A stretch of DNA of 34,265 nucleotides from a virus: positions 1 through 34,265 of the IMG/VR virus record IMGVR_UViG_3300024292_000008. One strand, given 5' to 3'. Position numbers and translations under genes: made by a program. Positions within the stretch are counted from its first letter, which is position 1, and every line of letters begins with the position of its first letter. Shown one piece after another: positions 1 through 34,265 of the stretch. The notes under the pieces were generated by a model that did no database searches, was not told the DNA's origin, and saw only the letters and a list, made by a program, of their open reading frames with translations.

Positions 1-264
1 CAGCTCCTTCTCTTGCTGCTTTATCTTCTTTTGGTGAGCATAAAGCTGCATAGCCTCCTGCTCTACAGACTGACCTGCTACTATCTTCTTAAACAGCGGC
101 GGGTTCTCGGCCTGCTTCTGGCATTCATTTAGGTCACTGACGGCTCCATACCACTTACCAATCTGACCCAGTGTATCCTCTACTTCACGACCAGCAGCTA
201 CCATGCGCTTAATAGTGTTAAACGCAGAAGTAGCTACACTAATGGCTGTGACGGGATCAATCAT
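1..264 (-). CDS. Conserved marine-phage protein, N-terminal part (cut by window edge)
   Basis: The reading frame opens at an ATG at 264 and stays open for 88 codons to the window edge. It begins MIDPVTAIS and continues through an amphipathic, Lys/Glu/Gln-rich helix ending KKIKQQEKEL. The ATG overlaps the stop of the upstream gene as TAATG. I recognise a small conserved protein common near tail-fibre genes of marine podoviruses. Its family usually ends with a YAQARRR-type basic stretch and one membrane segment. Exactly such a C-terminus sits at the other window edge (34142..34265), so this is probably the front half of that gene. The function is unknown; a lysis or membrane-associated role is only a guess. 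Confidence 0.8.
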   Translation of the reverse strand, partial: MIDPVTAISVATSAFNTIKRMVAAGREVEDTLGQIGKWYGAVSDLNECQKQAENPPLFKKIVAGQSVEQEAMQLYAHQKKIKQQEKEL

Positions 265-569
265 TACCAAGGAGTTCCTACAGCTACCGCAGGAGCTTTG
301 CTGTCTGCAATCTGAGCAGCGATAGAATCTTCTACGCCAGTGACTGCTTCCTCGCCCATGCTGTCCTTCACCCAGCCAATAGCCTGAGCTTCTGTGATGT
401 CTGAATAGGCTGTGTAGCCGTCAGCAGTGCTGTCAGGAGTAAAGCCACAAGTGCCATAGCTGCTGCCTGAGTGGTCGCCATCTACATCTGAGGCGCGCCA
501 GTGTGCTACAACTACACCGTCATCTGATGTGTTGCGTTCTAGTGTTGAGATTGTCCAAGTTACTGCCAT
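264..569 (-). CDS. Conserved hypothetical phage protein, 101 aa
   Basis: This small, acidic, soluble protein begins MAVTWTIS and carries a central DHSGSSYGTCGFTPD stretch and a C-terminal half ending VGTPW. It resembles a family often found just downstream of tail-fibre genes in marine phages (a DUF7936-like protein, from memory). No signal peptide, membrane segment or catalytic motif is visible. It sits 2 bp after the preceding gene and overlaps the next by one base, so it is translated within the fibre operon. A minor virion or fibre-accessory role is an inference from position. Confidence 0.8.
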   Translation of the reverse strand: MAVTWTISTLERNTSDDGVVVAHWRASDVDGDHSGSSYGTCGFTPDSTADGYTAYSDITEAQAIGWVKDSMGEEAVTGVEDSIAAQIADSKAPAVAVGTPW

Positions 570-571
570 GA

Positions 572-820
572 TTATTCTCCTTCTTCCAGCGATGCTTGAT
601 AAGCTGCAATAACTGCATCAGTATGCACAGCAGCACAGATAGCCTGTACCTCTGTAGATTCGTTGCTGTAGTCCTGTCCTGCGGTTATAACGTGGCGATG
701 GTAGCCTGAAGATAGCTCTACGCCGTCCTCTAGGACTTTGGTGCAGGTTCGTACTTGTACTGCTTTGTAGTCACCTACGATTTCAATCTTGTCTTCTGTT
801 ATTACTTTTTCTAAAGCCAT
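572..820 (-). CDS. Conserved hypothetical phage protein, 82 aa
   Basis: This 82-residue acidic protein begins MALEKVITEDKIEIVGDYK and contains RTCTKVLEDGVELSSGYHRHVI, then a helical tail ending EEGE. The layout (a short beta-rich front with VQVRT, a GYHRH segment, then VQAICAAVHT) is one I recognise from many marine phages, always next to the gene at 264..569 and downstream of a tail fibre. A good ribosome-binding site (CAGGAGC) precedes the ATG. No enzymatic motif is seen. It is probably a small fibre-region accessory protein, but the function is unknown. Confidence 0.8.
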   Translation of the reverse strand: MALEKVITEDKIEIVGDYKAVQVRTCTKVLEDGVELSSGYHRHVITAGQDYSNESTEVQAICAAVHTDAVIAAYQASLEEGE

Positions 821-865
821 TGTATTGCTCCTGTCTGTACCTACCGTCCGATAGGCGTATGGTTG

Positions 866-3640
866 TTATGCTGAGCGATAAGTAATCGTGCCTCTAAACT
901 CGCCTGTACCTATATGTGCTGCTGTTAAATTGGTGTTAGATGCCCCTGTGCTTGATGTGGAACCCATTACATACAATACAGTTGTGGTGGCTTCGGCATA
1001 AACGCTCGGTGAGTTTATTGTTGTTGACCAATTTTGCCAGTAACTAACTGATCCGTTTGCCTCAATACCTGTTGGACTTAGAACATCCGCAACAGTGAAT
1101 GGCATACCTCTAACTTCTAATGATCCAGATGCACCATTAGTGTTTGAGCAATCTGCTTCAAAATTGATCGTCACCAAGTTGCCTATTTTTACATACGAGC
1201 CGCCATACTCACTTAAAGCTAATTGTGTCCCACCCGCCCAAAGCTCAACATTGAAAGTCCCCTCCTCATAGTCTTCCAGCTTATTAGCAGCACCTGTGCC
1301 GCCTAAGTAGACACCGCCTGACAGGTAGAGGTTTTTGAAGCGTTGGCTAGATGTGCCTAGCGATATAATTGCATCACGCGAACCGCCACTAGCATTAGTT
1401 GGGCGAAGAACATTATTAGTATCGTCCAGCATGATTCCTGTATTAACGGAATTAATAGCCAAAGTGCCGCTGTAAGTACCAATACTACCTACGGTTGCGC
1501 CGTCTTTTTGAAAGCCTAAAATGTTTCCGTCCGCAGTGCTTCTATTGACTGAAACAACATTGTTAGTATCGCCTGAACCTAAGGCGCGTGAAAAGAAACT
1601 CCCGTCAGTTCCTCTTATGCTTACACCAGCCGTTGTGTTGCCAACTCCCGGAATAGTCGTGCTGGACTGACCCACCAACAGGTTGCCTGACCCGTCAAAC
1701 CTACCATACTCAGTAGCGCCATCAGCCTGAACAAAAGATATACCATCACCATTTTTGTCGTTAAGCTGTAAACCACCAGAGCCAGTAAGATACTTCATTG
1801 AGCCGTAGGTGGCGTTGTCTCCACGATAGACTCTTAACTCTTGACCGCCTTTTACTTCCACATTCCCTGATGAGTCTATGCGCATGCGTTCTGTGTCGGC
1901 TGTATTAAATACTAGAGGGTCAGACTCTATAGTTCCAATGTAACTTGCAGTAGTGTTTGATAGCAATCTAAAGGTGTGAGTCCCGTTGTTTTCAATATCA
2001 ATGAACCCTCCATAGGTAGCGTTGTTAAGCGTCAAGCCTGTATAGTTAGTTACAGCGTTTGGACTGCTTGTACCAATACCCACGTTGCCTGATGAGTCGA
2101 TAGCCATACCAACAGTTGTGGCTTCGTTATTATTGTCTCCACCAACCAGAAATTCAAGCTGTCCTGCGCCTGCGCCTGTGACAGTTGGCTTAATGCCTGA
2201 CCTACTTGCTCCCCCAGAAACAGCAGGGAAGCCTAACGTCATCTCGTTAAAACCAGTGATAGACATTTTACTATTAGGTGAACTAGTACCAATACCCACG
2301 TTGCCTGATGAGTCTATGCGCATGCGTTCTGAGGTATTTGTGCCTAGACGCATTGAGTCTGTATTATGGTCGTACTGTACAAACCCGCTATAGCTACCTG
2401 TTCCTGTAGCGGCATCACCAAAGAAAAGATTTCCAGTAGTTGTCGAGCTACTCGCTATTAACATAGAAGTATCGGCTGTTGTTCCTGCTGTTCCTATTGT
2501 AAGAGGATAGCTAGGCGAACTAGTACCAATACCCACGTTGCCTGCGCCAGTAATAACAAAATCAGATTCAGTTGTTCTTGCAGACAAAGATAGTAAACGA
2601 CTAGATTCCGTAGTATGGGGGTAGTATGAAATCTTGCCATCACTCAACGCGTCATCACTAAACAAAATAGATGCGCGGTTGTTGTTAGTACCGCCTCCGC
2701 TGATTCTAAGCTGTGAGTTTGAAGTATAGGCAGTACCGTTAGCGGCTGATGCAACTATTTTACTGGTGAAGGTATTCGTACCTCCAACTGCTAATGCCTC
2801 CGCAGACGCATCCCAGAACAACTTAGCCGTTGTGCCTGTGTCCTCGTAGAAGCTGATATCGCCGTTGTAGTCTATTTTCTGACGCAGTTTTGCATTTGTG
2901 TAATTGTAGATATGACCACCTGAAACATTACCTGCGCCAATATCTAAAGTTCCACCTAATGAAGCATGTTCATTTCCGTAAAGTCTAACTCTTGCACCCC
3001 TAGCATCGCTGTTAGCTCCACCGCCAGAAACAGCCAGTACACCATTATCAGAGCCATCAGATGTATTTAATCTAATTGTATCCCCTGTTGTAAATACAGC
3101 ATCCCCATCTACAGTCAGACCATCGCTGGTCACTGTGCCAGTAACGTCTATGCCTGTGGAGGTGGTTTCAAACTTTAAACTATTGTCGTAATAGGCTTTT
3201 ACAGAACCATTGACGTTAAAATGAGCAATTTCTTCGTTTGTACTGCTACGCAGATAAATACCATCTCCGTTACTTCTTATAAACAAATGCCCTGTTGCAG
3301 TCTCATCAATATAGCTATTAGACCCATCATGGTAAATCTGTAGGTCAGAGCCAGCACCAAACGTAGCCTTGTCATTGTCGCCCAATGCAATGCCACCGTT
3401 GGCTGTGATTTCGCCAGAGGCAGATAAAGTAGTAAACGCGCCAGTAGATGCAGAGGATGCGCCGATAGTCGTGCCGTCAATAGTGCCTGAGTTGATGTCA
3501 ATCCCGGTAACAGGCGTGGTCCCGTCAAGCAGGTTGTCCAGGCTGTCCAGGTTAGTGTTTAGCTTCTCGCCCCATGTATCTTCTGAAGCGCCAACTTCCG
3601 GCTTAGTCAAACCATAGGTGGTTGTAGTTGTATCAGCCAT
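866..3640 (-). CDS. Tail fibre protein, 924 aa
   Basis: A long Gly/Ser/Thr/Asn-rich protein. The N-terminus ([28 protein letters not shown], about residues 1-60) is the module many marine phages use at the start of tail fibres. The middle holds repeated [10 protein letters not shown] and VGIGTSSP beta-strand units typical of trimeric fibre shafts. A YEEGTF motif near residue 797 opens a C-terminal jelly-roll-like domain that probably contacts the host receptor. Downstream are small accessory proteins and upstream are two further tail proteins. The gene abuts the next (stop and start adjacent at 3640/3641). Host range is expected to reside in the last 130 residues or so; this is inferred from position, not shown. 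Confidence 0.92.
1860..2545 (-). repeat. Direct DNA repeats in the tail-fibre gene
   Basis: The block TACCAATACCCACGTTGCCT (plus-strand reading) occurs at 2071, 2287 and 2524. The adjoining GATGAGTC-TATGCGCATGCG block occurs near 1869 and 2307, with a shortened copy at 2091. They encode the shaft units [10 protein letters not shown] and VGIGTSSP. Near-identity at DNA level, rather than only protein level, points to recent duplication or recombination between units. Confidence 0.8.
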
Positions 3641-4339
3641 TTAAGCGGCCTCCCATAAAGTTACAGTGTCGGACACGGTTGTCCATGTTTGTGAAGCGCC
3701 AGAGACGCCTACCCATTCGTTGTCGTCAGATGCAATATCAGACCAATCATTCGACGCCGGAGCCTTGTCAGCCCAAACCTCATCGCTCCCAGGCTTATCA
3801 AGCCAAAGTATCTGACCAGATGACGCCAAGACAGATGATGCGCTTATACCACCAATACCAACAGCAGTTATGTTGCCAGAGAATACAGTCTGACTCTCAG
3901 CCGATATTACAGCCCCTGCAGCAACAACCTTAAATCCAACCACTGTTGCAGATGACGCAACACCTATTTCTGATAGGCCCTGCTGGACCAGGACGCCATC
4001 TACCGACGACCCCGATGTAGCGCTTACAGCAACAACACCCGACCCGGTCATGAAGCCGGACACAGATGACGATGAAGCCGCCGATATTGCAGACCCTGTC
4101 TGTAGTAGTGCCTGCGGATCTGCCTGAACAGATGCAGTGGCGCTAATCAACGACGAGTCCTGGCGAACAGCAGTTCCGGATATTGACGCAGATGATACTG
4201 CCGATATAGAGCAGCTCGCCTCCCGTACAAACCCAGCAGAGACATTTAACGCGGACGTTGCCGATATTACGACTGCGCCATCTTCAAGATTAGCGGTCGA
4301 GTAGGCGGCCTGCCCGTATTTATATGCCCCGTAAAGCAT
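3641..4339 (-). CDS. Repetitive Ser/Ala-rich virion-region protein, 232 aa
   Basis: After a short Tyr-rich front (MLYGAYKYGQAAYS), most of the protein is an imperfect repeat built on ISA-S-S-S-G units, such as AVISAESQTVFSG and SAISAASSSSVSG, about eight times. The C-terminus is Trp/Asp-rich (WLDKPGSDEVWADKAPASN) and ends VTLWEAA. Short beta-strand repeats of this kind are typical of fibre or baseplate decoration proteins. The gene lies between the tail fibre and a Gp80-like tail protein. I do not recognise a named family; a structural role is inferred from composition and neighbours. Confidence 0.7.
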   Translation of the reverse strand: MLYGAYKYGQAAYSTANLEDGAVVISATSALNVSAGFVREASCSISAVSSASISGTAVRQDSSLISATASVQADPQALLQTGSAISAASSSSVSGFMTGSGVVAVSATSGSSVDGVLVQQGLSEIGVASSATVVGFKVVAAGAVISAESQTVFSGNITAVGIGGISASSVLASSGQILWLDKPGSDEVWADKAPASNDWSDIASDDNEWVGVSGASQTWTTVSDTVTLWEAA

Positions 4340-4340
4340 A

Positions 4341-4721
4341 TTAGTCTAGCGTGATATCTAAGTCGCCAGCCGGGATGCGGAATACGTCACCCGTAGCGAT
4401 AGTCTTGCTTGCAGTCAATGCACCATAGGCTAGCAGGTTACCGCTTGTGGCTGCGTCGAATACACCGACGTGCGTAATCGTGCCCCAGTCGCCTGTAGCT
4501 GTTGCCCACTCTTCTGCAGATGTGTTGCTAGCAGTGTTACCCGACACAGTAAATGCTGTGGCCTGGCGAGCATAACCGCTACCTGACAGCTCTGTACCGC
4601 CGCCTGTGTCACTAGGTGCTGCAGTGTATAGTCCAGTGTATAAAGTTCCTGGGGCTGTGTAGGCGTTGCCACCAAACACATGGTCCAGGACCTCTGTTTC
4701 TAAGAAGTTGGAAAAGCTCAT
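4341..4721 (-). CDS. Gp80-like phage tail fibre protein, 126 aa
   Basis: The sequence MSFSNFLETEVLDHVFGGNAY followed by LYTGLYTAAPSDTGGGTELSGSGYARQ is the signature of the small tail protein family often labelled phage tail fibre Gp80 (PF23140-like). The central part (WGTITHVGVFDAATSGN) and the closing FRIPAGDLDITLD also fit. Length matches the family. It overlaps the adaptor gene upstream by 4 bp (ATGA), indicating translational coupling. It is probably a small structural component at the tail tip or fibre attachment. Confidence 0.85.
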   Translation of the reverse strand: MSFSNFLETEVLDHVFGGNAYTAPGTLYTGLYTAAPSDTGGGTELSGSGYARQATAFTVSGNTASNTSAEEWATATGDWGTITHVGVFDAATSGNLLAYGALTASKTIATGDVFRIPAGDLDITLD

Positions 4722-5341
4722 CCGAGTCCTCGTATTTTAGTTGTCAGGCCAACACCAGAATAAGCTGCCTGTTCAGAAGTTAAGTTTAGTTTGTCTACCG
4801 CCTCACCATACAATCGAGCCCACACCTCAGCCCGGCCATCTTCAGCCAGGTATGGTGCAGAGTTCAGTAGTGAGCCGTACAGGTAGATGTCTGGATATGA
4901 TGTCAGCAGCCAGTTTGTAGTCGCGCTGTCGCTGAGAGAGGGTATCTGCTGGATGTATAGCAACTCAGCAGCATATGAGCCGTCAGGGGTAGGGAATACC
5001 TCAAACTGGCCCTCAGAGTGGGCATAGTATCTTGGCTTGCCTGCTACATTCTCTGAGCCCTGGCGCTTGTCAGCCATGGCCTGAGTGCTTAACAGGTCCA
5101 TCGCAGAGGTGTTCTGGCCGGTCAAATGCAGGCGTATAGTCTCAACCCAGTCGCCTGGCTTGGTTAGGTACTGGCCGTCAATTGTAGTCGATGCCCTGTT
5201 CTCCATCTGCCAGTGACGGATGTCTCGGTTCATCCTGGCCTCGCCCAACGCAATAAATGTCGGGATCACAGAAGTCAGGTCAGACCTGTTCAAAAAGTCT
5301 GCCATTGACGACTGCAGCTCGCTGTATGTGCTTATTGCCAT
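4718..5341 (-). CDS. Head-tail adaptor protein (SU10-type), 207 aa
   Basis: The opening MAISTYSELQSSMADFLNRSD, with VIPTFIALGEARMNRDIRHW after it, is characteristic of the adaptor found in SU10-like and many marine podoviruses. The middle reads PRYYAHSEGQFEVFPTPDG and LLYIQQIP, and the C-terminus has YLYGSLLNSAPYL. In that family it forms the ring between portal and nozzle. A TGGAGG ribosome-binding site precedes the ATG, and an extended -10 promoter (5359..5374) lies about 17 bp upstream. It is followed directly by tail-fibre genes, which would be co-transcribed. Confidence 0.88.
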   Translation of the reverse strand: MAISTYSELQSSMADFLNRSDLTSVIPTFIALGEARMNRDIRHWQMENRASTTIDGQYLTKPGDWVETIRLHLTGQNTSAMDLLSTQAMADKRQGSENVAGKPRYYAHSEGQFEVFPTPDGSYAAELLYIQQIPSLSDSATTNWLLTSYPDIYLYGSLLNSAPYLAEDGRAEVWARLYGEAVDKLNLTSEQAAYSGVGLTTKIRGLG

Positions 5342-5358
5342 TATGGCCTCCAGTTATT

Positions 5359-5374
5359 GGGCCGATTATACCAT
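5359..5374 (-). promoter_or_regulatory. Extended -10 late promoter before the adaptor gene
   Basis: The minus strand reads ATGGTATAATCGGCCC: a perfect TATAAT box with the extended -10 TGN directly upstream. No good -35 box lies 16-18 bp further up, which extended -10 promoters can do without. The same TGNTATAATCGG[CG]C block occurs at 8113..8128 and 30984..30998. The predicted start of transcription leaves a very short leader before the adaptor ATG at 5341. Confidence 0.7.
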
Positions 5375-8088
5375 TAAATGGGGCTTAATAACCCGCCAAT
5401 CAATCTAGCCTGGTCCCTGGCCCTTTGATCCCTCTCATCCACAAAGCTGTAGTCTAAAAGTCCGCCCAGGCGATCACGCAAGGGGGTGCGCTTTGGCATG
5501 GTCATAGTGGATATGGCTGTAGGAAGCTGAGACACAAAGTCTACTGTATCGACAGCCCCCTCAAGGGCTCCCATTCCCATCTCACCAATGGTCGGCAGAA
5601 TCTGTGAGCGGCGGTATGCAGCCAGCTCTGGGGATACCTGGCCAAATGAAGCAGACCCCATGTCACGCAACCTAGCGTCTTCACGCATCAATAAGCCAAA
5701 CTTCTGGGCTTCTGCTGCCTGGGCTCTCTGGTTAATGTTGGCGTACTCGTTAACCATGTCGCCAAATGATTGCTCCTGCACTACAGGGGCTTCACGGTAT
5801 TCGGGAGCATTTGACCTAACGTCAGGATATTTTAAATACTCAAGCTCCCGAAAGAGCTCATCGTCACTGCCTGCCCTGAAAATCTGTTGGCTTCTAGGCT
5901 CGAACACATCTTCCGACAACTCCAAGGGGGTTGCTCTAAGAAAATCAGGTTTCATCTTGTCCCTGGTTTCAACATTTCTTGCCTCAACCTCGCCCATTAA
6001 TCCTTTGTACATACCATAGGGAGACCTTGCGCCTGCCTCGCCAACCGTATCGGCATTAAACCTGTCAGAAATTTGCTTTTCGACTCGGAGGCGCTCCAGG
6101 TCACTCATCTCTTGCAAAGACATAGAGCGTTGACCAACATCGCTTATTTTTTGTTCCAGCTCTTGCAGTCGGCCACTTCCAGTGGGGGTCAATCCTACGC
6201 GCTCATAAAAAGAATCTTTTATTCTTTCCTCTTCTGCAAACTGTTTCTGATTGCCTCCAGCCGCAAACCCTTCTCTATCTTGGATTGAGTGCTGAAGCTC
6301 ATGCAGCAATGTTGCTCTTTGCTCGGCTGGCGAGCTTTTGCCGCTGATAACAATTGTTTCGGGCTGCCTTTCACCAAACTCATCAAAATAACCTTCTCGG
6401 TGGAACCCTTGTCCTTCCGGCATATTCTTATCGACTGTAAAAGCAATATCGCCTAAAGAACCAAAAAAGCCGCGAGACCCGTATTCTTCAATCTCACCAT
6501 CCATGTCTCTAACAGTGGGCTTTCTGCCGCCTTTTTCATATTGAGACAGCAGCTCTGGGTCATCAATGACATCAGCAATAGTCCCGGTATAGTATTGACT
6601 GCCCTCTGCCACTTCAGGAATGTTTATTTTTGTATTTGTATTAGGCAGCTCCGTTCTCCACTGACCGTCTGCTCCAATCTCCCAGCCGGTACGCTCTCGG
6701 ATGCTCTGCACATCCATGCCCTCGTTTGCCATTTTCTGAGCCATTCCCAGAAGGTCTTGCCGCCCAGCACCAAGCTTCGACAGAGACCCTAAAATACTCG
6801 CATCACTATCTTCGCTCATGCCTGCGCTAAGCAAGCCTGTCATTGCGACTGGAGCAGCTTGTCGCAACAACCCTGCAGGAGCTGCCTCAGCTTCTTGGGG
6901 TGCCATTGTGGCAGGAAGCCCGACCGCAGCAATCAATGCCGCATTAGATGCGCCCTTGTTGTCTTCTAGCCATTTAGAAGCAGTATCTACCCACCTGGCA
7001 TCCGCAACTTGGAATAGGTCTTGGCGCTTTGCAATAGCATCAATCTTTTCAGCGTCATATAGCAAGCGTGGAGTGCCGCCTTTTTTCGGCTTTGTCATAA
7101 CGCCTTCTAGCTGCTTATAGGCGTCAGGATACATAATCTGCGGTGGCACGCTTTGCTCAAACCCGCCAATGTATTCACCCCCAATGCCAGTGTTATATGA
7201 CGGGTGATTGGTATTTCTGTTTAAGTCGAATCCTTTGCCAACACGGCCCATCGTAAATCCGGCCTCGCCTAAAGCTGTACCGGCAAGGTCAGGATCAATA
7301 AATGCTTTTTCTATATCCGTAATAGTCGGGAAGCCCAGATCGCGATATTCAGCCTTGCTCATCTTTTTGGTGAAGGCACTTCTAAACTTGCCTGCGCCTT
7401 CTGGCTTAAAGCTGCCCATTCCAAGAAGCTGATCTCTTGCCTCAGGGCTCTCTAGCCCAACCCAATCAGATCTGCTCTTGCGCAAATCTTCATCAAACTT
7501 TTTAATGGCCTTTTTTGGCAGCTTCATAGACTGCGCCCACTGCAGCATACCGTCAGCAAAAGCTTGGTTAAAGTAGTTAGCCTCTCTGCCCATCGCTGTA
7601 TAAACGCCAGTGGCGTCCATTTTTAGGGACTCCATTAAGCCTTCAGCTTTATTCTGGAATGGAACTGCGCCAGTTTTCATTGAGGCCCAGTAGTTGCCCT
7701 CTGGAGTTAGTGGGCTGTTTGGATATCTAGCGCCACCTCTACTAGTGACTGGGACAGGCAGGTCAAAACCGCCTATGTTCGTGAGCGTAACGTCTGTGCC
7801 AGATATGTCGCCCTTGTGTGGAACCAGGACAGTATTCTCAATATCTTCTGGCATTATGATGCGGCGGTCATCTAACAGGCCACGCTGCACAACTTGCGGA
7901 TTGAGCATAGTCTGCTCTTCCCTGGCCCTAAATTGGTCATTGCCTTCATACAGTTTTTGGTACTTAGTCTGCGCCGTCTTAACTGCGGTTGGGTTCTGAG
8001 CTGACTCATCTGTCAACATCCCAATACGCTTTAAGTTTTCAGGGCTCATCCCTTCTGCCAGCAAAGACAGTAAACCTTTAACAGCCAT
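5374..8088 (-). CDS. Large polyvalent virion-associated protein with HELQH motif, 904 aa
   Basis: This is a multi-domain protein. Residues 1-390 form an N-terminal region I know from phage polyvalent proteins (LTPEGNYWASMKTG, GREANYFNQAF). An Ala/Pro/Gly-rich hydrophobic link follows at about 385-420. Residues 490-620 hold an LPD-like domain with LLHELQHSIQ, placing HELQH at 596-600; this resembles a zinc-peptidase HExxH site except that the last two spacer residues are L and Q. The C-terminus is helical. Such proteins are thought to enter the cell with the DNA. It lies between terL and the adaptor and has its own promoter (8113..8128). Enzymatic activity is unproven. Confidence 0.75.
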   Translation of the reverse strand: MAVKGLLSLLAEGMSPENLKRIGMLTDESAQNPTAVKTAQTKYQKLYEGNDQFRAREEQTMLNPQVVQRGLLDDRRIIMPEDIENTVLVPHKGDISGTDVTLTNIGGFDLPVPVTSRGGARYPNSPLTPEGNYWASMKTGAVPFQNKAEGLMESLKMDATGVYTAMGREANYFNQAFADGMLQWAQSMKLPKKAIKKFDEDLRKSRSDWVGLESPEARDQLLGMGSFKPEGAGKFRSAFTKKMSKAEYRDLGFPTITDIEKAFIDPDLAGTALGEAGFTMGRVGKGFDLNRNTNHPSYNTGIGGEYIGGFEQSVPPQIMYPDAYKQLEGVMTKPKKGGTPRLLYDAEKIDAIAKRQDLFQVADARWVDTASKWLEDNKGASNAALIAAVGLPATMAPQEAEAAPAGLLRQAAPVAMTGLLSAGMSEDSDASILGSLSKLGAGRQDLLGMAQKMANEGMDVQSIRERTGWEIGADGQWRTELPNTNTKINIPEVAEGSQYYTGTIADVIDDPELLSQYEKGGRKPTVRDMDGEIEEYGSRGFFGSLGDIAFTVDKNMPEGQGFHREGYFDEFGERQPETIVISGKSSPAEQRATLLHELQHSIQDREGFAAGGNQKQFAEEERIKDSFYERVGLTPTGSGRLQELEQKISDVGQRSMSLQEMSDLERLRVEKQISDRFNADTVGEAGARSPYGMYKGLMGEVEARNVETRDKMKPDFLRATPLELSEDVFEPRSQQIFRAGSDDELFRELEYLKYPDVRSNAPEYREAPVVQEQSFGDMVNEYANINQRAQAAEAQKFGLLMREDARLRDMGSASFGQVSPELAAYRRSQILPTIGEMGMGALEGAVDTVDFVSQLPTAISTMTMPKRTPLRDRLGGLLDYSFVDERDQRARDQARLIGGLLSPI

Positions 8089-8112
8089 AACTAAATCCAG
8101 TCAAGTCACAAA

Positions 8113-8128
8113 GGCCCGATTATATCAT
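8113..8128 (-). promoter_or_regulatory. Extended -10 late promoter before the 904-aa gene
   Basis: The minus strand reads ATGATATAATCGGGCC, a perfect TATAAT with extended TGA. It lies in the 45-bp gap between terL and the next gene, about 30 bp upstream of the ATG at 8088. It matches the elements at 5359..5374 and 30984..30998 over roughly 13 positions, including the CGG after the -10 box. No convincing -35 is seen. Confidence 0.7.
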
Positions 8129-8133
8129 ATTGA

Positions 8134-9417
8134 CTACACAATGCCTTGTAGGTTACGGCGTAATGGCTCACCCCAGCTAGATGATGTGGGCTTGTACCCA
8201 ACAGCCAGGTATCGCAGCGCATCGGCGCAGTGAGAGGTCCAGTCGTGTAGAGGTCGTCCACGCCAGGTCATGCCCTTGTCGTCGTAGTCTCGACGGTACT
8301 GCCGGATAGCATCAATGCCTCGCTCGCACTTCTCCTCATCGAACCAGCACCTGGGGAGCATGGAGCGCACAGACTGTATGCCATCATCGACCATCAACTG
8401 CGGAGCTATAGTGATTGGCCTCACCCCCAGGGCGCCAAGTGTCTCCAAGCGAGACTTACCTGAGCCTAGCTCCCTTACCCTGACATCGTGCGGCAGTACA
8501 TGGCTCTCGTATACATAGCCCTTTGAGTTTAACAGGGCGACATAATGGTCCAGACCTACACCGCTGCTCTCATAATAGTCAATAAGGCGCACCTCAGCCC
8601 CCACAAACTGCGCAAACCAAATAGAGGTACTATCACCTACCCCCAAGTCCCAGGCCGTTACAACGCCAACAGCGCGGTCGTATGGCACGTTGGTTAGTCT
8701 GCCCTCAGATTTGGCCTCTCGCATCTCTACAGCGTAGTAGGCGCCATCGGCGTGTATCTTCATCTCACCGTCCCAGACATGGCCATAATCATCCGGGCGC
8801 AGCTTAAAGTCTTCTTTGCGCTCGTTGTCTAGGACCTTTGGGAAGTAGGGGTTATCCTGCCAGTTGATCTCGCATATCTTGCTGTCCTGGGGAGGGTTGA
8901 CGCGGAAGCGCCTATGCGTTGCTGAGTGCTTGGTCTCAGGGTTCCAGGTCACCCATATCTCAGAGTCGTCCTCTCGGACAGTTGGGATTAGCTTCTGCCA
9001 GGCTGCATCAGATACACCCTCGGCCTCATCTACCCAGGCGATAATGATCCTGGCCTTTGACTTGATTGAGTCCAGGTTGCGGCGTAGACCGGCGAATACA
9101 TAGTTGATGCGGCCATCCTTGGACCTGACAAACTTCTCGCCTATCTCATAGTACGACAGAAGCCAAGGGACCGCCTTGATGGCAGACTTGATCTCTTCCA
9201 GGGATGATTCATCTAGGGAGTTTAGGTGCTCTCGTGCGCAGAGTATCTGGCCGCTGTTACCTGCCATGCCATGCCTGTACCCAGCCACTGCAGTCATCAG
9301 GGCAAAAGACCTGGTCTTGCCTGACCCTCGGCCACCGTATGCGCCTCTATACCGGGCCTCGCCTTCAAAGACCTCGACTATCTTGGGAGGGAGCCGAATC
9401 TCTGCAGTATCAGTCAT
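8134..9417 (-). CDS. terL: Terminase large subunit, 427 aa
   Basis: This is the packaging motor, which uses ATP to drive DNA into the prohead and cuts the concatemer. The ATPase half has a Walker A motif GGRGSGKT (residues 28-35), Walker B IIIAWVDEAE (124-133) and the coupling motif WVTWNP (155-160). The nuclease half has acidic residues D257 (AWDLGVGDST), D311 (LPHDVRV) and D399 (HCADALRYL), typical of the RNase-H-like domain of PBSX/Sf6-type terminases (Terminase_3 family). Length is normal. It overlaps terS by 8 bp. A late promoter follows its stop. Confidence 0.96.
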   Translation of the reverse strand: MTDTAEIRLPPKIVEVFEGEARYRGAYGGRGSGKTRSFALMTAVAGYRHGMAGNSGQILCAREHLNSLDESSLEEIKSAIKAVPWLLSYYEIGEKFVRSKDGRINYVFAGLRRNLDSIKSKARIIIAWVDEAEGVSDAAWQKLIPTVREDDSEIWVTWNPETKHSATHRRFRVNPPQDSKICEINWQDNPYFPKVLDNERKEDFKLRPDDYGHVWDGEMKIHADGAYYAVEMREAKSEGRLTNVPYDRAVGVVTAWDLGVGDSTSIWFAQFVGAEVRLIDYYESSGVGLDHYVALLNSKGYVYESHVLPHDVRVRELGSGKSRLETLGALGVRPITIAPQLMVDDGIQSVRSMLPRCWFDEEKCERGIDAIRQYRRDYDDKGMTWRGRPLHDWTSHCADALRYLAVGYKPTSSSWGEPLRRNLQGIV

Positions 9418-9829
9418 TGGCTGGTAATGGTTCTGCCACTAGCTTAATCACTGTGGGCTTGAACGAGTCATCAGATGATGTGTGGTCAATCTGCTGCTTG
9501 TCTCCATACTTCCTGGGCGACATCCTGGCAACCTTCCACTTCCTGCTGTCAATGCGCAGCTTGGCTATGTTAACGGCGTTAGAATCCACCCCCTCACCCA
9601 GCTCATCTGCTATGTCGATGATCTCATCAGCGTAGTAGTCAGCCTGGCAGTCACGGGCTCTCGCGTACTGCTCCGAAAATGCGACTTTATCAGGCTCTGT
9701 CAACCATTTCATTAGCGTAGACATAACAGGCATGCTGTCATCCCTGCAGATCTGCCTGGCGCTCTCACCAAGGGATAGCCTGCGACATATGTCAGCGGCT
9801 AGCTCATCTGTAAATATTGAAGGTCTCAT
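9410..9829 (-). CDS. terS: Terminase small subunit, 139 aa
   Basis: The protein opens with an HTH-like segment (FTDELAADICRRLSLGESARQICRDDSMP, residues 6-34), followed by the TLMKWL helix. It continues with EQYARARDCQADYYADEIIDIAD and a long central helix (NIAKLRIDSRKWKVARMSPRKYGDK), a pattern typical of Sf6/Bcep22-type small terminase subunits. These form a ring that recognises the packaging site. The gene overlaps terL and also overlaps the small gene upstream by 4 bp (ATGA), so all three are translationally coupled. A candidate recognition region lies upstream at 10303..10612. Confidence 0.88.
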   Translation of the reverse strand: MRPSIFTDELAADICRRLSLGESARQICRDDSMPVMSTLMKWLTEPDKVAFSEQYARARDCQADYYADEIIDIADELGEGVDSNAVNIAKLRIDSRKWKVARMSPRKYGDKQQIDHTSSDDSFKPTVIKLVAEPLPAND

Positions 9830-10011
9830 TTTAGGTCACAAGTGCAGTTGACCTCAAAACACCGGCACGTTCTTTCCATGCGCTGGTGAGTCAGGTACAG
9901 CACCTCAATCATCATTTGCTTATCCCGGTCCACTAGCGCCTCGGCGTAGTCTCGGACCAGGTCCATATCGGCCTCATGGACGTCTTCATCTGTAGTCAGT
10001 TTAATCATCAT
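9826..10011 (-). CDS. Small hypothetical protein upstream of terS, 61 or 46 aa
   Basis: This acidic, helical protein ends in a Cys cluster (TCRCFEVNCTCDLK) that could bind metal. Two starts are possible. The ATG at 10011 gives 61 residues but would begin within a few bases of the predicted transcript start from the -10 box at 10015..10020. The ATG at 9966 (MDLVRDYAEALVDRD) has a well-placed GAGG six bases upstream and gives 46 residues. I favour 9966 slightly but give the longer form. It overlaps terS as ATGA. No family recognised. Confidence 0.6.
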   Translation of the reverse strand: MMIKLTTDEDVHEADMDLVRDYAEALVDRDKQMMIEVLYLTHQRMERTCRCFEVNCTCDLK

Positions 10012-10020
10012 CCGATTATA
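10011..10020 (-). promoter_or_regulatory. TATAAT element before the terS operon
   Basis: The minus strand reads TATAATCGGA, sharing TATAATCGG with the three late promoters, but five Gs replace the extended TGN. If active, it would read through the small gene into terS and terL. The missing TG and the absence of a -35 make it less certain than the others. Confidence 0.45.
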
Positions 10021-10047
10021 CCCCCAACAGAGAATTTACGCACTAGA

Positions 10048-10302
10048 CTAAACCTCAGTCCCAAACAGCTCTTCTGCCATGGTGGCAAACTCCCGGAAGC
10101 CCTCGTAAGGCTCCAGGGCTGATACCTCATCCACCAGGTTGGCTACGTCGTCTTGCCAGTCAATCAGCTCATCGCGGAACTGTGATCGTGGCACGTCAGT
10201 GCTCATCAGCGACTCAATTATCGAGTCAAAGCGAATGATCTGATCATTGAGCTCCCACTCAAAGCAATCCTCAAGACTTTTTGATAAGTTTAAATTTTCC
10301 AT
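10048..10302 (-). CDS. Acidic hypothetical protein, 84 aa
   Basis: This strongly acidic, helical, soluble protein starts MENLNLSKSLEDCFEWELND, carries RDELIDWQDDVANLVDEV and ends ELFGTEV. No known motif, membrane segment or signal peptide is seen. An AAGGTGTC ribosome-binding site precedes the ATG. The composition suits a DNA mimic or a small host-takeover factor, but this is a guess. It follows a 310-bp gene-poor gap and lies just ahead of the terminase genes. Confidence 0.65.
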   Translation of the reverse strand: MENLNLSKSLEDCFEWELNDQIIRFDSIIESLMSTDVPRSQFRDELIDWQDDVANLVDEVSALEPYEGFREFATMAEELFGTEV

Positions 10303-10377
10303 GCGACACCTTTATGTCAATAGAATAAAGGCATTGTCCATGTTTTTACTGCGAATGTAAACCTTTCGGATTACAGG

Positions 10378-10446
10378 TTAGACCAGGTCTTCCCTCGCTA
10401 TTGCCATAAGACCTATAGTTACTACAATTACTCCGTACAGTACCAC
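10378..10446 (-). CDS. Possible 22-aa hydrophobic peptide
   Basis: A GTG start preceded by GAGAGGTG opens a 22-codon frame, MVLYGVIVVTIGLMAIARED plus two residues. It would form one short membrane helix with a charged end. Tiny membrane peptides occur in phage early regions, and the ribosome-binding site is good, but a frame this short can arise by chance. Real gene status is uncertain. Confidence 0.3.
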   Translation of the reverse strand: MVLYGVIVVTIGLMAIAREDLV

Positions 10447-10573
10447 AATACACCTCTCAGTTGATTAGATGCGCATTGTATAGAATGCTCTTTAATACCT
10501 GAAATGCATTCTCCTGATTCCATAAATGCCAAAAATGCATACTACAATGTACAAAGATAAGTCCGTTTCAGCT

Positions 10574-10605
10574 CCTGGTGGACCAGGCCAGGTCAAAAGG
10601 TCAAA
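10574..10605. repeat. Inverted repeat plus tandem AGGTCAAA
   Basis: On the plus strand CCTGGT (10574..10579) and ACCAGG (10582..10587) form a perfect 6-bp inverted repeat with a 2-bp spacer. Two AGGTCAAA copies follow directly at 10590..10597 and 10598..10605. No T-run follows in either direction, so this is not an intrinsic terminator. Such clustered half-sites could be a protein-binding site, possibly for terminase. Confidence 0.6.
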
Positions 10606-10612
10606 GGAGACC

Positions 10613-10813
10613 TCAGCCTAGGGGGTAAGCTATTAACTGATACCCTACAAAAGTGGCTAGCAAAAGGGTCGTGGCTATGAAATGTATCCTATGCACTACT
10701 ACCGGCTCGGTGACCCACGCTCTAAAACTACTGACTTTCGCCTCGATGTAAGACTGCCTGATGGCTTTGTCAGCGTAGGCGTTAGCCTCATAAATTAGCG
10801 TTTTAACGTCCAT
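10613..10813 (-). CDS. Small single-TM membrane protein, 66 aa
   Basis: The first 40 residues are a helical, mixed-charge region (MDVKTLIYEANAYADKAIRQ). One hydrophobic segment follows at about 44-63 (IHFIATTLLLATFVGYQLIA). The start codon overlaps the upstream stop as TAATG, so it is coupled to the 151-aa gene. No family is recognised. A role at the host membrane is suggested only by the TM segment; it is too far from the lysis genes to call a holin. Confidence 0.6.
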   Translation of the reverse strand: MDVKTLIYEANAYADKAIRQSYIEAKVSSFRAWVTEPVVVHRIHFIATTLLLATFVGYQLIAYPLG

Positions 10814-11268
10814 TAATGGCTCCCCATAGCAATTCTATCAATATGGCAAAGGTCTGCAAATGAATCCATCACAAGCTCCTCCATGCTTGGCTCAAGATAC
10901 GAGTATATCTGCTCGCGTATCTCCTCCAAGAAGTCAGGGCTATCCAGTATCGCCTCAAAGTCGTCCAAAGCCTCAGATAAGTAGGCATCGTTGTCCACAT
11001 CTTTGGCGTTGCGTTCTGCAGCATCACGGAACATAGCAGCAGCCATCCTGGAGGTTGCGTCCTCGCTGTAAACGCACTCCAAAGCCAGCATGCGCTTATC
11101 GCTTACTGTGTGTGGAAATACGTCATCCATCCAGGTTGGGTGAGTTGCAAGCCATAATGCTATCATCCCGTCTTTAGCAATGTCAGGCAGACTTTGGTAG
11201 CTGCCCTCCCACAATGGGTTTTCATCACGAATTAAGCCCACTGCTTCATTTAGTATTTTGTAACTCAT
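10813..11268 (-). CDS. Acidic hypothetical protein, 151 aa
   Basis: The start is taken at ATG 11268 (MSYKILNEAVGLIRDENP), which overlaps the upstream stop as TAATG and has GGGGGTG before it; a GTG two codons earlier is less likely. The protein is acidic and helical, with Asp/Glu-rich runs (LSEALDDFEAILDSPDFLEEI) and a Met-rich tail. No recognised domain. It sits in an operon of small accessory genes between the second early-type promoter and the terminase block. Confidence 0.6.
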   Translation of the reverse strand: MSYKILNEAVGLIRDENPLWEGSYQSLPDIAKDGMIALWLATHPTWMDDVFPHTVSDKRMLALECVYSEDATSRMAAAMFRDAAERNAKDVDNDAYLSEALDDFEAILDSPDFLEEIREQIYSYLEPSMEELVMDSFADLCHIDRIAMGSH

Positions 11269-11435
11269 TAGCACACCCCCAGGTTTTTACAGTCAAAGTA
11301 AGACATGTTTGATACCAGAGCAAAGATGATCAACACTATCAAAACCCCCACAAAGCCCTCGCGGCTCTCCGCTATATCCTGCTGCGCCTTGATGCGAGCA
11401 TTGGACTCTTTTAAACAGCACTCATTGATTCGCAT
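11268..11435 (-). CDS. Small membrane protein, 55 aa
   Basis: The start is placed at the ATG at 11435 (MRINECCLKESNARIK) because of the GGGGAA ribosome-binding site just upstream. A longer in-frame extension would run back through a GC hairpin (11459..11474) and into the preceding gene, so it is unlikely. A helical N-terminal half is followed by one membrane segment at about 29-44 (VGVLIVLIIFALVSNM), then a short Cys-containing tail. It overlaps the next gene as TAATG. Function unknown. Confidence 0.6.
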   Translation of the reverse strand: MRINECCLKESNARIKAQQDIAESREGFVGVLIVLIIFALVSNMSYFDCKNLGVC

Positions 11436-11458
11436 ATTATTCCCCTTGGTTTTTGATT

Positions 11459-11474
11459 GCCCCCCGTAGGGGGC
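11459..11474 (-). other. GC hairpin with TACG tetraloop
   Basis: On the minus strand GCCCCC-TACG-GGGGGC forms a perfect 6-bp stem with a UNCG-type tetraloop. It lies about 10 bp after the stop of the 93-aa gene and about 25 bp before the next start. No T-run follows on this strand, so it more likely stabilises the mRNA 3' end or slows read-through than terminates fully. Confidence 0.65.
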
Positions 11475-11484
11475 GGTTTGATTA

Positions 11485-11766
11485 TTAAGCCCAGCTAGGT
11501 TCATGGTTAACAATGTAGAGCATTTCTCTCTTTTCACCTTTTTCAGGGTGACCAGTCATTTCAAATTCTTGCAACCCGATATCATTTGATTCGAGCAGGC
11601 TACCTATTGTTCCTTCTGCGCTTTTGCGCTCCCAGCCGTTTTCGGTAAGCATTTCAATTAGGTCATCCATCCAGAAATAATCGCCCCACTCAAAATCTGA
11701 TTCACATTCGATAAAGTCATGAAACACTGCAAGAGCCGCTGTTTGATTAGAAGTTAATTTAGTCAT
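11485..11766 (-). CDS. Small acidic hypothetical protein, 93 aa
   Basis: The start is set at the ATG at 11766 (MTKLTSNQTAALAVFHDFIE), preceded by AAAGGTAATAA; the in-frame extension upstream would include the promoter itself and can be ruled out. The protein has an aromatic acidic centre (DFEWGDYFWMDDLIEMLTENGWERKSAEGTIGSL) that reads like a small winged-helix fold, then a charged tail. It is the first gene after the promoter at 11801..11829 and should be well expressed. No family recognised; a regulatory or host-interaction role is a guess. Confidence 0.7.
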   Translation of the reverse strand: MTKLTSNQTAALAVFHDFIECESDFEWGDYFWMDDLIEMLTENGWERKSAEGTIGSLLESNDIGLQEFEMTGHPEKGEKREMLYIVNHEPSWA

Positions 11767-11800
11767 TTGTTTATTACCTTTGTTTTTTGATTGAGGTGTA

Positions 11801-11848
11801 ATAATACCCCCCAACAAATAAACTGTCAAGCTTTTCGGTTACAAACAG
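11801..11848 (-). promoter_or_regulatory. Sigma70-type promoter with conserved upstream block
   Basis: On the minus strand a perfect -35 TTGACA (11824..11829) and TATTAT (11801..11806) are spaced by exactly 17 bp. Upstream, CTGTTTGTAACCGAAA ends at 11848, 19 bp beyond the -35 edge. The same block at the same distance lies upstream of the promoter at 18690..18718. The transcript leaders also match (CACCTCAATCAA against CACCTCACTCAA). Confidence 0.85.
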
Positions 11849-11854
11849 ATGAAA

Positions 11855-12331
11855 TTAATTATATTTTGCGCTTTTAATTAGGTTATCTTTAGCCCACAAA
11901 GGTTGCAAATTTGATGGGTGGTTAATTACATCAAAATCATTTATACCGTTATCTAAAAAATCTTTTATTGGCCTAATGTGATCAATATGCCATTCCTTCC
12001 TATTCTCCCAGCTCATCCCCTCACAAAATAAAGACTCTATCCGACTAACAACAATATTATCTTTCTTGATCAGGAGCCATCTTAAATGCGCTCTTATCCT
12101 ATTAGATACTTTAGTCCTTGCGTCATCTCTCTTGCAGTAAAAGCAAGTCTGGCATTCCAAAAACCTTTTCTTTGCGCCGACACCTGTAACGCATTCACAC
12201 CCATCATCTTGCCAAAACCCTTCGCTTAAATATGATTCCCCGCTACCAAAACATAAATCACACCGGCTGCTAGGACGGTAATAATCAAAATCCAAAAAAG
12301 AAAGCATTTTCTGCCCGCAGCATATATCCAT
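11855..12331 (-). CDS. HNH endonuclease with Cys-rich front, 158 aa
   Basis: The C-terminal half carries the HNH core: WHIDHIRPIKDF (H115, D117, H118), then NHPSNLQPLWAKDN with N141 and N150. The N-terminal half has several Cys pairs (C4-C5, C24/C27, C45/C47, C60/C63/C66) that probably form zinc fingers. The protein is presumably a DNA-cutting endonuclease, either a mobile free-standing homing enzyme or a packaging/recombination helper. GGGGAATATT precedes its ATG. It lies between NinG and the second early-type promoter. Its AT-richer text than the flanks hints at separate acquisition. Confidence 0.82.
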   Translation of the reverse strand: MDICCGQKMLSFLDFDYYRPSSRCDLCFGSGESYLSEGFWQDDGCECVTGVGAKKRFLECQTCFYCKRDDARTKVSNRIRAHLRWLLIKKDNIVVSRIESLFCEGMSWENRKEWHIDHIRPIKDFLDNGINDFDVINHPSNLQPLWAKDNLIKSAKYN

Positions 12332-12351
12332 AATATTCCCCGTTATTTAAA

Positions 12352-12741
12352 TTAATTATATGAGACTGGCTCATAGCTCTCATCAGCGGTCATTTTCTTA
12401 TGCTCTTCTCGGTAGTGCTTGGCTATCTCTGCCCTTAGCTTCTTGTTGGTTGGCATTAGCACCTGCCACTTCTCTCTAAGCATATCCAGGTGGCCCTGGC
12501 CTAGATGCGACTCAAGCCATACACTGAAGTCGAGCGGGTTGGCCGTAAACACTTTATGGCAGTAATGGCACAAGCATAGTGCGTTATCCATAGACCAGCG
12601 CACCGACTTAGCTGCCCTGCCCCAGATATGTGCGCACTCCATCCTGCCATCTTGCTTTCCGCAGTGCTCGCACTGGAAGCCAGCCTTCTGCCTGACCACA
12701 TCACTAAACCACTTGTCTGCAGCGTCGCGCTTAATCGGCAT
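12352..12741 (-). CDS. ninG: NinG-like HNH recombination protein, 129 aa
   Basis: The protein starts MPIKRDAADKWFSDVVRQKAG and has a zinc-binding HNH layout: C24-x2-C27, ECAHIWGR (H38), W49-S-M-D-N53, then CHYCH (C58, C61, H62). This arrangement, with a following AHLG-like helix and a DMLREKWQVL segment, matches the NinG/Rap family that resolves recombination intermediates in lambdoid phages, though a generic HNH protein remains possible. It overlaps DUF3310 by 11 bp and belongs to the recombination operon with NinB, ERF and YqaJ. Confidence 0.75.
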   Translation of the reverse strand: MPIKRDAADKWFSDVVRQKAGFQCEHCGKQDGRMECAHIWGRAAKSVRWSMDNALCLCHYCHKVFTANPLDFSVWLESHLGQGHLDMLREKWQVLMPTNKKLRAEIAKHYREEHKKMTADESYEPVSYN

Positions 12742-13030
12742 CGTCGAATATCTCGCGGCTGATTAGCTTCGCCAGGTACCACTGAGCTTTCTGCAGGTCC
12801 TCAACAGGGTTGTTCTTATAGGTATACCGCCATAGATACTTCATGCAGTTGCCTTTCAGATATCCGCGAAATGCCTCTGGGGTCATAGACTCCTCAATGG
12901 CCTCGATGCACTCGATGCCGCCGGTTCTATAATGGCTAGGGCTGTTAACCGCATCATCTTCTGGCCAATCTTCGATAGCTGGTATAGATTCCTTTAATCG
13001 TCGCCAATCTTCGCTTGTAGCGTGCTTCAT
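12731..13030 (-). CDS. DUF3310 protein, 99 aa
   Basis: Residues 28-95 carry the DUF3310 signature: VNSPSHYRTGGIECIEAIEE, then FRGYLKGNCMKYLWRY and NPVEDLQKAQWYLAKLI. The domain occurs alone in many phages and at the end of T7 gp1.7, a nucleotide kinase, so a role in nucleotide metabolism is often suggested for it. The start overlaps the upstream zinc-ribbon gene as ATGA, and its end overlaps NinG. No P-loop is visible, so kinase activity cannot be claimed. Confidence 0.9.
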   Translation of the reverse strand: MKHATSEDWRRLKESIPAIEDWPEDDAVNSPSHYRTGGIECIEAIEESMTPEAFRGYLKGNCMKYLWRYTYKNNPVEDLQKAQWYLAKLISREIFDDAD

Positions 13031-13206
13031 TCTTCATTCTCCTCAATCTGGATTTTAATTTCATCAGGCGTATTAAGATCGCAGCGGTGACATAAACCAT
13101 AGCTATCACCGTAATCATCAACCCAATACGACAGAGCGATTCCACATTCACAGTAAAGTCTTTTAACCGTTGTCTTCTTTTTATGCAGCGAAATAACATT
13201 ACCCAT
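13027..13206 (-). CDS. Small zinc-ribbon protein, 59 aa
   Basis: This short frame (ATG at 13206, TGA at 13027..13029) encodes a basic front, MGNVISLHKKKTTVKRL, then YCECG (C19, C21) and GLCHRC (C39, C42), a plausible zinc ribbon, and an acidic tail ending IEENEE. Its stop and the DUF3310 start form ATGA, and its start overlaps the end of the metallophosphoesterase gene, the tight coupling seen elsewhere here. An alternative frame starting at 13199 gives 81 basic residues that look far less like a protein. Function unknown; nucleic-acid binding is plausible. Confidence 0.75.
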   Translation of the reverse strand: MGNVISLHKKKTTVKRLYCECGIALSYWVDDYGDSYGLCHRCDLNTPDEIKIQIEENEE

Positions 13207-14377
13207 CCAGAGCCTCCACTGTAATCTTCACCCTAGAGTCTTCACCGTATTTTTTATGGTAGACAATAGCCGTCATGCTCCGCTCTGATGAAAATCCCGA
13301 ATCTGAGTGCCATTGGTCTGCAGAAGTAAGGGAACCGAACCAGGAGAACTGCATGCTGCCATACTCCCGGCTGACATGGTGGTGGATATGCCCCAGGAGA
13401 CAGTACCTATTCTTATGTGATGACCACTCGTTGTCCAGGTTCTTGATAACCGTCTGCAGTATCTGCTCTGGCTTTATCCGGTCCCCGTGGTGGTAAACCC
13501 ACATATTATTGCCCCACTCGTAATGCAAAAACTTTGAGTAGTTTTCTAGCACGTTTACCCTGGGCTCTTTCTGATACAGAATCTCCAAGCAGCTAGACAG
13601 GTGGCAGGCCATATCGCTGTCATGGTTGCCCCGCACATTTACTACTATGACGTTTTTGTGGACCGTCAGCATCTTGTCGATCAACATCTGGAACAGCCTA
13701 CCAGCCAGCTTAAACGTCTTGCCGATTCGAGTATCTACATCTACCCTGGTTCCAGCGGTGGTCTCGTTTTTGCTTGAGTCGGCGTGGAAGAAGTCACCCA
13801 CGTTTAACAGTATCGCGGTCTCACAGTCACCTACTCTGACTAACAGCCTATCAACAGCGTCAATAAGAACCTTGGTCGCTATCTTGATATCCCAGTCGTC
13901 GTTGTCCAGCTTGGTAGCAGCAGAAGCTAACATCCCGTAGTGGTGGTCGCCTATGATATAGGTGGCGAGGTAGTCGGCATTGACTTTCTTTGGCGCTTTA
14001 ACCGGCTTCTTAAATCCAGCCAGGTCATCCTTCATGCCCTCCATCATCGCCTCAACCTTCTCTTGCAAACTGCGCTTCAGCGGCTCCTGGATAACCCACT
14101 GTAGGGCGATGTCGCCGTCAGAGTTAAACGCAGTCGAAACCCGCTTTGCCTCAAAGCCCTCCATGGTCTCATTGTCTACATTGCGGTGCGGTGCCACTGC
14201 CTTGCTAGCAGCCCTGCTCTCCATAGCCCTCATCACTTTATCAACACTGCGGCGATCCACCCCCAGGGCTTTTGCTGCCTTGTTGTTGCTGCCATTTGTT
14301 ATGACTGCCTGGCATATCTCTGCTTGCCTCGCAGTATTTGCATAATCCATTAAAAGTGCTGGGTCTATATTTGGCAT
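13199..14377 (-). CDS. Metallophosphoesterase with N-terminal HTH, 392 aa
   Basis: The calcineurin-like fold is clear from its ordered metal motifs: GDHHYG (143-148), GDFFH (194-198), GNHD (250-253), HHGD (296-299) and GHIHHH (329-334). These bind two metal ions in phosphatases and in Mre11/SbcD-type nucleases. Residues 15-55 (AEICQAVITNGSNNKAAKALGVDRRSVDKVMRAM) form a helix-turn-helix, so the enzyme may act on DNA. Position among recombination genes supports a DNA-processing role, but substrate cannot be told from sequence. It is followed by an overlapping zinc-ribbon gene and preceded closely by NinB. Confidence 0.9.
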   Translation of the reverse strand: MPNIDPALLMDYANTARQAEICQAVITNGSNNKAAKALGVDRRSVDKVMRAMESRAASKAVAPHRNVDNETMEGFEAKRVSTAFNSDGDIALQWVIQEPLKRSLQEKVEAMMEGMKDDLAGFKKPVKAPKKVNADYLATYIIGDHHYGMLASAATKLDNDDWDIKIATKVLIDAVDRLLVRVGDCETAILLNVGDFFHADSSKNETTAGTRVDVDTRIGKTFKLAGRLFQMLIDKMLTVHKNVIVVNVRGNHDSDMACHLSSCLEILYQKEPRVNVLENYSKFLHYEWGNNMWVYHHGDRIKPEQILQTVIKNLDNEWSSHKNRYCLLGHIHHHVSREYGSMQFSWFGSLTSADQWHSDSGFSSERSMTAIVYHKKYGEDSRVKITVEALDG

Positions 14378-14378
14378 A

Positions 14379-14825
14379 CTAATTATCCTGCTTGCGTTTT
14401 AGTTCAGTCCACTCATTGTACTCTGGCGTTACTAAATATACACCCCTGTCAGCCGCCCAGGCGTATACCTCGTCCATAAAATGGCACATCTCGCCTTTTT
14501 TTAGCTTCGCTGTACTTTGTATCTGGTCCTTCAAAACAGTTTGCCCGACCTTAATTGTTTTAGTCTGCAAAAACTTATGCTTCATCATCCACTTAACACC
14601 CTCTGGTGTCGCGTCAGGAATGTCTTTGATAAACTTTTCAGATAGTTGTCTGCACCACTTGTGAAATAAAGCGTTTTGGTCCAGTGAGCGAGAATCTACC
14701 CAGGGCTCCAATTTAACAGCAAGCGGGACAGCGTAATCCCAATCCTGCAGCCTCTTAATTAGATACTGCACTTTTTTATCGACCTCAACAGCGTGCGATA
14801 TCTTTACATAATCGCCCTGGCTCAT
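14379..14825 (-). CDS. ninB: NinB (Orf-family) recombination protein, 148 aa
   Basis: The core RSLDQNALFHKWCRQLSE (about residues 46-63) and the later KKGEMCHFMDEVYAWAADRGV are hallmarks of NinB, lambda Orf, which binds single-stranded DNA and helps load annealing proteins. I set the start at the ATG at 14825 (MSQGDYVKIS), which makes ATGA with the upstream stop and has GAGG upstream; an in-frame ATG six codons earlier would overlap more. Length fits the family (about 140-150). It works with ERF and YqaJ encoded further upstream. Confidence 0.9.
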   Translation of the reverse strand: MSQGDYVKISHAVEVDKKVQYLIKRLQDWDYAVPLAVKLEPWVDSRSLDQNALFHKWCRQLSEKFIKDIPDATPEGVKWMMKHKFLQTKTIKVGQTVLKDQIQSTAKLKKGEMCHFMDEVYAWAADRGVYLVTPEYNEWTELKRKQDN

Positions 14826-15127
14826 AGACGCATCCTCAGCCACTTGTCACTTTGCTTCATTTCTGACGTTTCCAGACGATCATATAGGCTGGCTTTTGAC
14901 TTGCCTATACCGCCGAACGCATCCTCGGTTGCTCTTACCTGCTTGTCGCCAACCTCAGCTTTACCTACCATCCTACTATGCATCGTTTTGTTTTTTATGC
15001 CTGCCTTGGCGGCAATCTCTCTCAGCGTGTAAAAACAGCCTGTCACTAGGTTTTCGTGGCTTCCAACAAATTTGTACTTTTTTGGCTGCTTACCGCTAGT
15101 CCTGCTGTCGAATCTTCTGTCAGGCAT
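14822..15127 (-). CDS. Hypothetical basic protein with HTH-like helix, 101 aa
   Basis: This basic protein begins MPDRRFDSRTSGKQPKKYKFVG. A central YTLREIAAKAGIKNKTMHSRM (residues 33-53) reads as a helix-turn-helix, and the tail is Lys/Arg-rich. It overlaps both neighbours by a few bases, between the replication-like gene and NinB. DNA binding is likely, perhaps in replication or control of the early operon; no named family is recognised. Confidence 0.65.
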   Translation of the reverse strand: MPDRRFDSRTSGKQPKKYKFVGSHENLVTGCFYTLREIAAKAGIKNKTMHSRMVGKAEVGDKQVRATEDAFGGIGKSKASLYDRLETSEMKQSDKWLRMRL

Positions 15128-15491
15128 TCTTCAGCTCCCCGTCGTAATAGAATCCAAACTTATCAAGATAATACTGCTTCATCGCCAATTGCGCATCTGT
15201 ATTCAGCCAACTGATGTCAGTCATCTGCATGTCTATAGACTTGGCCCTAATGCTTTCGTTCTTGCCAGCCTTCTTAGCCATCGGAGAGCCGCCCTGGTTC
15301 TGCGCCCTAGCTAGCCAAGAGTTAACAAAGCGCTTGATGCCCTGCTTCGTTTTGCGTTTGGTTGGATTCGCGTCGCACCAAGACTCCATTGCCATGAGCT
15401 CTTGGTGAACATTGACGGCAGGATAGGCTCTCTGCCAGGCGATAGTGTCAGCTTCATCTGGCTGCCAGTCTTCTTTAGTATTTAATAGCAT
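15120..15491 (-). CDS. Replication-protein-like (C-terminal domain type), 123 aa
   Basis: The segment WQRAYPAVNVHQELMAMESWCDANPTKRKTKQGIKRFVNSWLARAQNQGG (residues 24-73) is the short helical module usually found at the C-terminus of phage replication initiators and DnaT-like or helicase-loader proteins. Here it stands near the N-terminus of a small protein with an extra tail (WLNTDAQLAMKQYYLDKFGFYYDG). The usual front DNA-binding domain is absent, so it could be a split or shortened initiator. AAGGGGAAAAC precedes the ATG. Helicase-loading is an inference from the module alone. Confidence 0.65.
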   Translation of the reverse strand: MLLNTKEDWQPDEADTIAWQRAYPAVNVHQELMAMESWCDANPTKRKTKQGIKRFVNSWLARAQNQGGSPMAKKAGKNESIRAKSIDMQMTDISWLNTDAQLAMKQYYLDKFGFYYDGELKNA

Positions 15492-15500
15492 GTTTTCCCC

Positions 15501-15992
15501 TTATCCGTGGTTAGCAAATTTGCCGTGAAGCTTTTCCCGCAAATCCTTGATGGCCTGCTCCGCATCTTTTAGATTATTGTGCAGCCCGCCGTAATGCATT
15601 TTAGAATCACAGCGCATCTTAGCTATCCACTTACCCGCAGGCTTATGCCAGCATACGCCCTTCACGCCACTGGTGCTGTTTTTATTGATCGACCTGTTGT
15701 GCTGGTTTTGCCGCGCAGACACAGCACGCAAATTTTCGATCCGGTTATCATGCCGGTCGTTGTTGATGTGGTCCAGGTACTTAGGCATGTACCCGTGGTG
15801 ATATAAAAAAATAAGTCTGTGTTGATAATATGGGACTCTATTTACGCCGCAAATTTTGTATAACCCTTTGCCGCCGCCTATTAGCCTGCCAGACTTTCGG
15901 CCATTCCCTTCGCGCCAGTACAAGTTACCATCGCGGTACTCAAATTTTTCCTTAATTTCCTTTAATAACTGCTTTTCGCTTAGCTCTTTCAT
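15501..15992 (-). CDS. HNH endonuclease with AP2 DNA-binding domain, 163 aa
   Basis: The centre has LDHINNDRHDNRIENLRAV (HNH core), then NQHNRS and SGVKGVCWHKPAGKWIAKM, the AP2-type DNA-binding module that homing endonucleases of this class carry at the C-terminus. I set the start at ATG 15992 (MKELSEKQLL) with GGGGAAG upstream; a longer frame to 16067 lacks a ribosome-binding site. The gene begins inside the end of the small gene at 15952..16107, overlapping by 41 bp, and a TTGACA-type promoter sits just upstream. It is likely a mobile free-standing endonuclease. Confidence 0.9.
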   Translation of the reverse strand: MKELSEKQLLKEIKEKFEYRDGNLYWREGNGRKSGRLIGGGKGLYKICGVNRVPYYQHRLIFLYHHGYMPKYLDHINNDRHDNRIENLRAVSARQNQHNRSINKNSTSGVKGVCWHKPAGKWIAKMRCDSKMHYGGLHNNLKDAEQAIKDLREKLHGKFANHG

Positions 15993-16107
15993 CGCACTTC
16001 CCCGTTGGTTTTGAAACCTTAGTATCTTTGTTTCCGAAAATATTGTCAAAGTTTTTATCAAACTCAACTTTATTAGTCGGCCGCTGTTTACTTCCTTTAC
16101 CGCTCAT
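15952..16107 (-). CDS. Conserved small phage protein (MSGKGSKQRP type), 51 aa
   Basis: A short frame from ATG 16107 to TAA 15952 encodes MSGKGSKQRPTNKVEFDKNF then DNIFG and a basic tail. The MSGKGSxxRP start followed by F-x-x-NFDxIFG is one I know as a very common tiny protein of phages of Gram-negative bacteria, usually in the early region. GGGAGTGAGAG precedes the start. Its last 41 bp overlap the HNH-AP2 gene in another frame. Function unknown; the conservation suggests a real role. Confidence 0.8.
   Translation of the reverse strand: MSGKGSKQRPTNKVEFDKNFDNIFGNKDTKVSKPTGKCDERAKRKAVIKGN
16021..16049 (-). promoter_or_regulatory. Candidate promoter upstream of the HNH-AP2 gene
   Basis: On the minus strand TTGACA (16044..16049) and GATACT (16021..16026) are spaced 17 bp, inside the MSGKGSK gene. 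The -35 is perfect and the -10 matches 4 of 6. The predicted start lies about 20 bp before the HNH ATG, so it may give this endonuclease independent expression. Confidence 0.45.
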
Positions 16108-16181
16108 CTCTCACTCCCATGGCTCGGCAAGCCTCGCCCAGTATTTAATAAATGTTTCTTTATATTTACTTTATTTCTCAT
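16104..16181 (-). CDS. Possible 25-aa basic peptide
   Basis: ATG 16181 opens a 25-codon basic frame (MRNKVNIKKHLLNTGRGLPS plus five) whose TGA overlaps the next start as ATGA. That coupling is typical here, but no ribosome-binding site is seen and the size allows chance. It may be a leader peptide for the small gene that follows. Confidence 0.3.
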   Translation of the reverse strand: MRNKVNIKKHLLNTGRGLPSHGSER

Positions 16182-16528
16182 AATTTGCAAGACGATATAA
16201 CCCTTTCTACTTAGCAAAGTAGATTTTTAAATCTGAGGGCTTGGCGACTCAGTGACTAATTTATGCTCGTATTTAGAATCACGCCATCCTGGCCGTCGTT
16301 ATTTCCTGCTCGGCAGTCAAACCGATTAGGAGGTGCTAATAGAGGGGTCACTCTCGATCATGGGTTATTAATTCCCACGCCACACACCCGAACACTTGAG
16401 AGAAAAAGAAAGGGAGACCTAGTGTACTGTATCGGACAGTATGGTAAACTTGCCTTTCTTGTTCTTCGCACAACAAGTATAAGCCTTTCCCCGGCTTACT
16501 GTAAAGCCCCCGCAATGGGGGTTTTATT
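16182..16528. other. Structured non-coding region between HTH regulator and MSGKGSK gene
   Basis: About 350 bp with no convincing gene on either strand. It holds several inverted repeats: CTACTT/AAGTAG (16207..16222) overlapping AGATTT/AAATCT (16221..16234), ATTAG/CTAAT around a GAGGTG loop near 16330, TACTGT/ACAGTA (16425..16441), CTTGTT/AACAAG (16458..16477), TAAGCC/GGCTTA (16480..16498) and the terminator at 16503. The dense run of stems ending in a T-tract suits a plus-strand small RNA, an origin, or a control region for the HTH protein. Confidence 0.55.
16425..16441. promoter_or_regulatory. Candidate operator palindrome
   Basis: TACTGT-ATCGG-ACAGTA is a perfect 6-bp inverted repeat with a 5-bp spacer. 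On the minus strand it lies between a weak TTTACC -35 and TACACT -10 (spacing 16), the usual place for a repressor operator. It is near the only HTH regulator gene (16529..16732), which may bind it. The spacing differs from a LexA box. Confidence 0.5.
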
Positions 16529-16532
16529 TTAT
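16503..16532 (+). terminator. Intrinsic terminator (plus strand), after a tandem hairpin
   Basis: CCCCC-GCAAT-GGGGG, extended by an A/T stem to nine pairs with one G-T wobble, is followed on the plus strand by TTTTATTTT. A second stem, TAAGCC/GGCTTA, lies just before it (16480..16498). On the minus strand only CTTT follows, so it is weaker there, although it sits directly after the stop of the HTH gene and could serve both strands. Confidence 0.65.
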
Positions 16533-16732
16533 TCTCCTTTTAGCTGGCAAAACTGATCCAGCGTCAAGTCAAATATCTTGCACAATCCCTGCACAGTGTG
16601 CAGCTTCATGTTTTCCTGTTTACGCCACTGAAACACTCTCTGGCGGCTTACGTTCATTAAAGTTGCCAGGCGGCTAGAATTGATGTTGTTTAGCTCCTGG
16701 GCGGTTATTAAGCACTGTCCTGCATTAGTCAT
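16529..16732 (-). CDS. Cro/C1-type HTH regulator, 67 aa
   Basis: A small DNA-binding protein. Residues 18-60 (NSSRLATLMNVSRQRVFQWRKQENMKLHTVQGLCKIFDLTLDQF) form a helix-turn-helix of the Cro/C1 (XRE) class. No dimerisation or cleavage domain follows, so it resembles Cro more than CI. CAGGAAT lies before the ATG. It stands between the recombination genes and the structured region containing a palindrome at 16425..16441, its likely target. It is the only clear transcription regulator in the window; without an integrase, lysogeny is not indicated. Confidence 0.8.
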   Translation of the reverse strand: MTNAGQCLITAQELNNINSSRLATLMNVSRQRVFQWRKQENMKLHTVQGLCKIFDLTLDQFCQLKGE

Positions 16733-16803
16733 AATCAGTATTCCTGTGTTATCCTTGGGACGTAGGGCTGTTCCCCCGGTCCTGCATTCTCCTATGGTAG
16801 TTT

Positions 16804-16841
16804 GCCCCCTGAAAGCACTTGTGCCGTAAGGGGGCTTTTTT
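16804..16841 (+). terminator. Intrinsic terminator pointing plus, next to the SSB-like gene
   Basis: GCCCCC (16804..16809) pairs with GGGGGC (16830..16835), with an inner GCAC/GTGC stem, and TTTTTT follows at 16836..16841 on the plus strand. All genes here are minus-strand, so it would stop antisense transcripts before they enter the recombination operon. On the minus strand it is an A-rich-flanked hairpin three bases after the SSB-like stop. Confidence 0.65.
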
Positions 16842-16843
16842 AC

Positions 16844-17140
16844 CTAGAACGGGATGTCTTCATCGAGCTGTTCAATGCTCATATCGGCCTGCTTTGCAGG
16901 TGCTGCTGCCTGGCCGTCAGTGTAAATCACCTTCACATTACCCAAGATTGGCGTCTGAACCTTAGCGTCGCGCTCTTCTTTGGTGACCGATTGAGATATA
17001 AATCCATTGTTCTCGTACTGGTCTTGCTGATCGGTATCCACAAAGGTAGTCAGGTCCAGGTACGTGCCCTTGGCGCCCTTGTACAGTCGTGACTTGTCGA
17101 TCTTGGTAACATCGATTCGTACAGATAATCCTACTTTCAT
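16844..17140 (-). CDS. SSB-like single-stranded DNA-binding protein, 98 aa
   Basis: The protein begins MKVGLSVRIDVTKIDKSRLYKGAKGTYLDLTTFVD, a beta-rich OB-fold-like pattern with conserved KGTYLDLTTF, continues through TKEERDAKVQTPILGNVKVIY and ends EQLDEDIPF. The acidic DEDIPF tip (93-98) is the same kind of tail SSB proteins use to bind partners. The type is common beside ERF and YqaJ in marine phages. It overlaps YqaJ by 4 bp. It likely coats ssDNA during annealing and replication; full SSB homology should be confirmed by structure. Confidence 0.72.
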   Translation of the reverse strand: MKVGLSVRIDVTKIDKSRLYKGAKGTYLDLTTFVDTDQQDQYENNGFISQSVTKEERDAKVQTPILGNVKVIYTDGQAAAPAKQADMSIEQLDEDIPF

Positions 17141-17736
17141 TTTAACTTCTCCACTTGGTTTAAAATTTCCGCCACGGCCTTATCGACCTCGGCAGACAGT
17201 TTTGCGATATAGTCATCATCGCGTTCTACACGCACTAGAACGTGCGGCATTTCAGGATGGTAGGCAAAAAAGTCCCACCAATCACGTTTAGTTATCCACA
17301 TACAGCCTTGGATTTGCTGCCAGTATTTCTTAACACCAACCTGCGGGTCTCTGAGATAGCTGACCATCGTTTTAGGGGCAGGCGCTTTTATTTCTAAGCC
17401 GCCCTCTTCTTTGATCAAACCGTCAGGCGAGCAGCCAAACTCCCAGCTAGTGTCGAGAATAAAGCCAGTCTCGATTACATCATTGCCAGAAATGAATTCG
17501 TAGGACTCCCTAGCCTCTGGCTCAATCTCATTGCCGCGCAGCATCCACTCAGTAACATGGAAGGGCTCAGAGTGCCCTGTAAGGCGTTCTGCGATCAATT
17601 CATTGATGTACCCATCAGCAGAGGTGCTAGGCTTCCCAGTCTGAGTAATTAGCTTGGAAAACATGCTAGCGGATGGCTTGCCCAGTCTTGCAGCAAGCCA
17701 CTCTGGTGAACCCTGCTCATGGTCCAGGATGATCAC
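17137..17736 (-). CDS. YqaJ-type recombination exonuclease, 199 aa
   Basis: This is a lambda-exonuclease/YqaJ-family 5'-3' nuclease, which chews double-stranded ends so that ERF can anneal the exposed strands. Motifs seen are QGSPEWLAARLGKPSASMFSK (8-28), RGNEIEPEAR (67-76), CSPDGL with D105 (102-107) and GLEIKAP with E115 and K117 (113-119), the PD-(D/E)xK catalytic set, then QIQGCMWITKRDWWDF. Length is typical. It overlaps both ERF and the SSB-like gene by 4 bp, so the three form a coupled recombination cassette. Confidence 0.94.
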   Translation of the reverse strand: MIILDHEQGSPEWLAARLGKPSASMFSKLITQTGKPSTSADGYINELIAERLTGHSEPFHVTEWMLRGNEIEPEARESYEFISGNDVIETGFILDTSWEFGCSPDGLIKEEGGLEIKAPAPKTMVSYLRDPQVGVKKYWQQIQGCMWITKRDWWDFFAYHPEMPHVLVRVERDDDYIAKLSAEVDKAVAEILNQVEKLK

Positions 17737-18296
17737 TTCTTAGCCTCTAGCGCGGCAACAGCGCGGTCATAGTGCATAGCCAGTATCTGATCAACAGAGC
17801 GAACCTTCAGCCACTTGCAAAACTTCTCGCTGTCGGCACCAGTCTCATCAAGTAATTTCTTGATGGCTATGATCTGATCGTCAGACACAACCTTCTTGTC
17901 ATCACCGCGCAGCATTGCCGATTCTGCATCATCGTCTGCAGTTGGGATGCCAGCGATAGACTGCAGGGCGTACCGTCTTGCGTAGGTGATAGCTGAACCT
18001 GAAGCCTGGGGGTCTTTCTTAACAGTTGGCAGGGTGTATTCCATCTCTAGCCACTGACCTGATATGTGCATCAGGCGCGTAGATACGCCAACACCGTTTT
18101 CATTGCTTACCGGGAACTGGGTATAGCTTAGGCCGTTATCAGCAAAGGGCTGCTTGATCGCTTTAATGACCGACGTTAGATCGGCATAGCTAGACTTAAA
18201 GAAAGGGTTGGCGCTATCCTTAACAGCACCCCCCATCTGAGATTGTGCAGCACATAGTGCGCTGGCTAACTCGTTAATTGATTCACTTGATTTCAT
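17733..18296 (-). CDS. erf: ERF-family single-strand annealing protein, 187 aa
   Basis: The N-terminal 130 residues carry the ERF signature: ALCAAQSQMGGAVKDSANPFFKSSYADLTSVIKAI, FADNGLSYTQFPV, GVGVSTRLMHISGQW and GSAITYARRYALQSIAG. ERF proteins anneal homologous single strands, circularising genomes and repairing them. The C-terminal 50 residues (DDQIIAIKKLLDETGADSEKFCKWLKV) are a small helical domain found in many versions. A strong GTAGGAGGTCAAC ribosome-binding site precedes the ATG. It is coupled to YqaJ downstream. Confidence 0.95.
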   Translation of the reverse strand: MKSSESINELASALCAAQSQMGGAVKDSANPFFKSSYADLTSVIKAIKQPFADNGLSYTQFPVSNENGVGVSTRLMHISGQWLEMEYTLPTVKKDPQASGSAITYARRYALQSIAGIPTADDDAESAMLRGDDKKVVSDDQIIAIKKLLDETGADSEKFCKWLKVRSVDQILAMHYDRAVAALEAKK

Positions 18297-18438
18297 GTTG
18301 ACCTCCTACAGCCTGTTCTTTTGCGTACCGCTCACCATAACCAACATAATAAGCCTCTGATTGCCCTTCCAGGGCCTGATAACCTACAACGCAGTCGTAC
18401 TCACCGCGCTCCAGATCGTTTAAATCGTTTATTCCCAT
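18283..18438 (-). CDS. Small hypothetical protein upstream of ERF, 51 aa
   Basis: ATG 18438 follows TAGGAGGCAATT, an excellent ribosome-binding site. The frame encodes 51 residues beginning MGINDLNDLERGEYDCVVGY and continuing QALEGQSEAYYVGYGERYAK, a Tyr/Glu-rich protein with no known domain. Its last 14 bp overlap the start of ERF, so translation of ERF is probably coupled to it. Function unknown. Confidence 0.75.
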   Translation of the reverse strand: MGINDLNDLERGEYDCVVGYQALEGQSEAYYVGYGERYAKEQAVGGQHEIK

Positions 18439-18458
18439 AATTGCCTCCTACAGCAAAT

Positions 18459-18472
18459 GCCCCCGAAGGGGC
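18459..18472 (-). other. GC hairpin with TTCG tetraloop
   Basis: On the minus strand GCCCC-TTCG-GGGGC is a very stable UUCG-capped stem about 8 bp after the stop of the 58-aa gene and 20 bp before the next start. ATTT follows rather than a T-run. It may protect the first gene's mRNA or partly terminate. The tetraloop orientation shows it acts on the minus-strand RNA. Confidence 0.65.
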
Positions 18473-18479
18473 GATTTAT

Positions 18480-18656
18480 TTAGATTGATTTGATAGCTGT
18501 TAGTGGTAGTGCAAATTCGCCTCCAGAAGTTTGCGCGTAGTTTGCTGGATTTACACTTTTAACCTGCGCGTAATCCTGACCATCTATGCTTCTAAATCCT
18601 AAAACTACAAAAGTACCTGCCTTGATGCCTTTAACGATTTGATTAACTTGATACAT
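18480..18656 (-). CDS. First early-operon protein, 58 aa
   Basis: ATG 18656 opens a 58-residue frame, MYQVNQIVKGIKAGTFVVLG, then FRSIDGQDYAQVKSVNPANY and a beta-rich tail ending LTAIKSI. The alternating hydrophobic pattern suggests a small beta-barrel (SH3-like) fold. AAGGTAAC lies before the start and a consensus-like promoter about 35 bp further up. As the first gene of the early unit it is expected to be abundant. I do not recognise the family. Confidence 0.72.
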   Translation of the reverse strand: MYQVNQIVKGIKAGTFVVLGFRSIDGQDYAQVKSVNPANYAQTSGGEFALPLTAIKSI

Positions 18657-18689
18657 AATTTGTTACCTTGTTTTATTGAGTGAGGTGCT

Positions 18690-18737
18690 ATTGTAAAGCT
18701 TTACGACTACTCCGTCAACACTTTCAGTAACAAACAG
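18690..18737 (-). promoter_or_regulatory. Main early promoter with conserved upstream block
   Basis: On the minus strand TTGACG (18713..18718) and TACAAT (18690..18695) are spaced exactly 17 bp. Upstream, CTGTTTGTTACTGAAA ends at 18737, 19 bp past the -35 edge, just like the promoter at 11801..11829. The leader CACCTCACTCAATAAAACAA also matches that promoter's leader. It lies right after the late terminator and feeds the recombination operon. Confidence 0.88.
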
Positions 18738-18739
18738 GC

Positions 18740-18766
18740 AAAAAAAAGCCCCGCACTAGGCAGGGC
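18740..18766 (-). terminator. Strong intrinsic terminator after endolysin
   Basis: On the minus strand a 7-bp stem (GCCCTGC with G-CGGGGC, one T-G wobble, 5-nt loop CTAGT) at 18748..18766 is followed by eight Ts (18740..18747). It lies about 18 bp after the endolysin stop and separates the late unit from the early promoter. Confidence 0.9.
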
Positions 18767-18783
18767 ATGTTCTATGTGGAGCC

Positions 18784-19128
18784 TCAGTATGACCAGACGA
18801 CAGGCATTGAGTCCCTTATGTCTACATGGATAAACGTCTTGGCGACCCCTATGCCATTAAACCCCATCTCCTGGGCGTGCTTAATGATCTGGTATGCCTC
18901 GTTGCCATTGTTGATCTTAATGTCTGCGGCAATTCCGCGTGCGTGGGTGCCTGGCTTGGCCTTCGCTTTTTCAATGCTGTGGCCTTCTGGATCGCGGTAG
19001 CCACTAGTAATGATAAACGGGAACCCGCAAGCATGGCGCAGAGAGTCAAGAGCCCAAAGAAATTCCTCGGACATCTCGTTGTTGCCGGTCTCCTGGCAAT
19101 CAAAGTCTGACAGCTTAAAATAGCGCAT
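18784..19128 (-). CDS. M15A peptidase endolysin, 114 aa
   Basis: This is a zinc peptidase that cuts the peptide cross-links of the cell wall at lysis. Motifs are YFKLSDFDCQETG (3-15), FIITSGYRDPEGH (38-50), GTHARGIAADIKI (60-72) and FIHVDIR (99-105). The likely zinc ligands are H62, D69 and H101. Residues and length (about 115) match the PF08291 Peptidase_M15_3 group found in many phage lysins. No signal peptide is present, so a holin is needed for export; a holin-like gene is at 33165..33545. A strong terminator follows directly. Confidence 0.92.
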   Translation of the reverse strand: MRYFKLSDFDCQETGNNEMSEEFLWALDSLRHACGFPFIITSGYRDPEGHSIEKAKAKPGTHARGIAADIKINNGNEAYQIIKHAQEMGFNGIGVAKTFIHVDIRDSMPVVWSY

Positions 19129-19412
19129 CAGTATGTTCCCTTCCAGACCCTAAACTTATCAAAGTCGCCAGACAGCATCTTGCGCTTAATAACGTCTTTT
19201 TTGGCCTCGTTATCATCCCAGGATAGCCCAGCTTCCTTCATCCACTCTGCAACAATGTGCATAGGTATGGTGCCTACCAGGCGGCTCTCACCAGTCTGGC
19301 CTACACCCGCCTCACGCAGCATTCTAGCCTTTTCAATATGGACATCGTTGTCATACGTCTTCTGTACGATGATCCCGGAGTCGGTAGCTTTTACAGATTC
19401 CTTGAGTAACAT
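19128..19412 (-). CDS. Conserved hypothetical phage protein, 94 aa
   Basis: This protein starts MLLKESVKATDSGIIVQKTY and carries LVGTIPMHIVAEWMKEAGLSWDD and KRKMLSGDFDKFRVWKGTY, a pattern I know from small proteins near the capsid genes of marine phages. Its ATG overlaps the preceding stop as TAATG. It is basic and helical with no known catalytic site. A minor capsid or DNA-associated function would fit its place between the lysine-rich proteins and the endolysin. Confidence 0.8.
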   Translation of the reverse strand: MLLKESVKATDSGIIVQKTYDNDVHIEKARMLREAGVGQTGESRLVGTIPMHIVAEWMKEAGLSWDDNEAKKDVIKRKMLSGDFDKFRVWKGTY

Positions 19413-19531
19413 TACTTCTTGCCTCTCTTCTTAGCTGGCGCTTTCTTCTTTTTAGCGGCTGACTTAGCTTTCGCTGCAGCGGCCATACCTGACTTTGTGT
19501 ATGCGTACTTCTTACCGTTGACCATTGGCAT
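19412..19531 (-). CDS. Small lysine/alanine-rich protein, 39 aa
   Basis: ATG 19531 to TAA 19412 encodes MPMVNGKKYAYTKSGMAAAA followed by a run of Lys and Ala ending KKRGKK. The YAYTKxGMAAA opening is known from short proteins just downstream of capsid genes in marine phages. It overlaps the next gene as TAATG. Extreme basicity suggests it binds DNA, perhaps inside the capsid; this is not proven. Confidence 0.75.
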   Translation of the reverse strand: MPMVNGKKYAYTKSGMAAAAKAKSAAKKKKAPAKKRGKK

Positions 19532-19533
19532 AT

Positions 19534-19689
19534 CTATTTCCTCTTTGCAGTTTTAGCGGCCTTCTTAAAAGCCTTGGCTGTTGGCGCACCCTTTGTACCG
19601 GGCTTGCGCATCTTCTCTACCTTCTTGCCGGCAGCCTTCTGTTTCTTTATGCGAGCTCGCTTCTTATGAATGTTGGCGTATAAACTCAT
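19534..19689 (-). CDS. Small basic protein (MSLYANIHKKR type), 51 aa
   Basis: ATG 19689 to TAG 19534 encodes MSLYANIHKKRARIKKQKAA then KMRKPGTKGAPTAKAFKKAA, 51 very basic residues. MSLYANI plus EKMRKPGTKGAPT is a recognisable conserved string in tiny marine-phage proteins. The gene is closely packed between two other basic proteins (2 bp gaps or less). Together they may condense or charge-balance DNA in the head, or be minor virion proteins. Confidence 0.8.
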   Translation of the reverse strand: MSLYANIHKKRARIKKQKAAGKKVEKMRKPGTKGAPTAKAFKKAAKTAKRK

Positions 19690-19690
19690 A

Positions 19691-19945
19691 TCACTTCCTC
19701 GACTTAGCCCCAGAGCACTTCCATCTCTTGCGGCTTAAATTATTGGGGGTGTTGGGGTCGTTCTGCTTAGATTTGGGCAGACCCTTTTTGATGCCTAATG
19801 ACCTGGCGCAATAACTATCACCCTTGCTAGTTCCAGGCTTTACCCTAGCGCCGCCTGACTTAGCCTTACCTGCCTGGCCATAGGATACCTTCTTGCCAGA
19901 TGCGGTTACTTTTACCTTCGCTTTGCCTTTTGCTGGCTTTGCCAT
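19691..19945 (-). CDS. DUF6321-like basic protein, 84 aa
   Basis: I set the start at ATG 19945 (MAKPAKGKAKVKVTASGKK) with GGAG upstream; a TTG four codons earlier is less likely. The sequence KVSYGQAGKAKSGGARVKPGTSKGDSYCARSLGIKKGL then QNDPNTPNNLSRKRWKCSG is the DUF6321 signature, to my recollection. It is highly basic with three cysteines. It follows the capsid gene across an intrinsic terminator, so it is made at lower level than capsid. Function unknown. Confidence 0.85.
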   Translation of the reverse strand: MAKPAKGKAKVKVTASGKKVSYGQAGKAKSGGARVKPGTSKGDSYCARSLGIKKGLPKSKQNDPNTPNNLSRKRWKCSGAKSRK

Positions 19946-19955
19946 AAAAATCTCC

Positions 19956-19978
19956 AAAAAAAGGGGGCCGGAGCCCCC
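19956..19978 (-). terminator. Intrinsic terminator after the capsid gene
   Basis: On the minus strand GGGGGC-TCCG-GCCCCC is followed by seven Ts (19956..19962). The stem is perfect. It lies 18 bp after the capsid stop and ahead of the DUF6321-like gene, so it likely sets a capsid-rich transcript with partial read-through. Confidence 0.9.
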
Positions 19979-19995
19979 CTTCTGTACTACATCGA

Positions 19996-20952
19996 TTAGG
20001 AAGTCGTGTTATCAGCAATGATACCAGACGCCTTCTCGTTTTTACAAATAAGAGTCAGCTCAGTCAGAACCTGACGACGGCTTGAGTCGCCAGTCTTGGC
20101 CAGAGCAGTATTCTTAGTAGGACGGAGCATACCAACTGCCCACATGTCGTTCTGCATGATGAACACGTCACGGCTACGGTTCTCACGAGTAGGAACAAAC
20201 TCAACAGTTCCCCAAGGAGTAACGTATACAGCCAGAGACTTAACGACCTTCTCGTCACCGGCCTGGACCTGTGAACGCTGGTTGTTGTTACCTGCAAAGC
20301 CCAGAGCAACATTCATCTGGAAAGCAGACAGGTAAACTGAGTCAGGCTTGCCGCCCTCTGCCCAGATGCTCTGCATAGTAGCGTCGAAACGCGCCTGAGA
20401 GAATGCAACTGGAGTGCCGTCATCGGTACGAGCGTCAGTGCCGTCGCCGGTGGGATCAGCGCCAGAGTTGCCAGTTTCGTTAGTAGTGTTAGTTACCAAC
20501 CAAGCTGGAGCACCAGCAAGCTCACGAGCAGTAGTGCTGTTACCGGCAACGCGAGCGTTGTTAGCAAACAGAGCTGCTTCGATGTCGAGCTTCTGCTCTT
20601 TTGCGATCTTCAGGGTCTGGTACGCCATTTCTGCTGCGCGGCCTGCCTTCTTAACGCCTTCATCAGTGTCAGGTATAGATACTGAGTTCTTGAAGATCTG
20701 AGTGTAGTTACCCAGGCGAGTAGTAGCAGAACGGGCTTCAGAAGTAGTGTCGTCGCCTTCGATGTGCTTGTTGTCAGCGCTTGAACGGAGAGTATCAGTC
20801 TGCCACTCGTGCAGAGTGTTGCTGGCTTTTACTTTCTTACAAGCTGAGTAGAAAGGAGTCTCTTCAGGGCTAATTGAATAAATAACGTCCTGCAGGTCTT
20901 CCCGGATGCCTACGCTATCGTAGGTGTCAAAAGTGTTTGATGGCTGTGCCAT
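19996..20952 (-). CDS. Major capsid protein (SU10/DUF5309 type), 318 aa
   Basis: MAQPSNTFDTYDSVGIREDLQDVIYSISPEETPFYSACKKVKA is the typical start of DUF5309 (PF17236) capsid proteins, which have the HK97 fold. Further motifs are WQTDTLRSS, NYTQIFKNSVSIPDT, YQTLKIAKEQKLDIEAALF (a spine helix) and the C-terminal VLTELTLICKNEKASGII. Length matches the family. A GAGGTAATACATC leader sits before the ATG and a terminator follows. Directly upstream is the scaffold. Hundreds of copies are expected to build the head. Confidence 0.95.
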   Translation of the reverse strand: MAQPSNTFDTYDSVGIREDLQDVIYSISPEETPFYSACKKVKASNTLHEWQTDTLRSSADNKHIEGDDTTSEARSATTRLGNYTQIFKNSVSIPDTDEGVKKAGRAAEMAYQTLKIAKEQKLDIEAALFANNARVAGNSTTARELAGAPAWLVTNTTNETGNSGADPTGDGTDARTDDGTPVAFSQARFDATMQSIWAEGGKPDSVYLSAFQMNVALGFAGNNNQRSQVQAGDEKVVKSLAVYVTPWGTVEFVPTRENRSRDVFIMQNDMWAVGMLRPTKNTALAKTGDSSRRQVLTELTLICKNEKASGIIADNTTS

Positions 20953-20963
20953 GATGTATTACC

Positions 20964-21944
20964 TCAAGTATTTAAGATTAATCCAAGAGCATCATCGATA
21001 CTCCCGGTGGATTTAAGTTTTGTTCGTCGCTTTTCCAGCGCCTTCTTCTTGCTCGGTGTAGGTTTAGATCCAGCCTTCACTGTCCGCGATCTGCGGTTTG
21101 CAGGGTTGGCTTTGTCCTCAGCAGCTTTCTTCCCATTCATAATTTCACGGTACTTCATGGCATCATGCAATACTCTGATTGCGCGGTGGTCCATGATCTG
21201 ACCGATCTCTTCCGGCTGATATCCATAAACCTCGGAACCAATAGTCAGCATCTTTTCGCGTACTGCGGATGCCTTCTTGTCGTCCGAAAACTCTGGAATC
21301 TGCTGTTTCAGGGTTTCCATTTCTTGCTGGAGGTAAGCCTGCATAGCGGCCTGCTGCGCCTGTGACTGTTGTTGTGACACAGCCTCAAACTGTTGCATCT
21401 GACCGTTATATGCGGCCACGTCGTCATCGTATTTCAGCTTGGCATCCATGTACCCAATAGGGTCGGTGTCAAACAATTCACGCGATGGCGGCTGTGGCGC
21501 TTGCTGAACTCCACCAGCTTGTATCTGCTGATACATCTGAGCAATGTTCTGGCGCTCGTGTAAAAGGGCATTGTAAACCTCTTCGGCCTGCTTACGCTGC
21601 GCTGCAGCTTCTTGCATACCCTTCTGGACGTACTTCTGACCACTGTATCCTTGCTTGAGCTCATCTAGGGTTACAGCCACTTCCTGTCCGTCTACCTTAA
21701 CAGTGAATGACTGGCCCTCCTGGGCGGCATCTTCAGTATCTTCGTCGTCCTCGGAATCTTCCGTTTCCTCATCTGACTCGTCCTCTTCAGGTTCGTCAGG
21801 AGCCTCATCTTCACTGGGCTCTTCAGATTCCTCTTCAGGCAGCTCTTGCTGCACCTCCAACTCCTCCTCAGGCTCCATAATGCTGGCTAAAGCACCCTCA
21901 ATGGTGCCATCTAGTTCTACTACTTCGGTATCAGTCGTTTCCAC
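20964..21944 (-). CDS. Capsid scaffolding protein, 326 aa
   Basis: Residues 20-75 are a run of Glu/Asp/Ser/Pro. A small domain (SFTVKVDGQEVAVTLDELKQGYSGQKYVQKGMQEAA, 78-113) follows, then long Gln-rich helices (residues 120-215), then a basic tail (RRSRTVKAGSK) that ends DDALGLILN. This acidic front, helical centre and basic end is the typical scaffold found directly upstream of SU10-type capsid genes. It would guide assembly and leave the prohead. It overlaps the small upstream gene by 25 bp. A TGATATAAT element (22027..22041) may drive it. Confidence 0.85.
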   Translation of the reverse strand: METTDTEVVELDGTIEGALASIMEPEEELEVQQELPEEESEEPSEDEAPDEPEEDESDEETEDSEDDEDTEDAAQEGQSFTVKVDGQEVAVTLDELKQGYSGQKYVQKGMQEAAAQRKQAEEVYNALLHERQNIAQMYQQIQAGGVQQAPQPPSRELFDTDPIGYMDAKLKYDDDVAAYNGQMQQFEAVSQQQSQAQQAAMQAYLQQEMETLKQQIPEFSDDKKASAVREKMLTIGSEVYGYQPEEIGQIMDHRAIRVLHDAMKYREIMNGKKAAEDKANPANRRSRTVKAGSKPTPSKKKALEKRRTKLKSTGSIDDALGLILNT

Positions 21945-22183
21945 GGTGCTGTTCCTCTTTCTTTCTTATCGAATATTGCCTCGTCTGCAAATACAGTGTT
22001 GAAGTAATCTTCGATCTTGTCTAGCGCCCTGATTATATCATGCGCATCGTTAATAGCCTCTAATTGAGACTGGCCGTTCAGAAATACACTTACTTGTGCA
22101 TTCCGAATCTCTTTTATGACTTCCTGATAGGTGTCGTCATTACTCAGCGTCCGTATCTTGGCCGCTTTGTCTTTTATATTCAA
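21920..22183 (-). CDS. Hypothetical protein between portal and scaffold, 87 aa
   Basis: This mixed-charge helical protein begins MNIKDKAAKIRTLSNDDTYQEVIKEIRNAQ and has NGQSQLEAINDAHDIIRALDKIEDYFNTVF, ending KRLIPK. Small helical proteins of this size between portal and scaffold are common in marine podoviruses. The start overlaps the portal stop by 4 bp and the end overlaps scaffold by 25 bp. No known motif; a minor head or assembly role is inferred from position. Confidence 0.8.
   Translation of the reverse strand: MNIKDKAAKIRTLSNDDTYQEVIKEIRNAQVSVFLNGQSQLEAINDAHDIIRALDKIEDYFNTVFADEAIFDKKERGTAPWKRLIPK
22027..22041 (-). promoter_or_regulatory. Possible internal extended -10 promoter before scaffold and capsid
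   Basis: The minus strand reads ATGATATAATCAGGG, a perfect extended -10 inside the coding sequence of the 87-aa gene. It differs from the three intergenic copies only after the box (CAG instead of CGG). It is placed to boost scaffold and capsid genes, but coding constraint (His-Asp-Ile-Ile-Arg) could give it by chance. Confidence 0.4.
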
Positions 22184-24276
22184 AATCTACCGCCAGTTAC
22201 AGCTTGTGCAGGTGACTCTGCCGGGTATCGTGGCACGTTCTGCATTTGCTTAATTTGGGCAACGTCTACGGCTGTACCGTACTTGCCAAGTATCTCCGCA
22301 GCGTTAACCAGGAGGTCTTGGTCCATCTTATCACGTTCTCGGTCATCTGCAGCAATAGCCTTTTGCGCATCAATCTGCAGCTTCGCCATGTCGGTCTGAG
22401 ACTTAGCCTCGGCCTTCATCTGCTCTGCCTGGAGGTAAGCGGTTGCCTGGTCCATTTGTGGCTGCTGCTCCTGGCCTTGCTGCTGCTGTGCTAGTAGCGC
22501 CTGCTCTTGCTCTGGATTCATCGGCGTAAAGTACCTGTCAGCGTTTCTAACGCCATTTAGCGCTAGCATGTCTGCCAGGGTATTGCGTATCTGTGTCATC
22601 GTCACAAGGCCATTCCCTGGGCCGTATGCCTGGAATATCTGCATCTGCATTTGCAGGGCTTGAGTCAGGGCAGCGTTACGCTGATCTTCCCGGCCAGTAC
22701 CCAGGCCAACATTGACAGAGGTATCCATCTTCTTGTTCCAGGATCGCGGATCGACGGGGATATAGTCCTCGCCACTAATGCGCATAATCTTTTCTTCATC
22801 GCAGTTCTCGATCACCAGCTTCAGCATCAGCTTAAACATGTGCCGAACACCGCCTTCTGCCAGGTTGCGAGCCATGACTTCAATCTGACCTGCAGCTCCC
22901 TGCATAGTAGCCTGGACCGCAGTTGCAGTAGTTGCCTGCAATGCATCTGGATTAAGCCCTAAACTGGCCTTTGAGATGCCTACTTTCTGCTCAATAGTCG
23001 TGTCATAGTATTCGATAGCCGCTAGCGTTTGATTAGCTACAAATGGCACTGAAAGGGGCTGTATTGCCCCTCCCTGACGTACCCGAACGATACCGCCGAT
23101 CTCATTGTTCAGCATGTCGTCCATGTTCACCGCGCCATCAATAACCTCGGTGCGGGGGTGGTTAGTCAGCGCCACGTTGTCCAGCACGCCACGGATCATC
23201 ATGGTGGCTGCGTCCTGGTCCTCAAACAGCAGGTCAGCAATAGACTTGCCATAGAACGTATGCGGCTCAGGGTCTATCTCAAACGCAGCAAAGGGCTGGT
23301 CACCCCAGGGCTCATAGCCTAGCAACTGATACTCGCTGCCGCCTAATACGACTTTCTGCATTTCTGCAACGCCAGTACCGTTAGTGTCTATCTTCATGTA
23401 CAGCTCGGTCAGAGCTACAACACGCATAGATGGGTCCATAGGGTTTTCTGACTGATAGTCCTGCTCATAGCCTCGGCGCTCGTAGTCCTCAACCTCAGAG
23501 AATGTATCAGAGTGCCCCAGGCCAGACATCTCAGATACAACATCGTAGTCATACCCCATAGCGACTAGGTCACTTACTCGGACCTCAGTTCTGTGGCCAA
23601 CAACGTAAGCGGTCTCGATGCTCTTTGCGTTACGATCTATAAAAAACTCTTCTGGCGGTACAGCCTCAACACACAAGTCACCCATCTCTCTGATCTTGCT
23701 GACCTTGAGGTCGTGACGTGGCATCTCTACCTCTGCACCAAACTCATCCAGCTCAATCTCTATCTTTGTGGTGTGCTCGATAACCTCAACGTCCTGCTCG
23801 TTAACAATGGTCGAAAACTCCATGTCGTTCAGGTTGTTAAAGGTGTAAGTCTCGCTCTCGTCGTATGTATCCCAGTAGACCTTAACAATGCCTGTCTTCT
23901 TTAGCAGGGCATCATGGAATACATCATTCAATACGTCGTAGCCATTCAGCTCCTGGAACTTGTACTGGATGTACTTAGTGGCCTGCTCGGCAAACTTAAT
24001 GTCTTCTGGTCCGGTAGGTACAAACTCAACCGGGCGATCAGTAGACAGGAATACACGCAGCAAGCTGGGCTTGATAGATCGTATAGCGTCACGCACCTTT
24101 GTAGATACGACGCTAGATCGGCCCTCTTCCTCACCGATATCTACCTCGCCGTTGTAGTAGCGCTGGGCCTTAATACGGTCCTCAGCCACTTCACTCTCAA
24201 CAAAGTCAACAGCGTCCAGGATAGCCTCGCGGGCAATGTTTTCTACGTCATCTGCTTCTAATGGTTTTAGTTCCAC
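22180..24276 (-). CDS. Portal protein, 698 aa
   Basis: This large portal forms the twelve-subunit ring at the head vertex through which DNA passes. Recognised segments are RYYNGEVDIGEEEGRSSVVSTKVRDAIRSIKPSLLRVFLST (43-83), LKKTGIVKVYWDT, VPPEEFFIDRNA, YGKSIADLLFEDQDAATMMIRGVLDNVAL and GLNPDALQATTATAVQATMQGAAGQIE. This is the layout of P22/SU10-type portals with a long C-terminal barrel rich in Gln and Ala (residues 590-670). Length fits. It lies directly upstream of the 87-aa gene and scaffold. Confidence 0.94.
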   Translation of the reverse strand: MELKPLEADDVENIAREAILDAVDFVESEVAEDRIKAQRYYNGEVDIGEEEGRSSVVSTKVRDAIRSIKPSLLRVFLSTDRPVEFVPTGPEDIKFAEQATKYIQYKFQELNGYDVLNDVFHDALLKKTGIVKVYWDTYDESETYTFNNLNDMEFSTIVNEQDVEVIEHTTKIEIELDEFGAEVEMPRHDLKVSKIREMGDLCVEAVPPEEFFIDRNAKSIETAYVVGHRTEVRVSDLVAMGYDYDVVSEMSGLGHSDTFSEVEDYERRGYEQDYQSENPMDPSMRVVALTELYMKIDTNGTGVAEMQKVVLGGSEYQLLGYEPWGDQPFAAFEIDPEPHTFYGKSIADLLFEDQDAATMMIRGVLDNVALTNHPRTEVIDGAVNMDDMLNNEIGGIVRVRQGGAIQPLSVPFVANQTLAAIEYYDTTIEQKVGISKASLGLNPDALQATTATAVQATMQGAAGQIEVMARNLAEGGVRHMFKLMLKLVIENCDEEKIMRISGEDYIPVDPRSWNKKMDTSVNVGLGTGREDQRNAALTQALQMQMQIFQAYGPGNGLVTMTQIRNTLADMLALNGVRNADRYFTPMNPEQEQALLAQQQQGQEQQPQMDQATAYLQAEQMKAEAKSQTDMAKLQIDAQKAIAADDRERDKMDQDLLVNAAEILGKYGTAVDVAQIKQMQNVPRYPAESPAQAVTGGRF

Positions 24277-24279
24277 GTC

Positions 24280-26175
24280 TTACTCCTGGAAAAAATTTGG
24301 CACATTTGAGTTAGAGCCACTTGGCACTTTTGCGCCTTGCTGCGCACCTGCCGTCCTGCCTGCTTGAGCAATTGTTGCCGCAGCTTTATCTACTTTTTTC
24401 AACAATTCGCCAAATACAGTATTATCCTTCAATGCTCGCTCTACCAGCTCTGGCGACTCACTATACAATATTTTGGCAACTTCGACCATTTGTCGGTCAG
24501 ACAATCCCTCACCAGATGGGACCATGTTAACAGCAAGCTTAATCATAGCTAGAGGATCGCCACCCATGCCTCTGGCAACATCATCCATCGCAATGCCGCC
24601 ACCGCGCAACTGGGCTTCTCTTTGCAGCGCCTGCGTCATTGACTGCGCTCTTGGCTGTATTAACTTGTCCATTGAGGTAGCCTCAGCCGCTCTGGACACA
24701 TCTTGCACCACTCCCGCCGCTTGCTTTTCTGGCAATAGAATTCTTAGGACGGTGCCAAGCTGCATATCTTCTTTAGCAAGATTTTCAATTGTGGTTCCTG
24801 ACCTACGAGCCTTATCGTTAATGTTGGCCATTGCGCCAGCTCTAAACGCTTCTAGCTCGGCTGGATTTAGTCTGCCAACTAAAATTTCAAGCTCATCAGC
24901 GTTCATGCTTAAAGCCTTGCGGCCAGCCTGAAACTGCTCATTCTGAGACATCATGCCAGCATATTGAGACCTGGCTTGACCTAAATCTGGGCTGGTTTGA
25001 TCAATTACGCCCCTTAAAGACTTTTCTTTTTCTCCCAGCGTCTCACCCATAGTGCCTTCACCGGCTCTGTACCTAGCTCCAGTCTGCTCTTTAACATTAC
25101 GCCGGAGTATTTCAGCATCTTCTAAAGTTGGCGCTCGCGTAAACTGTATTGACCCGTCGTCCATTTCTCTAAATAACGGAACAATGCTTCTTGCTTCGTA
25201 GATTTCTTTTAATGCTTGGCGGCTTGTAGGAACGGTTTGCAACACATTAAGCATCTCATCCGCAACCTCTAAAGTTACAGTTTGGCTTTCTGGCCGCGCA
25301 AACACTTCACCGTATGCCCCGCTTCTAGCTTCTTTCAGCTCTGCTTCAGTTGCAGCCCTTGCCCTAAGTATATTTGGATCAGAGACATCTGGAGATAATG
25401 CCCCAGACATAGACTCCTTGGCTTGCTGGGTTGTGGCTTGTCTTCTTTTCTCGCTTGCGCTTAGTATTGTTGGCTTAACTTCACCACCCTCTGTAACCAT
25501 GCCTTTAATCGCAGCAGTTAGCGTGGCGTTATCTGCCATAACCCTGCCGTTGGCAACGTCTTGAACTATCTCATCAACAGTCAACCCGGTCGCCTCAGCT
25601 AGACGCAAAAGCTCTTTCTGTACTGCAGTGTCGGCGCCTTTCATTTTGCGCCTTGCATAGTCAATAACGGCTCTTCCTAGCCCTCCCAGCTTGCTCATAG
25701 CAACTTCTGCGGCTGTTCCAGCAGCAGTACCTATAGCAGTTCCTAGACCAACGTCTTGCACTCCCTGACCGCTAAACATGTCAGCTTCAGATGAGCCTAT
25801 TGCGGTTAATGCAGATTCTCCTGCAGCCACTTTTGCAATTCGAGCTAAGTTAGTCCCTGCGGCTGGAGCTCCAACGCCAGTCATGGACATCATAACAGAC
25901 GGAAGGAAAGCGCCAGCCACTTCTAGGGTTATAGCTTCGCCAGGGTTTGCTGTCTTATATTCTGTCAGCTTGCCCCTCAATTCATCCCTGATGACCTCAT
26001 AGTCCCTACCGCCCATTGACTCAGGAACAAGTGATTTCACCGCAGCTTCAACCTCATCTGCAAAACCAAAAGATGCGCCCTGGGCAACAGTTCTAAGTTT
26101 TTGGCTTTCAACAGGGCCTTGTGATATCGCTTGCGGCCTGTACTTCGCTAGTATCTCTTCTTTGGTTCTAGCCAT
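24280..26175 (-). CDS. Putative internal virion / DNA-ejection protein, 631 aa
   Basis: This protein starts MARTKEEILAKYRPQAISQG. Residues 88-175 are Gly/Ala-rich and hydrophobic (GAFLPSVMMSMTGVGAPAAG, GTAIGTAAGTAAEVAMSKLGGLG), like membrane-entering parts of ejection proteins. The rest is helical with a GAGTM/TLGEKEKSLRGVIDQTSPDLGQARSQYAG segment found in structural proteins of marine phages, ending in a Ser/Asn-rich tail. It overlaps its upstream neighbour by 1 bp. It sits immediately upstream of the portal. Role as an ejected inner-head protein is an inference from composition and location. Confidence 0.7.
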   Translation of the reverse strand: MARTKEEILAKYRPQAISQGPVESQKLRTVAQGASFGFADEVEAAVKSLVPESMGGRDYEVIRDELRGKLTEYKTANPGEAITLEVAGAFLPSVMMSMTGVGAPAAGTNLARIAKVAAGESALTAIGSSEADMFSGQGVQDVGLGTAIGTAAGTAAEVAMSKLGGLGRAVIDYARRKMKGADTAVQKELLRLAEATGLTVDEIVQDVANGRVMADNATLTAAIKGMVTEGGEVKPTILSASEKRRQATTQQAKESMSGALSPDVSDPNILRARAATEAELKEARSGAYGEVFARPESQTVTLEVADEMLNVLQTVPTSRQALKEIYEARSIVPLFREMDDGSIQFTRAPTLEDAEILRRNVKEQTGARYRAGEGTMGETLGEKEKSLRGVIDQTSPDLGQARSQYAGMMSQNEQFQAGRKALSMNADELEILVGRLNPAELEAFRAGAMANINDKARRSGTTIENLAKEDMQLGTVLRILLPEKQAAGVVQDVSRAAEATSMDKLIQPRAQSMTQALQREAQLRGGGIAMDDVARGMGGDPLAMIKLAVNMVPSGEGLSDRQMVEVAKILYSESPELVERALKDNTVFGELLKKVDKAAATIAQAGRTAGAQQGAKVPSGSNSNVPNFFQE

Positions 26176-27449
26176 TATTGAGAAGCCTCTAAGTAATCTT
26201 TTCTGTCCTGGTTGGACATTTCACCCCATAAAGCATACGTCATGCCAGGGTCGCCAACCGGGTACGATGCAGTGATAGCTGTTGCAGCATCTATCTCGGC
26301 CTGCATATCACTCATAAATTGGCTGAGACCAATGCCGCTCTGCAGCTTCCTGCCCATCTTTGTCATCTCTCTATACAGCTTGTTCTGCGCAGCTATCTTG
26401 TCGTCTAAATAGTCAACTAATGCCTGGCCGCTTAAAGTGTTAGGGATGTCCCTGCTCAAAGCTAGGTCTAGCTCTCGCACGCTTAGTGCACCAAACGTGG
26501 CGCTGTTAATTACATCAATACCAAGGGTGGTTCTAAGCGAGTTAAACATTGCAGTGTTTTCTTCAAACGCAGGCAAAAACCGCGCAATGACCCCAGTTCT
26601 AACGCCTTCTGGGGACGCAGCTAAATCCCTGGCTTGCTTCATAATATCGATAGATCGATTAACCTGTTGCGACTGATCAAATACTTTCTCGCCTCTCTCT
26701 CTTGCGGCTTCGATGTCAGCAATCTTGTATTGAGATTCACTTTCAAATTGCGCTTTTGCCTCAGAAGTCAATCCTCGCGTGCCTAGCTTAGTAACAGAGT
26801 ATCCGTCTTCTGCATTGGGATCGTAAGTAATAACGTACTGATCGCCAGCCTTGAGCTGCGTATCGCCGACCGTCATGTCTTCTTCTGCAACTTGGATTGA
26901 TCCGATGTTTTTAGTGGCGTAGCTGGTGCCCATCTTCTTCTTTGTAAACTCAGCAAGAGCATCTTTTGCAAGGGCTGGATTAGCTTCAACCATGGCGGCA
27001 AGCTCAGGCTGTCCCTGCTGTCTTAAATAAGCAGCAGTTTGGTTAGCCTGCGCGGATACTGTGCGCATCTTCTGACGGTCAGCATAAGCCTGCTGTATGC
27101 CTGCATCTGGAGCAAAGCGCATGCTGTTAAATGCAGCCTGAAGGTCCATCATGCGGTCCTTATCCTGCACAAAGTCCTGAATACCAGAGCCGATACGAGA
27201 CAATAGCCCTGGCTTCTCCTGGGGAGCTTGTGGGGCTTGTGGCATCTGTAGGGGCTGCATTGGCTGCATTGCCTGCGGTATTGTGGCAGCAGGCATCATG
27301 CTCTGATTTACAGCGCTCTGTATGTTATTGACAGCGCCTGGCTGATAATTAGCCCCAGGCATCTGTGGCATTTGTGGAAGCTGCTGTGGGCCAAATGTGC
27401 CCATTGTCTTCAAGCGCTCCATCTCAGCCTGCATTTCTTCTGGTGTCAT
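26175..27449 (-). CDS. Virion structural protein with Met/Pro/Gln-rich front, 424 aa
   Basis: The first 85 residues are a Met/Pro/Gln-rich linker (MPQMPGANYQPGAVNNIQS, MQPMQPLQMPQAPQAP). The remainder is helical, with FNSLRTTLGIDVINSATFGALSVRELDLALSRDIPNTLSG and ALVDYLDDKIAAQNKLYREM. I recognise this second half from internal virion proteins of marine podoviruses, but cannot name it. No enzyme motif. It likely belongs to the ejectosome with its neighbours. Confidence 0.68.
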   Translation of the reverse strand: MTPEEMQAEMERLKTMGTFGPQQLPQMPQMPGANYQPGAVNNIQSAVNQSMMPAATIPQAMQPMQPLQMPQAPQAPQEKPGLLSRIGSGIQDFVQDKDRMMDLQAAFNSMRFAPDAGIQQAYADRQKMRTVSAQANQTAAYLRQQGQPELAAMVEANPALAKDALAEFTKKKMGTSYATKNIGSIQVAEEDMTVGDTQLKAGDQYVITYDPNAEDGYSVTKLGTRGLTSEAKAQFESESQYKIADIEAARERGEKVFDQSQQVNRSIDIMKQARDLAASPEGVRTGVIARFLPAFEENTAMFNSLRTTLGIDVINSATFGALSVRELDLALSRDIPNTLSGQALVDYLDDKIAAQNKLYREMTKMGRKLQSGIGLSQFMSDMQAEIDAATAITASYPVGDPGMTYALWGEMSNQDRKDYLEASQ

Positions 27450-27462
27450 TATCGAGCTCCCG

Positions 27463-27933
27463 TTACTTAAATCTATTTAATAGGCCCATTATATCTTGGC
27501 CCTGCGATGCAGAGGTCTGGCCCATCATCATTGGCGGCTCTTGTATTGCCATCATTCCACCTCCGCGCTGCAAGGGTATCATTTCTGCAGAGGTAGGCTG
27601 GTAGGCCATACCTGCAGAGGCGCCTGCAAGCTCTTTCATCATCTGCTCTCTAGCTATCTCTGACTCAGCATTCTGCTGTGCTTGTAGGAACGCAGGGTCT
27701 AACGTCTGAGCCTGGCTTAAAGATTCCATAGCAGCCGCAGTGTTGTCGATTGCGCCGGTCTGAGCCTGCATGCCTAACATGCTGTCAGATGGAGCCGCCG
27801 GGGCAGCAAAGTTATTGATCGCGCCCTGGTTAGCAGTCATACCCGCCATCATTGACGGGTCTACCATGTTAGAGCTCATAAGAGCCTTGCGCAGCATTTC
27901 TTCTTGATCGTTCTTTTTTTGATATCCAAACAT
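27463..27933 (-). CDS. Met/Ala/Gln-rich hypothetical virion-region protein, 156 aa
   Basis: This low-complexity protein starts MFGYQKKNDQEEMLRKALMSSNM, then has Met-rich repeats (DPSMMAGMTANQGAINNFAAPAAPSDSMLGMQAQTGAIDNTAA) and a helix-rich end. Two related GAI-N-(F/T)AA units are visible. It lies in the structural block between two Gln-rich virion proteins. A minor structural role is inferred; nothing in the sequence gives a function. Confidence 0.6.
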   Translation of the reverse strand: MFGYQKKNDQEEMLRKALMSSNMVDPSMMAGMTANQGAINNFAAPAAPSDSMLGMQAQTGAIDNTAAAMESLSQAQTLDPAFLQAQQNAESEIAREQMMKELAGASAGMAYQPTSAEMIPLQRGGGMMAIQEPPMMMGQTSASQGQDIMGLLNRFK

Positions 27934-27944
27934 AATAAACCTTT

Positions 27945-29744
27945 TTAAGAGAACATTCCTGCGCCCAGTGTTAAGTAGTCAAAGAAACCAGGGTTCCTCT
28001 GCGTGGTTTGAGTCTGCGGTATTGGAGCTGCGCCGAGAGCCTGTGACAACAATCCGATAGATGTGTACGGAGCCTGTTGATAGCCCTGGAACTGCGCCTT
28101 AGCTGCCTCAATAAGCTGCTGTTGTAGAGCCTGCTGCAACATACCCTGCTGCTGTAGGTTCTGGTTAACAGTCTGCCCCATGCCGAAGCCAAGGTTAGAC
28201 AGTGAGCCCAGTTGACCTGCCGCGCCAAGACGCTGCGATGACCCAGTAAGACCTGCTGCCTGGTTAGCAAGCTGTGCCTGAAGAGACTGTGAGGCGTTAA
28301 ACTGTCCAGCCTGGTTAAGTGCTGCCTGATTCGCCAAAGCCGCCTGATTAGCTGCGCCTGCGCCAAACTGCGACGCCTGGTTAAGCGCTGCTTGATTAGC
28401 CAGAGCTGCTTGGTTCGCGGCAGATGCCCCAAACTGAGAAGCCGCCTGCTGTTGTGCAGATGCCTGTGCAGCGGCTTGGTTCTGAGCCCCTGCGCCAAAC
28501 TGTGCCGCTTGATTCGCTGCGGCTTGATTAGCAAGAGCAGCCTGATTGGCAGCAGATGCGCCAAATTGACTTGCAGCCTGTTGTTGAGCAGATGCTTGCG
28601 CTCCAGCGACGTTAGCAGCTTGTGCGCTAAACTGTCGAGCCTGGTTCTGCGCAGCCTGGTTGGCAAGAGCTGCTTGGTTAGCAGCGGATGCACTAAACTC
28701 ACCTGCACGCATACCAGCCGCCTGATTGGCCAGGGCTGCTTGTTGTGCCAGGTTAGCGCTAGTAGTGCCAGCCTGTAGACCTGCCTGCTGGTTAGCAAGG
28801 CTAGCCTGCATTCTTCCAGCAATGTCTTGTTGCGCCATGCCCTGGGCTTGAGTAAATCCAGCCTGGCGTAACTGACCTGCAGATCGTGCGGCTTGTTCGG
28901 CAAATGCTCGATTAGTCTCGGCCTCCATCAAAGCCTGTCGAGAACCACCAAAAGCACCTGCTGCGCTTGCTTGAGCTCCAGCCTGGCCCATTGATATCTG
29001 TCGGGCGCGATCTAGGTCAGACAGTGTAGACTGCACAACTTGGCTTTCATAAGGGTTGTAATACTGACTTAGGTCAGTGCCAGCTAATTGGCCAGCCGTC
29101 ACATCTCTGGACGTTACTGTCGGTGCTGCACCTAATCTTTCTGCGCCAAATCCAGTTGCCCCGGTGCGAGCAGCGTCATAACCCTGAGCGTCTAATCCAG
29201 CAGCCTGGAAGCCAGTAGCGCCTGCACGCTCTGCACCATAGCCTGTTGCGCCTACATCAGCACCCTGGAACCCTCTAGCGCCAGCCTGAGCTGCGCCATA
29301 GCCTGTTGCGCCAGACTGAGCCGCCTGATAGCCAGGAGCTCGTACATTCATGGGCTGATACTGCATCTCTCTAGCAGCACCAGCCATAGCGCCCTGAATA
29401 CCCTGCGCGGCACTTTGATTAATGTTTGGAGCTTGCGGAGCTTGCTGTTGCTGCTGCTGTTGCTGCTGCTGTACGCGACCGCCAGCTTTACCGCCACCAC
29501 CAGCGGGAGGCGCCAGCTTAGGTCCAGACTGTGGCGCAGGAGCCCTTTTATCCAACAGATGGCTTGGCGGCCTTACAGGGCCTGATACACGCATTGCAAG
29601 CTCATCTTGCGGTACTGGTCGCTGTCCTGGCGGTTCCGTTACTGACGGGCCATAGTTAACCTGAGATGGGGATGTAGGGCCAGGCTGCATTCTTTGCGGT
29701 CCAGCCATGCCTACTTGTTGTGGTACACCGTTACCTGAAGCCAT
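27945..29744 (-). CDS. Repeat-rich virion structural protein, 599 aa
   Basis: The order is a Pro/Gly front, ten glutamines (92-101), seven 10-residue repeats on the pattern AxGYxAxxxG (136-205), then a core with QYYNPYESQVVQSTLSDLDRARQ and AGAFGGSRQALMEAETNRAF (227-284). That core is a motif I know in structural proteins of many marine phages. Next comes an Ala/Gln/Asn region with about seven units of QFGASAANQAALANQAA (329-500). The tail ends QTTQRNPGFFDYLTLGAGMF. Probably a fibrous or internal virion protein. It is very unlike its neighbours in composition. Confidence 0.78.
   Translation of the reverse strand: MASGNGVPQQVGMAGPQRMQPGPTSPSQVNYGPSVTEPPGQRPVPQDELAMRVSGPVRPPSHLLDKRAPAPQSGPKLAPPAGGGGKAGGRVQQQQQQQQQQAPQAPNINQSAAQGIQGAMAGAAREMQYQPMNVRAPGYQAAQSGATGYGAAQAGARGFQGADVGATGYGAERAGATGFQAAGLDAQGYDAARTGATGFGAERLGAAPTVTSRDVTAGQLAGTDLSQYYNPYESQVVQSTLSDLDRARQISMGQAGAQASAAGAFGGSRQALMEAETNRAFAEQAARSAGQLRQAGFTQAQGMAQQDIAGRMQASLANQQAGLQAGTTSANLAQQAALANQAAGMRAGEFSASAANQAALANQAAQNQARQFSAQAANVAGAQASAQQQAASQFGASAANQAALANQAAANQAAQFGAGAQNQAAAQASAQQQAASQFGASAANQAALANQAALNQASQFGAGAANQAALANQAALNQAGQFNASQSLQAQLANQAAGLTGSSQRLGAAGQLGSLSNLGFGMGQTVNQNLQQQGMLQQALQQQLIEAAKAQFQGYQQAPYTSIGLLSQALGAAPIPQTQTTQRNPGFFDYLTLGAGMFS
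28245..28760 (-). repeat. NQAALANQAA repeat region
   Basis: This part of the 599-aa gene encodes residues 329-500, about seven imperfect copies of a unit near 22 residues ending NQAALANQAA. In DNA this makes a purine/pyrimidine-skewed repeat, which also opens long artificial frames on both strands. Copies differ mostly at third positions. Confidence 0.75.
29130..29339 (-). repeat. Seven 30-bp tandem repeats
   Basis: Exactly seven 10-codon units (residues 136-205) share the pattern A-[TRQP]-G-[YF]-x-A-x-x-x-G, such as ATGYGAERAG and ATGFGAERLG. The regular 30-bp period with drifted bases suggests old slipped duplication with selection for the pattern. A poly-Gln tract (29442..29471) lies just upstream in the same protein. 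Confidence 0.8.
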
Positions 29745-30595
29745 TATTGAGCACCTCGTCCATTTCTTGTGTTTTTAATGTTTCTTCCTGAGTTGCGCAT
29801 ATCTAGCATTAGCTCGTCAATGCCTTTCTTTGGTGCTGCAGGAATATTCATTGCTGGGGCTGTTGGAAGCGGGATGTCTACCAAAGGCGGTTGCGTAAAC
29901 CTGGGAGGCAAATTGCGAGACGCCTCTTTGCGCTCAACTGGGCGATCATAATCGACAGTGTATGTAGGCAGCTCAGTGTATGTTGGCCGTGCAGCGGGCT
30001 GCATATCAAACGATGGCATTGTTGGGGATACTGGGTCAGGCACGACAAATGGGCCGCCACTAGCGACAACTGGAGGAGTCGGAGCACTTGGAATTGAGGG
30101 GGCAGGGCCGCCTCTTGTAGTAGGCATTGGGGTAGCCGCCCTTGCGCCGCGACCAGGATCATAGTCAACGCCACTCCCACGGATGAAAAAGTCATTTCCA
30201 GGCCCGGGGAAAGGGGATGTATAAGTATTGCCAGCAAACAGCTCATTGTATTCTTTTGCGTAGGCAGGCTCTCTTGCCTCAAAGTCAGCAACAGCCTGGT
30301 CGAACAATCCACCAGAGCTGTATCCTGATATACCGCCACCAAAAGGTTGAGCTTGCGGCATGCCAGCCATAGGATCGCTTGGCGCGGCCATTCCAAATGC
30401 AGATGCAGCGGCTAGGTTATTTGCCATTGCGTCTTGCTGGCTAGGCGTAAATCCAGCAACGTCTGGGCCATAGTATGGCATGTAGCCGATCTTTTGGACC
30501 TCTTCAGCTCGCGCTAGATTCCGCTTTGTTGCGGCCTCTGCCCACGCTGGTATTTCTGTTTTTGTGGATTGACCACCGCCCTTGCCACCGCTCAT
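29744..30595 (-). CDS. Virion-region protein (MSGGKGGG type), 283 aa
   Basis: The front MSGGKGGGQSTKTEIPAWAEAATKRNLARAEEVQKIGYMPYYGPDVAGFTPSQQDAM (1-57) is conserved among marine-phage structural proteins that precede the NPYxxxVV protein. A YAKEYNELFAG helix follows, then Pro-rich linkers (SIPSAPTPPVV) and a basic end. No catalytic motif. It shares one base with the 599-aa gene downstream, so both are probably made together and may form one internal or tail structure. Confidence 0.75.
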   Translation of the reverse strand: MSGGKGGGQSTKTEIPAWAEAATKRNLARAEEVQKIGYMPYYGPDVAGFTPSQQDAMANNLAAASAFGMAAPSDPMAGMPQAQPFGGGISGYSSGGLFDQAVADFEAREPAYAKEYNELFAGNTYTSPFPGPGNDFFIRGSGVDYDPGRGARAATPMPTTRGGPAPSIPSAPTPPVVASGGPFVVPDPVSPTMPSFDMQPAARPTYTELPTYTVDYDRPVERKEASRNLPPRFTQPPLVDIPLPTAPAMNIPAAPKKGIDELMLDMRNSGRNIKNTRNGRGAQ

Positions 30596-30596
30596 A

Positions 30597-30965
30597 TCAT
30601 ATATCCTTGCTAAGTGTCGTGAACGCCTCGGTCCACCCTTTGCTTAATAAGACCCTTGCCCAACCTCTACGGCCAGCAACAGTCATGCCCGTGCATCCCT
30701 GCTGTCTTGCAAACTCTACCGCCGACTCGTCCATGTCAACTATCTGATTCTTTTCGCCACCCGCCAAAAAAATGTGCAACACTTTCTTCCTGGGAAACGA
30801 TATTATCTCTGTAACAGCGCAGCCGTGTTCTGCTGGCCAAAACTGCATGTATCCGTTCTTTATGGCCTCAACAATGTCCTCGTACTCGTGCGTCCCGCCA
30901 CTGTACTCCAAGGCTGCCTTTATCCACTTCTCGCAACGATCTAGCTCTTCTTGTAAATCTGCCAT
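30597..30965 (-). CDS. Conserved phage protein, GNAT-like fold possible, 122 aa
   Basis: The sequence LDRCEKWIKAALEYSGGTHEYEDIVEAIKNGYMQFWPAEHGCAVTEIISFPRKKVLHIFLAGGE, then QQGCTGMTVAGRRGWARVL, is a pattern common to many phages and usually found before structural genes. The alternating beta pattern plus GRRGWARVL helix resembles a small GNAT-type fold, but acetyl-CoA binding residues are not clear. An extended -10 promoter (30984..30998) and AGGGGG ribosome-binding site precede it. Function unknown. Confidence 0.75.
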   Translation of the reverse strand: MADLQEELDRCEKWIKAALEYSGGTHEYEDIVEAIKNGYMQFWPAEHGCAVTEIISFPRKKVLHIFLAGGEKNQIVDMDESAVEFARQQGCTGMTVAGRRGWARVLLSKGWTEAFTTLSKDI

Positions 30966-30983
30966 ATATCCCCCTAAATAATT

Positions 30984-30998
30984 GGCCGATTATAGCAT
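30984..30998 (-). promoter_or_regulatory. Extended -10 late promoter before the 122-aa gene
   Basis: The minus strand reads ATGCTATAATCGGCC in the 33-bp gap between genes. It has the perfect extended -10 TGCTATAAT and the same CGGCC tail as at 5359..5374. It would drive the structural block from the 122-aa gene through ejection proteins and portal. Confidence 0.7.
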
Positions 30999-31658
30999 TT
31001 ATTGACGGCTTCTGGTTATTGTAAGGTCAATTGGCTTAGATGCTGGCGCAAAAGATGTTGCAGCAGCCCCATCAAGCCATAAATCGGTATCACTAACAGC
31101 AAACCTTGCCTGCATATAAGAGCCTGCAGTTACCTCAATTTGATCACTAACAGCCAAGACAATAAATTGATCGTTAGCATGCACCGTAACCCTTTCTGAG
31201 TGATCTTGGTTTGTGCCATTAACAGCCATCCAATAATACGCTGTCTTCGTTGATGCGCTTGACGATTTAAGCTGCAGGTGTCCCGCAATAGAATACACCC
31301 CCGCTTCAGCAAACCTAATTTTTGTATTATCGCTGGGATCAATGCTCAATCCACCATTAGCGCTTACCGACGTAAACGATATATTGTACGCAGTGTCTAC
31401 CGACGCCGCAGTAATGCTGCTGGTGGCTGAAAACTCACCATAACCGTCAGCTAATACAATCTGCCTAAACTCACCATTCTTGGACACTACCGGGTAACCA
31501 GTTCGGTCCCACAATACGACGCCATCTTCTGCCGCCGTGTCGCCAGCTATGTAGTAAGCCAGCTTTGTTTTAGTCCTGGCTAGAAAGCTAACAAGTCGCT
31601 CTCCCCAGGGTTTCCATTCTGGACCTAACGGGGGTGGCGGGTTCTCAGCCAGGCTCAT
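30999..31658 (-). CDS. Tail fibre/decoration protein with C1q-like head, 219 aa
   Basis: The front SLAENPPPPLGPEWKPWGERLVSFLART (2-29) is an attachment segment known in marine-phage tail proteins. A VVLWDRTGYPVVSKNGEFRQIVLADG link follows. Residues 78-219 form a C1q/TNF-like jelly roll: DTAYNISFTSVSAN, FAEAGVYSIAGHLQLKSSSAS, YYWMAVNGTN, DQIEVTAGSYMQARF and PIDLTITR. It is likely trimeric and may bind the cell surface. It overlaps the nozzle gene by 4 bp. Confidence 0.82.
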   Translation of the reverse strand: MSLAENPPPPLGPEWKPWGERLVSFLARTKTKLAYYIAGDTAAEDGVVLWDRTGYPVVSKNGEFRQIVLADGYGEFSATSSITAASVDTAYNISFTSVSANGGLSIDPSDNTKIRFAEAGVYSIAGHLQLKSSSASTKTAYYWMAVNGTNQDHSERVTVHANDQFIVLAVSDQIEVTAGSYMQARFAVSDTDLWLDGAAATSFAPASKPIDLTITRSRQ

Positions 31659-33133
31659 CGCTTGCCGCCTGGGATTACATTAAGCCGCATCTTGCCTGCA
31701 CGCCAATCTTTAAGATCTGTGCCATTAATACGCATCCTGACCTGGCGACCACTAAACCTGGCGCCTGTTGGGTTAGCAAGAGCGAACGGCCCGTGGCTAA
31801 CTTCTGAGTCATTAGGGTAGAACCTGGTCTTAAAGGTCAAAGTGACTTCGCCCTGGTTAAGCTCGTCCGGGATAATCTCATTTACTTTGGCGATCTGATC
31901 GCCCTGAGCAATCGATATAGGTCCACTCTCCAGGAATGTCTCACTACCATTGTGTGAGTACCCGGTCTCGTGGTTTAGAACGTTACCAGAGGTATCAAAC
32001 ATAATTGGGTTAGAGAATACACCAGCATCAACTGCAGAGCTGCGAGATAGCTCACCAATGTTCCAGTGACCTTCTTTATAGTCGAACACAACGTATCGGT
32101 CGTTCTCCAGAGAGTCGGCGCTGGGATAGAACCACCACACCTCACCAAACTGAGAGTTGTTGACTGCAAACGCCTTGCTTTTCTGGGCGTGGTTTATGTC
32201 TTTAAAAACGTGATCTGAGACATCGCAGGGCATTTCCTGTACGGATGATCCGTTGTAAGTAAAAAAGCTCTTAGAGCCCATCCAGAAGGCCCCCTCGTCC
32301 ACCGCAACTGCAGCCATGCGAGATATGGTGCCGCAAGATGTGCCAACCCTCTCAAAACCGTAAACAGTTGGCGGCCCATTGTATGTGGCGACGTGCGCGT
32401 CCAGGGAGGTCAGGATAAGTGTACGGCCTCTCACTCGGATACCGCACATGATCTCGCCAGAGGTCTGCAGCTCAAGATCACCAGCCTGGTTAATCGCTGT
32501 AGGCGTCCAATCCGTGTTGTCTTCTCTGTCACACCACTTTACAAGGCGCGGATTACTGCCTGCGCCTAGAGCAAAAATAAAGCGCTCCTCAGTAACGACA
32601 ATAGCGCCATTACCTACCGGGGCATTTGTAATTGCTGCAGCGGGGGTGCCGGTATTCAACTGCCACTCGTATATCTTGCCGTCCTTTGATGAACAGGCGA
32701 CCAAATATTGACCCCAGGTATCCATGGACCAGGATGTGGCCTCTTCTGGCACGCCGTCACTAGGACGTTCTGTGCTGTAGTAAGAGGTGCCATAGAATGA
32801 ACCGCCGTAGCCAAGATTCTGGTCTGCGTTAAGGTCGCCAGTGGTAAAGCTAGTAGGGGTAATGTCAGAAACCGTACCCACTTTATTAACGTGGTACAGC
32901 TTTTCGTATGTTCCTGCCGCAATGTGGGCGTCTGCACTGTTGTCAGTCCATGTAATAGCGCCTCTGGGGGCGTAAGTGAATGCACTGGCCTTACGGGTGG
33001 TCCAGCCGCCAACAGGCCGCACAGAGCCATTTTGCCACCTTATGAGGTTAGCATCTCGCCACCGGCCTACAGAATCCAGGTCAGTACCATGCTTAAAGAT
33101 ACCTGCTGGAATGTCTACGCTAACATATGCCAT
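31655..33133 (-). CDS. Tail nozzle / P22 gp10-like stabilisation protein, 492 aa
   Basis: VSVDIPAGIFKHGTDLDSVGRWRDANLIRWQNGSVRPVGGW (4-44) is the characteristic start, followed by repeating beta-propeller-like segments (WSMDTWGQYLVACSSKDGKIYEW, PRLVKWCDREDNTDWTP, CGTISRMAAVAVDEGAFWMG) and the closing ARFSGRQVRMRINGTDLKDWRAGKMRL. This matches phage stabilisation proteins that close the portal-tail channel in short-tailed phages (P22 gp10 role, nozzle in SU10). Length is normal. It follows the lysis genes. Confidence 0.9.
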   Translation of the reverse strand: MAYVSVDIPAGIFKHGTDLDSVGRWRDANLIRWQNGSVRPVGGWTTRKASAFTYAPRGAITWTDNSADAHIAAGTYEKLYHVNKVGTVSDITPTSFTTGDLNADQNLGYGGSFYGTSYYSTERPSDGVPEEATSWSMDTWGQYLVACSSKDGKIYEWQLNTGTPAAAITNAPVGNGAIVVTEERFIFALGAGSNPRLVKWCDREDNTDWTPTAINQAGDLELQTSGEIMCGIRVRGRTLILTSLDAHVATYNGPPTVYGFERVGTSCGTISRMAAVAVDEGAFWMGSKSFFTYNGSSVQEMPCDVSDHVFKDINHAQKSKAFAVNNSQFGEVWWFYPSADSLENDRYVVFDYKEGHWNIGELSRSSAVDAGVFSNPIMFDTSGNVLNHETGYSHNGSETFLESGPISIAQGDQIAKVNEIIPDELNQGEVTLTFKTRFYPNDSEVSHGPFALANPTGARFSGRQVRMRINGTDLKDWRAGKMRLNVIPGGKR

Positions 33134-33164
33134 TTATACTTCCTTTGCAGAGCGACGGAGGCGG

Positions 33165-33545
33165 CTACTTACCGCGCATCTCCATAATTTTTCCGGCACC
33201 GCGAATACCAAAACTGGAACTGATCGCGATGAATAATAAATACTGATACCACTCAGGCAGCTTGTCTAGCGCCTCAAATCCCTCAGCCACCCGGTCAATT
33301 ACCGACACGTCATTGGCGGCTATTGCGTAGCCAACCATAAACACTGGGATAGCTAACACAATGGTCCAAAATTCATCCTTCCAGGAGCTGCTAGAGGCAT
33401 CTGCCATCTTGCTCTCCCAGTCAGCACTGTTCTGGATAACATTCATCTTGGCGTCATGCTTGGCCTGCTTTTCCGCAGCCTTGTTAGCCAGGAACGTCTT
33501 GCCAATATCAGCAACCGGACCGATTAACGCCGTAAATATACTCAC
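33165..33545 (-). CDS. Holin-like protein (3-TM GTA/HP1 holin type), 126 aa
   Basis: The N-terminal half is helical and charged (LANKAAEKQAKHDAKMNVIQNSADWE). Two clear membrane helices follow: FWTIVLAIPVFMVGYAIA (about 59-76) and YQYLLFIAISSSFGIRG (about 100-116). A short hydrophobic stretch at the N-terminus (FTALIGPVADIGKTFL) may be a third. The KDEFW-TIV-IP and PEWYQYLLF patterns match PF11351-type holins, which let the endolysin reach the wall. It overlaps the small coiled-coil gene by 4 bp. Confidence 0.8.
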   Translation of the reverse strand: MSIFTALIGPVADIGKTFLANKAAEKQAKHDAKMNVIQNSADWESKMADASSSSWKDEFWTIVLAIPVFMVGYAIAANDVSVIDRVAEGFEALDKLPEWYQYLLFIAISSSFGIRGAGKIMEMRGK

Positions 33546-33727
33546 TGAATAAGCCTTTCAAGCAAAGGTGATGCAATGACCAGCGGGTAAAGAAACCATA
33601 GACGCTTGTCTATATCATCAAACCGCTTTGTTCCAGCGTCCAGTTGCTTCTCAATGTTTTGGTATCGAGTCAAGCATTCACGTTCATGAGCGTCTAGGCG
33701 CTGGATGGCTTCTTTTACCGTTGGCAT
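33542..33727 (-). CDS. Small coiled-coil plus TM protein (lysis accessory?), 61 aa
   Basis: The front RLDAHERECLTRYQNIEKQLDAGTKRFDDIDKRL is a coiled coil, followed by one membrane segment WFLYPLVIASPLLERLI. Proteins of this design (EECLTRY helix then TM) are common next to holins in marine phages and resemble XhlA-type helper proteins. It overlaps the holin-like gene by 4 bp (ATGA), so both are produced together. Membrane or lysis-accessory role is inferred. Confidence 0.75.
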   Translation of the reverse strand: MPTVKEAIQRLDAHERECLTRYQNIEKQLDAGTKRFDDIDKRLWFLYPLVIASPLLERLIQ

Positions 33728-33733
33728 GTCTTA

Positions 33734-33949
33734 TTACTCTCCTGGCTCTTCTTTCTCCAGGTCAGCAACTAGCATGTTGATAAATGCGTCTTTGCCTACT
33801 GAAAGTTGATCAAGGTTAAACTGAGTGGACCTGATCTTTCTATCCAGGTCATTGCAGTGATTTACCATCACCTGCTGCTGCTCAGTCATGTCTTCAAAAA
33901 TGTACTCTACTTCGTTTATCACTATGGGAGTTGTTTTTTTCTCGCCCAT
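33734..33949 (-). CDS. Conserved small phage protein, 71 aa
   Basis: This acidic, coiled-coil-like protein begins MGEKKTTPIVINEVEYIFEDMTEQQQVMVNHCNDLDRKI and continues RSTQFNLDQLSVGKDAFINML. The pattern TPIxINxxEYxFEDMTxxQQxxVNHxxDLDRK and STQFNLDQLxVGxDAF is one I know from many marine phages at the start of the lysis region. No TM segment. GGAGCACGAC lies before the start. Function unknown, perhaps a virion or lysis regulator. Confidence 0.85.
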   Translation of the reverse strand: MGEKKTTPIVINEVEYIFEDMTEQQQVMVNHCNDLDRKIRSTQFNLDQLSVGKDAFINMLVADLEKEEPGE

Positions 33950-33966
33950 GTCGTGCTCCTTCCAGG

Positions 33967-34128
33967 TTATTGTTTGGCTTTATTGCCAAGGAATGCGAAC
34001 TGCTCCAAAACCTTATAGGCTTTTGCAACAAATTCATCGTCTTTTGGTGTTTCAGTGTAATTGCATATTACGCTGGCTATTGTAACCAATGATGTTGCAA
34101 GCACATATAAGTCGAGTAAGTATTCCAT
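33967..34128 (-). CDS. Small conserved membrane protein, 53 aa
   Basis: ATG 34128 (after AGAAGGAATAA) to TAA 33967 encodes MEYLLDLYVLATSLVTIASV, then CNYTETPKDDEFVAKAYKVL and a tail ending NKAKQ. A membrane helix at 3-22, the TPKDD turn and the YKVLEQFAF helix match a very common small marine-phage protein found beside holin genes. It may be a pinholin-like or lysis accessory peptide, but no direct evidence exists. Confidence 0.8.
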   Translation of the reverse strand: MEYLLDLYVLATSLVTIASVICNYTETPKDDEFVAKAYKVLEQFAFLGNKAKQ

Positions 34129-34141
34129 TAAATTATTCCTT

Positions 34142-34265
34142 CTATTGACTCATTAAGAAAGAAACTATTGCGTATATACCGTAACCTAGTACGCCTATGC
34201 CTATAATCTGCACAGTGTTCCAGAAGAAGGCTTTACGTCTACGCGCCTGAGCGTATATAGTTTTC
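34142..34265 (-). CDS. C-terminal part of the conserved marine-phage protein cut by the window edge
   Basis: A frame open from the window end (codons start at 34264) to TAG at 34142 encodes KTIYAQARRRKAFFWNTVQI and a membrane segment (IGIGVLGYGIYAIVSFLM), 40 residues. The YAQARRRxxF stretch plus TM is the usual end of the protein whose start is at 1..264. The two parts do not join in frame when the ends are butted together, so a short piece, of length 2 modulo 3, is missing. It would follow the start of the lysis block. Confidence 0.72.
   Translation of the reverse strand, partial: KTIYAQARRRKAFFWNTVQIIGIGVLGYGIYAIVSFLMSQ

Follow-up and report, generated by a model that had tools for sequence, protein, structure and literature searches.

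Introduction

In ColE1, a folded transcript (RNA II) runs into the origin region and is accompanied by a counter-transcript (RNA I). The genome of phage lambda holds, in this order, an HTH-type regulator (cII), the counter-directed oop/pO transcript and the replication initiator O. The epsC/EAR processive antitermination RNA is known for its operon-wide effect. As described in the excerpt of PMC3985674, transcription from pR has a stimulating effect on the lambda origin, which the convergent pO/oop modulates, oop being a short leftward transcript. According to the excerpt of PMC9378689, the put RNA of HK022 modifies the polymerase and measures about 70 nt, with two stem-loops. In the part of Weinberg 2010 consulted (PMC2864571), the STAXI motif is a small pseudoknot present in two or three tandem repeats and the epsC motif includes a pseudoknot.

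Here, a non-coding gap in an IMG/VR virus record is compared to these systems. The window, i.e. the whole stretch of DNA that was analysed, has 34,265 bases and a GC content of 49%, with all credible genes on the minus strand. Among its proteins are an SU10-type portal, a major capsid protein, an ERF annealing protein and a YqaJ exonuclease; terminase subunits, NinB and NinG are encoded as well. The window proteins scanned, a set short of some small ORFs, include no recognised polymerase, primase or helicase. The carriers of the element are a family of uncultured marine viruses of bacteria.

Materials and methods

Searches with the HTH, ERF and rep proteins yielded 201 loci, many overlapping by contig, and the gap was recognisable by blastn in 171 of them. 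Near-identical copies were removed, leaving 58 sequences. Four of these have no core after HTH: L122, L126 and L127 are inverted genomes with the RNA located elsewhere, and in L124 no RNA core was found using covariance model R1. Two forms of the RNA were distinguished, type 1 (nine sequences including the window, alignment A2) and type 2 (alignments A1 with 44 and A3 with 38 sequences). L038 was dropped by the extraction rule. A3 also excludes six sequences whose RNA has an additional hairpin of 26 nt inserted (L022, L028, L029, L047, L101 and L195). The stem of this insert changes in a compensatory manner, with GCCATG/CATGGC versus GACATG/CATGTC.

R1 was built from type 2 only, and the window was not part of the training set. 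The viral collection was searched with a DNA pattern for a segment of the RNA, and at least 114 loci were newly fetched. For the analysis of gene order, 116 loci were oriented by the RNA, the truncated loci L272, L297 and L330 being dropped and five inverted genomes added.

Results and discussion

As originally predicted, a gap of 347 bp lacks any credible gene: after the HTH ORF has stopped at 16529, the next ORF that has a ribosome site begins only at 16107. The longer ORFs across the gap reach only 97 aa (plus strand) and 55 aa (minus strand). In the 39 core sequences, nearly all frames of both strands hold stops, being open in 9 of 234 sequence-frames. The gap is thus real, and only its extent had been drawn too short: the conserved element continues to about 16114, with an AT-rich tract and a second hairpin that were omitted earlier (Table 1).

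The richness in inverted repeats was confirmed as well. Positions 16182-16528 hold seven non-overlapping perfect stems of at least 5 bp versus a mean of 2.5 in dinucleotide shuffles, with one of 200 shuffles reaching seven; for 16425-16528, the numbers are four and 0.8, four being reached by one of 200. The fold z-score equals -3.08 for 16180-16535 (plus strand) and -1.97 for 16110-16535 (minus strand). No tRNA or tmRNA was found.

Table 1 Features of the leader region and of the neighbouring genes
Feature	Position	Strand	Evidence or remark
Cro/C1-type HTH gene, 67 aa	16529..16732	-	upstream of RNA; Pfam HTH_26 E=4.2e-6
Intrinsic terminator facing against the genes; end of putative antisense transcript	16501..16527	+	terminator scan; recurrent in relatives
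Inverted repeat TAAGCC/GGCTTA in promoter spacer	16480..16498	.	letters change in step among relatives
Sigma-70-like promoter TTTACA-18-TATACT	16476..16505	-	consensus match; equivalent in 15/15 HTH-group A/B representatives
Leader 5' extension, HTH-group A/B only	16393..16475	-	outer stem weakly supported: 1/11 predicted pairs compensatory
Conserved structured RNA core	16193..16392	-	R1 covariance model match and A2 pair counts
Helix P2, GGTGT (16384-16388) / GCACC (16332-16336)	16332..16388	-	encloses P3 and P4; pair counts
P3	16359-16379	-	inside P2
P4	16341-16354	-	inside P2
Hairpin P5	16306..16329	-	loop 16315-16319, TGACT, forms pseudoknot
Pseudoknot 3' side AGTCA	16253..16257	-	pairs with 16315-16319
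Helix P6 CTGAG/CTCAG	16233..16252	-	A3: 100% paired, two-sided change in 3/7 pairs
3' hairpin P7 TCTACTT/AAGTAGA	16206..16223	-	90.6% paired in A3
AT-rich linker	16139..16199	.	holds AT-richest 47 bp of whole window: 16140-16186, 87% AT
Hairpin GGC-GA-GG-CUUG-CC-GA-GCC beside ribosome site	16121..16138	-	outer helix covaries, GA/GA kept
Ribosome-binding site GGGAG	16114..16118	-	sequence
First ORF, 51 aa	15952..16107	-	member of one of the 15 unrelated families that occupy this site
rep, 123 aa, related to replication-initiation protein C-terminus	15120..15491	-	phrog_1032 E=1e-4

Conserved fold and its strand

Judging from the alignments, the gap encodes an RNA of about 200 nt whose structure is conserved, comprising at least seven helices and a loop pseudoknot that covaries. 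Covariation across related phages, which the original prediction had proposed as a check, was found: in A3, 97.1% of the 1354 cells of the named structure (P2, P3, P4, P5, pseudoknot, P6, P7) are paired, with two-sided changes in 19 of 40 pairs. None of 500 shuffles reaches this paired fraction and two-sided count; such shuffle counts are not probabilities, and the structure is drawn from the same sequences on which it is scored. When the partners were moved by one to three columns as a control, only 35.8-51.3% of the cells were paired. The pseudoknot pairs at every position in all 34 distinct type-2 rows, again with two-sided changes. Its variants, formed with the P5 loop, read CGGTT/AACCG, CGGTA/TACCG and CGATT/AATCG in type 2 and TGACT/AGTCA in type 1. 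Since these sequences differ between the types, the helix has been rewritten from one to the other.

Type 1 is close-knit, with eight distinct rows, 94.4% of cells paired and two-sided changes in 7 of 40 pairs, a count reached by 31 of 500 shuffles. Its mismatches include two P3 pairs broken in five of the eight distinct rows and one P5 pair broken in six. R1 finds the type-1 window at 16201-16390 on the minus strand with 67 bits (E=2.3e-16). The model also confirms 100/100 and 14/14 pattern-found viral loci among the matches listed, the pattern itself overlapping the RNA partly, and 0 of 19 pattern matches in bacterial genomes. RNAalifold on A1 predicts fewer helices, in agreement on P5, P6 and part of P4, and proposes a further contact between the P3 loop and a 3' AGGG, in which all changes are one-sided.

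Changes in a genuine RNA helix often go by way of G-U. On the gene (minus) strand, the cells of A3 include 77 G-U versus 17 A-C, some of the latter falling in P7, where the alignment is poor. When the changes are placed by parsimony on a tree built from this alignment, G-U is gained 31 times and A-C 4 times, and type 1 holds 37 G-U versus 2 A-C on the minus strand. Reading the plus strand swaps these counts, which is not expected of an RNA helix. Therefore, the structure is placed on the minus strand, bearing in mind that single-stranded DNA would give the same asymmetry, so that the test fixes the strand and not the chemistry. Both this asymmetry and the co-orientation with rep oppose the structured plus-strand RNA of the original prediction. 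Folding energies do not decide the strand: the minimum free energy is lower on the gene strand in 26 of 38 sequences, and the mean energy z-scores are alike, with -1.02 for the gene strand and -0.87 for the anti-strand (14 sequences). Energy z-scores alone would not reveal the RNA structure.

Genomic context

Among the 116 oriented loci, 96 have HTH upstream and rep downstream, ten have HTH upstream and reach the contig edge before rep, and four have a contig edge upstream and rep downstream. In the other six, the ERF-exonuclease-HTH cassette is inverted, with rep still downstream on the strand of the RNA. Wherever rep can be reached, it lies downstream and co-directional (106/106 loci), at a distance of 475-2395 nt. 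For type 1, rep is downstream in 22 of 25 loci and the remaining three reach the contig edge. Because rep is always co-directional downstream, even when the HTH cassette is inverted, the RNA is assigned to the rep operon and not to HTH. The suggestion that the gap is a control region of the HTH gene does not agree with the six inverted genomes, in which the HTH cassette lies about 1.5-2.3 kb off and the RNA stays with rep.

The rep protein shares 49% over 59 residues with a 'replisome organizer', and its assignment is based on weak profile matches (1e-4 to 2e-3, no match in one of five relatives). Direct repeats of at least 14 nt within 300 bp, as looked for in an iteron-type origin, were not found in positions 10000-17400, the region searched near rep. 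The slot between the leader hairpin and rep (15501-16107) is an exchange hot spot, with HNH homing-type endonucleases and many unrelated small genes.

Putative promoters adjoin the RNA. All 15 group A/B representatives have a TTTAC[AT]-17/18-[TG]ATACT pair located 86-92 nt before the core. For the 38 non-A/B loci, a looser -35/-10 pair ending 6-16 nt before the core is present in 31, versus 2.0 in mononucleotide shuffles, and missing in seven; these promoters are consensus matches in related sequences and hence not independent. The inverted repeat in the promoter spacer has the variants AAGCC/GGCTT, GCTC/GAGC, CCCT/AGGG and CACTC/GAGTG in relatives. It was considered as an HTH operator and rejected, as its letters vary while the HTH recognition region is nearly constant. 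Upstream of the RNA in the inverted genomes L126, L127 and L129 (partly also L125 and L122), GGTTACATT...AATGTAAACC-like palindromes are located in the divergent region, perhaps as an operator.

Downstream of the core, an AT-rich linker (median 59 nt, mean 81% AT) and, near the first gene's ribosome site, a GA/GA hairpin were parsed in 134 of 142 loci. The outer helix of this hairpin reads GGC/GCC in 85 cases, GGT/ACC in 18, GGC/GTC in 13, GGC/GCT in 12, GGT/GCC in five and GAC/GTC in one; as the parser accepted only hairpins with GA/GA and three outer pairs, it accounts in part for the constancy of both. A strict hairpin pattern left out 44 of 170 loci, and the 19 of these that were inspected all have a variant. 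In the 125 loci with the strict pattern, the first gene after the leader belongs to one of 15 unrelated families.

A mostly alike non-coding stretch of about 600 bp is seen in the cultured Vibrio phages 1.275.O (L356:3065-3666) and 1.122.A (L357:1691-2300), where it precedes a methylase gene, two genes upstream of a related rep protein. It gave no R1 match, nor a credible Rfam match in L356, and is possibly a different RNA in the same place. Run with filters off, R1 gave no significant match in either of these phages, in Vibrio phage LP.2 or in Pseudoalteromonas phage Pq0.

The plus-strand intrinsic terminator that was predicted to close the gap is present and recurs in relatives. Many loci have a strong anti-gene terminator, which either follows HTH immediately (group A/B) or precedes it by about 87 bp. 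Using a stricter cut, an anti-strand terminator around HTH was detected in 72 of 100 pattern-found loci and a gene-strand one in 7 of 100; among five inverted genomes scanned, one has the anti-gene terminator. Based on this recurrence, a counter-directed (plus-strand) antisense transcript likely exists. A conserved plus-strand promoter for it was not identified. The only other intrinsic terminators in the window according to the scan are 18458-18473 (plus) and 18748-18766 and 19958-19983 (both minus), and the latter two flank the region of an endolysin-like gene.

The predicted AGGAGGTG loop occurs on the plus strand (stem 16325-16340). Its interpretation as an anti-Shine-Dalgarno decoy did not hold, since the letters belong to two helices (P2, 3' side, and P5, 5' side) and relatives do not preserve them. 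CACCTCC is shared by the window and L009; other type-1 rows have CACCTCT, CACCCCC or CACCTTT in its place, and type 2 lacks it.

Possible function of the element

From the sequence comparisons, it is likely that the element is a structured minus-strand leader RNA (5' leader) of the rep operon. Transcription would start at the adjoining promoter pair, the RNA would fold while being made, and RNA polymerase would continue through the AT-rich tract into the replication genes. Since fifteen unrelated first genes can follow, an action on the translation of a single gene is unlikely; most likely, the target of the RNA would be the transcript, polymerase or DNA in general. Candidate actions are operon-wide elongation control or a transcription-dependent opening of an origin at the AT-rich tract. 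The replication origin considered in the original prediction may lie at or beside the element. The counter-directed transcript, ended by the plus-strand terminator, would probably oppose the leader, as pO/oop does with pR in lambda. What can be read from the aligned loci is the fold with its strand, a constant position before rep, the AT-rich tract alongside and the exchange of first genes; each mechanistic step beyond a structured minus-strand leader has clearly less than an even chance. The RNA is not followed by a terminator, which fits a leader as well as a stable RNA made by processing.

A put-like leader, i.e. an RNA that binds RNA polymerase and allows readthrough of distal terminators, would explain why the element immediately follows a promoter pair, heads a long operon and is indifferent to the first gene, and putL of HK022 is likewise just downstream of PL (excerpt of PMC9378689). 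This is nevertheless rather unlikely, given a putRNA of about 70 nt with two stem-loops versus about 200 nt and a pseudoknot here, and no intrinsic gene-strand terminator in positions 1-16190 of the window. It is unlikely, too, that the RNA is the working part of a replication origin, in which a persistent RNA-DNA hybrid or opening at the AT-rich tract, as with ColE1 RNA II, would initiate the synthesis of phage DNA and the terminated counter-directed transcript would act as antagonist. The circumstantial evidence is a structured transcript followed by the AT-richest 47 bp of the window. If true, tailed phages without recognised polymerase, primase, helicase or iterons would have an origin directed by RNA. 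The highly conserved unpaired letters GATAG and CGATAC around a compact pseudoknotted fold could suggest a riboswitch or attenuator sensing a metabolite or protein. That seems quite improbable, as no conserved gene is directly downstream (15 first-ORF families in 125 loci, with rep constant but 475-2395 nt away), an expression platform (terminator or masked ribosome site) was not recognised, and Rfam gave no match.

The two remaining explanations concern the nature of the molecule. A single-stranded DNA structure acting as a strand-initiation site for replication would adjoin rep and the AT-rich tract as observed, and G-T pairs form in DNA too, making the strand asymmetry compatible. However, the promoter pair next to the element and the ribosome-site hairpin after it fit a transcript, and some members have UUCG-type and CUUG loops, which stabilise RNA; a DNA structure is therefore most improbable. 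Alternatively, the functional RNA could be a plus-strand, oop-like antisense transcript running from the AT-rich tract to 16528. The strong terminator, which recurs among relatives at either of two sites, points in this direction, as does the lambda transcript antisense to cII beside the origin (excerpt of PMC3985674). We consider this very doubtful: the G-U intermediates of the minus strand would be A-C on the plus strand, a conserved plus-strand promoter is not apparent, the terminator lies beyond HTH in many genomes, and it was not found in four of the five inverted genomes scanned.

Comparison with known systems

No match at the gathering threshold was obtained in Rfam 15, introns and known leaders included, for the window and six relatives; the best permissive matches scored 17.7 bits of 55 and 18.6 of 100. 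The type-2 cores had no blastn match in 50,697 phage records (cultured phages) or in the plasmid collection, and the window's own sequence matched the phage records only with short chance-like pieces. A literature search of partial coverage found no report of this leader RNA. With the minus-strand leader, a marine phage lineage thus yields a pseudoknotted RNA class of about 200 nt that is supported by covariation and missing from Rfam 15, and that is fixed ahead of replication genes while the next gene swaps freely. It offers a concrete target, i.e. whether a phage RNA controls the start of replication or the processivity of the polymerase, and the R1 model by which to find the RNA.

Like epsC/EAR, the element is a pseudoknotted leader, for which an operon-wide effect may be considered, though here without an Rfam match. 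Like the STAXI motif, it is a pseudoknotted element near DNA-handling genes that may be RNA or single-stranded DNA; STAXI consists of small tandem pseudoknots in the part of PMC2864571 consulted, versus a single 200-nt domain here. HK022 putL and putR are alike in being structured RNAs just behind an early phage promoter with a proposed operon-wide effect. They differ in size and fold, with about 70 nt, two stem-loops and no pseudoknot described in the excerpt of PMC9378689, and a far larger fold of about 200 nt and seven helices, counting the pseudoknot, in this family. ColE1 RNA II/RNA I resembles the locus, by description only, in its folded transcript into the origin region and its counter-transcript, the origin and the counter-transcript of the locus being putative. 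Lambda cII - oop/pO - O is similar in the order of an HTH-type regulator, a counter-directed transcript and a replication initiator, with transcription near the origin of lambda and, in the locus, near a possible one. The terminator of an oop-type opposite transcript recurs here, the transcript being putative and its promoter not identified, and the structured part is not on the antisense strand according to the G-U/A-C asymmetry. The excerpt of PMC3985674 mentions no such leader RNA in lambda, whereas here a 200-nt gene-strand RNA precedes a variable first gene.
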